Shown here: positions 1 through 64,000 of the stretch, piece after piece | Layout of the letters: the number at the start of each line of letters is the position of its first letter | Numbering within the stretch: the stretch's first letter is position 1 | Origin: Catenaria anguillulae PL171 | Taxonomy: Eukaryota; Blastocladiomycota; Blastocladiomycetes; Blastocladiales; Catenariaceae | NCBI GenBank assembly: GCA_002102555.1 | Contig: MCFL01000045.1 | Span: forward strand, 62,001 to 126,000 | Direction: 5' to 3' | DNA length: 64,000 nucleotides | Notes under the pieces: model-generated | Seen by the model: only the letters and a program-made list of their open reading frames with translations | Databases searched by the model: none | What the model was told of the DNA's origin: nothing | Translations under genes and position numbers: made by a program

Positions 1-2
1 CT

Positions 3-506
3 GGATCCAATAATCCGCGCGAAACCCTGCATGAGCGCTCATTGACCGTGTGCGACAAGTCGCAGACGCACTTGGTTGTCGCCGCTGGCCGCAACTTGTT
101 TGTGTTGCACTCGCCCGAAGACGATCCGCTCGCGGGCATGACGCTTGCATGCTACATTCCGTTACCTGCACTTCCAAATCATGTGCATTGCGAGCTGGAT
201 AGCGACACTGGCATGGTGCGTGTCGTACACGTTCTGAGCGCCGGAACAGGAAGCTCGCAATACTTCCGGTTTGTTGTTGGCGCTCAATTGGCCGACTCGG
301 GAATGGGCGGCAGCGGGTCACCGGATCCGTTAAAGGTGACAGGAATTGTGGCACTGAGGGGCTGGAATACGTGCGTGTATCTGAGGAATGGAGGCGCAGA
401 CAAGAGTGGTTCAAGTGTGGATGGGCGAGGATGTATGGTCATTGCGGACCCGACTGGCGTCATGCTTTTGCAGGATCAGGGGGACGTATTTTGCGATGCC
501 AAGTAG
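3..506 (+). CDS. 3' end of an unidentified protein gene
   Basis: An open frame runs from base 3 to a stop at 504-506, so the gene starts outside the window. About 167 residues are visible. They alternate short hydrophobic stretches with Gly/Ser/Asp turns (for example LVVAAGRNLFVLHSPEDD and GCMVIADPTGVMLLQDQGD), which could fit blades of a beta-propeller or another all-beta fold. I recognise no catalytic motif and no family. An in-frame TTG at 42 is not a credible start because the frame continues upstream. The next gene starts nearly 400 bp downstream on the same strand. No function is proposed. Confidence 0.55.
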   Translation, partial: GSNNPRETLHERSLTVCDKSQTHLVVAAGRNLFVLHSPEDDPLAGMTLACYIPLPALPNHVHCELDSDTGMVRVVHVLSAGTGSSQYFRFVVGAQLADSGMGGSGSPDPLKVTGIVALRGWNTCVYLRNGGADKSGSSVDGRGCMVIADPTGVMLLQDQGDVFCDAK

Positions 507-895
507 CGGAAATGTTTTGAAATGAGTGATTGTTCCCGTTAAAGGGTTGTCTCATTTTCCTATTCTCCGGCGTATATTTTTACCCGAGCACGTTTGCTGT
601 CGTCAGATCATGAGATCGATGCAGCTTGCCTCTGCAGTGCATATTTACAATATGTATCCCGGCTGCACTCAAAATAACAACATTATCGACGAGCATTACA
701 ATCAGAAGGCTGCTCATGCAACCGAAGCATATGCAATTCTTGATGCCCACCACCCGCTGCACGACCACGATCGATCATGACCGGCGCTGACAATGTCCAC
801 AATCACTGTATGTTCCTCTGCTCTTTCCGATAACTCAACGATCAACCGCTGACTATAGCTCGAACTCGGTCGCCAATAAAGCATCACACACCCAT
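507..895. other. Intergenic spacer
   Basis: This is 389 bp between the unidentified 3' end and the putative start of the channel gene. I see no RNA gene or convincing promoter element. On the minus strand an open stretch runs through about 714-1107 and overlaps the putative channel N-terminus, so the true strand of coding around 850-1100 is not settled. Confidence 0.4.
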
Positions 896-3204
896 TTGCA
901 TTTACCGCCACCACAAGTACCAAACTCCAGCGCCGCTTGGCCCCATGAGAAAACCACACCTTGTGCTGCAGGGTCAAGTAAGAGCAGCTCATTGTTCCTG
1001 TCCCCGCTGAGCTCAGCGACTGATATTCCCCAGTCCGTGTCCACGAATGCTGTTCGCACTTTGAACTTGGATGGTGCGGACACCATCAACGAGCGCCGAA
1101 ACAGCATCAGTCACGAGCCCGCTGGTCGTTTGAGGCATGTTACCGAGCAGAGCTCCGTGCAAGCGTTGGTTCAAAGCCGGCATGGTAGTTTGCAGGGGCA
1201 AGCAGAAACTCGAGGAGCAGAGAACAGTGCCACACCATTCGTCGAGCTCCACACCTCATCAACACTACCGCCACAGCCACAGCCGCCACATGACGATGAA
1301 CTGGTTTCAACACTTGAACCAGCAAGACACTGGTCATTTTCGGCTCACGAACCAGCGGGCGGCCTCGATCTTTCGAAAGAATTGTCCACAGAGCTTGATT
1401 TCAGTCGTTCGCAATCACATGCAACCTCGGTTCCTCGCTTTTTCTACCATCGAGTCATCCAACCTGCTCAAGAATTGCTTTCCACAGTGGTAGGCCGCGT
1501 GTCAAGCGACCCAGAGTCACCCTTTTGGCGAGTGCTTGATGTTGTCACACGCGCAATCGATGCGTCGTACCTGATTGGCATTCCCATTCTGGTTGCGTTC
1601 TTGTGTGAAGTCCCTTTTGGCGTGTATTACTCGTTTGCGGCTGTGGATGCCGCTCTGTACTTGGTGGTACTCCTGGACTTCTACCGGCCGCGCAAGGACA
1701 AGTATGGCCAACTTGTGACCCATCCCGAGAAGCGTAAGGAGCTGTATTGGCGGTCAAGCAACAACCGTCTGAAGATTCTGTCGTGCTTGCCATGCGACTG
1801 GCTGTTTTACGCTCATGGCCTGTTAGCGAGAGCCGAGCATACTGGGCTTGTTTGCAACCACCCGATCTTCGTGCACTCGTTCTCCGATGGATCGAGCTCA
1901 TTGTCCCCAATGGCAATAGTCACCATTGAGTCGGTTGCCGTTCGATACATGTACTCGGCGTCGTACGTCTCTCTCACTGGTAACCGAGTGAAGCTGTTAA
2001 GAAGGTTCGGCTCACTTGATCTTGAAATGATCCATTTTACATCAATGAAAGTGATATTCCCTCGCTTGAGCTCACTTTTGCATTGCTGCGACTGGTTCGA
2101 CTCCTGCATACTGGAGACACACTCATCTGGTTTCGAGATATGCGGTTCCCCTATGTCCCACGAGCATTCAGTCGGCTGCTCAAGAACTTGCTTGTTGCCG
2201 TCTACGTCTCGCTGTTCAACTCGTGCATCTTTTGGTTTACCAGCTCACGGCTGCACCCACAGCGCCGCTTTATTGCTCGTTATCTTGTTGACGATGAAGG
2301 CATTCCTACTGGCCTCCTGTTTCGGTTCCTTTTTAACTAGTATGCAATCTCCTTTATTCGTCGTGTGAGACCCAATCCATTCTCACCCACTTGGCATTCT
2401 TCTGACATTCAACCAAAGTGTGGACGCACAAAAGGCTTTGTTCTTCATCTTGCGAGATGTCAAGGTTGTTTGGGAAGCAGGATACCAGGTCCGTCATTTT
2501 CTTTTTTTGCCGGCTCGCCACGGGGCTGCTCGAGACTGCTTACATTCCGGGACATCCTTTCATCTTGCCAGGCGGTCGAAATGCTTCTTGCTTCAGTCGT
2601 TTATGGTATACGCACTCTTCTTCTTTTCCCACAGAGTATGCCACTTGACATTGAATTTACTGTTAGGGAGCATTTTCGGCAATTTGGTTTCAATCGTTCG
2701 CTCGCTCAACGTGCAAGGGCATTACGACAAGATGGCCAAGAGCCGCAATTTCAAAAAGACCTTCTTGCGTCAATACCTCATTGCCAACCAGTTCCCGGCG
2801 ACGCTTCAGCAGCGAATCCTCGATCAGGAGGAGTTTGATTTCTTGCACAAGAAGGGCATGGACCTTGACGAAATTGTCAACTCGTTGCCAAGCGGCATGC
2901 GGCGAGACATTCTGATGCACCTCTATTGGAGTCTGATCGAGAAAGTACCTCTTTTCGCCAAGACCGACATGGCGTTCAAGCAAGCGCTGATAGAGAGAAT
3001 TACCATGATCAACGTTCAGTCGGGTTTCTATGTATGTAAAACGAGCTTCAACGGTCGCCACATGCATAGTAGCCAGTATGCTGACTGGTGTCGTCATGGT
3101 CTTTTCAGGTTTTCAAGCAAGGAGACACCGGCACTGATCTCTTTCTTGTCAAGAAAGGTGCTGTCGCCATCATGTCTGCTGATGAGACTAGACTTGCCAC
3201 ATGA
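896..3204 (+). pseudogene. CNG/HCN/EAG-type cation channel, truncated in its CNBD
   Basis: After a low-complexity N-terminus come segments like S1-S3 (1531-1815, including the S3-like ILSCLPCDWLFY), then an Arg-rich S4 with S5 (about 2080-2290, LLRLVRLLHTGDTLIWF), then a pore/S6 exon ending at 2605. The intron 2606-2666 joins this to an exon at 2667-3031 that encodes GSIFGNLVSIVRSLN, a full C-linker and LIEKVPLF at the CNBD start. A second intron (3032-3108) leads to 3109-3201 (VFKQGDTGTDLFLVKKGAV), and then TGA at 3202. About 40 CNBD residues remain; the phosphate-binding cassette is missing. The filter region reads TFRDI where GYGD/GFGD would be expected. Upstream intron boundaries between 1815 and 2560 are not resolved. 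The transposon island starts right after the stop. In zoosporic fungi such channels act in cGMP/cAMP signalling (family knowledge). Confidence 0.72.
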
Positions 3205-3590
3205 CGTGACGCATTTAGGTACATGTACTATCATTTTCCTCTTCTGATGATACTTGTACAGGTTGCTGGACTCAATATGTTTTACCAATACTTGCCCCAT
3301 GCAAACGCGGTATTTTTGCAAGAGTCAGGGCAATACTGGTACTGGCTCATGATTCCAAGAATCACTGATACTACCTGTCAATGTGGTGAGGATATACAGA
3401 TACTGATTGGTATGGGCTGCGTGGACAGACATGTACCAATACTGGTCAGTTCTGATGCAAAATACTGCTATTGGCCTGTGGATTGAGGATACTGTTGGCC
3501 ACCATTGACAGAAATGAATGATGCTGTTACTGGAAAATGCCTTTACTATAGAAAACATGGATACATTAGACAAAATACACTACAAGATTC
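3205..3590. other. Left edge of the transposon island
   Basis: There is no coding signal. Bases 3290-3500 contain several degenerate copies of a CCAATACTGGTAC-like motif in both orientations (near 3292, 3332, 3403, 3436). These may be subterminal repeats of a DNA transposon whose genes follow, but no terminal inverted repeat partner was identified. Confidence 0.35.
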
Positions 3591-5421
3591 TCACCACCAG
3601 GCAGGCACATCCGGGCACTTCACAAGGGAATGCTTGTCTAGCGACTCTGCAACAAGCTGCATCACTTTCTTTCCTTCCAAAGACACACCGCCAAAGCCAA
3701 GCTCCTTCAGCTCATCTTCTGGTACTGCTGACGACAATTGTGCACGGATTGCCTTAATCTCCTCCTTGGACAAGTGGCACAATGTCTCATGGATTTCAGT
3801 GATCTTGCCCTGAAATCCCGAACGGCCAGAGTCTGGGCGGGCAGCAAGCACACAAAACAACACAGGGCCAAAGACCATGTACAAGTGCATGAGGCACCGG
3901 CAGTACGACACATAGTTTGCCTTTTGGCGTTCTGGCACGGCCTTCAAAGCTGAAAGTTTGACTTTGCGGGGAATGTTGACCTTGACCTGATGTTGTTTCT
4001 GTGCATTTGTTAGCTCAAGGTCAAAGGAGCTTGCCACCATTGTGGCAACGACCAAGCTTGCCGGCACAGTGTGATTCGGCTTGCTGGTCAACACATCCAC
4101 CTCACCCTCGGGAGCAACGCGATTGGATACTTCGGACAGCATCCACAAGAAGTCGGTCAAGGCACCCATGGCAGACAAAACAGCCGCCGTTCCTTGTGCC
4201 GACTCAGCAGCCTTCCACCCACTTTGCCGGCCAATGCCTGCATTCAACACCCCCTTCAACTGCTCCCAGACCGTAACACCATTGCTTGCCTTCATACGTT
4301 TGTGCCCCTCCTTGGCCCAAGCGACGTACTCGGAGATCCTGTTCCCCAGGATCATCTGCAAGAAGAAGAAGAAAAAAAGTCCGTTAGCATGAAGTCTTCG
4401 GCAGCCGAAGACTTTGCCTCGGTGACGTGGTGGATCAGCACGCGATCGGCCATGACGATCGACAGCCCGTGAAGCGGTGAAGCAGGCTCAATGAGATGTG
4501 GCAGCGGCTGACACGGAGGCCGAGGCAAGTGATAAACAAGCTAAATATACATACCTTGCTCGCAATGGAGTCACCACTGCCAACCACCCCATCACCGGCA
4601 ACGATAGCCTTACGCCGCCGCTTGGGCACCGGCGCCACCATGGCCTCAGACGCGACATCCTCCTCTCCGTCGACATCGCCAATAGACCGCTTCTTGGACT
4701 CTTGAGGGTCCTGCTTGACAGCGCCAGCAACTTGGCGCTCGCCCACAAACACGATATCTGGTGTGTGCAGGTCCTCGCCCTTGTCCTTGCCCTCGCCCTT
4801 GCCCTCGTCCTCGCCCTCGTCCTTGTCAGCAAGTAAGGACAAGGACTGCACAATGGTTTCGATTGCGGCATTGTCCTTACCGATCTTGGCTGTCGAAGCG
4901 AGCTGCTTGTACAGGCCGACTACGCATCTACACAAAAGAGCAGCATGAGTACAACCAGTCGTTTGCAGATTGATACAGAAGTTGAAAGCCACGTACTTGG
5001 CCACAATTTCGGGTGTCACCTCGTCCAGCGCAATGGGCAAATGGACCTTGTACCTGGAAGGGACTTGATCAAGGCCAGCCGACATGGCGCCAGGCGAGGC
5101 GGGCGGGCCATCGGCAGTAGTGGGCTTGGCCGACATGGTGCTGGGCGAGGCGGGCGGGCCATCGGCAGTAGTGGGCTTGGTCGACATGGCGCCAGGCGAG
5201 GCGGGCGGGCCATCGGTGGTAGTGGTCTTGGCCGACATGGTGCTGGGCGAGGCGGGCGGGCCATCGGTGGTAGTGGTCTTGGCCGACATGGTGCTGGGCG
5301 AGGCGGGCGGGCCATCGGTGGTAGTGGTCTTGGCCGACATGGTGCTGGGCGAGGCGGGCAGGCCTTCGATGGTCAAAGAAGTGGTCATTCTGTCAGGGGT
5401 GTCTGTGATCTTTGATAGCAT
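3591..5421 (-). CDS. Unknown 520-aa protein with 17-residue repeats, paired with a hAT transposase
   Basis: The model is complement(3591-4355, 4555-4927, 4997-5421). The introns 4996-4928 (GTACGT...TGTGTAG) and 4554-4356 (GTATGT...TTGCAG) keep frame and give 520 residues. Near the N-terminus six tandem copies of a Pro/Ala/Ser/Thr-rich 17-residue unit (consensus GPPASPSTMSAKTTTTD) are encoded by a 51-bp minisatellite at about 5075-5380. An acidic Asp/Glu/Gly/Lys tract and a basic KRRRK cluster (possible nuclear signal) follow. The last exon (254 residues) is globular and unrecognised. The gene points away from the hAT transposase gene, with the tandem array at about 5950-7470 between them, and its last intron carries the palindrome also found in the transposase intron. 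It is plausibly an accessory gene of the same element, but function is unknown. The start at 5421 is the first ATG that opens directly into the repeat domain. Confidence 0.5.
4392..4414. repeat. Perfect palindrome in an intron (copy 1 of 4)
   Basis: The 11-base arm AAGTCTTCGGC and its exact reverse complement flank a single central base. It lies inside the intron 4554-4356 of the unknown minus-strand gene. Three close relatives sit in one intron of the divergent hAT transposase gene (8620, 8679, 8756). Confidence 0.85.
5075..5380. repeat. 51-bp coding minisatellite, six units
   Basis: Six tandem 51-bp units encode the 17-residue repeats on the minus strand. Units differ at a few positions (GTGCTG versus GCGCCA, and TGGTGGTAGTGG versus CGGCAGTAGTGG), so at least two unit types are interleaved. 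All units keep the reading frame. Confidence 0.85.
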
Positions 5422-5940
5422 GATATTCGCCAGGGGAGAATGAAACAAGCTGTTGCTTTCAACTGTGCCCCAGTCAATTGAACCTGTCATGCGTTTAGAA
5501 CTCGAGCTGGATTGCTGGCAACATGAATGGAGATTCTGTCTCAGGACGTCATGTTCATTTAGCTCAGTCGGTTCGCATCTGCAATCAATACAGAACATCA
5601 GTGTATCGAACCTGACCGTTATTGTTTTGGTTAGCCGGGCAATGTCACATGGTTTTTTTGAAAGGTGTCAGGCAACAGAAAACAAGCAACTTGCTGTCAA
5701 GGCAGTGTTTTTTTTTTTCTCTGGCGGCGATGGAAGATCGTTCAGTCTCACTCTCCACCATTATGTACACTGACCATGATGTACCCGATAACCTATTGAG
5801 CAAGCCAGATGTTACCATGCGCAAATGCCGCTGACAACACCGCAAATCACTCGAAAACTTGGCACATACAACTGAATGGCTCACAATGTCAGTGCATGTC
5901 GGCAGACTCGCATAAAATGAAAACCCTCTGACACATTCTG
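5422..5940. other. Presumed upstream region of the 17-residue-repeat gene
   Basis: No gene is recognised. The open frame of the minus-strand gene continues upstream to about 5598 without an obvious better start. There is an 11-T tract at about 5709-5719. The region could carry the promoter of the minus-strand gene. Confidence 0.3.
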
Positions 5941-5949
5941 TAATGTGCG

Positions 5950-7470
5950 ATTGGCTGCGACACACGGACGGCACTCACCTTTCGACAAGCTATTCACGGG
6001 CAAACCAATTGCTGCGAATCTTTTCATACAATTGGTATGTCATCGGCATGTCGGCAAGTGGTCGAAATCGCTTTAAATATGGCCTACCTGGTGCTGAAGC
6101 ACAGGAAAGTGCATATGCGCTGTCCCTCAGGCCTCAGAGAAGCGTCAACAAAGTGAAAGGCGTCGCGGCTTTCGGCCAGGTAAGTCTGCGGCTTTCAAAT
6201 TGGTTGTAGACTTGCACAAGCTCGGGCTCGCTCCACATTATTATACTTCGCGATTGTCACAGATGTGATTAGGTCTCGTCTAGGAACATTGAACTGGCGC
6301 ACCTCATGGACTATTTCCAAACGTGTACTCCTCTCCACTCGATAAAAACGGCCCAAACTTGGATATGATGTGCCAATAAGTCTGCGAAATACTTTCAAAT
6401 TGGTTGTAGACTTACGTAAGCTCGGCTCGCCCTGCATTCTGGGTCGCGATTGTGTTGCACAACCAGATGTGATTGGGTCTGGGAACATTGAACTTGTCTC
6501 ATGACCAGCACCGTCACTTCATGTGCGTGTTTCCCGACATGAACGCTTCATGGGAAATTGACTGCAGCACATGAGCGGCACTCACCTTTCGACAAGATAT
6601 TCACCGGGAAACCAATTGCTGCGAATCTTTTGATACCATTGGTATGTCGGCGGCATGCCGGCAAGTGGTCGAAATCGCATTGTCTCACGACTAGCACCAT
6701 GTCACGTCCGTTCATGTGCATGTTTCCCGACATGAACACTTGGCGGGAAATGGACTGCGGCACATGAGCGGCACTCACATTTCGACAAGATATTCACCGG
6801 GAAACCAATTGCTGCGAATCTTTTGATACCATTGGTATGTTGGCGGCATGCCGGCAAGTGGTCGAAATCGCATTGTCTCACGACGGGCACCATGTCATGT
6901 CCGTTCATTGTGCACGTTTTCCGACATGAACACTTGGCGGGAAATGGACTGCGGCACATGAGCGGCACTCACATTTCGACAAGATATTCACCGGGAAACC
7001 AATTGCTGCGAATCTTTTGATACCATTGGTATGTTGGCGGCATGCCGGCAAGTGGTCGAAATCGCATTGTCTCACGACGGGCACCATGTCATGTCCGTTC
7101 ATTGTGCACGTTTTCCGACATGAACACTTGGCGGGAAATGGACTGCGGCACATGAGCGGCACTCACATTTCGACAAGATATTCACCGGGAAACCAATTGC
7201 TGCGAATCTTTTGATACCATTGGTATGTTGGCGGCATGCCGGCAAGTGGTCGAAATCGCATTGTCTCACGACTGCACCATGTCACGTCCGTTCATGTGCA
7301 TGTTTCCCGACATGAACACTTGGCGGGAAATGGACTGCGGCACATGAGCGGCACTCACATTTCGACAAGATATTCACCCGGAAACCAATTGCTGCGAATC
7401 TTTTGATACCATTGGTATGTCGGCGGCATGTCGGCAAGTGGTCGAAATCGCAACGATGACTCTGACTCGC
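5950..7470. repeat. Tandem array of ~193-bp units between divergent genes
   Basis: The landmark GAGCGGCACTCAC recurs at 6573, 6766, 6960, 7154 and 7346, with spacings of 193, 194, 194 and 192 bp. Each unit contains TTCGACAAGATATTCACC, a CCAATTGCTGCGAATC block, CATTGGTATGT and GGTCGAAATCGCA. A diverged unit starts near 5956. Between 6180 and 6490 a second motif (TTCAAATTGGTTGTAGACTT) occurs twice, about 195 bp apart, so a related period continues there. The array separates the unknown minus-strand gene from the hAT transposase and ends about 190 bp before the transposase ATG. It may be subterminal or internal repeats of the transposon. Confidence 0.9.
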
Positions 7471-7657
7471 AATTGGCCATTTGCACCAGGCAGCAGATCA
7501 TGTGTGACCATGTGATGGATGAATCGATATCAGAATCAGCTCCCTGCATTTCCCATGTGCCCTTGTCAGCGGTGTCGGCAGAGTGTTTGCCTCACATGGC
7601 TGTGACCTGGCTCCCTTTGGCAATTACTAGTCAGCCATCCACATTCGCAGGACAAAC

Positions 7658-10124
7658 ATGACAACCACCACCTCCTCAGCGGGTCACAAGAGACAAGCTT
7701 CTCGCTCCCCGGACCGCCAGCCAGCAGTCAACAAGCGGCCCAACATGAGCGATGACGTGATTTCACTCGATGACAGCGACCATGGTATGTTGGCCCTTCC
7801 CTTCTTCATGCCCCACTCCAGTTTCTGAGTCCCATTTCGCTTTCTGCCAAAGCAGAATCAACCGATCAATCCACCACCACCACCTCCACCAACACATCGC
7901 ATCAGCCCAAACCTTCAACCAAATTGGGGGCATACGGCAAGTACTTCTTCCCTCCGAACCAGAGCCCAGATCCTGCCGAGTACGCCGACGTCCTCCACCG
8001 CCTCGCAACTGTTCTGGGTATGACTGGGGCCACTCTGCCAATGGCCGCAACTTTTGAAACTGCCGACAACCTCTACCTTTGCCGCCTTTGCATGGCCAAG
8101 GTTGTCAACAGCACGCACACGACCACCAACCTTGCCTCCCACCTCTTCCACCACCATGAAAAGTTCATGAGCAAGCAAGAAGATTTGAAAGACGCATTCG
8201 CTTCCGCCAAAAAGACCAAGAACAAGGAACCTGGCCGAGGGCAAACTGACATCCGTGCCGCCATGGCTGGGCCAGCTGCAGGTGCTCGGCGGCCCAGCCC
8301 TGCACAACAGGCCAAATTTGACGAGGCGGTGGTTCGGTTCTTGGTTGGGACGAATCAGTCAATCCGGGTTGTGGACGACAAAAACTTCCGCGAGCTTATT
8401 GAATTGGCTGGGGGCAAGTTCCGTTTGTTTGGGCGCACAACGATGACCAAACGGATTGTTGCGTCGTCTCAAAAGGTGATTGAAGAGCTCCAAACGCTCG
8501 TCAAGGGCTCGTCGTCCAAGTTTAACATCATCATGGATGGGTGGACTGCGGGGAATCAAGTGCAATTTTTTGGTATGTTCATTTTCACTGCCCATCACGA
8601 TCCTTCCCTACGCGTTTGCAAAGTCTTCAGGATCCGAAGACTTTTTGCTGTCCATGTCTCTCTCCCTGCCTACCTCCCAAAGTCTTCAGGACCTGAAGAC
8701 TTTTAATATTGCCTCAAAACTCCCCTTCTCTACCTCTACCGCCATCTCGCCCAGCAAAGTCTTCAGGATCCGAAGACTTTCACCCTGTGCTGCTTGACGC
8801 GTTCCTGTCTCATCAACTGTGCCGCTGTCTCACTTGATCAAACAGCAATCACCGCGTCCTTCCTCACGATCGACGATCAACATGCGATCCACCACCAAGC
8901 TCTCCTCGACTTTGTCCCAACCAATGCCAAGACTGGTGACGAAATTGCTCATCTAATCAAGAACGTGCTTGCTACATACAACATCACACTTGAGCAAGTT
9001 GTTGCGCTGACAATGGACAATGCCTCATCGAACACAAAAGCCCTTGATACCCTCAACGGCGTGCTTTGCAGGGAAGGCTCGTCCCACAAAATTGAGGGCG
9101 TGTACTGCCTGCAGCACAGCACCAACCGAGCTGCGCAACGGGTCATTGACATTCTCCACTGGCTTGTACCTGGGGTATGTGATTAAACTTGCACTGGTTT
9201 TCTGTCTGCATCAGTTTGACTCTGACTAACACACCACTTGCATTACCAGCTGAGGAAACTCCTGTCGGCACTCTACTACAGCCCAACCATCCGCACAGCG
9301 CTTGAAAAGGCGTGCAATGCAGCAGGTATTCAATACAAGGTCCCTCGACATGATGTCCGGACACGTTGGAACAGCACCTGGGAAGCCCTCAATCGACTAC
9401 TGGAATTGAAGCCAGCCATCCTTCTTGCGTCCACTTGGGTTAACGATGAACGTCTTGGGTTGCTTGAAAAGCACCATTGGGACTACGTTGGTTTGTGCCC
9501 TTCATTTGTTTTGCATCCTGCCAGTGATCCACCTGCTGACTTCATTCTTTTGCTAGAGGAATTTGTGGAACTGCTTTGCCCTTTCTGGGAGTACACACAG
9601 TTCACCGCTGCTGGTGTTGATACATGGACTTTGCCGTGGGTCTTACCATGCTACGATGGACTGATGGACACCTTGGACGAGTTTGTTGCCTCCCGTTTGC
9701 ACCCATCAGATTTTGCTCGCGTTGATCAAGAAGATGTGCTCAGCGCTATCAACCTCAAGCAGGCACCAGCAGATTTTGCTGCGAATCCTTTGTTGGGCGA
9801 TGATGCAGCTGGCTATGTCATTGGCGAGTTTGATCAAGATGAGGAGGAGGACGAGGAAGGCAAGGTAGCCGAGGATGGCCTTGAGAGCGAGAGGGCCAAG
9901 GAAATCGAAATGGCGTTTGGCGGTGTTCATGATTCACAGGCAACCAAGGATTCCAGTGCACCTGACATCATTGGTGGGCAAGAATCCGTCTTTGCACTGA
10001 TTAGCGAGGATGATGACGACGAGAATCAGCTCATCTTGGATCTGGTTTCAGTGCAAGGCCGGGTCAAGGAAAAGGTTGACAAGGAAAAGGTCCCCAAGGA
10101 CAAGCTTGCCAGTAAAATGGCTGG
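7658..10124 (+). CDS. hAT-family transposase, C-terminus lost to an insertion
   Basis: The model is join(7658-7784, 7856-8572, 8846-9174, 9250-10124). All three GT-AG introns keep phase. A BED-type zinc finger (YLCRLC...HLFHHHEKF) is followed by hAT motifs: RELIELAGGKFRLFGRTT, FNIIMDGWTAGNQ, VVALTMDNASSN, YCLQHSTNRAAQR and VRTRWNSTWEALNRLLEL. An acidic spacer follows (DEEEDEEG, EDDDDENQ). The frame then runs into 18 T at 10125, the 3' tail of an ORF1-only retroelement on the other strand. The C-terminal hAT dimerisation region is not found further right, so this copy is broken. hAT transposases excise and insert elements flanked by 8-bp duplications. The intron 8573-8845 carries three copies of a palindrome. 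Confidence 0.85.
8620..8780. repeat. Three AAAGTCTTC palindromes in one transposase intron
   Basis: Copies lie at 8620-8644, 8679-8703 and 8756-8780. The second is perfect: the 12-base arm AAAGTCTTCAGG, one central A, then the reverse complement of the arm. The other two share arms AAAGTCTTC/GAAGACTTT around AGGATCC. Spacing is 59 and 77 bp. All lie inside intron 8573-8845. Each could form a hairpin in RNA or single-stranded DNA. Confidence 0.9.
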
Positions 10125-11520
10125 TTTTTTTTTTTTTTTTTTAAATACACTACTGCATGTATTGTGGGCTACGACCAACTCAAAAGCTCCAAAGAGGAGG
10201 AAGCAAGAAGGAAGAGACCAGAACACAACCGCTACAAAATGAGCGTCACAAGCAAGCAAGAAGGGAGGGCAGGCAAGTGGCAGTAGGGGCCGCAAGCGAC
10301 CATGGGGACGAGGCGGGAAAGGAAATTGAGGAGCAGGCGGGGAGGAGCAACAACAAACCAACCAGGAAACAGCCTTTCAGATGTCCTCTGGGCTCAGCAC
10401 ACCCTTCTTTTTTGCCTTGTGGGCCCAACTCAGCTCTTGCGCAGCTGTCAAAGCGGCTGCAAAGTCTTTGGACTGCCAAAGCTCGTCCAACACTACTGCT
10501 AGGTCCGCCTCAACAATGGCAAGGTCGCGGTTGACCCGCATATACCGCTCAGAGGTCCTTGCCTTGTGGGCCTTCAACTCGGCCACCATCTCAGACTCGG
10601 CATCAAGCTCGGTGGTGAGGGTCTCGAGACTTGCCGAAAGCCCCTTGACCGTACTGGCAAGTGACTCTTGGCGAGTATCAAGCTCCTCGACTTGCTTGGC
10701 GACCTTGTCCTGCGCCAGTTTGAGGGCCGCAAGCAGCTCATCTTGCCGGGCACAGAACTTGGCCAGCTGCTCCTTCATGTCATTGACTTGACCTGCCAAA
10801 TACGCGACCTCGGCACGCAAATCCCTCTCGACTGAGTCAACCTTGTTGAGGGCTTGCTTGGCAGCATCAGCATAGCTGACACCGCCAGCACTTGCCGGCG
10901 CCGGCGCGGGGAACGAGAAGGAGGGAGGCAGGGTCTTGACTGGAGGGCGTGTGGGGCATGCATTCCTCAAGTGGTCCAGGGAACCACAAGAGAAACACAA
11001 CTTGGCAGTACCAGGAAAGAAGCGCAAATCATGACCGTTAAGAGCGTACTCGCCAAGGCCAACGGCGGCGTCGGCATCCTCCTTGGACTCGTACCGCCAC
11101 AAGATGCGGGAGAACGAGCGAGCGCGGCAGTTGTCGACCAGCAGGGCATGGCCCTTGGCGAGCAAACCAGGGAGCTGGCGGATCGTGTTGTACGCACAGA
11201 GAATCTGCACGTTCTTGGCTTGGTCGGCACGCTGGTTGAACCACTCCTTGACATCAGTCATGGCGTGGATGTACTGGCCGCGGAAAAAGGTTGAGGGCTT
11301 GTTGATGGCCGAGGCCAAATCATCTTGGCTTTTGTATGAGACTTGTAAAAACTTGATTCCAGCGACAGTACGGTGCCCGAGGAGCGCATCGACATTGTAG
11401 TATGGCTTGAGCCGGGCGACAGTGGCCTGCGGATCAACAGAGAAAGGGACGGGTCCCACCCAACCAGTGATCGCTGACGCCTGGGCATCAACAATCATGA
11501 GGTCGGTCATGGCAAGCGAG
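10125..11520 (-). mobile_element. ORF1-only retroelement (half-LINE), copy 1
   Basis: Read on the minus strand the element has an ORF1-type gene (11510-10377), a ~230-bp 3' region and an 18-base poly-A (T tract 10125-10142). There is no endonuclease, RT or RNase H frame. Just before the poly-A lies AATACATGCAGTAGTG, nearly the same end as the LINEs here. It interrupts the hAT transposase. A matching target-site duplication on the right (expected near 11520-11600) was not found, so the 5' boundary is approximate. Confidence 0.7.
10377..11510 (-). CDS. LINE ORF1-type protein with CCHC knuckle and coiled coil
   Basis: This intact 377-residue frame starts at ATG 11510. The N-terminal third (about 15-170) shares an organisation with the ORF1 of the full LINE in this window, with blocks such as WVGPVPFSVDP, STFFRGQYIHAM and LLVDNCRARSFSRILW. 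A CCHC knuckle follows (KLCFSCGSLDHLRNAC, about 190-205), then a Pro-rich linker and a long heptad-type coiled coil (about 230-370). ORF1 proteins of non-LTR elements bind and package the element RNA. It is the only gene of this element. Being intact while most neighbouring TE genes are broken is notable. Confidence 0.75.
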   Translation of the reverse strand: MTDLMIVDAQASAITGWVGPVPFSVDPQATVARLKPYYNVDALLGHRTVAGIKFLQVSYKSQDDLASAINKPSTFFRGQYIHAMTDVKEWFNQRADQAKNVQILCAYNTIRQLPGLLAKGHALLVDNCRARSFSRILWRYESKEDADAAVGLGEYALNGHDLRFFPGTAKLCFSCGSLDHLRNACPTRPPVKTLPPSFSFPAPAPASAGGVSYADAAKQALNKVDSVERDLRAEVAYLAGQVNDMKEQLAKFCARQDELLAALKLAQDKVAKQVEELDTRQESLASTVKGLSASLETLTTELDAESEMVAELKAHKARTSERYMRVNRDLAIVEADLAVVLDELWQSKDFAAALTAAQELSWAHKAKKKGVLSPEDI

Positions 11521-11589
11521 CAGACGGCGCTTAGTTTAGGGCGTGGGCGAGGTGCTTAATGTATTGCTTGGAGTTTTTTTAGAAGAATT

Positions 11590-12170
11590 CCATTCATAGA
11601 TTTGCTATTCCCTATTCTTAGCATGCCAACACTACCTGCCATGTGCATTCTGACCACAGCGTCTAGGTGCACCACCAAATCGATGAGGCCGCTTGTGACA
11701 GCAGCTGTCTCAAACAGTCAGGGCAGGCCAGATACTGTGGTAGGCAGCGGCAAGTTGCGGGTTGGTGGTAGTGGTCATTGGCCTTAGCTGCTGCATGCTT
11801 GCAGAAATCACACTCATGGACGAAACTACACCAACCACAGGTTTGTTGGCTTCAGTGCGGCGAAACAGGTTGCCTTGGCCACGGTGGCCCGTCTCAGGCT
11901 TGCCAGAATTGTTCTTGTTTGCGTTGCTGTTTCCGGTGGTGTTTCTGCTGGCACGCGTGTTGGATGTGCCACCATTTCCGTTGGATAAGGCGCCTTCATT
12001 GGACTTGTACTGGAAAGGCAGGCCGACAATTTGCTTGAGGGTTGTGTGTGGAATGGACGTGCCTAACAACAACTGGTCCACGCCGGCAAACACAGCCCTG
12101 AGCGGGGTGACATGGTCGGCTGCCTTCTCAAGCAGCGACTCATGAACAGAGCCCAGAATGCAAAGTTGGA
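11590..12170 (-). pseudogene. Gag-like retroelement fragment
   Basis: On the minus strand about 150 residues are open (LLEKAADHVTPLRAVFAGVDQLLLG, then an Asn/Gly/Ser/Thr-rich tail). The composition resembles the gag region of LTR retrotransposons, but no zinc knuckle or protease is present and I cannot assign a clade. It is bounded by the two ORF1-only elements. About 70 bp between 11521 and 11590 shows nothing. Confidence 0.35.
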
Positions 12171-13680
12171 TTTTTTTTAAAAATCGCTACTACATGTATT
12201 TGACTTTAACCAACACAAATCCTGGCCAAAAGAGGGACAGCAGGAAGGGAGGAGTACAAACACACCCACCACGATGGGTGGCGCAGGCAAGCAAGGGGGA
12301 GGCAGGCAAACGGTAGTAGGGGTCATTTAAGACCTGAGAGGGGGGACAAGGAAGAGCGGGGGGGGGGGGGGGGCACAACAAACACAACAACTACGACTTG
12401 CTGAGGAAGGAGTCGGGGTACGCGATGGAACCCTGCTCCTTTGCGTAATGGGCCCAACTCTTCTCCCGCGCAGCCGCCAAGCGTTCCTCAAAGTCGTCGT
12501 ACAAGCGAAGCTCGTCCAAAGCAACCTTGAGATCCACCTCGACGATGGCAAGGTCACGGTTGACCCGCATGTACCGCTCAGAGGTCTTGGCCCGGTGGGC
12601 TGTCAGCTCGGCCACATCCTCCATTGTTGTCTCCAACGCTGGCTTGATGGACTCAGACATGAGCTCAAACTTTTTGGTGAGAGTCTCAAAGCCTGACAAG
12701 AGCCCCTCTACCAAACCGGCAAGGGATACCAAGCGTTCCTCAATCCCCTCAACCTCCTCTTTGGTTGCCGACAATCTCTTCTCAAGACCATTGACCCGGG
12801 CAAACAACCTGCTTCGACACGTCCGACTTGAACACCATTAGCAGGGCCTCTTGATCGGCCATGAACTTGGCCATTTGTCCTTGCATGGCCATGATCTTGT
12901 CGGCCAAGTCATCAATCTTGCCACGCAAATCCTTGTCAAGGGTGTCAACCTTGTCAACAGCTTGCTTGGCAACATCAGCATAGCTGAGGCCGCCACGTGT
13001 TGGCGCTGAGGCGCAAGAGCGAGACGAGGGAGGCAAGACCTTGGCAATGGCAGGCCTTGATGGGCAGGCCAGCTTGACATGGCCGCGCTTGCCACGGGAG
13101 TAGCAGAGCTTGGCCGAACCGGGGAAGAAACGCAACTCATGCCCATTGGAGGCAAGCTCGCCCAGGGCAACTGCATCCATGGCATCTTGTTTGGTCTCGT
13201 AGCGCCAAATGACACGCGAGAAAGACCGAGCACGACTGTTGTCAACCAAGAGCGCTTGGCCCTTGGCAACCAGGGAACCGAGTTGGCGCACGGCACTGTA
13301 GCCGCACAAGACTTGTACGAGCACGTCCTTTTCGGTGAGCTCGCTCGCCCATTCTTGCACATCGCCAACAACATGCAGGAACTGGCCGCGGAAAAAGCGA
13401 GGGGACTGGTCAATGGCAGACGCCATGTCTTGTTGGTTGCCAAAGATGGCCCTGTAGAAGCGAGATCCGTTGACAAGCTGCTCACCGGCAATGGCGGTCG
13501 ACTTGTACTTGCGCCTGAGGTGCTCAAGGGCGGCATCTTGATTGACAGAGTGGGGGATGGGCCCTACCCAAGCCATGAACGGCGACGCCGGGGCGTCAAC
13601 ATCCATGGCGTTGGACATGGCGATCGTATTGTGGACACGGATAGGGGTTGCGGGGGGCTTGCCGAGTTGATTGCTTAAAG
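12171..13680 (-). mobile_element. ORF1-only retroelement (half-LINE), copy 2
   Basis: The architecture matches copy 1: a minus-strand ORF1 (13618-12391), a ~210-bp 3' region and a poly-A (T tract 12171-12178) preceded by AATACATGTAGTAGCG. No RT or endonuclease frame is present. The right end meets the 5'-truncated LINE-C near 13680-13690. No target-site duplication was found. The 3' region includes a G tract at about 12358-12373. Confidence 0.65.
12391..13618 (-). pseudogene. ORF1-type protein gene with one frameshift
   Basis: Two overlapping minus-strand frames, 13618-12782 and 12807-12391, together cover the architecture of the first half-LINE ORF1: WVGPIPHSVNQ, RFFRGQFLHVVGDV and LLVDNSRARSFSRVIW, a knuckle KLCYSRGKRGHVKLAC in which the second Cys is replaced by Arg, then a coiled coil ending in SERYMRVNRDLAIVE, a block nearly identical in copy 1. 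A single-base shift near 12790-12810 joins them. The altered knuckle suggests decay or relaxed constraint. Confidence 0.65.
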
Positions 13681-14037
13681 TTAAATGTCTCTGCTATGCA
13701 TAGAGTTGCCGCTTCGCCGCCTACTTGTGCCGCTACACAATTTGTTGCTTGTCCTTCGTGCACTGGTAAAGGAAAGGGATGTTGTGCTTGAGCTTGTCAA
13801 GGTCAAGGGCCATGATGGGAATGTCGAGAATGAAAAGGCAGACGAGTTGGCTCGCTGTGGTGCAAACTGCCGCGAGGTGTACGCCCTATCGCCGCGGTTT
13901 ACGGGCAAAATTGACTTTGGGGCGCTGGTGCAGATTGGCCATGAGTTGGTGTATGCGCAGGTGGGCCGCGAAATCCGGCGTCAAGTGCAGGTGCAATCCC
14001 GTATTGAGCTGTATTTGTACATGCTCAAGCTGGTTGG

Positions 14038-14390
14038 TTTTTTTTTTTAAAAATACAAGCAGCCTATGTCCTGAGGGAGATAGACCATTGATACACAAAG
14101 ACACAAGCTCATACACACAAACACACAACTCCTTGGACTTGGCACTTGGGTACGTGCTTGGGGCCTTGGACCTTTGGCTTGATTCTGGCCTCGTACAACC
14201 ACCAACAGAGGGTGGGCAAAGCAAGAATGCAAGCAATGCAGGTGCAGGTGCCAGGAGGCCAGGGGCTGAAGGAGGCAATGTGGAGCAGAGACCAAGCAAC
14301 CACATGTGCACCAGATGACTTGGGTGGGGTTCGAACCCACGACCTTCGCCTTGCAAGGCGGGAGTGTTGCCACTATGCCAAAACCACTGG
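14038..14390 (-). mobile_element. tRNA-derived SINE, family 1 (copy a)
   Basis: Read on the minus strand, a tRNA-like head contains an A box (TGGCATAGTGG, complement of 14370-14380) and a B box (GGGTTCGAACCC, 14327-14338). A ~270-bp body follows, then the tail TGTATTT plus A-rich sequence (T tract starts 14038). It is flanked by a perfect 18-bp target-site duplication, catgctcaagctggttgg, at 14020-14037 and 14391-14408. It splits the LINE-C RNase H region; removing it and one duplication restores the frame. The body is the same family as the copy at 44163-44518. Confidence 0.92.
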
Positions 14391-14856
14391 CATGCTCAAG
14401 CTGGTTGGCCAGCCGGACTTGATCGTGTTTGATGGGGCCATTCGCAACAGCCGTAAGGCGTCGTCCATGATTGCGTCATTGGCTGACGATTCATCAGTCA
14501 CGTTCCGCGTCAAGGTTTTGACGGGCCGCCTGCCAACTCGCGCCCAGCTCCACAAGTATTGGCCGGGCCAGGTACCATCCCCGAATTGCGTGCTTTGTGG
14601 CGCGCTTGACGATCAACGGCACTGGTTCAGATGCCCAGCGCTCGCCGACTTTCTCTGGATGTGCCGGCTAGACGTGCATGATCAAGTGTTGGGGCTGCTA
14701 CGACGCCGTAAGATGACAGCGCAATGTGTGTCTGCAAGAACACTGGTCGAGCGACTCATGAGCTTGCCCAAGATCCAAGCGACAGCAGCGTGCGTGGTTG
14801 ACGTTCACTTGCGACAGCAGTTCCCCCAACTTGCACCCACTCTCGCGCAGATTGTT

Positions 14857-15103
14857 TTTTTTTTTAAAAATTTAACCTCAGACAATTGCACATATATGAC
14901 ATTCAAGTACACCACCACACAACACAATCACTTGATGGAGGACAGAAGTAACTTGGAAAGTCTTGTGCTTTGACATAGGCATGGCCACAGAGGGACATGC
15001 GATGCTTGTCTTGAGAGGACCAAGCGACTTGGGTGGGGTTCGAACCCATGACCTTTGCCTTGCAAGGCGGGAGTGTTACCACTGTGCCAAAACCACTTGG
15101 CTA
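14857..15103 (-). mobile_element. tRNA-headed SINE, family 2
   Basis: The same head as family 1 (B box GGGTTCGAACCC at 15036-15047; A box TGGCACAGTGG, complement of 15079-15089) is joined to an unrelated ~150-bp body and its own A-rich tail (T tract from about 14857). It has a perfect 18-bp duplication, actctcgcgcagattgtt, at 14839-14856 and 15104-15121. It is inserted in the LINE-C ORF2 C-terminal region, 449 bp after the first SINE. Sharing only the head shows two SINE bodies using one pol III promoter module. Confidence 0.88.
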
Positions 15104-15906
15104 ACTCTCGCGCAGATTGTTGCCATTGCCTCCACAACCATTCGGACTGTATTGTGGAAGGAACATTGCAGGCTTGTTGGACCAATTGAGCGGCACACAC
15201 CAGAGGAACGGTCAACTCATCGGCCTTGCCATTTTGCCCATTGCCAAGAGGGACGCACCTCAGGGACCCAGCAGTCGCTCATGGATTCCGCACTCATTGC
15301 CGCGCACTACATCCATGAGTGCCGTGTTGGCTGCCCGCCACTTGCTGGCTCCCTGACCACCTCGCAAGTGCCAGTTTCCTTTGATGAGTGGAGATTCCAC
15401 GGCACATTCCCAGGGCTCTCGACCCCCCAATTCGGATTTGGCCACGCAGAGCAACGCTTTGCCACTTGTGTTGGAGTACAGCCAGGTACACACTCTATTT
15501 TTGTCCCCTCGCCGTCCCCTACGGCTATCTCTGCGCTCGTGGCGTAATTCCTCTTCCATTCCTCCATGTCTCTTGTTTACCTTACCCTGTTCCCCGACAT
15601 TTGCTTTTGAGCCATCGATTTTCTTTTGCATGTTGCTGATTCTGTGCACCCATGATATGGTTGATTGTTAACTTTTTGATTTTGTTTCTCCCTTTCTGTT
15701 TACCTCCTCTTTTTCCCTCTCCTCCTCTCCCTCTTTTTTCACCCCATGGCCAAGTGCCCCTACCACCAACTGCTTGCCATTTTCCTGCTTGCTTTTGTCG
15801 TTTATTGAGTGTTTTGGATCTGTGACCTTCCGGCTCTTGTACCTTATTTCAGGGCTATTGTGTTGGTTTTTCAGCTTCAATACATGTGGTAGTGATTAAA
15901 AAAAAA

Positions 15907-18882
15907 TGCAGCACTGGCGCCGATCCAATCATGTGCTTGAGCGTGTTGAACGCATCCTCGCACTTGACCGTCCAGTCGTCGTCTGTTATGACGGTCACGA
16001 ATCGTAACGCGTCAAGTGGAGCGGCGACCGTGGCCATGTTGATCATAAAGTGCCGCAGGTAATTGACGGTTCCAAGGAGCGACTGCACCTGCTTGCCAGT
16101 CGTGGGGCGTTCCAAACCCTGGATGTCAATGATCTTGGCCGGCGCAGGGCGAATCGCGCCGTTGCCGATGACATGGCCAAGTAATGGATCTCGGGACAGT
16201 ACCAGTGGCACTTGGACGGTTTGATGCGGAGGTTGAACTGGTTGAGGCGGTGCATGACTTCAATGAAATGAATTGTGTGCTCCGACCAACATGCTGAAAA
16301 TGACAAGATCGTCAATGTACACGCGAACGTAGGGCAAGTCGGCAAAGATGGGCTGCATGACCCGCTGGAATCGAGACAACAATGCCTTGAGGCCAAATGG
16401 TGCCCGCTTGAAGCAGTACTGCACACCTTGCCATTTGAAACAAAGGTACTTGCGCGAGCGGCAAGAAACGCGGAATTGGTTAAACGACACATAAAGATCA
16501 ATGGACGAAAACACCTTGGCGGCGCATGCCTCATTGAGATGGTCAAAGATGAGCAGAAGAGCGTGCGAGTCATCGGAAGTAATGTTGTTGATGACACGCG
16601 GGTCCATGCAAACACGATAGCCAGTGTAGTTACCCCGCGCATCCTTCTTCTCCACCACCACCAAATTCAAATTCCACGGCGACTCAAACTCGTTACGCTC
16701 AATCACATCCTCATCCACCCACGTACCCACCTGCCCTTCCATGACAACCTTCTTTTCGTGCGTGAATTGGCGCTCCCGCTCTTGCACGGGGCGTTCTTTG
16801 CCTGGCAGAATGTTGACATGGACCGTGGACAGCGGGTGGATGCACGCATTGCCCTTTGGAATGGACGCGTTCTCGTTGATCAGGCGCTGGACGTCGTCCG
16901 GGAGCGCCGCGATGAGCGATGGTTGATCCTCAGGGAAGAGTGCAGGTCGCTCGTCAATCTCAGGATCGAGACGCGGCTGCCTGCCTTGCTTGGGATCCAA
17001 GTTTTCAACGCTGATACCGAGTGTGTGGAGCGTGGTGTTGCCAATGAGAGGCGGAATGTTGATATCCAAATCGTAAATGCCAAAGCGAAATTGTAAATGC
17101 CAAAGCGACAAACGACGGATCGACCGTTGAAGCGAAGGAGTGTATCGACAATGCCGAGGCATGGCGACAGGCCGCCAATCCCACGGATGGCCATGGGCTT
17201 GGGCAGCGGTCGAACGTGGTCGTGGAAATGGTTGGCATATTGCTTTGGGAGTACATTGCGGTCACTGCCCGTGTCCAAGCGACACGTGAGCGTGGTCGGG
17301 GTGAGCGCCTTGAATTGTAAACGGCCGGTCGACGCATGGAGCTGATCATGCAGCTCAGAGTCGGGTGGACAGTTGAGGCGCGGGCCTGAACGGCGGACCG
17401 CAATCACTGGCGACAGCTCGGCATTCACCTCAATTCGCTTTGGTGAAGCAGAACGAGTATCATGGGCAACAATTGGTGTATTATCTTGCAACAACACGTT
17501 CACAGGCGGATCAGCAGCCGAGGGCTTGCACTGGTCAGCCGCCGGATTGCCCAATACCACTGCACAAATGTCCTGCGACTCAACCAATTGGTCCTTGAGC
17601 TCGTCGTGGTTTGCTGGCAGCTTGCCCGATACCACTTGACAAAAACTCTGTGAGTTGCAAGAATGCCAACAGGGGACGTCAGCTTTTGTCTGCATGACAA
17701 TTGCGGGTGCAATGGTGGTGCACGTCATTCTTCAATCGCATCATGCATGGTCTCGTCGGCAGTGGCAACCAAACTGGACGTGCCAGCCAAGACTCGGTCG
17801 AATTCCGTTCAACGCTGCTCCTCACCGCCATTCAAGGATGACGGATCAGGCAAGGGTGAGGTTTGACCAGCCCTGACCGGGTTCCTGTTGCCAACAGCCT
17901 CCACCAAAGCACTCTGCACTGGCACCTCGTCTCCCCCCTCACAGACCCAAACAATGCGCCAGCCAACAGAGACTGCGTTCCTCTTGATCCTGGCCAATAC
18001 CTCGGTATCCGAATGATCCGAGAAACCTCGCGCAAACGAGGGGACAAGTGTGCCCACGAGCAAAGGAACGCACTGGCCACCGTGGCCATTCGTACACCCT
18101 CAAAATCCTGATCGCTTGCCACAGCGTCCATGAATGCCTTGATACGGCGCATGTACCCGAGCGGCTCGCAGCTCGGCCTTCTCAAACTTGGCCATGAGGC
18201 CATTGAGGAATGCGGTGCCGGTGCCCTCGTCGATGATCTTGGCCAATGAGCCAAAGTCGTGCTCGTTTACAGGCAAGGCCAAACGAGCGTGGCCAAACAC
18301 TCGGCCAAACTTGTTGTAGGCTGTGATCTTGTTGCACTTGACAGTCGGATGGTTGGGAATTTCTGACACGTCTAGATCCGAGGCCATGGAGCCGGCCGCA
18401 CAATCATGCTCGATAAAACGAATGCGCATTTGCTGGGCTTCGGCCTTGGTTGGCGAGCGTGGCGTTGCTGCACCACGGCCCTGCCTGCGCTTCTTGCTGG
18501 GCGGCGCGGAGAATTGCTCGTTGGCGGCATCCTCGCTCGCGCGCTTGTTGCCAGCATTCGCTGACGCATTGTCGGCAGCAGATCCGGCATTGCCAGCCTC
18601 AATCACCAACACGTCGGCAGGGCAAGCTGAGTTTGCTGCTGCGCCTTGCTGCTGATGGCCATGATCGGCCGTGCTACTTGTATGCCCGTTGTGCGCAGTG
18701 TACTTGTTCGTGTAGCCGCCACGGTAACCACCGCGATGCCCACCACGGTATCCGCCACCACGGGATGATGAGCCTGAATGGTTTTGCGAACCATCCTTGG
18801 CACTCTGCGTCTGCGCACCATCCTTGTTGTTGGTCGGCGACTTGCTCGAGCTCGTGGTGCTCGACTTGGTGTTGTTTTGCAC
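15907..18882 (-). mobile_element. Ty3/gypsy fragment: gag, protease, start of RT
   Basis: Minus-strand order from 18882: a basic gag-like region with an Arg/Gly/Tyr-rich segment (GGGYRGGHRGGYRGGY), an aspartic protease with DTGS (LTCRLDTGSDRNVLP, about 17265-17310), then RT with PWNLNLVVVEKKDARG, YRVCMDPRVIN, FSSIDLYVSFNQ and the catalytic YIDD (VYIDDLVIFS, about 16300). Frames shift several times (for example near 18250, 17100 and 16260). RNase H and integrase are absent: the fragment ends at the poly-A of LINE-C. This copy cannot be autonomous. Confidence 0.8.
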
Positions 18883-19491
18883 TTTGGGATAGAACCCGAT
18901 TGGTGTGCCAATGAGGTGGCGGCAATGAGTGAAGCTAAGCGACGACGGCCAGGTTGTTGTGTGCTGGGAAATTCTGTTGGCAGAACTTGATGAAAAAAAT
19001 GTTGGCGTGCTTGCATAGGTAAGACTAGAAGGTCATCAAGCACGGGTAGTATATACTAAACGACCCAGAATTATCTGAAGAGCTAACCATGGGTTCGTGC
19101 CCAACTGCTGGGTCACGGATCACAAACACAAACACACAACGCTCAATAACTCATCACATGCACACACGTGAACGGCATACACATACACTCTCCTACACAA
19201 CCCCAACAGAGGGGTGGAGCACCAACAGCCATCTCGTGCGTGAGGTGGCATGCAATTTCAGCTGTGGACGCGGACGCCGCTACTTGATGTTGTTGTTGAC
19301 CTTGGTCGTGCATACTTGGCAGAGGCAATTGGTCACGCCTTGGTTGTCTTGTCCTGGTGGAGCATCGAGCCAACCTTCTCACACCGCGGCTTCCACACCG
19401 TGCACCATACGAGCAACGAAACACTTGCCACAATCCGCAGGAGCTGGGATGCAAGTCTGGGGAACCTCCTGCGTAGTGCCAAGTCTATGAC
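18883..19491. other. Non-coding stretch, possible LTR end
   Basis: No gene is recognised. Bases 19040-19110 resemble 21955-22040 (a TATATA run, an AGAGCT block, then TGGGTTCG), as if both carry the end of related LTRs followed by a primer-binding-like TGGGTTCG. The match is imperfect and I could not delimit an LTR pair. Confidence 0.3.
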
Positions 19492-21222
19492 GTGCGCGTT
19501 CCAAGAGCGTACAAAGAAGCACAAACCGACGAAAATGCAGAGTATTGGAAGTATGCAGAGCTAGTCGAGCTTGCGGCTCTTGAAGGAAACGGCACATTCG
19601 AAATGATCAAGATTCAACCTGGCCAGCGACCGATTGGGTGCCAATGGGTTTATGACACGAACAGCAACCCAGATGGGGTACTGACCAAGTGCAAGGCGAG
19701 GCTTGTTGCCCGCGACCAGCAATCGGCCGAAGGAATGGAGATGTACTCTGGGACCCCATGTTTGAACGTCGTATGCATTGTCATCGCCCTTGCTGCCGCC
19801 CATGGCTGGACTGTTTTCGCCATGGATGTATCCAACACGTATCTCCACGCAACACTCAAACAACCAACCCTCATGTGGGCGCCACCAGGTTACTATGTTG
19901 AGAAGGACGAGGCGCTACTACTCATCAAGTCGCTCTACGGATTGAAGGAGGCGGGTCGCCACTGGGCCAAGTACTTGCACGAGGTGTTGTTTGCGCTCGG
20001 TTTTGAAGGCTGCAAGAATGAGGACTGCGTGCTCGTGCAAAAGGACAAGCAGACTGTGTCTGTTCTTGTTCTCATCGTCATCTATGTCGACGACTTGCTC
20101 ATCACTGGACCATCGATGGCCGCCATCGAGTCAACCAAGATGCAGTTGCTCACGCACAAGATTGGGGAGAAACCTGCGCTCAACATCAAGGACCTTGGCG
20201 TCGCTGATGGATTTCTCAACGCAAAGCGTGTTCAGCGACATGATGGCATCTGGCTTGGGCAGCCACAGCACATTGAAGGAATCATCCGCGAGTTTGGCAG
20301 CGAAGTCCATGCCCAAGATCGGCCCGCGCGCGACCACGTTCGTTGTCAAGGAAGAAGTTGACCCAGCGCCTCTCTCGCCCGAAATGCACAAGCGGTACCA
20401 GAAGTTATTGGGCATGCTCCTCTTCGTTGCGACTGGAACACGCCAGGACATCTCCTTTGCTACGGCACTTTGCAGCTCGGCGAGCATGCAACCCCAGCAA
20501 ACACAACTACCCCGACCTGCTCACAGTCGTGGGATACCTCCAGCGGTATCCCGATCTGGGCATCTGGTACCCAAAGGTTCCAACCGGCTCGTCATTCTGG
20601 GACAAGGTTGATGGGTACTGTGATTCATCCTACGCTGACGACCCCAACACGCAACGCTTAACGTCAGGTTTCTGCTTCCGCATTGGACGTGGCCTCGTAT
20701 CATGTCAAGTCGGAGGCAACCATGGGTCGAGACATTGACAGCAGAAGCAGAGGTGAATGCCACTGTAGAAGCAGTCTGAGATGGGACATGGCTGGTCCGA
20801 TTCCTTGCCGTGCTCATCAGTAAATTGCGCCAAAACCCGATTCGCATTAATTGCAACAACAAGGCTGCGATCGCACTCGCAAACGGAGATGGTCTCCACC
20901 GCACAATCCGCCACGTCGCCGTCCGACTTGCATTCCTGAGCGAAAATCAGCGCCGCGACTATGTCCGGCTCATGTTTATTGCCGGGTTGCAGAACATTGC
21001 CGATGGCTTCACCAAGCCCCTCGGTATCCGGCTGTTTGCCCGCTTCTGAGAGTGGTTGAACCTTCAACTGTGCCCACAGTGTGACTTGTAGATCCCCCCC
21101 TTTCTGTATGTATATATGTACATGTTGCGGATATTCTTGCCATGTACTATGTCCTGCCACCTGATGGATTCATGCTTGCAGCGAGTTGCTTGATATGTCC
21201 AAGTTGGCGCCTGCGGGGGAGT
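19492..21222 (+). pseudogene. Ty1/copia reverse transcriptase-RNase H, frameshifted
   Basis: The first frame (to 20361) carries copia RT signatures: GCQWVYDTNSNPDGVLTKCKAR, FAMDVSNTYLHATL, LIKSLYGLKEAGRHW and the catalytic YVDD (VIYVDDLLITGP, about 20080). The frame shifts near 20345 to a second (to 20738: DGYCDSSYADDPNTQRLTSG), then to a third at 20810-21049 with the RNase H tail (NCNNKAAIALANG, ADGFTKPLG). Gag, protease and integrase are absent upstream. A polypurine run (GCGGGGGAG, 21213-21221) precedes a TG dinucleotide, as expected at a 3' LTR. Confidence 0.82.
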
Positions 21223-22010
21223 GTGGGAAAATGGAGGATCTGCATGGTCCAGGCGCGTTGACAGTAATGGATCAGGGGACCAGTGCCGATCCTCATTGTA
21301 CAGTCAGGTACCACGTTTGACAATATGAGAAAGAGAAGAGGACTGAGAAAACGGTACTACGATGAGACAAGCAACGACGACTACCCACAATGCCTGAATG
21401 CCCACATAACCAACCGTATGCTAGCGGCCAACAAGATATCACGACCTCAGCTGTTGCTGTGCAGGTCATTCCAATGTTTCTGGGCATGTCCGATGCTGAA
21501 GCGGTTGCGCCACGCCACCCGTCGCCATTGCACGACTTGCTACTCGTCCTCCGCGCACTAGTCAAAGAACGGCGTATTGTGCTAGAGCTCGTCAAGGTCA
21601 AGGGCCATGATGGGAACTTGGAGAATGAGAAGGCAGACGAGCTGGCCCGCTGTGGTGCAAATTGCCGCGAGGTGTGCGCCCCATCACCACAGTTTCTGGG
21701 CAAGATCGACTTTGGTGCGATAGTGCAAATCGGCCATGAGTTGGTGTATGCGCAGGTGGGTCGTGCAATCCGGAGTCAAGCGCAAGTGCAATCCCGTATC
21801 GAGCTGTATTCGTACATGCTCAAGCTGGTTGGCCACCTGGACTTGATGGTGTTCAACGGAGCCGTTCGCAATGGTCGCAGGGCATCGTCCATGGTCGCGT
21901 CGTTTGCTGACGATTGATCAGTCACGTTCCGTGTTGAGTCGTAACGAGACAGTCACAACGGAAGATATATGTTAAGGTCCAGCTACTTAGCTGGAGAGCT
22001 TGAATGGGTT
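21222..22010 (+). mobile_element. LTR-like end of the copia element, interrupted by a LINE fragment
   Basis: The polypurine tract followed by TGTGGGAAAATGG marks a likely 3' LTR start. LTR-like sequence continues to about 21420, is interrupted by LINE RNase H coding sequence (about 21430-21940), and may resume to about 22008 before TGGGTTCGGG. The far boundary is uncertain because no second LTR was aligned. Confidence 0.4.
21430..21940 (+). pseudogene. LINE RNase H fragment
   Basis: It encodes SAVAVQVIPMFLG, LLLVLRALVKERRIVLE and VKVKGHDGNLENEKADELAR, then about 80 residues that match the corresponding region of LINE-C. It ends at an in-frame TGA (21916) and loses similarity soon after. There is no poly-A, so it is an internal piece of a LINE of the LINE-C subfamily, not a canonical 3'-anchored insertion. 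Confidence 0.7.
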
Positions 22011-22212
22011 CGGGTACACACACATAGATCACAACAATACAACAAATGGATAGACGGATCGGTGGTCTGATCCGTGGGACACAATACATACTAATCTTGG
22101 AGCAAGCTGACACCGACAAGGCTTAGCTCCAATCCAATCTGACTCACTTGGGTCGTGACGCGGCCAGAGGCCACAGACGCAACATCACCCCCTCCAGCGC
22201 AGCACACGCTCT

Positions 22213-23738
22213 TCAGTTGTTGGACTTGGCCTTGAGCCTCAAACTGTACGGATGCGAGTTCCTTGGTGGAGCTGATTGTACAGGGGAAGTGCCGAGAGGG
22301 ACGTTGAGTTGTAGCTTGCGCTTGCCTTGAGTGACAGCCACAGGAGCAGGTGCAGTTTCTTGGCTTGGCCGCTTAGCTGCCCGTGATGGGCGGACAGGCG
22401 GGCCGTCCTTCTGATGCTTTTTCTTCCAGTAACGGGTCACGATCTCGATTGTGTTGATGTTGGACTCTGGCTCCCAAGTGGCATCGTCGACAGGATAGTT
22501 GGCCCACTTGATGCGGTACCAAATGGAACCGTCCGGGCGAACTTGATGATCCAGAACGTCATTCCTGACAAACGAGTCCTCGCAAAATGCGCCTGCTGGC
22601 GACACGAGCCGGAGATGGTGAGCTGGGGTCTTTTGTGGCACAATGGAGCCGGTTGTGTCTTTGAGGAGGTACGCGCCGCCAGTTGTGCGCCGTAAGACGA
22701 TGTAGGGACCCTCGAACTTAGGGTCCATGTTTGCTGAGCTGGGCGTCACGACCTTGCGCATGACTAACGAGCCGTCGGGGAAGTTCTCGTGCAGGATTTG
22801 ATGCTTCTTGACAAACTGGTCGTATGCCCGCTTGGACGCATCCTTTGAACGCACGTGAGTTGCTGGCCAAACGACCTCGGCCATGTGCTGTGCCAAGTCG
22901 GCAAGCTGCTGGCGCGACACGGGTGATGCAGGTACTGGCCATGCTGAGTGCTGAGGCGGCACAGTGCTCGTGCAAACATGAGCGAGAATGGAGTGGAACC
23001 GTGGCGCAAGTGGACAGCAGTGTTGTAATAATACTGGACGGCGCGGATGCGCTCAGGCCAGGGGACAGTGGCACCTCTGATGTCGGCGAGGAGCTGGGTT
23101 TTGATGGTGCGTACAAGTCGCTCGGCTGCACCGTTGGCCTGTGGATTGTAGGCGGTGACGCGGCGGTCGTCGATTCCAAGCTTGGATGTGAGCAATTGCA
23201 CTGAACTGTTGACAAACTCTGTGCCGTTGTCGTGCTGATGCGCGGGATTCCAAATTGGCACACGAGTTCGAACAACTTGTCAGCAACATCGTCTGCTGTG
23301 ATGCCGCGCATTGGGTACAACCAGGCAAAGCGGGTGCAGATGTCAATGAATACTAACACGTGCGTGTAGCCATCAGACGGATCCAGCACGGCACAATCGA
23401 CGGCAAGGTGCAAGGCAGCGTGGATCATCTGCGGCGGGTGGAATCCTTGGGTGCGCACCGAGTACCGCTGGCAATCAATGCATCGCTGGGCAAATCGGCG
23501 GCAGTCTTGGAGCATGCCGGGCCAAAGCTTGCCTTCATGCAGTAACCTGTCGCGCAGCGTGCGGCCCGAGAAGTGACCTTGTTGGTGGGCGGCTTCGAGT
23601 GCAGCCTCTCGTTCTGATGCAGGGGTTGCTGGTCCATGTGCGGCAAGTTCAACAAGGTCTGTCAGCTTTTGTTGCTGCGAGTCGGATTGGCTGGTGGGAT
23701 CTGTCTCGGCTGCTGCTGCTGCAAGCACAACAAGATGG
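22213..23738 (-). mobile_element. Ty3/gypsy fragment: integrase and chromodomain
   Basis: On the minus strand an H2C2 integrase zinc motif (HQQGHFSGRTLRDRL...CIDCQRY) leads to a degenerate DDE core (AVDCAVLDPSDGYTHVLVF, DNGTEFVNSSVQLL, NPQANGAAERLVRTIKTQ) with a frameshift near 23250. The C-terminal region ends in a chromodomain (YRIKWANYPVDDATWEPESN). It is therefore a chromovirus-type gypsy. It begins at the poly-A of LINE-A and lacks protease and RT. It is not the direct continuation of the gypsy piece at 15907-18882. Confidence 0.8.
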
Positions 23739-23739
23739 G

Positions 23740-26700
23740 TTTTTTTTTTTTGGATCACTACCACATGTATTGAAGCTGAAAACCAACACAGAAGTCTTGA
23801 AAGAAGGTACAAGAGCAGGAAGGCCACAGATCCAAGACGCTCAACAGATGACAAGAGCAAGCAGAGAAAATGGCAAGCAATTGGTGGTAGGGGCACTTGG
23901 CCATGGGGACAACAGAGAGGGTAAGGTAGAGAAGAGAGTGAGAGTGAGAGTGAGAGAGAGAGAGAGAGGAGAAGAAGAAGAAGAAGAAGTAAGCAGACGG
24001 AAAGTAACAGGGTCTGAGGTCGACATTCAACCACACCACGGATGCACACAATGAACAACATGCAACAAAGAACCAAGACAGTTCGAAGTCAAATAAAGGG
24101 AAGCAGAGCCAACACAATGGTGAGCATACAAGGACAAGGGAAGGTTACGCCATACGCGCAGAGGTAGAAGTTGGAGAGAGCAAGGGGACAAAAACAGAAT
24201 ATGTACCCGACTGTACCCCGACACGGGTAGCAAAGCGTTGCTGTGAGTGTCCAAACCCAAACCTGGGGGTTGAGAGCCCTGGGAAGGTGCCGTGGAATCG
24301 CCATTCGCCAAAGGAAACCGGTGCATGCGAGACTGATGAGGAGCCAACGAGGGGTGGGCAGCCAGCGTGGCACTCGTAGATGTAATGTGCGGCAACGAGC
24401 GCAAGGTTCATGGGCGACTGATGGGCCACTGGGGCGCCTGCCTCCTGACAGTGGGGACATTGACAGGGCTGCCGGGCCACAAGCGGGTTTTCTGGCATGC
24501 GTTGCTCGATCGGTCCAACAAGCCTGCAACGCTCCTTCCACAGCACAGTTTGGATGGTCGTAGAAGCGATTGAGACGATTCGCGCGAGGATAGATACGAG
24601 GTTGGGAAATTGTTGTCTCAGGCGCACTTCAACTACGCATGCTGCAGTTGCCCGTAGTTTGGCTGGATCCATTAGCCGCTCGACAAGTGTCTTTGCTGCC
24701 GCTTGGTGTGCCGTCATCCTGTGGCGCCGTAGCAGCTCCACAACTTGTTCGTGCACATCCAATCGGCATGTCAGAGTATGTTGGCAAGTGTGCGACACCT
24801 GAGCCAATGCCGCTGATCGTCAAGAGCACCGCAGAGCACACAATTTGGGGACGGCACCTGCTCTGGCCAATATTTGTGGAGTTGAGCGCGAGTTGGCAGG
24901 CGACTCGTCAAAACCTTGATGCGGAACGTGACCGATGCGTCGTCGGCAAACGACGCGGACATGGCTGATGCCTTGCGACCATTGCGAATGGCCCCGTCAA
25001 ACACCATCAGGTCAGGCTGCCCAACCAACTTGAGCATATACAAGTACAAATTGACGCGGAATTGCATCTGTGCTTGTCGCCGAATTGCGCGGCCCACCTG
25101 CGCATGCACCAGCTCATGACCTACCTGCACCAGCGCGCCGAAGTCAATTGCGCCCAGAAACCGTGGCGAAAAGGCGTACATCTCACGGCAATTTGCACCA
25201 CAACGGGCAAGCTCGTCAGCCTTCTCGTTCCCTGCATTCCCATCATGGCCCTTGACTTTCACGAGATCCAGCACGAGCTTCTTTTCCTTGACCAGTGCAC
25301 GAAGGACAAGTAACAAGTCGTGCAGCGGCGACAGGTGACGTGGCCCAATCGACTTGGCATCGGGCAGGTCCAGAAACATGGGAACAACCTGCACAGCGAC
25401 AGCCGAGTCTGAGAAAACACGCACATGCGATCCATCAGGGAGCTTAAGATGTGGCCGTCGAAAGACAAGTGCTGCGTGGTGCTCGTTTCTCAGCGCTCAA
25501 GGGTACCGACACACGCCTCCCAATCGACATTCTCCATGGTCTTATTGCCCAAGCGCAAGCAGTCGACGCTGAGGAGGAGTTGTGGGTGTATTCAGAGGAC
25601 AAGTCAAAAGCATTTGACACTGTGCCACATCACTTTGTACGCCTGGCGCTCTTGCGGTTGCGCTTGCCGGTGCAATTTGTGGATTTCTATTGTCGCAACT
25701 TCCTAGAGGGGCGCACTGCATCGCTGATCACGGCATTTGGATTGACAAGGCGGATTCAGCTTCACCGTGGTATACCCCAGGGTGGCGTCGAATCGCCGTT
25801 CCTATGGAATGCATTCTACGACATTCTGCTGTGTGCGGTGGAAGAGAGCAGCGGTGGTGTCGAGCTACTAATTAAGGTACCGGACACAGGTGGTGGGAAG
25901 CCGTTCGGAAGTGTGAAAGTGATTGATCGTCAGCGGTACGTAGCAATTGGGTATATTGACGATGCTATTTTCTTTGCCCGCTCGCGTGAGCTGCTCCAGC
26001 AGGTCGTGGACTTGGTCGACGCGTTCAACCTACTCACCCGGATCGGATCCGGGCAAACGCAAGCAAAGGCTTTGTACTGGCTTTCAACACAAGAGACGGC
26101 GGGGTGGGGAGTGTGACGTCGAGAGGAGTTGAGGTGCCGCGCGCAGGCCAAGGAGAGATGAAGAGATACCTGGGTGTATTTGTGGATGGGTCTGGATCAA
26201 GGAAGGCGACGGAAAAAGTGATGAGGGATGCTGTGACAAGTGCAATCAACGTCCTGAGGACAAAACGGGTCCCAGCCAGGATTGTGGTATACGTGATCAA
26301 TTCAGCAATCGTCCCCGCGGTTGCATACCGTGCATCCGGCTACATCCCGTCACCGACATTCCTTGACCAGCTTGACGCTAAGCTTCGTGCAGTGGTTCGA
26401 GCTGCGGCAAGATTGCCATCCAACACACCGGTCTCGTTGTTCTACGATGCAGCCACATACGGACTTGCCTCCATCAAGCACACCATCCTCACAGCTCGAG
26501 TCTCGCACCTTCGCTACTGTTTGAGCCAACCCGTGCAAAGCGAGCGTTTTCAAGTCGCATGCGCCATATCCAGTCTTGCCCAACGTGCAATCCGTTGGTG
26601 GGCCAACCCACTCTCGCACCCACCAAGCCAGTTTACATCAGCAGGTCTCCCTGCCTCTCCGCTTCTGAATCTCCTTCCCCTTCTCTCTGGTTCTCTCACC

Positions 26701-27196
26701 TCGATTCACCTTGCTAGGCGTGTCGACCCTTTACGCGTTTGCCCAGTGGATGACATCCCATTGGAGGCCGTTATTCCATCGCCTGTCCTTCATACCTTGC
26801 GTTCCCGTCTCCACGACGCTGGTGTTTACTCACTTTCTCCCCTTGTTTCCCTCTGTTGCTTCCAAGATCAGGACAGTACCCCAGCACGGTATGCAAACGC
26901 GTTTGCCTCTATCCGACATTTACTTGCCAAGGGGAGCCCTCGCCGTGGTCGCCTACACGATGCACTGGTTGCCTTGACCAACGCCGTATCTGCCTGGTGT
27001 ACATCCCTTGGCCCAATTTCCGCTCTGCCGATCCAGCCCCGCCTGGCCCTCACGCCGCAGCACCATGTTGACCAACTCATGGTCTTCTTGGGGGAAAACT
27101 GGTCGCCATCCTTTGGTGTGTGTGCTGCAGTCGATCTGCGAGACACGGTACACAGGCCTCTTGTCACGCTGCGCCATCTTGTGGAATGCACTTGCC
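23740..27196 (-). mobile_element. LINE-A: 5'-truncated LINE with an inverted 5' segment
   Basis: Poly-A (T tract 23740-23751), 3' UTR and the RNase H/C-terminal part of ORF2 lie on the minus strand up to 25445. From 25446 to 27196 the RT region of the same LINE lies on the plus strand. Aligned to LINE-D, the 3' part matches from D35230 onward and the inverted part matches D32921-34665, with its D32921 end at the internal junction and its D34665 end outermost. About 564 bp between them is missing. This is the layout expected from twin priming. The junction has an AAG/CTT microhomology at 25443-25448. Confidence 0.82.
25446..27196 (+). pseudogene. LINE reverse transcriptase segment (inverted part of LINE-A)
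   Basis: This contains the RT core DKSKAFDTVPHHFVRLALL, RGIPQGGVESPFLW and catalytic GYIDDAIFFA, then the thumb/connection region. A 5-base repeat (CGGAT doubled near 26041) breaks the frame relative to LINE-D and LINE-B. It is nearly identical to LINE-D up to about 26660, then diverges more, which suggests a mosaic or a different subfamily source for the distal part. Confidence 0.8.
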
Positions 27197-27210
27197 GACT
27201 ATATGGAGTC

Positions 27211-27486
27211 GTCGGGCATTGAAAGTGGACTGGTCGGGTATTGGATGGTGTTGGTCGGGTGCGGATGGTGGTTGGTCGGGTGGACTTTGAGGCTGTGGGA
27301 ACAGTCGGGTATTGAATGTTGTTCGTCAGGTATCGAATGGTGTTGGTCGGGCATGACATGGTATTGGTCAGGCATGGCATGGTGTTGGTCGGGTCTTGGA
27401 TGGTATGGTCGGGCATGGCATGGTGTTAGTCGGGTATTGGATGGTGTTGGTCGGGTAGTGGGTTATTGGGCGGCATTTTCGGGAAA
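27211..27486 (+). repeat. MULE left terminal inverted repeat
   Basis: It is built of tandem degenerate ~21-bp units (GTCGGGTATTGGATGGTGTTG). It pairs with 38146-38386 in reverse orientation, including the distinctive GGACTTTGAGGCTGTGGGAA block and the inner end GGGCGGCATTTTCGGG. Confidence 0.85.
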
Positions 27487-29047
27487 AGTGGAGCTAAAAT
27501 TACACTGATCAATCACTCAACACAACAATCCTCAATTTTTCGTCTTTCGCCAGTTGTCACTTCATTACATATGGACATGCTGCGCTCGAATGAAGGAGTG
27601 AAGCCTCAATGCAAACCCGCTAGCTTGCCGCAACCTCCATTTACCACTTCAACTCCACAGCCGCTCCCGCTCAGCTTGAATCCACTTCCACCTGCTTTGG
27701 CTCAACCCGCAAACTCGTTACCTGACAGGCAACTTACATCATGGGCAGGCCCGCCAAGTTTATCGACAACTGCCCAATGGCTGGCGGCGTGGGGCTGCCT
27801 GACAACCCAAACGGCGGCTTCGTCGTGGACCGCTTCACTGCTTCTGCTTTGATTGGGCATCCTGTTGTCAAAAGTCGCACGTATTCTGACTACAAGCACA
27901 AGGGCCCCATCTGCGAGCTGTGCCGTGACATGATTGAAGGTCCTGGTTTGCAGCAAGCTGTACAAGAAGGCAACCACGGCCTTCGTTCCTGCTACTTAGC
28001 ATGCTGTTGCTCGAACTTGTGCACCAAGACGTTTGTGTTGAAGGTTTGCGATCGCAACTATGAATTGAAGCACTGTGAAGAGGAGGTACGATTGATCGGA
28101 CTAAATATGTTGTATGTGGTAGCGTCATGCCCATCCATGAAAGACTCACTTCATGCGACCTTAGGCGCACACGGAAACAACAGAGCGGGTGGACCCAGCC
28201 CGCGACGGTCGTGGCCGATTGGTTCGGCGGCTCATGCAAGGCCTGCGCGGATTGTCAAATGACGAGAAATCTCTGGTGGATCTGTACAATATCCGAGGTT
28301 CGTCTATCAATAGCTGCGTGTACAATGCATCTATGTTACTGATATCATGTCATAGGTCGAGGTGTAAAAGCCATTTCTACGGACCTTCTCAGTGCTGGCC
28401 TCATCGATGCTACCCACCATTTGGCCGACCCTTCCAACCACAGCAAGATTTCCAACTACATCAAAGAGCAAAACCGGAATGCGCGACGGAACCAGTACAC
28501 CTCCATCGAAGCATTGTACGACGAGCACAAATTTGATCCTGCTATCGATGTTGACGACGCGAACCGCCCATACCTCGCCATCCCAAACGAGGACGACGGA
28601 ATTGGTTTTGGGACAAGGGAGCGCCTGTTCTTGATGCTCGCCTTCACGGAAACGACCCTCACAAACCTTTCTCAAGTCGCCCAGGCTGTTGGTGGAATGG
28701 ACAAGGCCGTCATTTCGTTTGACGGCACGTCCAAAACCAACGAAATGGGATACCAGCTGTTCGTCATTGCCGTGAACAATCTTGGCCATCAAGCGCACAC
28801 GGTAGCTTATGAGATCATGTCGCACCGGAGCGAAGATACGTACTTGGCCGTATTGAACAAGTTGTTTGAAGTTATTCGGGCCGTGGTCGTGGACGATGAT
28901 TACGACACGACAGCTTGGGAGGTGACCATGTCTGACGCCGGAGATGCGATTGCATGTGCATAGTGCCACAGCGAAAGCAAAGCATCCTCGCCAAGAACTC
29001 AATGCAATACACCCTTACAATTGAATTCCGTCGATTCTGCTGCCCAA

Positions 29048-30807
29048 ATGTCTTCCAACGCCCCCCAAGTGGGCCCTGGCGACCCTACGCCGCCCCAGCA
29101 CAGGGGAGACGATCGCGAAACGCGCCCTGCCACAGGTGATCAGCAACAAACCCGTGACGACCAGCATTTGAAAGCTGGCGAAGACGACGGCTTCATTGTC
29201 GTCCAGCGCAAGTATAAAATCCACAACGCCGCCTGGCACCCCGCCGCGGTGATACGCGGGCTGAAATCGGATCGGCTGCCAGCTCCCTCCGCGAATTTGC
29301 GGTCATTGTGCACAAGGACGAAATCAAAAGCAACATTGACCTCTCGTCCACGGTTCGGATCGCCCTTGAACGCCAAGGTATTGATTATACCGCGCACCCC
29401 AAGTCGCACAAGCTCTCGCGTGGTGGGCCCCAAGGCCAAGACGTTTACAAAGTGATCTTCAGCACGACAGCAACCCCACCGGACACGATCATTGTCCAAA
29501 ACGTTGGCAGGTGCCAAATTATCAAACATCTGTGGGACGAGGTCGATGGCCAACCGCGCCAGCTCGAGCTTTGGGCAGGACCAATTAGCTTTGCGGCAAC
29601 CCATGATGAAGTCCGAGGCGTGCTTCGCCAACATTTCCAAGTGCAAGCAATCCGTGGCAGGGCGGACGTGCTCCGTTGGCGGTTCTTCAAGGTCGCCTTC
29701 GCGACTGAGGATGATTTGCGTGCGGCGCGACGTCGTCCCTTTGTATTACCGGCGCCAATACATATCATTCTACCAATCACTTGAGGATTTCAAGGTCAAG
29801 TACGCGGATCCTGCCCTTGGCGTCAAGATGCTTTGCGGCAAGGATAACCTCTCCGTCCTCCAGACTATGGAGCCAAACGGGCGGGTGATCGCGGTCGACA
29901 ACTCTTGCGCCCGAGACTTCTCTTTTGTGGTCTGGCAGGCGGCAAACGATGAAGAGCGGGCCAAGGTGCTGCAGCAAGATGGTCGCCTTAACGCAAACGG
30001 CTGTCGGGTTCAAGCCTACCCAAGGACGGCAAAGTTGTGCTTTGCGTGTGGGTCGCTGGAGCATCTCCGCATCGAGTGTCAAGCCCTTAAGACATGGCAA
30101 GCAGCCGAAAAGGCCAAGAAGGATCAAGCTGGGTCGCGCCCGTTCGCAGGTCAAGTGAACCCCAAGTACTGCCAGGCCAGTCATATGCTGCAGCTGTGGG
30201 TGGACGCTCAAGAAATGCGCGAGACGAACAGCAGGCCGACCAACCAAATACCCGCGACTCGCCGGATCGCATTACTCTGCTCGAAGCAGAAAATTCGCGT
30301 TTGCGTGCTGCGCTGGCGGCATCAGAAGAGAAGGTGGTGGCGAAAACCCAAAAAGCAACGGACGGCCGCTTGAAGGCATTCGTGCAAAAGCAAAGTATGC
30401 TCCTCACAACGCTCGTGACATCTCTGTTGGCCATTGTCGGTGGTGACCAAGCCGCTACTGCTTCCGTTACCAAAGCCCTGGCGGAATTTGCAAAGGAGAG
30501 CGAGGCAATTTTTGTGGATGACGAGGTTACAGAGGCCGACGAGATGGAGGTGGACGAAACCCAACCGGCCGCCCCCAGGGACAAGGGACAAAGATCGAGG
30601 ACGGCTGCCAACCGTTCGCCATCGCCATGGCAACTTCATCCGGGCAGATCACAATGGTCGTGGAAGGAAAAAGCAGAAGACGGCGGGTGTACACAACAAC
30701 CAAGGCAGACAATCGCGGTCACGCGACGCAACGCCGGTCCCGGCAACTGGACGGTCAACTCTCCCATTGGGTGGTGCAGCGGGAGCTGCCACGAGCCGCT
30801 CGGGTGA
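29048..30807 (+). pseudogene. LINE-D ORF1 (CCHC knuckle, coiled coil), frameshifted
   Basis: It starts at ATG 29048 (MSSNAPQVGPGD). The frame shifts near 29300 and again near 29735, and the C-terminus is in a third overlapping frame (30094-30807). The central region carries ELWAGPISFAATHDEV, FKVAFATEDDLRAARR and VIAVDNSCARDFSFVVW, matching the layout of the two ORF1-only elements. The knuckle is KLCFACGSLEHLRIEC (about 30035-30080). An acidic/heptad C-terminus follows. ORF1 proteins bind the element RNA. Confidence 0.75.
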
Positions 30808-31061
30808 AACTTCGCAAAATCGCCTGCACGGAGAAGGTGGCGCTGGTGGAGAGACAAGGGGGTCTGACAACCAAACGGCTGACATTCCCCAAGCTCAATG
30901 ATGGTTCCACCCAACCGACCTGTCGACTTTTGGATTTACCGCATCGGACAACGGCTTTTGGTACTGCTTCAACCTCACCACAGAACAACCTTACTAATAG
31001 ACGAAGCCGCATTGGCGGCAACCACAGACTGTAAGACTCCGACCGAGCGGCAACAACACTG

Positions 31062-34000
31062 ATGCTGACTCCTGCAACACACGCCGAGTTCCCCACCAAC
31101 ATCCTAGTCGCCAACATCCGCGGCTCCCAAGCGCACGACCGACTTGTCGAGACCCTCAACTATGCACAACAACAACGTGCGGGCATTGTGATAACTACAG
31201 AGACCAAGTTGTCCGACAAGGGGGCCCGCGGGCTGAACTGTGCGGCGCTCGACCAAGAATGATGATCAAGATTGCACATGATGGTACACGCGCGCAAGGA
31301 TCGGGAGTTTTGGTGGCAATAGACCCCAGACTCGAGAGCTACGTTGGCAGATGGTCAATCTATGATGGGTACATGGTGGCTTTCACATTCCAGGGCCGCG
31401 GCGACTTCAAACTGCGTGTCATTGGCATCTACGCGCCGCCTCAAGAACCAACCATTCGCGCGTCGCTAACCCGTCCCTACGATCCGAGATCGAAGCAGCA
31501 GACGCAAGGGGCGAGATGCTGTGGTTGCGGGCGACATGAACGAGCGGGATGACACTGCAAGTCGCCGTTGGAGCGGTCGCGCTTGGGAACGGACTCTTGG
31601 ACCTCGCAGTGCATCTGGATATGGCTGTGAGTACTCACGAGGCTGGTGGACGCCTGGACCGTGTCTTTGTTTCGCCAACCATCACACATGACGTGCTTGC
31701 CATGTCAATTGTTGACGCCCGGGGCTTTGACCACGCGCGACTCGTTCTTCAAACGGCGCTTGCACTCCGACTGGACCGCGACCTTGTTCACATGCGACGA
31801 CGAGCCCGACAAGAGGCCGCCAGGTATGTACTCGATGAGAACCGTCTAACTGGCAAGTCGTGGGCCGCGTTTGTCTCCAGAGTGTGCACAGATCTAGGGA
31901 TTCGAATCAACAACACCGACACCTTCCCAGCGTGGGTCGACGCCGAGTCACTCGAAAGCAGCGACAACAATCAACTTCCGGCCGTTTTGGACCCAGCACT
32001 GCCAATTGGGCACAGATGGTACCTGTATGAGAACATCATGCTGGCTGCCAGCCGTGCACAGTTACCTCACAAGAAGCGTTGTGCCTCCGAGTCCTACGGA
32101 TCTGTTTTGAAGCCACCAGAGAGCAAGACGGATTCGGCATTGGCGCTAGGTGCGTTGCGACGCTTGCTTGACGACCCTTCCACTAGCTTGACTGTTGAAG
32201 AACGTGATGCGCTCGATCGAGTGGCACCAGCAATTGGTACGGAATCCTCGCATGACGACATGGTGCGTGAAAAAGAACGACTACTCGAGATTGTGGTGAC
32301 GGAGTCGGCGCAGGCAAAAAGGGAGCAGATCGACGCTGTGGTGGCCTCGCGAACGGGAAAGTTTGGCGTGAAGACCGGAGTTGTCATGCGATCAGTCATG
32401 GAGCGGAAACGACCACCCAACTGCCTGGACCGGGTGGTGACTGCAGACGGCATCAAGCTGCTTCCAAGCGAGGTCATGGATGCGACAGCTGCTCATTGGC
32501 AAGGTTGCTTCGGACATGAGGAACATGGGAACATAGATCAGGCTCCAGTGTCGATCCGCCAAGCATTGCAACCACTGCAGTGGGTCCAAGAATCGTGGTG
32601 GGATGGGGTGGAAAAGGAGGTCACACCCGAGGACATTGCTCACGTCTTGTGTTCAATAGACATTGACAAGGCCCCAGGAGCAACAGGACTTCGCCACCGT
32701 CACTACGCTGCGCTTGGAACCGTCGGGCAAAGAATTCTAGCACGCTTGTTCACTGACATGTATCTGGCAAACTGGGTGCCGAGCGAGTGGCGATATGGAG
32801 TCATTTACCTAACGCCAAAAAAGGCAGAGGGCTACACGGGTGACGTTGACGCCATGCGACCCATCACCCTACTCGAATGTGCATCCAAGCTGTTCAATGC
32901 GGTCATGTGGCGGCGTATTCAAGATGTGGCCGTCGAAAGACAAGTGCTGCGTGGTGCTCGTTTCTCAGCGCTCAAGGGTACCGACACACGCCTCCCAATC
33001 GACATTCTCCATGGTCTTATCGCCCAAGCGCAAGCAGCCGACGCTGAGGAGGAGTTGTGGGTGTATTCAGAGGACAAGTCAAAAGCATTTGACACTGTGC
33101 CACATCACTTTGTACGCCTGGCGCTCTTGCGGTTGCGCTTGCCGGTGCAATTTGTGGATTTCTATTGTCGCAACTTCCTAGAGGGGCGCACTGCATCGCT
33201 GATCACGGCATTTGGATTGACAAGGCGGATTCAGCTTCACCGTGGTATACCCCAGGGTGGCGTCGAATCGCCGTTCCTATGGAATGCATTCTACGACATT
33301 CTGCTGTGTGCGGTGGAAGAGAGCAGCGGTGGTGTCGAGCTACTAATTAAGGTACCGGACACAGGTGGTGGGAAGCCGTTCGGAAGTGTGAAGTGATTGA
33401 TCGTCAGCGGTACGTAGCAATTGGGTATATTGACGATGCTATTTTCTTTGCCCGCTCGCGTGAGCTACTCCAGCAGGTCGTGGACTTGGTCGACGCGTTC
33501 AACCTACTCACCCGGATCCGGGCAAACGCAAGCAAAGGCTTTGTACTGGCTTTCAACACAAGAGACGGCGGGGTGGGGAGTGTGACGTCGAGAGGAGTTG
33601 AGGTGCCGCGCGCAGGCCAAGGAGAGATGAAGAGATACCTGGGTGTATTTGTGGATGGGTCTGGATCAAGGAAGGCGACGGAAAAAGTGATGAGGGATGC
33701 TGTGACAAGTGCAATCAACGTCCTGAGGACGAAACGGGTCCCAGCCAGGATTGTGGTATACGTGATCAACTCAGCAATCATCCCCGCGGTCGCGTACCGT
33801 GCGTTCGGTTACATCCCGTCACCGACATTCCTTGACCAGCTTGATGCGAAGCTCCGTGCAGTGGTTCGAGCTGCGGCAAGATTGCCATCCAACACACCGG
33901 TCTCGTTGTTCTACGATGCAGCCACATACGGACTTGCCTCCATCAAGCACACCATCCTCACAGCTCGAGTCTCGCACCTTCGCTACTGTTTGAGCCAACC

Positions 34001-36528
34001 CGTGCAAAGCGAGCGTTTTCAAGTCGCATGCGCCATATCCAGTCTTGCCCAACGTGCAATCCGTTGGTGGGCCAACCCACTCTCGCACCCACCAAGCCAG
34101 TTTACATCAGCAGGTCTCCCTGCCTCTCCGCTTCTAAACCTTTTTCCCCTTCTTTCTAGTTCTCTCACCTCAATTCACCTCGCTGGGCGTGCTGACCCTT
34201 TACGTGTTTGTCCGGTGGATGACATCCCTTTGGAGGCCGTCATCCCGTCGCCTGTCCTTCATACCTTGCGCTCCCGTCTCCATGATACTGGTGTTTACTC
34301 ACTTTCTCCCCTTGTTTCCCTCTGTTGCTTCCAAGATCAGGACAGTACCCCAGCACGGTATGCAAATGCGTTCGCCTCTATCCGGCATTTGCTTGCCAAG
34401 AGATGCCCTCGCCGTGGTCGCCTGCACAATGCCCTGGTTGCTTTGACCAACGCCATTTCCGACTGGTGCACATCTCTCGGCCCAGTTGCTGCGATGCCGA
34501 TTCAGCCCCGACTGGCCCTTTCGCCGCGACACCATGTCAGCCAACTCATGGTCTTTTTGGGGGAAAATGGGCTGCCAACCTTTGGTGTGTGTGTTGCCGT
34601 TGATTCCCGTAACACGGTGAACGGACAAATCGCCACGCTGCGCCACCTCGCAGAATGCACTTGCCTGATGCTTGACGAGGGTGTTGTGCCCCCCGACCAC
34701 ACTCTCCTCCATTTATGCCTTGACTGTGGTGATACGGGTGACTGCCAATTGTCGTCAACAAAGTGTGACGTGCCTGACTGCCTCGTCAGCATCCCACTTG
34801 CGTACACGTACCCAATCTCAGCCAATCTCTCACGAAGCGTCGGGATGGTGTGGACGCGTATGTTGTTCTCGCGCCCAACCACGAATTGCCGGAGCACGCC
34901 CGTACATGTCCAGTTTCTTCCCTGGGTATGCGCAAGACGACATGGATGTAGACAGCGACAACGTCAGTGACGACGACCAGTGCCACCGTCCAACTCGGCC
35001 TACTCAGATCCTCCACTCGCAATGTCACACGACCGCTCACAGCACACCATGGCACGATCCTTGACTGTTGGACTGATGGCTCGCTGCGGCCTGCCACGGA
35101 CGTGGACAACGCCGCAATGGGGCTTGGCGCTCACTGCCCCCAGCTTGACCTGGAAGTCATCGGCCGCTTGCCGCCTGCGCCAACCAGCTCATCGCGCCCG
35201 AGATTGCTGCTATCATTGCCATTGTTGACAAGCTCCCTGATGGATCGCATGTGCGTGTTTTCTCAGACTCGGCTGTCGCTGTGCAGGTTGTTCCCATGTT
35301 TCTGGACCTGCCCGATGCCAAGTCGATTGGGCCACGTCACCTGTCGCCGCTGCACGACTTGTTACTTGTCCTTCGTGCACTGGTCAAGGAAAAGAAGCTC
35401 GTGCTGGATCTCGTGAAAGTCAAGGGCCATGACGGGAATGCAGGGAACGAGAAGGCTGACAAGCTTGCCCGTTGTGGTACAAATTGCCGTGAGATGTACG
35501 CCTTTTCGCCACGGTTTCTGGGCGCAATTGACTTCGGAGCGCTGGTGCAGGTAGGTCATGAGCTGGTGCATGCGCAGGTGGGCCGCGCAATTCGGCGACA
35601 AGCACAGATGCAATTCCGCGTCAATTTGTACTTGTATATGCTCAAGTTGGTTGGGCAGCCTGACTGATGGTGTTTGACGGGGCCATTCGCAATGGTCGCA
35701 AGGCATCAGCCATGTCCGCGTCGTTTGCCGACGACGCATCGGTCACGTTCCGCATCAAGGTTTTGACGAGTCGCCTGCCAACTCGCGCTCAACTCCACAA
35801 ATATTGGCCAGAGCAGGTGCCGTCCCCAAATTGTGTGCTCTGCGGTGCTCTTGACGATCAGCGCATTGGCTCAGGTGTCGCACACTTGCCAACATACTCT
35901 GACATGCCGATTGGATGTGCACGAACAAGTTGTGGAGCTGCTACGGCGCCACAGGATGACGGCACACCAAGCGGCAGCAAAGACACTTGTCGAGCGGCTA
36001 ATGGATCCAGCCAAACTACGGGCAACTGCAGCATGCGTAGTTGAAGTGCGCCTGAGACAACAATTTCCCAACCTCGTATCTATCCTCGCGCGAATCGTCT
36101 CAATCGCTTCTACGACCATCCAAACTGTGCTGTGGAAGGAGCGTTGCAGGCTTGTTGGACCGATCGAGCAACGCATGCCAGAAAACCCGCTTGTGGCCCG
36201 GCAGCCCTGTCAATGTCCCCACTGTCAGGAGGCAGGCGCCCCAGTGGCCCATCAGTCGCCCATGAACCTTGCGCTCGTTGCCGCACATTACATCTACGAG
36301 TGCCACGCTGGCTGCCCACCCCTCGTTGGCTCCTCATCAGTCTCGCATGCACCGGTTTCCTTTGGCGAATGGCGATTCCACGGCACCTTCCCAGGGCTCT
36401 CAACCCCCAGGTTTGGGTTTGGACACTCACAGCAACGCTTTGCTACCCGTGTCGGGGTACAGTCGGGTACATATTCTGTTTTTGTCCCCTTGCTCTCTCC
36501 AACTTCTACCTCTGCGCGTATGGCGTAA
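31062..36528 (+). pseudogene. LINE-D ORF2: endonuclease, RT, RNase H
   Basis: The endonuclease (about 31090-31680) shows ITTETKLSD and IGIYAPP, a GDMNERDD block that is readable only in a shifted frame near 31535, and GGRLDRVFVSP. RT (about 32640-34000) has MRPITLLECASKLFNAV, SEDKSKAFDTVPHH, RGIPQGGVESPFLW and catalytic GYIDDAIFFA. RNase H (about 35060-35480) has CWTDGSLRPATDV, RVFSDSAVAVQ and GHDGNAGNEKAD. The end holds PSPNCVLCGALDDQR. Frame breaks occur near 31259, 31540, 33390 (GAAG where LINE-A and LINE-B have GAAAG), 34830-35000, 35665 and 35865. The last frame ends at 36528. Confidence 0.85.
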
Positions 36529-36700
36529 CCTTCCCTTGTCCTTGTATGCTCACCATTGTGTTGGCTCTGCTTCCCTTTATTTGACTTCGAACTGTCTTGG
36601 TTCTTTGTTGCATGTTGTTCATTGTGTGCATCCGTGGTGTGGTTGAATGTCGACCTCAGACCCTGTTACTTTCCGTCTGCTTACTTCTTCTTCTTCTTCT

Positions 36701-36737
<37 letters not shown>

Positions 36738-38145
36738 ACTCTCTTCTCTACCTTACCCTCTCTGTTGTCCCCATGGCCAAGTGCCCCTACCACCAATTGC
36801 TTGCCATTTTCTCTGCTTGCTCTTGTCATCTGTTGAGTGTCTTGGATCTGTGGCCTTCCTGCTCTTGTACCTTCTTTCAAGACTTCTGTGTTGGTTTTCA
36901 GCTTCAATACATGTGCTAGTGATCCAAAAAAAAAAAAAAAGCGATTGCATGTGCATTGGAGGCGGCGTTACCAGTGATCAAGTGCGGGATGTGTTGGTTC
37001 CATGTGAAGCAATGCATCGAGAAGAAATGCAAGGCCGAGTACATGGCCGGTGTCATTCAATTGGTTCACGCACTCCATTGGACCAACAACGAGGACGAGT
37101 TCAAAGCACGACTTCTCAATTTGTTCAATCACTTGAACGACAAGGCGGTTTTCGACATGCCCGCCAAGACAGATGCTGCTGAGCAGTTCTGGATGTACTT
37201 TATCAACGAATGGACCCGTGGATACCCTGTCGCCTTCGACGATCCAACGGAACCGGCCGGCCGCGGCGTGCGCAAATCGCAGTCTCGTTGGTACAGATGG
37301 CGAGTGTTCGATTTGCCAACTGGTGTTGTGTGCACGAACAATTCAGTTGAGGCCAAGCACAAGGTCTTCAAGACCATGTTCCGGATCGCCGTTGCCCAAA
37401 ACGTCCTCACAACATTTCAGCATTGTCAGACGTGGGTGCAGCGGAACGGCACGCTGGAAAACGGTATCCGCCATCGTCCTGCTGTCGGTATACGTTTATT
37501 GATTCCTGACACGAATTCCCTCGCCGATTGATCTTTTTTCCAACATTTAACTTGAAATTTCACTATTGCTCGCCAGGCCAAGTACAAAGATGAAGCCGAG
37601 CGATGGGCCAACAACGCGCAGTCGTGTCAACTGCACCCGCGCATTGAAAGAGGGACCTACATCATCACGTTCACAGGTCCCATTCCTGGCAAACTCTTTG
37701 GCGGTTACTCCTTTGTCGCCCCGCCTTACACGTCCCTCGAGTACAATGCTGTCCAAACAAACACCATCACCATTCCGCAATCATCGCTCTACTTTCCGAG
37801 TTGCGACTGTTGCTTTTGCACCCGCAATGTCTGGTGCTTGCACATGCTGGTGGCGTCAATTCGCATCGGGACTCGGATCCATCAATCCCTCCCGCAAATG
37901 GCGACACTGCAGGCAGTGGGCCGCCCTGCGAGGCAAGATCGTCGGCACCGTCCTCGCCGCGTGGGTCCTGCTTTGGACGACCGCCAATGACAAGTTCTTG
38001 GTGCTTCCACCCCAGTGCTGATAGCCGTATTTGTTAGTCCCAGCTCTTATTATTGAATTTATGCACGATATATATACTTATTTGCAAAGCAATTGGCCAT
38101 GGCGAACATGTAGCATCTGCCAAAATGCCAAAGTTGGTGTGTGGT

Positions 38146-38386
38146 TCCCGAAAATGCCGCCCAATAACCCACTACCCGACCAACACCATCCAATACCCAA
38201 CTAACACCATGCCATGCCCGACCAATACCATGTCATGCCCGACCAACACCATTCGATACCTGACGAACAACATTTGATACCCGACTGTTCCCACAGCCTC
38301 AAAGTCCACCCGACCAACCACCATCCGCACCCGACCAACACCATCCAATACCCGACCAGTCCACTTTCAATACCTGACGAATTCCA
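38146..38386 (-). repeat. MULE right terminal inverted repeat
   Basis: This is the reverse-complement counterpart of 27211-27486. It starts internally with CCCGAAAATGCCGCCC and ends near TACCTGACGAATTCC, with a few units missing or altered relative to the left end. Confidence 0.85.
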
Positions 38387-38390
38387 TTAG

Positions 38391-41300
38391 CCGTCGAAAG
38401 ACAAGTGCTGCGTGGTGCTCGTTTCTCAGCGCTCAAGGGTACCGACACACGCCTCCCAATCGACATTCTCCATGGTCTTATCGCCCAAGCGCAAGCAGCC
38501 GACGCTGAGGAGGAGTTGTGGGCGTATTCAGAGGACAAGTCAAAAGCATTTGACACTGTGCCACATCACTTTGTACGCCTGGCGCTCTTGCGGTTGCGCT
38601 TGCCGGTGCAATTTGTGGATTTCTATTGTCGCAACTTCCTAGAGGGGCGCACTGCATCGCTGATCACGGCATTTGGATTGACAAGGCGGATTCAGCTTCA
38701 CCGTGGTATACCCCAGGGTGGCGTCGAATCGCCGTTCCTATGGAATGCATTCTACGACATTCTGCTGTGTGCGGTGGAAGAGAGCAGCGGTGGTGTCGAG
38801 CTACTAATTAAGGTACCGGACACAGGTGGTGGGAAGCCGTTCGGAAGTGTGAAAGTGATTGATCGTCAGCGGTACGTAGCAATTGGGTATATTGACGATG
38901 CTATTTTCTTTGCCCGCTCGCGTGAGCTACTCCAGCAGGTCGTGGACTTGGTCGACGCGTTCAACCTACTCACCCGGATCCGGGCAAACGCAAGCAAAGG
39001 CTTTGTACTGGCTTTCAACACAAGAGACGGCGGGGTGGGGAGTGTGACGTCGAGAGGAGTTGAGGTGCCGCGCGCAGGCCAAGGAGAGATGAAGAGATAC
39101 CTGGGTGTATTTGTGGATGGGTCTGGATCAAGGAAGGCGACGGAAAAAGTGATGAGGGATGCTGTGACAAGTGCAATCAACGTCCTGAGGACGAAACGGG
39201 TCCCAGCCAGGATTGTGGTATACGTGATCAACTCAGCAATCATCCCCGCGGTCGCGTACCGTGCGTTCGGTTACATCCCGTCACCGACATTCCTTGACCA
39301 GCTTGATGCGAAGCTCCGTGCAGTGGTTCGAGCTGCGGCAAGATTGCCATCCAACACACCGGTCTCGTTGTTCTACGATGCAGCCACATACGGACTTGCC
39401 TCCATCAAGCACACCATCCTCACAGCTCGAGTCTCGCACCTTCGCTACTGTTTGAGCCAACCCGTGCAAAGCGAGCGTTTTCAAGTCGCATGCGCCATAT
39501 CCAGTCTTGCCCAACGTGCAATCCGTTGGTGGGCCAACCCACTCTCGCACCCACCAAGCCAGTTTACATCAGCAGGTCTCCCTGCCTCTCCGCTTCTAAA
39601 CCTTTTCCCCTTCTTTCTAGTTCTCTCACCTCAATTCACCTCGCTGGGCGTGCTGACCCTTTACGTGTTTGTCCGGTGGATGACATCCCTTTGGAGGCCG
39701 TCATCCCGTCGCCTGTCCTTCATACCTTGCGCTCCCGTCTCCATGATACTGGTGTTTACTCACTTTCTCCCCTTGTTTCCCTCTGTTGCTTCCAAGATCA
39801 GGACAGTACCCCAGCACGGTATGCAAATGCGTTCGCCTCTATCCGGCATTTGCTTGCCAAGAGATGCCCTCGCCGTGGTCGCCTGCACAATGCCCTGGTT
39901 GCTTTGACCAACGCCATTTCCGACTGGTGCACATCTCTCGGCCCAGTTGCTGCGATGCCGATTCAGCCCCGACTGGCCCTTTCGCCGCGACACCATGTCA
40001 GCCAACTCATGGTCTTTTTGGGGGAAAATGGGCTGCCAACCTTTGGTGTGTGTGTTGCCGTTGATTCCCGTAACACGGTGAACGGACAAATCGCCACGCT
40101 GCGCCACCTCGCAGAATGCACTTGCCTGATGCTTGACGAGGGTGTTGTGCCCCCCGACCACACTCTCCTCCATTTATGCCTTGACTGTGGTGATACGGGT
40201 GACTGCCAATTGTCGTCAACAAAGTGTGACGTGCCTGACTGCCTCGTCAGCATCCCACTTGCGTACACGTACCCAATCTCAGCCAAATCTCTCACGAAGC
40301 GTCGGGATGGTGTGGACGCGTATGTTGTTCTCGCGCCCAACCACGAATTGCCGGAGCACGCCCGTACATGTCCAGTTTCTTCCCTGGTATGCGCAAGACG
40401 ACATGGATGTAGACAGCGACAACGTCAGTGACGACGACCAGTGCCACCGTCCAACCTCGCCTACTCAGATCCTCCACTCGCAAATGTCACACGACCGCTC
40501 ACAGCACACCATGGCACGATCCTGACTGTTGGACTGATGGCTCGCTGCGGCCTGCCACGGACGTGGACAACGCCGCAATGGGGCTTGGCGCTCACTGCCC
40601 CCAGCTTGACCTGGAAGTCATCGGCCGCTTGCGCCTGCGCCAACCAGCTCATCGCGCCCCGAGATTGCTGCTATCATTGCCATTGTTGACAAGCTCCCTG
40701 ATGGATCGCATGTGCGTGTTTTCTCAGACTCGGCTGTCGCTGTGCAGGTTGTTCCCATGTTTCTGGGACCTGCCCGATGCCAAGGCAATTGGGCCACGTC
40801 ACCGTCACCGCTGCATGACTTGTTACTTGTCCTTCGTGCACTGGTCAAGGAAAAGAAGCTCGTACTGGATCTCGTGAAAGTCAAGGGCCATGATGGGAAT
40901 GCAGGGAACGAGAAGGCTGACGAGCTTGCCCGTTGTGGTACAAATTGCCGTGAGATGTACGCCTTTTCGCCACGGTTTCTGGGCGCAATTGACTTCGGTG
41001 CGCTGGTGCAGGTAGGTCATGAGCTGGTGCATGCGCAGGTGGGCTGCGCAATTCGGCGACAAGCACAGATGCAATCCCGCGTCAATTTGTACTTGTATAT
41101 GCTCAAGTTGGTCGGGCAGCCTGACCTGATGGTGTTTGACGGGGCCATTCGCAATGGTCGCAAGGCATCAGCCATGTCCGCGTCGTTTGCCGACGACGCA
41201 TCGGTCACGTTCCGCATCAAGGTTTTGACGAGTCGCTTGCCAACTCGCGCTCAACTCCACAAATATTGGCCAGAGCGGTGCCGTCCCCAAATTGTGTGCT

Positions 41301-42161
41301 CTGCGGTGCTCTTGACGATCAGCGGCATTGGCTCAGGTGTCGCACACTTGCCAACATACTCTGACATGCCGATTGGATGTGCACGAACAAGTTGTGGAGC
41401 TGCTACGGCGCCACAGGATGACGGCACACCAAGCGGCAGCAAAGACACTCGTCGAGCGGCTAATGGATCCAGCCAAACTACGGGCAACTGCAGCATGCGT
41501 AGTTGAGGTGCGCCTGAGACAACAATTTCCCAACCTCGTATCTATCCTCGCGCGAATTGTCTCAATCGCGTCTACGACCATCCAAACTGTGCTGTGGAAG
41601 GAGCGTTGCAGGCTTGTTGGACCGATCGAGCAACGCATGCCAGAAAACCCGCTTGGGCCCGGCAGCCCTGTCAATGTCCCCACTGTCAGGAGGCAGGCGC
41701 CCCAGTGGCCCATCAGTCGCCCATGAACCTTGCGCTCGTTGCCGCACATTACATCTACGAGTGCCACACTGGCTGCCCACCCCTCGTTGGCTCCTCATCA
41801 GTCTCGCATGCACCGGTTTCCTTTGGCGAATGGCGATTCCACGGCACCTTCCCAGGGCTCTCAACCCCCAGGTTTGGGTTTGGACACTCACAGCAATGCT
41901 TTGCTACCCGTGTCGGGGTACAGTCGGGTACACATTCTGTTTTTGTCCCCTTGCTCTCTCCAACTTCTACCTCTGCGCGTATGGTGTAACCTTCCCTTGT
42001 CCTTGTATGCTCACCATTGTGTTGGCTCTGCTTCCCTTTATTTGACTTCGAACTGTCTTGGTTCTTTGTTGCATGCTGTTCATTGTGTGCATCTGTGGTG
42101 TGGTTGAATGTCGACCTCAGACCCTGTTACTTTCCGTCTGCTTACTTCTTCTTCTTCTTCT

Positions 42162-42208
<47 letters not shown>

Positions 42209-42421
42209 TTCTCTCTTTCTCTCTCTCTTCTCCACTTACCCTCTCTGTTGTCCCCATGGCCAAGTGCCCCTACCACCAGTTGCTTGCCATTTTCTCTGCT
42301 TGCTCTTGTCATCTGTTGAGTGTCTTGGATCTGTGGCCTTCCTGCTCTTGTACCCTCTTTCAAGACTTCTGTGTTGGTTTTCAGCTTCAATACATGTGGT
42401 AGTGATCCAAAAAAAAAAAAA
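38391..42421 (+). mobile_element. LINE-B: 5'-truncated LINE with poly-A
   Basis: It starts within the RT region (equivalent to LINE-D 32930) directly after the MULE end, and runs through RT, RNase H and the C-terminal region, stop at about 41987-41989, a CT-microsatellite 3' UTR and poly-A at 42409-42421. The RT frame is intact from 38405 through GYIDDAIFFA to about 39600, where one missing T shifts it. It is almost identical to LINE-D. No target-site duplication was found: the left neighbour is the MULE TIR, the right neighbour a copia integrase fragment. Confidence 0.85.
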
Positions 42422-42423
42422 CA

Positions 42424-44140
42424 AGGCCGTCCAGGTGGAGCAGGTGGGCACGCGCACGCTCATTGATGTGCCGATTGAGACGCTCAATGTGTCCATTTGC
42501 CTGGTGGTGGCAAGCAAGCGACAAGTAGCGCGGACATTGCGCTCAGCGAGCCACCTGTCGAACTGGGCGTTGACAAACTCTGTGCCATGGTCGTGTTGGA
42601 TGGCCTGCAGGCAGCGCAAAGTGCGACACTCCCAGAGTGTCACAAGCGAGACGAAGCACGGAAGACGGAATCAGACTTGTCAGGGATTGGGACAATGGCA
42701 CAAAAATCGGAGTAATCGTCAAGCACAACAAGCAAGTGTTGGACGCCGCCATCACCAAATCGAGCGACAATGTTGAGGTCGATGAACAAACGTTGGAGTG
42801 GTTCAGTTGATCTGAGGAACTGCGATGCAGCAAATGTGCACTGCTGAGTCGCTAGGCCAGGCCACACGTGTGGCAATCAACGGTGTGTGGGTGCAGGCCG
42901 AGCAACTTGCAAAGCATCGTCCACAACAGTCCAGAGATGTGGTTGTAAGCAATGTGGAGCTGGAGCAGGCAGTCAGCGGACAGCGACCCTGACACAGGAT
43001 CCGCGGTGGAATCTGCCGCCGCAGTGTATGCCAACTCAAATGCACGTTCAAAGTCGGTCTGGTAGACCTCACTGAGTTTGCCAATGCGGCTGTCAAACAG
43101 GGAGTTCGCACAAAACATGTAGTCAGCACCGTGTGAGGCAACGTAGGCCATGGCGATAGAGTTGTTGCTGCCAAGCGCAAACGGCTCCCAAGTATCAACA
43201 TCGCGCAAGCCACCAGCGTACACACCAGCAGCAGCAGCATCCTGCAAGAGCACAAGGAGCACAGAGGCCCCGTTGCACACAGGCAGCCCCACTTCCGCAG
43301 CATGGCAGCCATAGGGAGGAACCAAAGACCACCCTGGGCAACAAGCGGGAAGCGTGGCAGGGTGATGTTGTCACACACGCAGTGGGCCGGGACAGAGTCC
43401 GGCTGGAGCACGGGAGGCAACCTCGGGCGGCAATCAGGAGCATGAATCACAATGTACTGAATTCCGATGAAAGTAGAGAATTGGATACGGGGATACACAA
43501 CAGTGACGAGTTGCGGGGAGAGCAAGCGGGTGGCCAAACAAGGCACAAGGAGGACATTGAACAAGTAGATTGGTGGGTGATCAGACCCTAGGGGAAGCTT
43601 GACTGTCCCAATGTGTGTGGCAGACACGAAACTCTTGTTGGCAACAGAGATCTTGCACTCAGCGGCGAGCAGGGTCAGATCGACAAAGTCACTCCTAAAC
43701 AGGGTCATGTGGCGCGAGCAACCACTGTCAACACACCAATCAGAGTGCCCGTTGTGCAGGGAGGCAACAAGTACCTCGTCACAGGCAACAGCGTTGTGCT
43801 GGCCAGCCAAATACGCAACAGCATCGCCAGCGCGCTGGCCGCAGCGGTCATGCCCGTCTTGCGGGGCACGGTCGGCAGCACGTTGAGTTGCACCCATGGC
43901 CAGGGCGCACGCTGGGCCAGGGACACGACCTCCTTCGGCAGCAATGCGCTTGACCGTGGACCACACCAGGTTCTTTGGCATGTTGCAGAGCTGCGGAACA
44001 TGGCCGGTCCAGCCGCAGTTGTCGCAAGTGGCAGTCTTGTGCTCTGCGAGTAAGCATGAGCGGTCGCCTGGCGGGCGCTTGTTCTTGCAGTGCTTCGTCC
44101 AGCACCGCCAGCAACAGGCGTCAAAGTTATTAAGCTTGAA
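42424..44140 (-). mobile_element. Ty1/copia fragment: zinc knuckle, protease, integrase
   Basis: Read on the minus strand from the SINE: a zinc knuckle (ATCDNCGWTGHVPQLC, about 44010-44040), a copia aspartic protease motif (WCVDSGCSRHMTLF, about 43700-43735), a GAG-pre-integrase region (LLQLHIAYNHISGLLW, about 42925-42970) and the integrase N-half (LFIDLNIVARFGDGGVQHLL, DHGTEFVNAQFDRWL). Frames shift near 43400, 42880 and 42640. RT and RNase H are missing: the fragment ends at the LINE-B poly-A. It is split from its gag by the SINE at 44163-44518. Confidence 0.78.
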
Positions 44141-44162
44141 CTGCTGAGACAGGACGCGCTGC

Positions 44163-44518
44163 CAGTGGTTTTGGCATAGTGGCAACACTCCCGCCTTGCA
44201 AGGCGAAGGTTGTGGGTTCGAACCCCACCCAAGTCATCTGGTGCACATGTGGCTGCTTGGTCTCTGCTCCACATTGCCTCCTTCTGTCCCCTGGCCTTCC
44301 AGCCCCTGCACCTGCATTGCTTGCATTCTTGCTTTGCCCACCCTCTGTTGGTGGTTGTACAAGGCCAGAATCAAGCCAAAGGTCCAAGGCCCCAAGCAAG
44401 TACCCAAGTGCCAAGTCCAAGGAGTTGTGTGTTTGTGTGTATGAGCTTGTGTCTTTGTGTATCAATGGTTAGATCTCCCTCAGTACATAGGCTGCTTGTA
44501 TTTAAAAAAAAAAAAAAA
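44163..44518 (+). mobile_element. tRNA-derived SINE, family 1 (copy b)
   Basis: The A box TGGCATAGTGG (44172-44182) and B box GGTTCGAACCC (44215-44225) lie in a tRNA-like head whose anticodon arm is the palindrome CGCCTTGCAAGGCG. A ~270-bp body follows, ending TGTATTT plus about 16 A. The flanking 16-bp duplication agacaggacgcgctgc (44147-44162; second copy 44519-44534 with one C-to-T change) proves insertion into the copia element. The loop of the anticodon arm is six rather than seven bases, so it is not a functional tRNA gene. Confidence 0.92.
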
Positions 44519-44534
44519 AGACAGGATGCGCTGC

Positions 44535-45140
44535 GGGTTGGGCGGCGGACGAGAGCCGGACAACAATGACAAGGCGCGCGAGGGCGCTGAGCCGGCAGAC
44601 GACAAGTGCTGGTATTGGGGCCTGGCGGTGGGCGCGTTAGCGCCAAACAGGCGCTCCCAATGCAATTCGCGCTCGCCTGGGTGCAGCTTAAACAGCGCCT
44701 TCTCAAAAATTTGGGAGATGCCATGCGCAGTGATGGCGGCACCATCTGAGCGTGCGCGCGCGAGATCAACATAAAATTGGGAAAATTTTGGCGTGTCACC
44801 AATGGCCGCGTACAGTCCCTTCTCGATGGATGCGAGCGTGCCTGGATCGAGGGGGTCGGAGCCCTTTTTCTTGTCAATGTGCGCAATGGCCGCCGCGACT
44901 GATTGCAGCCCCTGCACAAACTCCTCTGAGGACTTGTAGGCGCGCGGGTCGATGGTCTCCAAGGCGCTGATTACATGTTTTGTGCGAACTCCCTGTTTGA
45001 CAGCTGCATTGGCGAACGCAGTAATGCCGGTCAAGTGCAGCATGCTATTGTGGAGCCCAGCCCAAAGTCAATGGTTGCAAGAAACGCTCTGGAGAAACTA
45101 CATGCTTGGTCAAGTGCAGCTCCTTGTGCATTGAGTCAGT
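44535..45140 (-). pseudogene. Copia gag region, upstream of the SINE
   Basis: The minus-strand frame from about 45043 encodes TGITAFANAAVKQGVRTKHV, SSEEFVQGLQSVAAAIAHID and HGISQIFEKALFKLHPGERE, a helical copia-type gag, reaching the SINE target site. It belongs to the same element as the knuckle-protease-integrase part on the other side of the SINE. An inverted 44-bp match to the integrase region lies at 44970-45013. Confidence 0.6.
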
Positions 45141-45249
45141 CGGCTTTGTCATTGTTCTTGTCGCCAGAGTGACCTTTCACCTTCACCATGGTAATCTGCA
45201 ATTGACAGCGACAAGTGATGGTGCAAAGTACCAGGAGAAGGTCAAACAA
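45141..45249. other. Short non-coding stretch
   Basis: I see nothing identifiable between the copia gag region and the next retroelement remnant. Confidence 0.3.
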
Positions 45250-45877
45250 TGGGGAAGCTAGTCAAGCGGAAGGGAGGGCCGGTTGGGGTTGAGCAAGAGT
45301 GATCGTGACAAGCATGCAAGTTGCTGACGAGTCTGATTGTAACCGGACTCAGGAATGCAGTGGGAGATACGCTGCAAGGGCACAAACAGCATAGAGTTCC
45401 AGCCTGGTTGAGCTGGCTGACACCAGTGGGAGGCGGCATACATCTCTAGGCCGTGCTGCAGGCAGTGAGCGCCAAAACCCATTTTGGATGTGTGTGCGTC
45501 AGTTGCAGGTTGCAGCAACCCATCATAACAATCAAGGTCGCGTTTTCCTACTCGGGTGGGCATGGTACGGGTCACAACAGGAGCTGAGGAGAAAATGGCA
45601 GGTTCGCTATCATTCTGTATGCCATCGTTGTTGTTGCCAATGCTGGAGGTGTCTGAGTCGTCCTTGGGGTCGCTGTGCGCTGCAGAGCCCTGGAGCAGTT
45701 GCACATATGGACACAGGTGCAGCCACACACAGTCTGGTGCCTGATGCTCGCTTGTGATGCTCATTTGTAGCAGTTGTGTTCTGGTCTCTTCCTTCTTGCT
45801 TCCTCCTTTTTGAAGCTTGTGAGTTGGTTGTAGCCCACAATACATGCAGTCATGTAGCAAAAAAAAAAAAAAAAAAA
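45250..45877 (+). mobile_element. Short LINE/half-LINE remnant with inverted 5' piece and poly-A
   Basis: The 3' part (about 45740-45877) is on the plus strand and closely matches the 3' region of the first ORF1-only element. It ends in AATACATGCAGTCATGTAGC plus 19 A (45859-45877). The left part (about 45258-45560) encodes, on the minus strand, a piece resembling the LINE RNase H start (LDCYDGLLQPATDAHTSKMG compared with LDCWTDGSLRPATDVDNAAMG). The opposite orientations suggest a second twin-primed insertion, though the two halves may come from different elements. No target duplication was found. Confidence 0.55.
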
Positions 45878-45954
45878 CATATGTATCAACTTGACACTTG
45901 CACAAATAGAGAGCACTGCTAGTGATAGTTTTACATGAGCCAACAGCAAAGAGA

Positions 45955-47760
45955 TCATAATGGATTGTTAACCTTTGGCTCTGGACCAGGGGAAACAGTC
46001 TGGCGAATAAATGCGCCAGATGGTACAGGACTGCTTGATGGTAATGGGACAACATAAGGATGTGGAACTGGCTCAATGGAAGCCCGACGCCCAGAAAAGC
46101 GCCTGGGGCTGGGATGTGAAATTGGGAAAGAAGCATGAGAATGAGGTAACAGGGTGGGAGTACTTGGGGGAACAAAGTCAATTGGGTTCACATCATCCTC
46201 AAGCACTGGGTAGCAGGTATCTCCTTGTGGGATGGTTGACTTCACAAACTGGTACAGATCTTCATCCTGTCCATCCAAAGCAAAGTCAATTTCTGCAAGT
46301 GTGTGGGACTGGGCACCATATCCTTCTTGATCACCATCCACATTGTCCAACAAAGCAGCATCCTCGTCAGCAAGGAAACTGTTGTGATCGCTATCAGTAA
46401 AGACTGGCAGTGATCCGCGAAAGCGCCGACGATATCCTGCTTTGGATAAGACACGTTCCCACCATTGGGGCCTTCTGTGGCTTCCGAATTGGTCAAGTAA
46501 ATTGTCTGCAGCAGAGAGAGCAAAGAAACGTGTGCCTTGCAACGTGTGGACAAAGTCGCGGGCAATATCGGCGATGCCCAACGCGTCTCGCAGGGCAAAC
46601 TTGAACTTGAGCCGAGCGCAGCGCAGTCCATGTTGAGGGACGTAATCGGTTGGTGAAAAGGCTATCTCATGTGCCCATGCAGCAGCAGCCATCTCAACAC
46701 AAATGAGGAAGTCTTGCAAGGCGAGCGAGATGTTGTCGGTTGAATAGTCCCCCGCTAGATGCGTCATCAATACCCAGTTTGCAATAGGACGTGTCAGTGG
46801 ACACGAAAACAGGATACAAGACCGCGGGACGAAAAACGCGACATACATTCTTGGATAACCCTTGCATACACGAGAATCGATACGACGACGCCTTGCCAAA
46901 ACGAGAAAAAGAGCACGGCTTTGATACATAGAAACTTTGGCAAAGGCCTGGAGAATGGCAAGGCACGCAAAGAAATTGGTGAGCGTATGCTCTGGAAGCA
47001 TGTTGACTCGCAGACTCGTCCGGGTGTACCGAAAAGGGCGCAAGTCGTGCACGCAGGTCATAAAGAAGATGACCAAACAATACAAACTCCAAGAGACTGA
47101 GATGTTGTAGAGGATGGAGACCCAAACGTAGGCAGAGGTGAGGGAGATGAAGCCTTCTTGAAATGCATCGTTGCGCTTTAAAGCGAGTGTAAGTGCAGCA
47201 AAGATGGGCTTGAAGACGACGAATTGCAGAATGCCGCGCTTGATGGACAGGAATACTCGAGGATTTGCGACGTCCCAGCTCCGGGAGAAGAGGGAGACGG
47301 GAAACATGTGAGGAGTCGGTGCGCGGCCCAGTAGCAAGGAGTGAATGGCACGTTCACCGCCGAGGTACTCGACGAGTAAGTTGAAAAAGAGGTACAGGAC
47401 GAAAGCCTCATACAAGTCTCGAACCGCCTCGATGTATTCTGCAGCGTCCTTGTTGCGCAAGCTCATGAGAGACGAAATGGCGTAAATGGGAACCATCCAA
47501 AAGATTCGAAGGATTTGCCGCTGTACGTGCGGTCGTCGGTACGCGAGCAGGTGCCGGGTCATGGAGCGGAAGGAGATGAGACACGCCAGAACGGTGAAGA
47601 CGAGAGCGACATAGTAGGCCACGGCACCGATCTTTTCCCAACCTTGTCCACGTTCCGAGAAAGCAGTGAATGCGTTGGGGCCAATACCAAAATGTGCGCT
47701 ACCGCGGACGCTGGGAACGGTGTAACTGTCAGGTGTGTGCATGATGACTGATGACGGCAT
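45955..47760 (-). CDS. TMEM184/Ost-alpha-type (DUF300) membrane protein
   Basis: The model is complement(45955-46754, 46847-46947, 47030-47760), 543 residues. Introns 47029-46948 (GTACAC...CTCCAG) and 46846-46755 (GTATGT...ATCTAG) restore the family core: LRPFR joins PLPKFLCIKAVLFFSFWQG, and ARVIQE joins SGDYSTDNISLALQDF. Other signatures are RILRIFWMVPIYAISSLMSL and AVRDLYEAFVLYLFFNLLVE. About seven membrane segments end near residue 350. The C-terminal ~190 residues are acidic, then Pro/Ser-rich, likely cytosolic. Family members are multi-pass solute-transporter-like proteins of endosomal or vacuolar membranes; the substrate cannot be told. ATG 47760 is the first codon that fits; the frame extends upstream only from a TTG. 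It is the first intact host gene right of the transposon island. Confidence 0.88.
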   Translation of the reverse strand: MPSSVIMHTPDSYTVPSVRGSAHFGIGPNAFTAFSERGQGWEKIGAVAYYVALVFTVLACLISFRSMTRHLLAYRRPHVQRQILRIFWMVPIYAISSLMSLRNKDAAEYIEAVRDLYEAFVLYLFFNLLVEYLGGERAIHSLLLGRAPTPHMFPVSLFSRSWDVANPRVFLSIKRGILQFVVFKPIFAALTLALKRNDAFQEGFISLTSAYVWVSILYNISVSWSLYCLVIFFMTCVHDLRPFRYTRTSLRVNMLPEHTLTNFFACLAILQAFAKVSMYQSRALFLVLARRRRIDSRVCKGYPRMYVAFFVPRSCILFSCPLTRPIANWVLMTHLAGDYSTDNISLALQDFLICVEMAAAAWAHEIAFSPTDYVPQHGLRCARLKFKFALRDALGIADIARDFVHTLQGTRFFALSAADNLLDQFGSHRRPQWWERVLSKAGYRRRFRGSLPVFTDSDHNSFLADEDAALLDNVDGDQEGYGAQSHTLAEIDFALDGQDEDLYQFVKSTIPQGDTCYPVLEDDVNPIDFVPPSTPTLLPHSHASFPISHPSPRRFSGRRASIEPVPHPYVVPLPSSSPVPSGAFIRQTVSPGPEPKVNNPL

Positions 47761-48359
47761 TGGAGGATGTGATAAAAAAGGGCGCCGTGGGCGAGCTCGA
47801 GCAGTCAAAGCCTAGCGATAGCGAGTGGTTACCGAATGCACATAGTCCATTCCATTCATCGATATTGATTTGGGTGTTGCTGCAGTGAATTATCTATTTT
47901 TTGTCGCTCTGCTCATCTTACCCTACGCTCGCTGCGGCCGTGATCGGCACAGTGCGTCGTCATCCGTGATACGCATCACATGACACCAGGCGGGCGGATC
48001 CAAACACGGCGTGTCTTGAGTCAGTTGCGCTGACCATCCCATCCTTGCTGACTCAATCGACCATGACGGCCTTGTCAGGCCAGACACAGACACGAACCAC
48101 TTGAAATGGAAATTGAGTTGAATCATTCAACCAGCCATCGTCACTGATACCAACACCGGCACATTTGTCATTCCATGTATGTCCACCACGACCATGTTTC
48201 TACGCAACGCAATGCCACTTGCCGCCGGACACCGTCACCTCAAATGCCTGCACCGACCGTCCCACTCACCTCCTCCATTCTACCCGACTGCTGCACATCA
48301 TACAGAGCGTACTCTGACACAACGTCCAACCTCAACGACACACTCCACTTACCACTACC
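47761..48359. promoter_or_regulatory. Divergent intergenic region (TMEM184-like / eIF6)
   Basis: About 600 bp lie between two divergent start codons. It must hold both promoters. I see no clear TATA box. Short upstream ATGs at about 48175-48190 precede the eIF6 start and could sit in its leader. Confidence 0.4.
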
Positions 48360-49197
48360 ATGGCCGTCCGCGCGCAATTCGAAAACTCGGACGACATTGG
48401 CGTCTTTGCGCGCCTCACCAATTCGTATTGTCTCGTGTCCATTGGCGGATCGGAAAACTTCTACTCGGTCTTTGAGGCCGAACTCGGTGACGTCATCCCT
48501 GTTGTCCACACGTCCATTGCCGGCACTCGCATTGTCGGCCGCCTCACGGCTGGCAACCGCCACGGCCTTTTGGTTCCAAACACGTGCACGGATCAAGAGC
48601 TTCAACACTTGCGAAACTCGTTGCCAGATGCCGTGGCTGTTCAGCGCGCCGATGAGCGCTTGTCTGCCTTGGGCAACGTGATCGCCTGCAACGACTATGT
48701 TGCCCTCGTCCACCCAGACATTGACCGCGAAACAGAGGAGCTGATTGCCGATGTGCTCAAGGTTGAGGTGTTCCGCCACACGGTTGCCGACAATGTTCTC
48801 GTTGGCTCCTACGCCGTCATCTCCAACCAGGGAGGCATGGTTCATCCCCGCACATCAGTCCAAGATCTTGAAGAGCTCGCCTCTCTGTTGCAAGTCCCAC
48901 TTGTCGTACGTCCTTTTGTCATTCATCCATCCTCCCTCAAATCCTCATTACGCGGTCCAAGAATCTGACGAGTCCAGCGATGCTTGCCTGTTTTTTCTCT
49001 TATAGGCGGGTACCGTCAACCGCGGTTCCGATGTCCTCGGCGGTGGCTTGATTGTCAACGATTACTCTGCTTTTGTCGGCTATGCCACCACCGGTACCGA
49101 AATGTCTGTCATCGAGTCCATCTACAAGCTCCACGATGCAGGAAGCCAGGCCATCGTTACCGATATGCGTGACTCGCTCATTGATTCCATGATGTAA
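48360..49197 (+). CDS. TIF6: Translation initiation factor eIF6
   Basis: The model is join(48360-48905, 49006-49197), 245 residues, the usual length for eIF6. One 100-bp intron (GTACGT...TTATAG) falls between VPLV and AGTVNRG. Conserved blocks are [63 protein letters not shown] and [17 protein letters not shown]. The protein is the five-fold pseudo-symmetric factor that binds the 60S subunit at uL14, prevents premature joining with 40S and is needed for 60S maturation in the nucleolus and cytoplasm. It is convergent with the dynein intermediate chain, with stop codons under 180 bp apart. Confidence 0.97.
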
Positions 49198-49374
49198 AGG
49201 TACAAGTGGGCGCATTCTAGGTTGGCAGTGTGGATACGGGAAGAATGAGGAGAGTGATTTGAAAATTGTATGCATTTAATTCGTTTCTACATAAAATATC
49301 GACACATGGCCAGCACCGCACACAACCACCGTCAAAGGAACGAAACCGGGGCAAAACACGCATCAGATTTCATT

Positions 49375-51945
49375 TTACCACGCCGCGGCCGATCCATGTG
49401 CGGACCGCCGCTCATTCTCGAGCGCCTCCATCTCGACAAGTGCTTGCTGGAACTTGATCCAGTCATCGTCATGCGGCAAAAAGTGATCGGCGAGGTCATA
49501 CTGGTACACTTGTCCATCGGCACTACCCACAAGAAGACGCCGACCATCCTTGGAAAAGCTCACCTTGTTGAGTGCACGATGCGCCACGCGGATTCGTGAC
49601 ACGTACAATTCCGTGTCTTGGTTCAAATTCCACAAGTCCAAATGCCCAGATCCGTCGACCGAGGCAAACACGGCTGGGTGTACTGGGGACCACGCAACGT
49701 CAAACACGTAATCCCCCACGTCCAAAAAGGAAAACAGTGGGGCAACAGGCGCGTTCATGCTGGTTGACGATAAAGTGCCAGAAATGGGTACGGTTGTGGA
49801 GGTGCTGAGCGCGGTGGGCGCCGTCGCGGTTGCGGCTCCTGCCTTCCGGATCCGCCATAACTTGATTGTCCAATCCATGCTGCAAGTCAAAAAGAGGTCC
49901 GAGAAAGATCCTGCGTGATCTGAATGGAAAGCGAGAGCAGTGACGGGAGCCGAGTGACCGGCATAGTGATCAACGACTCCGGCCTTGGACGTGGCACGGT
50001 CGTAACGCGAGACGTGATATACGGTGCCGTGTTCAGTCCCAATCCACAAGGACGCCGTTTCATTGGGTGGCAGAGCAAAGCACGTGAGTCCGACTTCACC
50101 GGGGGCTGATGCCGCAACTGAGGGAAATGCGATAAGGTTGCTGCGTGAATTGGATGCCTCTCGGCTCATGAGCGCGAACGCGGGAGGAATGTTGAGCTCG
50201 AGAATTTCTTGAGGTTGTGCGAGCATATCGAGCTGCCACGTGCAGATGGTGCCGTCGGAAGCCGAGGTGAGAAGCTGGTGGGCGTGCTCGGTTCCGACGA
50301 GGGCACAGCAGGTCACTGGGTGCGTGTGGCCCGACGCAGACAAGGGCGTCTTGAGCACAGGGTTGCGCGACTTTGAGCGGGTATCCCACAGGGCCACTTG
50401 TCCCGAGTACGTTCCGCCAATGATAAGGTGTGGGTGAAAGTCGGAGAACCGAATGGTGCGAACCTCGGATTGGCATGTGAGGACGAATTCAGGACGTGTG
50501 GGCATGAGGAGGTTCCAAACGAGAACGAGACCATCCGACTCGGTCGTTGGGAGTACCGACTTGGTATACGCGGCAGCAAACAGCTCGGGAAACTATTTGC
50601 AAACGTGCTGAAATGAGTCTCGGTCTCTTATGAAAGCAGGACGGACAATACCAAGCCGAGACATACCCTTGGGTTCCAGCTGAGCGACGAAATTGTCCTT
50701 CCCTTGGTGAACTGGTCGTGATTAAAAGTCGTCACAAACTTGGCGGGAGCAAGATCCGTTTCACCTCTGGACATAATGAGCATAAAGGCTCCCAGTTAAC
50801 GCAATTGCAAAGAGATCAAGAGCAATGCAGAAACGGTAAGCTGAACGAACCCAGTTCTTTCGGAGTCAATGGTGTAGTCACGCAAAAAGTCAAACTGTTC
50901 GGCAACGGTCAACGCCTTTTCCATCAAGCGTGAGGAACTGTCAACAAAAGATGAGAACTCGGTTGACGAAATCAACTGGCGAATGTCATCCTCAGTCAGG
51001 GTTACGGGTGCTGGGGCAGAGGCTGTCTCTGCTTGGGCGAGATCCGCAATTTGCGAAGTGGAAGTTGCGGCCGCATTTGTGGAGGCAGAAGCGGCTCGCT
51101 CGCGACTGTGAAGGGGAAAGTCGTGATCGTCTTGGGTCTGAATTTCAATGTCGTCGGTTTGCATTTCCTTGGAATAAAGCACACGTTCCTGCGACGCGAA
51201 GCGATCCATGATTGCGTCGTAAGAATGGAATTGCTCACGAGACGACGTTCACAAGAGCATGGAGAGAAACGAACGACGGGAGGCAAGTCAAGGATTACAA
51301 TGTCGGAAGGTTGCAAAGAAAGGGACGGCCTGAGTAGGAGACAATGAAAAGAAGCAAAATTGTCAATTGCCAACGTGATGGTACGTGAGGCGAATGAGTA
51401 CCCGACGGTCGGGAGCTGAAATTGAAGGATGTAGACACGAACTTTGCTGGTGGTACAGATTGTACGCCATTGTCCAGTTGAGCAACGGTGGTCGCTTGAA
51501 TCAAGGGGGTGGCGCTAGTGGTTCCCAACGCATGAGCAGAGGCAGATGCCGACTCAGAAGCAGCAGACGCGGGGCGAATGGGCGAGGATGCAATGGACGA
51601 GAGCGGCGAGTGGTGAATGTGCGAGTGCTGCTGCTCCGAGGTGGTGGTTGACAGAGCGGGCGACCGTGACGAGGCCGACGCTGGGCGATCAAGGAGCGAG
51701 GAGACAAGCGCATCCAAATCAGGGCGTCGGGCAATTGGAGCAGAGACAGAGACGGAGCCAGAGCCAGGGGCGAAATCAATGGACGAGGAAGCCGTGCCCG
51801 TCGACAGGCCCGAGGGTGCGGTGGAGGTTGCCGAGGTGGCGACGGAGGCGGTCGAGGCAGTGCGGCGTTCCTCGCGGGCGCGGCGCAGCTCGGCGAGCTT
51901 TTGGCGCTTCTTTTCGAGCTCCTCGCGGCGGCGTTCCGTGTCCAT
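49375..51945 (-). CDS. Cytoplasmic dynein intermediate chain (WD40)
   Basis: The model is complement(49375-50592, 50667-50766, 50851-51233, 51385-51945), 753 residues. The N-terminus (RRREELEKKRQKLAELRRAR) is the helix that binds p150-glued in this family. A Ser/Ala-rich linker follows, then a TYSKE-type block (LYSKEMQTDDIEIQTQ) that is a conserved landmark. The C-terminal ~400 residues form a WD40 propeller: FHPHLIIGGTYSGQVALWD, HTHPVTCCALVG, DLFLTCSMDWTIKLW, YVFDVAWSPVHPAVFASVDG and GHLDLWNLNQDTE. The WNPR/FPELFAAAYTK junction fits the family WSSQYPELL block. The acceptor of the first intron (50 bp within a 151-bp intron region) is the weakest boundary. The protein scaffolds heavy chain and cargo adaptors in the cytoplasm. 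Confidence 0.93.
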
Positions 51946-52260
51946 TGTGAGTGTGGGGGTGTGGGCCTTGAGCGTTGCGTTTGCTTTGAGAGTCTTTGGG
52001 ATTCTTACGGTATCATGTACAGTATATCCACGGCCGTGACGGCCAATGACGATGACGATGGCGGTGCCGGCTGTGTGGGTCTGGTGGCGCCGGCACGTGA
52101 TTTGAGTCCTATGAGACTTTTTTTTTTTTTTTTTTTTTCAAAATCCAAGACCCAAAGCTTAATAAGGCCCACAATCGTCAGCACTCAGGAGAGACGGTGT
52201 TTACCATGATGGGCACACAATCGCAATCAATACATACCACGATCAAATAAGTTATCGGTC
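51946..52260. promoter_or_regulatory. Divergent intergenic region with a T tract
   Basis: 315 bp lie between the start codons of the dynein chain and the AtuA-family gene. It contains an uninterrupted T tract of about 22 (from about 52118). The tract may act as a nucleosome-depleting promoter element for either gene, or be a retroelement tail remnant; no duplication supports the latter. Confidence 0.45.
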
Positions 52261-54438
52261 ATGAATGACACGGCGGCAACCGACGTTTTCGGCACCATGA
52301 TGCTCGACAAGGCTCCCAGCGCTCAAGTCTCTATCGGATGCGCATCCGCCTTCTGGGGCGACTCGCCAGCAGCTGCCGCGCAACTGCTCTTGGGCCATGG
52401 CTCGCTCGACTTTTTGGCCCTTGACCTGCTCGCAGAGGTCACCATGGGCCTCCTCGCCAAGCGCAAGGCTGCCGGCAAGTCTGGCTTCATTGAGGAATTT
52501 GCCCAACGCGTCGTGGCGCCACTCTTGCCCGCTATCGCAAGCACTCGCACCAAAATCATCACCAACGCTGGCGGCCTCGACCCAATCGGGCTCAAGAATC
52601 TCATTGAGGATCTCATTCGCAAGGCCGACCTCAGCATCACTGTCGCAGCTGTGGTTGGCGACAATCTCATGGACAATCTCGCGTCCGGCAATCTAAGCCA
52701 CCTCAAGCCCTTTTCACCGACAAATGCCAAGGTCCAGGACGACAGTGACAGATTGCCCTCCCGCTTGCAAGACGTAACGGCTGCCAACGCGTACCTTGGA
52801 GCTTTCCCGATCGTCGCCGCCCTGGACGCGGGTGCTGACATTGTTGTCACTGGCCGTTGCGTGGACTCTGCGTTGGTCCTTAGCCCACTCATTCATCGCT
52901 TTGGGTGGTCCCCTCGCGATTTTGATCAGCTCGCGGCAGGTTCACTCATCGGACACATCCTCGAGTGTGGTACCCAGGCTACAGGTGGCAACTTTACCGA
53001 TGGGATGCGTTCCAGCAGCTCGTCTAGCGCCGGCTGGTCCAACATGGGCTATCCGATTGCACTGGTTTCCCCAAATGGTGATGCGCACATCACCAAACTG
53101 GCGAAAACGGGTGGATGCGTGACTCGGCTCACTGTTGGTGAGCAAATGTGCTACGAAGTGCTTGACCCCGCAAACTATCTCCTACCAGACGTTATCTTGG
53201 ACCTCACCAGCGTGACTCTGACTCAAGTGGACCACGACCTTGTTAAGGTCACTGGAGCACGTGGTCGCCCACCGCCGAATACTCTCAAAGTGTCTCTCAT
53301 TACGCATGGTCCTTACGTAGTTACGTCCGAGCTGTTTTTGGCCGGCTACGACTCACGGGGAAAGGCCCTTGCAACCGGAAATGCCATCATCCAGCGGGTC
53401 AACCGCTTACTCCCACGCATCGCGCAAATCAAAGAGCCGATTTCAGCTTATCGACTCGAGTGCTTGGGTGTTGACGCGGTCCTTGGACCTCATGCGCGTG
53501 CCTCAGACGATATCCCACATGAAGTTGTGCTGCGCATCACGGCCAGCCATCCAGATCGGCGTGCATTGGGTGTTCTTGCTATGGAGCTCGCACCAGTCCG
53601 TCCAGATTTGTTTTGGGGCATCTTTCATGACGATCGTATTGATTCAAGTTCATCATGTCATTTCATCTAGTCGGCTACCTCAATGGCTCCGGGTATCACT
53701 GGCGCAGGCTCTGGTCGCCCCATTCCCACTCGACAGCTTCGCCACATTTCAGCGCTGATCCCGAAGGATACTCTTGCTCCGGCCCAAGTGATTGTTGGTT
53801 GCAGTTCGCCAGTCAAGGTTGTCTTCCCAAGCACTTCAGTCTCCAATGCTGTGGTGCGAACCTCAATTCCATACGAACCCCCTGCGCTTTCGTCTTGGGA
53901 CGTGGTAGCTGTCCCCCTCATTTGTCTCGCAGTTGCTCGATCAGGTGCTTACGTCCTTGTTTTGTCAATTCTGCTGGATATGACCGTCTCTTACATTATG
54001 ACCCAATTCTTGTCTTTTTCCGTTCGCTCAACAGGTGATAAGGGCGACAACTGCAACATCGGTGTACTTGCTCGACGCTCCGAGTTTTACCCTTACTTGG
54101 TCCAGGCATTGACAGCAGACGTACGTCAAGGAATTGTTTCGCTGCAAGGAATGTCATTGTATACTGACCTCATTTCATACTCATACCATACATTCAAGGT
54201 CGTTGCATCCCATTTTGCACATTTACTTGAAGGCAACGTCACCCGCTACCTGCTTCCTGGGTCGTCAGCCCTCAATTTTGTTCTCACAACGTGCTTGGGT
54301 GGAGGCGGTTTGTCCTCGTTGCGCATCGACCGCCAAGGCAAGACGTACGGGTCTATTCTGGTTTCCACTTGCACCGTGCCTGTGGCTCGAAACCTTTTGC
54401 CCCTCTTGTCGTACCAACATCTTGTCAATAAGTTGTGA
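52261..54438 (+). CDS. AtuA-family protein (acyclic terpene utilisation AtuA-like)
   Basis: The model is join(52261-53595, 53671-53944, 54035-54120, 54199-54438), 644 residues. All introns keep phase. AtuA signatures are IGCASAFWGDS at the N-terminus, KIITNAGGLDP, AYLGAFPIVAALDAGADIVVTGR, AAGSLIGHILECGTQATGGN and MAPGITGAGSGRP. After the third exon junction come ARSGDKGDNCNIGVLARR and LNFVLTTCLGGGGLSSLRID. The first intron donor is GTCCGT, weaker than the rest, but joining there gives ELAP-SATSMAPGITG, as the family has. In Pseudomonas, AtuA belongs to a citronellol/geranyl-CoA catabolic cluster; the eukaryotic role is unknown. No partner gene of that pathway is nearby. Confidence 0.92.
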
Positions 54439-54595
54439 AGTTTTGTGTTTGCGTTTTGTCTTTTCGTTTCATCGGCTTTCGTTTACCACAAGTGGTGGGA
54501 CAGGTAATTGTCTGTCCCATGAATCCGTCGAGTCAGCGCTATTATATAGTGTGTGTATCTTTGTGCATGAACAATTCAATTGATTCCCAGAGGCT

Positions 54596-57132
54596 TTACA
54601 AGTCATCAAACATTCCTTTTGACGGCTTCGGCGCGGCTTTAGGGTCGGCAGCGGCAGCCACTGAACGCAAACTTCCGCTATTCGAAACGCCACGAACTGA
54701 GGCAGACGGTGCCGCGGACACGGGCACGGAACGGGTCGAGACACTTGGCGAATGCTGAGCGGGAGGGGGTGGTGGTGGGAACAGGGTAGCTTCTGCCGGT
54801 TGGTTCGCGGTCGCACCTACGGTCTTGCCAGCAGCAGATACTGATGCGTTCCCTTCCAAAACTGCGCGTGCAGCAGAGAGCACATTTTGAGTTTGATGGT
54901 GACGGGCAGCTCCGCGGGCACCACGTTTCGCAAGAGGCACAAATGCGTCATCGGGAAGGATAGGTGCAATGTTTGGAACGCCAGGCGCAGGGGCAACGGG
55001 AGGTGATCCTGGGTTCGATGACAACAAGCCTTGGCGGTCGGCCGACAAGGGTGTGTTGCCGATTTCGGCGACTTGGGTGCTACGTGAGGCCCGCGCTTGC
55101 TGCAAAAGGAGTCGCCCATCGGCACGATCACTGGACGCACTGTCACCCTCCTCTTCTGATGCAACATACGCCGTATCAAGCTTGAGGCATTTGAATAACC
55201 GCCCGTGGACGTTGAGCAATGTCATGGACGCCAACACGACCAGCGAAATCGGAACCCAATCGTTGAACCCTTCGCCCAACAATGGCACCAGGTTCACTGT
55301 GCCCATAACCTTGGAAAAGACCAAATTGTCTGCCTCGGCAAGATTGGCAAAGTTCCAACACATGGGGAAGGTGAATCGTGTCATTTGCGCCGCAAAGAAG
55401 AGAAGCGACGGGACCGCGGAATGGTGGCCAGGAGCGAGCTGATGTACGGAAAACACGCGCAGCGAAAGCAATGGGACAAAGGTACAGATGGTCATGTACC
55501 CGACCGCGGTGATGCAGGCTGCTTGCAAGACCGTGTACGAGTGAGTGCGAGTAAAGAGAGCGAGAACAGAGAGGCCCATGCTCATTGTCACCTCGCTCCA
55601 CACGAGAGCAAGCGACATGACGCCGCATACGATGGAAACAGCGCGCAGGGTCCACGCGCGGAGATATGTGAACCAAATGAATTCGGCACGTTGCTGCCAG
55701 GGCGGAACAAAGCGGCCAATGACGTGGAACCGGCCGTCCGAGTTGTCTTCGTTGTCCAAAATGTCCTGATAGTAGAGTGCCGACTTGACAAGGTGATCCC
55801 ATTTGCTGTTCGCGGACGCAATGAGTCGCCAAGTAATGAGCCTGAGAACCGATGCCTGCGGTGAGGTGATGACATGGGAGTTACGTACTACTTGCGGCGA
55901 TTGTACTCCAACGTGGCCATCTTCAAGCTCCGATGCAACTGCTGCAAGGCCTTGAGTGTGACAGAGCCGGGTTGTGGTCCAGACGGACTTGCGCCGTTGT
56001 TCCCACGGGAAAACCAGCTTGAAAAATTGAACGTGCTCGATGACGTCGGAACAGTGGCAGTACGATGCTCGGCTGGCAGTCGAATGAGGAGCTTATCGAC
56101 ATATGGCCGGACGTGGTCGGACACTGGCACAGTCCGGTCGAGTGCAGCGATTTCACGATAGATGCTTTCGAGCGAGCGGGTGGCGGCTTGTAAGTTGTCC
56201 CGGTATCGGACAGCACGATATTCGAGGATCGTGAGCGACCGCCGAACATCAGCGGCGAGCCATAGTTCGCGAGGGACATCCACGATGCCGTAGGACAGAC
56301 AAAGCACGAGTAAGATGAGACCATATGCGTTTGATAATGCCATGCCGATGGATTTGAGGGCAAGCCTGTCGTACAAATGGTTGGTCACGGTGAACAAAAA
56401 CGACATGCGAAACGAAAGATTCACGCCAAGGCCATACCAATTCGGCGGACCGTTGACTACAGTCACATAAGCAAGAGTTACCAGAGCAACGATTCCAATC
56501 GTTCCATAGTACCAAGCGTTGTATCGTAATGCTTTGCGCAATGACTGGAGTGCAGTGAAGCCACCAGAATCACAATAGGTTTGTAAAATCGGAATCGCAA
56601 ACCAGGTTATGAAGAATAGGGTCCAGTAGATGGACTGCCAGATGGTGCGCAAGTCGTCTGAGGACAAATAGAGGAGTGGCGGGATGCATTCTGATGCCGC
56701 TGCGGATGAAGATGCATGTTCGACGCATTGCCGGTATTTGCTCTGTGCCGGAGAGATGGGAGACAGGAAATCAGAGAAGAGTCAGTAAACTGAGCGAGTT
56801 CACACTCCCTGCCACAGAGAGAAACGAACCGATGTCAGGTCTAACGGCAGAAAGTACAGAATTGAAAAGGGCCCTGCCCATCCAAGGAACACAAAAAATC
56901 CAATGGCGGGAGGTGTTTCCTTTCTGTTTCCAAGCTGCAAAAGGGTCACCAAAGCAATCGACAGTACTGCCAACCAGCCAATGATAATCCATGCAGTTCC
57001 TGTTGTTGACGTGATGTCGATGGCCAGTGGTGGCGAAGTGGGCATTGTTGGTGGCGGTGGGGACGCGTTGCCTGGATCAAGCGGGACAGAGTCGTTCTGG
57101 AGCAGCAGATGGAGCGTCATCGTGAACTGCAT
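54596..57132 (-). CDS. LMBR1-family membrane protein, LMBRD2-like
   Basis: The model is complement(54596-55841, 55892-56742, 56830-57132), 799 residues. Introns 56829-56743 and 55891-55842 (50 bp; GTAGTA...TTCTCAG) keep phase. The N-terminal exon has a membrane segment, a second hydrophobic stretch and FSILYFLPLDLTS. Exon two starts SKYRQC and has LRTIWQSIYWTLFFITWFAI and YGLILLVLCLSYGIVDVPREL, the LMBRD2-type core, then a coiled-coil loop. Exon three continues with four to five membrane segments (SMGLSVLALFTRTHSY, LLFFAAQMTRFTFPMCWNF), ending in a disordered Pro/Ala/Ser tail. The family consists of ~9-TM proteins of plasma or endosomal membranes, linked in animals to receptor signalling. It is convergent with the AtuA gene (157 bp between stops). 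Confidence 0.88.
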
Positions 57133-58982
57133 GGCAAACGATTGGGAGACTTGGATTATGGTAATGATTGGAGATTTACAAAGATTTCATTGAGTGATTG
57201 TTGCTTATCGTCATTTGCGTGACAGATCACAGTGGTTCATGATTAAACCCAAAACAGACGTAAACACTTTTGATCTACCCGTTGACAACGACGTTTTGAT
57301 TTCCGGAACATATGACGATTGGTGGAGCGTCTGCCTTCGTACATATTTACCTGGCCTGAGAAGCAAATGAAGTTGTTCTAAAGCGAACAGCAGATATACT
57401 TACCGTCGTAACAAACTCGAAGCAATCTCTCAATATTCCCGTTTCCTTTTTGTTCCCATGGTGTGTGCCTGGTGTCTGTCATCTCTCAATCATCCTTCAG
57501 CATTTCGCATGTGATGAGGACGCGTTCGTTGCCCCAAACAATGTTCCGACCTACCGACCGAGCATTTGCCAACTTTGACTGCACCCGACTGACCAAGTTC
57601 GCGCACACGTCAAGTGGAACTCAAGACGCCATATCGTGCGCCAGTCCAGGTCAAGGCACTTCCCTTGAGTCTTGAGGCATTGCTGCTTGAACTGCTGGGC
57701 TATGGAAGACACTCAATATCAGCCTTTATTGAATGTCGCTGACCCTAGTTTTCTCGTAAGCCTGTCTCACTTCCCTTGATTGCACGTTTGGCGGGCTTGG
57801 TCGGTCAAGCCGACTTGGCAGGGGCGGATCCAGCAATCCAATTGCATAGTCGTCGAAGTTTTTGTGCACACACACGAGAAGACCCTCTTGCTTTTCTTCA
57901 GGTATTTTGGGCTCGGTGGGTCGATCCATTTCATGTCCATCTTCAATCTCTCTTTCGTGCACACTCACGCTTGTCATTCAACGCAAATACTCCGAATCGC
58001 ATCGTCTCTTCGTTTGGTGATCAGAATCCACATCGAACTTCTTCATCGAACCCATTAATGGGAAGCTTGCACGTGCCGGCATAGCTCACGATCTAGCACA
58101 TTCCTATGTTTATCCCAAGTGCTGTTAACTACACCCTATATTTTCTTTGGTCAGTTTTGACTACCCGGGCACTTATTGTTTGTCAGGAAGCTTTCTGCCT
58201 TTTCCCCCACCACTTGAGACAGGTTCATCAAGCAACCGGCCCATTCCCTCCAGAAAACATCTCGCTGAAGCCGATTCTCAGGATCGAAACGAACCATCGA
58301 GCAAATTGTTTCAGTGCACAACTTGATTTATCGCGGCAGCACATGTTGATATTGTATATGCTCGTTACTTCCTATGTAGCACAAGAGGGGGTAACGAACC
58401 AATACTTACACGACATGGCTTTCTTGAGAGTTCACGCGCCTTTCGGCCGTTGTGTGGTTCCGTTGTTTTCGCACTCTTGCTCATTATTCTAATGTGTCTC
58501 GCCGTTCACCGCCGAGCTCGATTGTGTCCATGGCAAAAAATTTTGATCAAGCCTAAACAAATAAGTCCGGAAAATAAATGAAGCACCAAGTGTGCCAAAC
58601 GCTTCATGCTTGTCAAGCAAACTGGAAGCGATGATGTCTGTATGCAGATGTGCATGATTCAAGGAATAGGTACTGAGGAATCAACAAAAAAGGCGGAAAA
58701 CAACAGAGAAAAGAAAGAACGAGGGTGCGAACCAGGATCTCAGACGATACAGGGATGGGAACGTGTATCGCCGTGAATGGCGAAAATTACGAATTAAACG
58801 GAATTGGAGAGGAAAGGACGGCCAGGAGAGTAGAAACGGTTGCACAAGTGATGAGGGGTGAATGGCACACGAACGTAAAGCAATAAGTGGGACGAATGAA
58901 TGCGAGAAAGTAAAAAACCATGTGCAAGACAGCGAACCATAACGTGCGATCGACTGAATGAATAGACATGACAAGGGCACCC
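57133..58982. other. Long intergenic region
   Basis: 1.85 kb lie between the start of the LMBRD2-like gene and the stop of the Skn7-like gene. Several open frames up to about 128 codons exist (for example 58106-58492 on +), but none has recognisable motifs or convincing composition. The first few hundred bases upstream of 57132 should hold the LMBRD2-like promoter. I see no tRNA or repeat. Confidence 0.4.
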
Positions 58983-61900
58983 TCATCCCAACCGCTGCCT
59001 CTTTTGCATATGCTGCTGTTGCTGTGTATACTGCTGTTGCTGTTGTTGGGGCTGCTGCTGCTGCGGATACCCTGCCTGCCCCAGCTCATGTGCTCCAGGC
59101 AAAGCCGCACTTGCGAATGGATCCACGCCCACGCCAAGCCCTGCCAGCCCGTCAAACCCACTGGCATTCACGCTGCTTGCCAGCAGTGCATCCACGGCCT
59201 CCATGGTCGAAAATGTACGTTTGCCAGCGCCGACAAGCGAATCGAACACGCCGGGAAAATCGATACCCGCAAGGTTGAGCTGTACGGCTGACGACGACGC
59301 AGTCGAGCTCGGGTCCGATTGCACGCCATTGACTGCTGGCGCGGCGGCAGATGAGGCCGAGAACGATTCGTCGGATCCCAATGGCATGTTGGGGTTACTC
59401 CCATTGGTGCCCACGGGTCCGCTGCCCATCATGGACAGTGGAGGCAGCCCATTCGGTTGCGGACCGAGCGAGATGTTGTGCAAGCTCGCTTGTTGGGCCG
59501 GCGGTGGCGGCGGGGGTACGGGCATTTGCCGGTTGCTCGGGCGCGCATTGGACGTGTGGTCGTCGCCAGCGGCGACACCAAAGCGAGAGGGCATGCCGGG
59601 CAGTTTTGCGACGTTGTTGCCGCCGAGCATGGGTGGATCGATCGACATGTGTCCGGGCAAGTGGGGCTGCTGGAGGTTAATCAGCGGGCGCGCATTAGGT
59701 TGTTGTTGCAGCTGCTGTTGTTGCTGTTGCTGCTGCTGATACTGCGCCGGCGGTGGAGCTTGCTGCTGCTGGGATTGGCTGGAGCTGGCGCCGTTGACAA
59801 ACTGCATCACATCCTTGTTCCCAGCCTGCCGGCCGAGGTCCCGGTCATTACTCCCGCCACGCGACATTGGCTGTTGAGTCTGCTTGTTGGCACTGCTGGC
59901 CGACATGGGCGGCGGCGGCATCGCGTCTCCTGCGTGGTCATCGGGGAGCTCGACAATGCGGGACGATCCGAGCGTCCGAGGCACGTCCCCGACCTTGCCG
60001 TTACCTGCGGCAGAGCTCGTTGATTGACGCAAATGGGCGCAGAATCGCTCAATCACAGCCTTGAGCGCGAGCTTTGAAAACGGTTTTGGCAAGACGTCCG
60101 ACATTCCGTGCGCTAGGTACGTGAGGCGGTCGTCTTCCGAGATGTTTGAAGTCACCGGAACGATGGGTGTCCTGTGATCGTCGCATGGGCGAGTTGGTCA
60201 GTCCTCGGCCACGTAGATAGACAACAAAGTTTGGGAGCATACCAAGTATTGAACTGCCGGATCTGACTTGCTGCACTCACCCCATCCATCCTCGGCATGA
60301 CAATATCCATCAAGACCACGTCATATTGCCCCGAATTGACCGCCTTGACGGCAGCCAGCCCGTCCTGAGCCACATCAAACGTACACCCGAAAATCGACAA
60401 TAATTTACCTGACAACTTGCGACAAATGGCATCATCCTCGACAAGCAGTACGCGCGGCGGTGTGCACCACTCGTCGCCAGTACCCGGTGGGCCAGTTGTG
60501 CCAAGGCCGGACTGTTTCCCACCGTTTGCAGATGAATTGGGAAGGTCCGAGTTGGTGTCGGAAAATGCGACAGACATGTTTGACCGAGCAAGGGCTGCGG
60601 CAATTGGATTGGTGTTGGCACTGTTGTTGATTTGATTGGATGCCGACGATGGGCGCGCGCGGTGGTGGATGCGTGGGGACCCCGTGTGGTCGTCCAAGGG
60701 CTGCTCGTGATGGTGGTCGTCGCGCGCTTGCGCATATCGCTGCTGATGTTGCGAGTGGCGATCCCGGTCGCGGGTGTTTGCTTGTGGCGAATGCTGGCGC
60801 GGCGGCGGCGGCGGCAGGGGCACATAGTCGGCATCTTCGTGCATCGGGTGGCGCGATGGCCGTTGCTGCTGATAATGATGCGGACCCGAGTGCGCGTCCG
60901 ACTCGTGCGCGCGTTTGACACGCGTCAATGCGCGGTGCTCGCTGGATCCAATCAACGGTCGGCCACGCGGGCTTGAGTTGTTGCCAGAACTGCCATCGTC
61001 CCAACCTGGCGGCACGGGCGGCCCGTACGAATGGCGCCAGCTGCCGCTCCCGCCGTGTGTGGATGCTGGCGGGTAGTACCCATCGTGACCGTTGGACGGT
61101 GGCATACCAGTGTACTCGTCGTCGCTTGCTTGTCCGGGCGCCATGGGTGAATGTGGTCCGTGTGAAGGTGGCGCGGGCAGGTACGCGTGGCGAGGTCCAG
61201 TTGAAGCTTCGCCGAGGGGCAACCGACTCTTGGTCGAGTGTCCGTGGAAGTTGCTGCTGTTGCTGAAGAACCTTGAATCAACTCCGTTGCCGCCGCCTCT
61301 GGAATGACCACCGGCATAGTACTGTTGCGGGTCGTCCACCCTGGGCATTTTCCGTGACCTGTACCACTGCATGCGGTCAAACAAGGGATCGCCTGAGCTT
61401 GCTGACCGAGGCGCGGTTGGATCCTTTGGTGGAAACACAGACTCTGCCACGTCTCGCAAGAGCGCGTCCTGCATGCCAACCATTTTGCGCAATTCAGTGA
61501 CTTCCTCTGAAATGAGCTGGTAATTGCGGTCCATGCGGCGAAGGTATAGCTCCACGTCGTGCTGGTATCGATTGAGCGACTCGAGCTGTGCCTGAAGCTC
61601 AAGGACGGTGGGCCCGTGGTCGTTGATGCGCGGGACGGGCGGTGGGCCAAAGGCTGGCATGGACGGTGGCCCGTGTCCATGGCCATGCTGGGGAGGTGGT
61701 TGCGGGTGCGAGTGTGCGTAGCGCGCGTCGGGTTGGTAGGGCGGCGGGTGGTACGGAGGCTGGTGATGTGCGTGGGATGGCGGGAAGGGGGGTGGAGGCG
61801 GGCCATTTGGACGGGCAGTGGTGTGGGAATGAGCAAGAAAAGACGATGCAATGGGGTCGACTGGTTGTTGGATTTGATCGATGTCCATTTGCGCGTCCTC

Positions 61901-62887
61901 GGGTTGCCCAGGGGGAGGATTTGATGAGTTTGCGCGCTGGGAAGACCGTGACTGTTGCGGAGCGTGGGCATGCGACTGTGGCTGTGACTGGTGGACTGTG
62001 GCTGGACTGTGACCTGGGACTGGCGGGTGTCTTGGAGCCGAGGCATTTGAGAGGCAGCTGGTTTGCGCGAGATGGACTCGAGCAAGTCGAGGCGATCGCG
62101 CTGAAAGTTTGGATGGGCAAAGATCCAGCAGAGTCGCCAAGGCGGCGTGCGCGGGAGACTTTGCAGACGCCTTGCGGAAGCCGTACTTGTTGAGCTGGCG
62201 CACAAAGGACGAAAAGTTGTTGTGGCGGAAGATGCGCGGGAGGTAGTCGCGAGCAAACGTGGTGGGGTCGCGCACAGCAAATGCCAAGCCGTCGGGGCAC
62301 CAGCACACGGGACCCTGTTCCACGCGCGACTCTGACTCCTCGAGCATTCGGTACAGCTTCTTGATAAAGTCGGGGATGGACACGGTGATGGCGAGGTGCA
62401 GGCGTGCGGCCGTGTTGGGTGACTGGGTGCTCAGACTGATTGGCCCTGTGGTCACGGTACCGGTACCGCCTCCGCCTCCGCCTCCCCCTCCGTGTGATCG
62501 GCTGGCGTTGGTACCGGCACCGGCATTCTGTTGCTGGTTCTGTGCCTGACTTTGGTCGTGCTCGTCGTCTTGGTTATCCTCATCCTCGTCCTCGTCCTCG
62601 TCTTCTTCGTTGTCGTCATCCTCGTCATTATCGGCTCCGTCTTGGTCATGGTCCAAGTCGCGATCATGACCATGTGACGAGGAGCGGCCGTCGTGCGGGT
62701 TGAGGTCGCGTGAAAGTGGATGCGGGCCTGGGCGAGGGGCCGGTTGAGGGTGGTGAGGGTCATATGGGTGGTGCTGGTGCATGGTAGTGGGGGCAGGCGA
62801 GGAGGTGGAAGGGGCAGACGGTGATGAAATTGCTGTTGTTGCTGCTGCTGCTGCTGCCGCCGCCGCGAGTGCCGGGTGAGCGAGCAT
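58983..62887 (-). CDS. Skn7/Prr1-like response regulator (HSF-type DNA binding, coiled coil, receiver)
   Basis: The model is complement(58983-60171, 60243-62887), about 1277 residues, much longer than yeast Skn7 (622) because of disordered Asp/Glu, His/Pro and Gln-rich tracts. The HSF-like domain (FIKKLYRMLEESE to HNNFSSFVRQLNKYGFRK, about 62370-62165) is followed by a coiled coil (ELQAQLESLNRYQHDVELYL, LISEEVTELRKMVGMQD). The receiver (RVLLVEDDAICRKLSGKLL, phospho-acceptor Asp in DVVLMDIVMPRMDG, conserved Lys in LPKPFSKLALKAV) is split by intron 60242-60172. It is the nuclear output of a fungal histidine-kinase phosphorelay for oxidative, osmotic and wall stress. The DNA-binding end (WIFAHPNFQRDRLDLLESI, about 62125-62060) is readable only in a shifted frame. 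ATG 62887 has a good context (GCCATGC). Confidence 0.88.
58990..59070. repeat. CAG/CTG repeats coding poly-Gln (C-terminal)
   Basis: Interrupted CTG units on + (CAG on -) encode the Gln-rich C-terminus of the Skn7-like protein, QQQQPQQQQQQYTQQQQ. A second cluster lies at about 59700-59775 (QYQQQQQQQQQLQQQ). Confidence 0.85.
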
Positions 62888-64000
62888 GGCAACAAATCGC
62901 AATTGTGGAATGAAATCCTTTAGCGGATGGGATGCCGTTATTCCGGCGCAATCGGGTGGGAAACGGAAATGAAATGGGATTGGAATGCAACTTAAGAAGA
63001 ACAAACGTCCAGAACAGGGCTTGTTAAAGATTGTGTGCAACTTGGAGCCTTGAGCTTGAGCGAGCGAGTTGAGTGAATAACGAGAAGGGGACGAACCGGC
63101 GGAGGAGCAGATACAGGCGAGGTCGGGAGGTCGGGCACACAGACGAACCGAGGAGTGTCAATGGACGACAAAGGAATTGGGACTCGACGGTGCCTTACTC
63201 TGCCAAAGAAAGGGGACTGCCCCTGTATTTGAATCACGGCAAATGTTTATGATCTCAAGCGCAGGCTCGCAATCACAAAGCGCAAAGCACGAAACAGCCG
63301 TGAGATTTCCACTATGTTCCTCGAATGCACCAGTCGGCAATTGAGCGACTCAAGGTTTTCGTTGGCACTACCTATACACAGTTCGCGGACCGTATCCAAT
63401 GGCAAGCTGCGACCAACGTTCGCAGTCGAGTGGCGACGCCGCAAAACCGCCCCAAGTCAAATCGCGAGCAGCTTTTTCCAAACAGAATCCAGCTGTTCGC
63501 ACTTGGTTTTGATGATTTTGATGTGATGCAGACCCTCTTCACGTCGACTGCTGGTTTCCACCATATGCGCAATACTTGCCCTTGGCGAGCGGAAATGCCG
63601 AGTCTGTCGTTCGTTGGTGGCCCTTGTTGATCGGCTGTGTGGCGGTGTGTTGGTTGGGGGCCGAGGCGTTACAATTGTGTTCAACGACCAGGGGATCCTG
63701 TATCAGCGGTCGTTGGTTTCGGCTTATGAATGGAACATATTTCAATGTATTTACATGGGTGATGCATGTACATATGTATGTAGAATAGGGTGCAAGAAAA
63801 TGATGAGGCAGATCCCCCAGCTTGCAAACAACAAAGGCACAAAAAGACTCGAAAGGCTAGCCCCCATGCTCTCTTCGGGTGGAGAAACATCGATGGATCG
63901 GCAAGATGACGAGAGATCGACAATCGCTCGCGATTCGAGAATGGGTGAAGTCGTCCTGAACGCTTCCAGAAGTCGCGTAGAATCAGGGGCTGCCGATCAT
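62888..64000. other. Upstream region of the Skn7-like gene, and window end
   Basis: No gene is recognised. Minus-strand open frame continues to 63040 upstream of the chosen start, so the N-terminus could be 51 residues longer. The remainder holds only unconvincing frames. The last 80 bases could belong to the end of a neighbouring gene, but too little is visible. Confidence 0.4.

Follow-up and report, generated by a model that had tools for sequence, protein, structure and literature searches.

A young SINE family with a T-run and A-tail in the blastocladiomycete fungus Catenaria anguillulae

Magnaporthe, Fusarium, Erysiphe/Blumeria, Nectria and Aspergillus all belong to the Ascomycota, and Catenaria is a member of the Blastocladiomycota. 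The fungal SINEs named in the available excerpt of PMC5063351 are those of the first five entries in this list. According to the same excerpt, the tRNA-derived, 472-bp MgSINE of Magnaporthe and Foxy of Fusarium occur in about 100 and 160 copies, respectively, and are dispersed like the F1 family reported here; they come from other fungal lineages and are likened to F1 by description and not by sequence (PMC5063351). AfuSINE2 of Aspergillus fumigatus resembles the Catenaria elements in comprising several tRNA-related families whose members carry an A and a B box and are flanked by target duplications, and in heads that do not fold into a cloverleaf. The excerpt gives AfuSINE2 duplications of 4–14 bp, in contrast to 12–21 bp here, and families without significant mutual similarity, whereas the Catenaria families share heads and tails (PMC5063351). 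The mammalian T+ SINEs B2, Dip and Ves have a short polymerase III terminator with a variable number of Ts directly before the A-tail, where F1 and its relative F3 have a comparable T-run. As excerpted, the T+ terminator is TCTTT, with TATTT instead in Dip and Ves, and TATTT is typical of the ends of F1 and F3; T+ SINEs carry an upstream AATAAA, whereas the Catenaria reference copies do not (PMC8466645). Helenus TRIMs are short fungal elements that contain a tRNA-like stretch, as F1 does, but the part of PMC10886601 available describes two LTRs, a primer-binding site and 5-bp duplications, none of which was seen in F1.

We found no description of a SINE from Catenaria, the Blastocladiomycota or any early-diverging fungus in the open-licence papers searched, which agrees with the preliminary description of the family as undescribed-looking. 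The window, the whole 64-kb stretch of DNA analysed, contains two F1 copies, and the features associated with them are the following.

14038–14390, minus strand: F1 copy 1, with head, body, T5 run and A11 tail
14370–14380, minus strand: A box of copy 1, TGGCATAGTGG
14327–14337, minus strand: B box of copy 1, GGTTCGAACCC
14020–14037: target-site duplication of copy 1 on the 3' side of the element, 18/18 matching
14391–14408: target-site duplication of copy 1 on the 5' side of the element, 18/18 matching
13730–15896, plus strand: LINE remnant hosting F1 copy 1 and an F2 copy, in four pieces with 71–84% identity to the LINE at 38405–42408
21734–21904, plus strand: paralogous empty site of copy 1, with a single CATGCTCAAGCTGGTTGG at 21815–21832
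44163–44518, plus strand: F1 copy 2, with head, body, T3 run and A tail
44172–44182, plus strand: A box of copy 2, TGGCATAGTGG
44215–44225, plus strand: B box of copy 2, GGTTCGAACCC, 43 bp from the start of the A box
44501–44519, plus strand: 3'-terminal T3 run and A-tail of copy 2, the last A in common with the duplication
44147–44162: target-site duplication of copy 2 on the 5' side, 15/16 matching
44519–44534: target-site duplication of copy 2 on the 3' side, 15/16 matching

Both copies, with their boxes and coordinates, had been proposed from the sequence of the window and are borne out; a pairwise alignment gives 95.9% identity across the 339 bp upstream of the tail. Their flanking duplications, of which none is expected by chance in a shuffled window, had been called perfect, which is correct for copy 1 and not for copy 2, where one of the 16 positions differs. 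The empty site of copy 1 contains a third instance of the 18-bp duplication and lies within a related LINE piece that lacks the SINE, and it matches the joined flanks of copy 1 at 145 of 170 positions without gaps. The empty site of copy 2, in locus L031, is identical in 159 of 170 columns with one end gap. It has the 5'-side version of the duplication, and the mismatch of copy 2 therefore probably arose on the 3' side. The insertion of copy 1 is also present on contig C360, as a duplicate with the same flank.

Our searches covered the 41.07-Mb, 457-contig assembly of C. anguillulae PL171, in which the window is positions 62001–126000 of contig C390. An AtuA-type gene at 52261–53667 of the window matches a C. 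anguillulae PL171 protein with 98% identity over 94% of the query; two Blastocladiella proteins and one of Allomyces follow as the next three hits, at 55–59%. With copy 2 as the query, there were at least 43 matches, at least 40 of them near full length, the best 40 of 122 candidates having been scored. Patterns allowing up to three mismatches were found at 73 places for the F1 head (a count that includes sister-family heads), 38 for the body, 67 for the 3' part and 23 for a variant head, whereas the reversed control patterns of the head and 3' part were found at none. Many dispersed copies had been predicted, and the 67 places of the F1 3' part agree with this. The places of the four patterns merge into 95 elements, 82 of which entered the detailed analysis.

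Removal of nine copies with short flanks and five duplicates of other insertions from 91 SINE copies with complete 3' ends left 77 distinct insertions. A target-site duplication with a score of at least 11 is present in 59 of the 77, as opposed to 6 of 616 controls in which the flanks of different copies were paired and scored against the same threshold. By family, duplications flank 45/56 insertions of F1 (38/44 of those that are full length), 11/13 of F2, 2/4 of F3, 1/3 of F4a and 0/1 of F4b. Further F1 copies and duplicated flanks were thus both found, and the preliminary description had named the lack of either as counting against it. The duplications are 12–21 bp long with a median of 17 bp, so that the dispersed copies have target-site duplications of variable length, as SINE2 elements do. 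Sixty-nine percent of the duplications start with A, in part because the A-tail lies next to them, and positions +3 and +4 are A in 57% and 45%, compared with a background of 25%. Among the 18 insertions without a scored duplication, closer reading found one in three of them, and one of the 59 scored duplications rested on poly-A alone, though a true duplication exists there. The count of 59/77 was left as computed despite these re-checks because the control was computed in the same way; it replaces a first parse that gave 47/64 versus 11/384 controls, with 18 of 82 elements unparsed.

Paralogous empty sites were identified for 32 of 58 insertions tested, in a search of a small part of the genome. 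The best match has an identity of at least 87% in 28 of the 32 and of 69–80% in the other four, and both window copies are included, copy 1 via its duplicate on C360. That so many empty sites occur within the small sequence searched indicates that many of the targets are themselves repeats.

In the parse, twelve of the 56 F1 insertions began no earlier than position 16. Three of these are the 3' halves of full-length copies that were split later (C66:15272, C68:34203 and C89:2126), with the SINE's own duplication at the outer ends of each, so nine copies are truly 5'-truncated. A duplication flanks seven of the nine, although in one case it became visible only when the search window was widened. 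The combination of 5' truncation and duplication is expected from target-primed reverse transcription, as in LINEs and SINEs. The three split copies (C66:13748–15456, C68:34203–34609 and C89:2126–6512) also have a duplication at each break, and the splitting sequences are two LINE-A-type ends and one short repeat with a terminal A-run. The 44 distinct full-length F1 copies have a median pairwise divergence of 3.6% (range 0–7.8%) and a nearest-neighbour divergence of 1.5%. The median indicates that F1 is young; this age concerns F1 only among the families.

The window contains a third SINE, missed in the preliminary description, which belongs to a sister family designated F2.

14857–15103, minus strand: F2 SINE, with a related head and another body and tail, 87.7% identical to the 235-bp F2 reference
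14839–14856: target-site duplication of the F2 copy, 18/18 matching
15104–15121: target-site duplication of the F2 copy, 18/18 matching

The single LINE remnant at 13730–15896 has thus received two SINEs, one F1 and one F2, and a separate 18-bp duplication flanks either of them. F1 is about 338 bp long ahead of the T-run. The heads of F2 (235-bp reference) and F3 (289 bp) are 92–93% identical to that of F1 over 72–74 bp, and the bodies differ. F4a and F4b are 362–363 bp long and 84% identical to one another; ARAGORN reads their head as tRNA-Gly(TCC). Close to the 3' end, F2 and F4 have a stretch of about 115 bp in common, at 71% identity, while their heads are 72% identical over 58 bp and their middle parts differ. 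The F4 head pattern occurs at 35 places in the assembly and the pattern of the F4/F2 tail at 38. From these alignments, F1 is one of at least four SINE families with common heads or tails. What had been described as a SINE family is genuine and is not alone. The different heads and common tail of F4 and F2, together with the similar heads of F1, F2 and F3, suggest an exchange of modules, and heads and tails look swapped among the families. On contig C379 (39952–40564), an F1 copy splits an F2 copy, forming a SINE within a SINE with a 17-bp duplication. Two F1 copies, at C357:145822–146160 and in the region of C414:151006, have the same flank and target word and differ in their bodies; they are either a diverged duplicate or two insertions at one site.

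The A box is exact in 41 of the 44 full-length F1 copies and the B box in 35, with the relaxed form GGTT[CT][GA]AACCC in 43. The distance between the boxes is 43 bp in 35 of 39 copies measured and 42 bp in three, with one outlier. F1 thus has internal A and B boxes at its 5' end with the spacing of tRNA-type (SINE2) elements, and it is likely, judging from this arrangement, that it is transcribed by RNA polymerase III. The earlier reading as a tRNA-derived SINE is supported, with the softening that only a tentative parent can be named for the head. The best real tRNA is tRNA-Ala(TGC), with 51 of 68 aligned positions identical and a score of 62, where shuffled sequences reached at most 50; the comparison covered the tRNA genes in 30 loci (the best 63 of 1333 candidates), and the true parent may lie outside them. 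The F1 head has no match at the gathering level in Rfam, ARAGORN finds no tRNA in the 64-kb window, and the putative F1 cloverleaf is degenerate. Permissive Rfam matches in two loci, to tRNA-Sec (21 bits, cut-off 47) and to a lncRNA (13 bits), were judged to be chance. Separately, contigs C178 and C341 (loci L039–L044) contain tandem arrays that repeat about every 5.67 kb, and every unit has a cluster of more than ten tRNA genes (Pro, Phe, Leu, Ser, Glu, Met, Asn, Ile, Val, Gly and Lys), and an additional copy of this unit is located near the end of C436 (L045). A second tRNA set (Cys, Arg, Ala, Gln and Leu) is present in similar numbers in loci L049–L061 (C128, C167, C279, C456, C400 and others) and may recur as a unit.

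The families usually end in T(n)A(n), with exceptions, and the usual end of F1 and F3 is TATTT-A(n). The F1 A-run has a median length of 10 and a range of 0–25 in the 52 of 56 insertions parsed, which constitutes the A-rich tail of a SINE2 element. In the 41 of 44 full-length F1 copies parsed, the terminal run is T1 in two, T2 in three, T3 in 14, T4 in nine, T5 in six, T6 in two, T7 in two and T8 in three; among all F1 insertions it could be parsed in 52 of 56 and ranges from T0 to T8. After TA, at least three Ts follow in 36 of the 41 and at least four in 22. A terminator-like T-run directly before the A-tail, characteristic of T+ SINEs, is thus present as a feature of the sequence. TATTT is reported as a moderate terminator in mammalian SINEs, with 42% termination in B2 constructs, in the excerpt of PMC8466645. 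The five reference copies (one each of F1, F2, F3, F4a and F4b) contain neither AATAAA nor ATTAAA, and so lack the AATAAA that precedes the terminator in T+ SINEs. LINE-A-type ends mostly have no T-run: a like parse of 28 ends gave three with T3 or longer, five with T2 and 20 unparsed, most of which have C before the As.

The length of the T-run is unrelated to the relatedness of the F1 copies (Spearman -0.02). Of 41 copies, 7.3 have the same T-run as their nearest neighbour, versus an expectation of 7.5, and two copies that are identical in the compared part end in T5 and T3. Internal T-runs of F1 are nearly constant (T4 in 37/38, T3 in 43/43 and T3 in 38/39 parsed), and the single internal run of four or more Ts is located upstream of the A box, within the first ten bases. 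Because the terminal run varies independently of relatedness whereas the internal runs are nearly constant, we infer that polymerase III may terminate in the T-run and the A-tail be added later; this suggests a T+-like element without AATAAA.

A live alternative, to which we give somewhat less than an even chance, is that the differences in T-run length arise after insertion, by amplification of T where a short T-run meets an A-tail that is becoming shorter. The terminator of this T+-like SINE would in that case be mutable, as in mouse B2, copies of which with tails of about ten As or fewer show T elongation in the excerpt of PMC8466645. The class counts tilt towards this explanation, with T5 or longer in 15 of 35 copies with up to ten As versus 6 of 30 with longer tails, but the correlations do not. 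T length has no rank correlation with A length overall (rho -0.13, p 0.31) or in F1 (rho -0.06, p 0.68), nor, in F1, with nearest-neighbour divergence as a proxy of age (rho -0.15, p 0.34), and the near-constancy of the internal T4 and T3 runs also speaks against it. Returning to termination followed by tailing, we tentatively propose, with rather more doubt than belief, that an early-diverging fungus independently evolved T+-like SINEs, whose polymerase III transcripts would stop in a 3'-terminal T-run and gain an untemplated A-tail in each retroposition cycle without AAUAAA, in several families that swap tRNA-like heads and tail modules.

The candidate mobiliser of F1 is a LINE, designated LINE-A, of which the window contains two copies.

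31540–36925, plus strand: LINE-A copy one, candidate mobiliser; the coordinates begin at the reverse transcriptase frame 31540–33396 (RVT_1, E 1.1e-12)
38405–42408, plus strand: LINE-A copy two, with 98.3% identity to copy one across 4 kb, ending in AATACATGTGGTAGTGATCC followed by A(13)

LINE-A of the window contains RVT_1 and RNase H domains, and its reverse transcriptase resembles human L1 ORF2 (E 1.6e-9). The reverse transcriptase has 82 matches in the genome, several of them in open frames of more than 1000 residues and up to 1887 residues. On C66, a LINE-A piece splits an F1 copy with a 19-bp duplication, which is in the same length range as those of the SINEs, and on C89 a LINE-A-type end splits another. 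Such a LINE therefore moved after those F1 insertions, with target duplications of similar length. Of 15 LINE-A copies, four have a duplication score of at least 11 (one of them pure A), compared with 7 of 120 controls, numbers that do not demonstrate a target signature common to the LINE and the SINEs. The 3' end of F1 has no part in common with any of six LINE-type ends (shuffle fractions 0.06–0.73), which fits a relaxed partner that reads poly(A), though it does not prove one. It is likely that a LINE enzyme copies F1 back into the genome. Other repeat ends, at 10125–10142, 12178 and 45859–45877 of the window and at other loci, have a AATACATG core before an A-run and probably belong to the 3' termini of related LINE families. 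Remains of transposons abound in the window: RVT_1, RVT_2 and Pol_BBD domains were recognised in fragments at 16263–17162, 19492–20358 and 42806–44188.

It is improbable that the partner is a stringent LINE, one recognising a particular 3' end, from which the tail of F2 and F4 (containing TGTAATTGTCCTGAGGT and ending in T-A) would have been borrowed. F2 and F4 do differ in their heads and middles yet have about 115 bp of the 3' end in common at 71%, and comparisons of F2 with LINE-A ends and of F4a with one LINE-type end gave raw shuffle fractions of 0.01–0.03, among many comparisons. However, three seemingly headless tails are all F4 copies, one with a head and two 5'-truncated, and none is a LINE; no LINE with such an end occurs in the sequence examined.

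Spread of the copies by segmental duplication or assembly redundancy has very little probability: 5 of 82 usable loci, including window copy 1 with its duplicate on C360, do repeat the flank of another insertion, but the 77 distinct flanks and 32 paralogous empty sites lead us to reject it for most copies examined. We likewise reject, as hardly credible, a Helenus-type TRIM, in which an LTR retrotransposon would mobilise a small element whose LTRs include tRNA-like sequence. Such elements do occur in fungi and have a tRNA-like part, but F1 is one unit with an A-tail and has 5'-truncated copies, and its duplications are 12–21 bp long, whereas the excerpt of PMC10886601 gives 5 bp for Helenus in fungi.

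We are highly confident that F1 is a young SINE family moved by retroposition. The observed features behind this reading are the boxes with their near-constant 43-bp spacing, the dispersal with distinct 12–21-bp duplications, the empty sites, the truncated copies with duplications, the A-tails that most copies carry and the low divergence; the genome also contains LINE copies with long open frames. In the proposed cycle, polymerase III would transcribe F1 from the internal A and B boxes, the transcript would terminate in the 3' T-run and receive its A-tail afterwards, and an enzyme supplied by a LINE would copy the RNA back into the genome. F1 is thus a genuine SINE, ordinary in mechanism and, as far as we searched, undescribed for this fungal lineage.

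Catenaria adds several SINE families that share modules, one of them measured as young, to the named fungal cases. The T-run and A-tail at their ends pose a testable question, namely whether polymerase III transcripts are A-tailed without AAUAAA outside mammals. Given the low divergence, the empty sites and the LINEs with long open frames, C. anguillulae could serve as a model of SINE–LINE parasitism in a zoosporic fungus.
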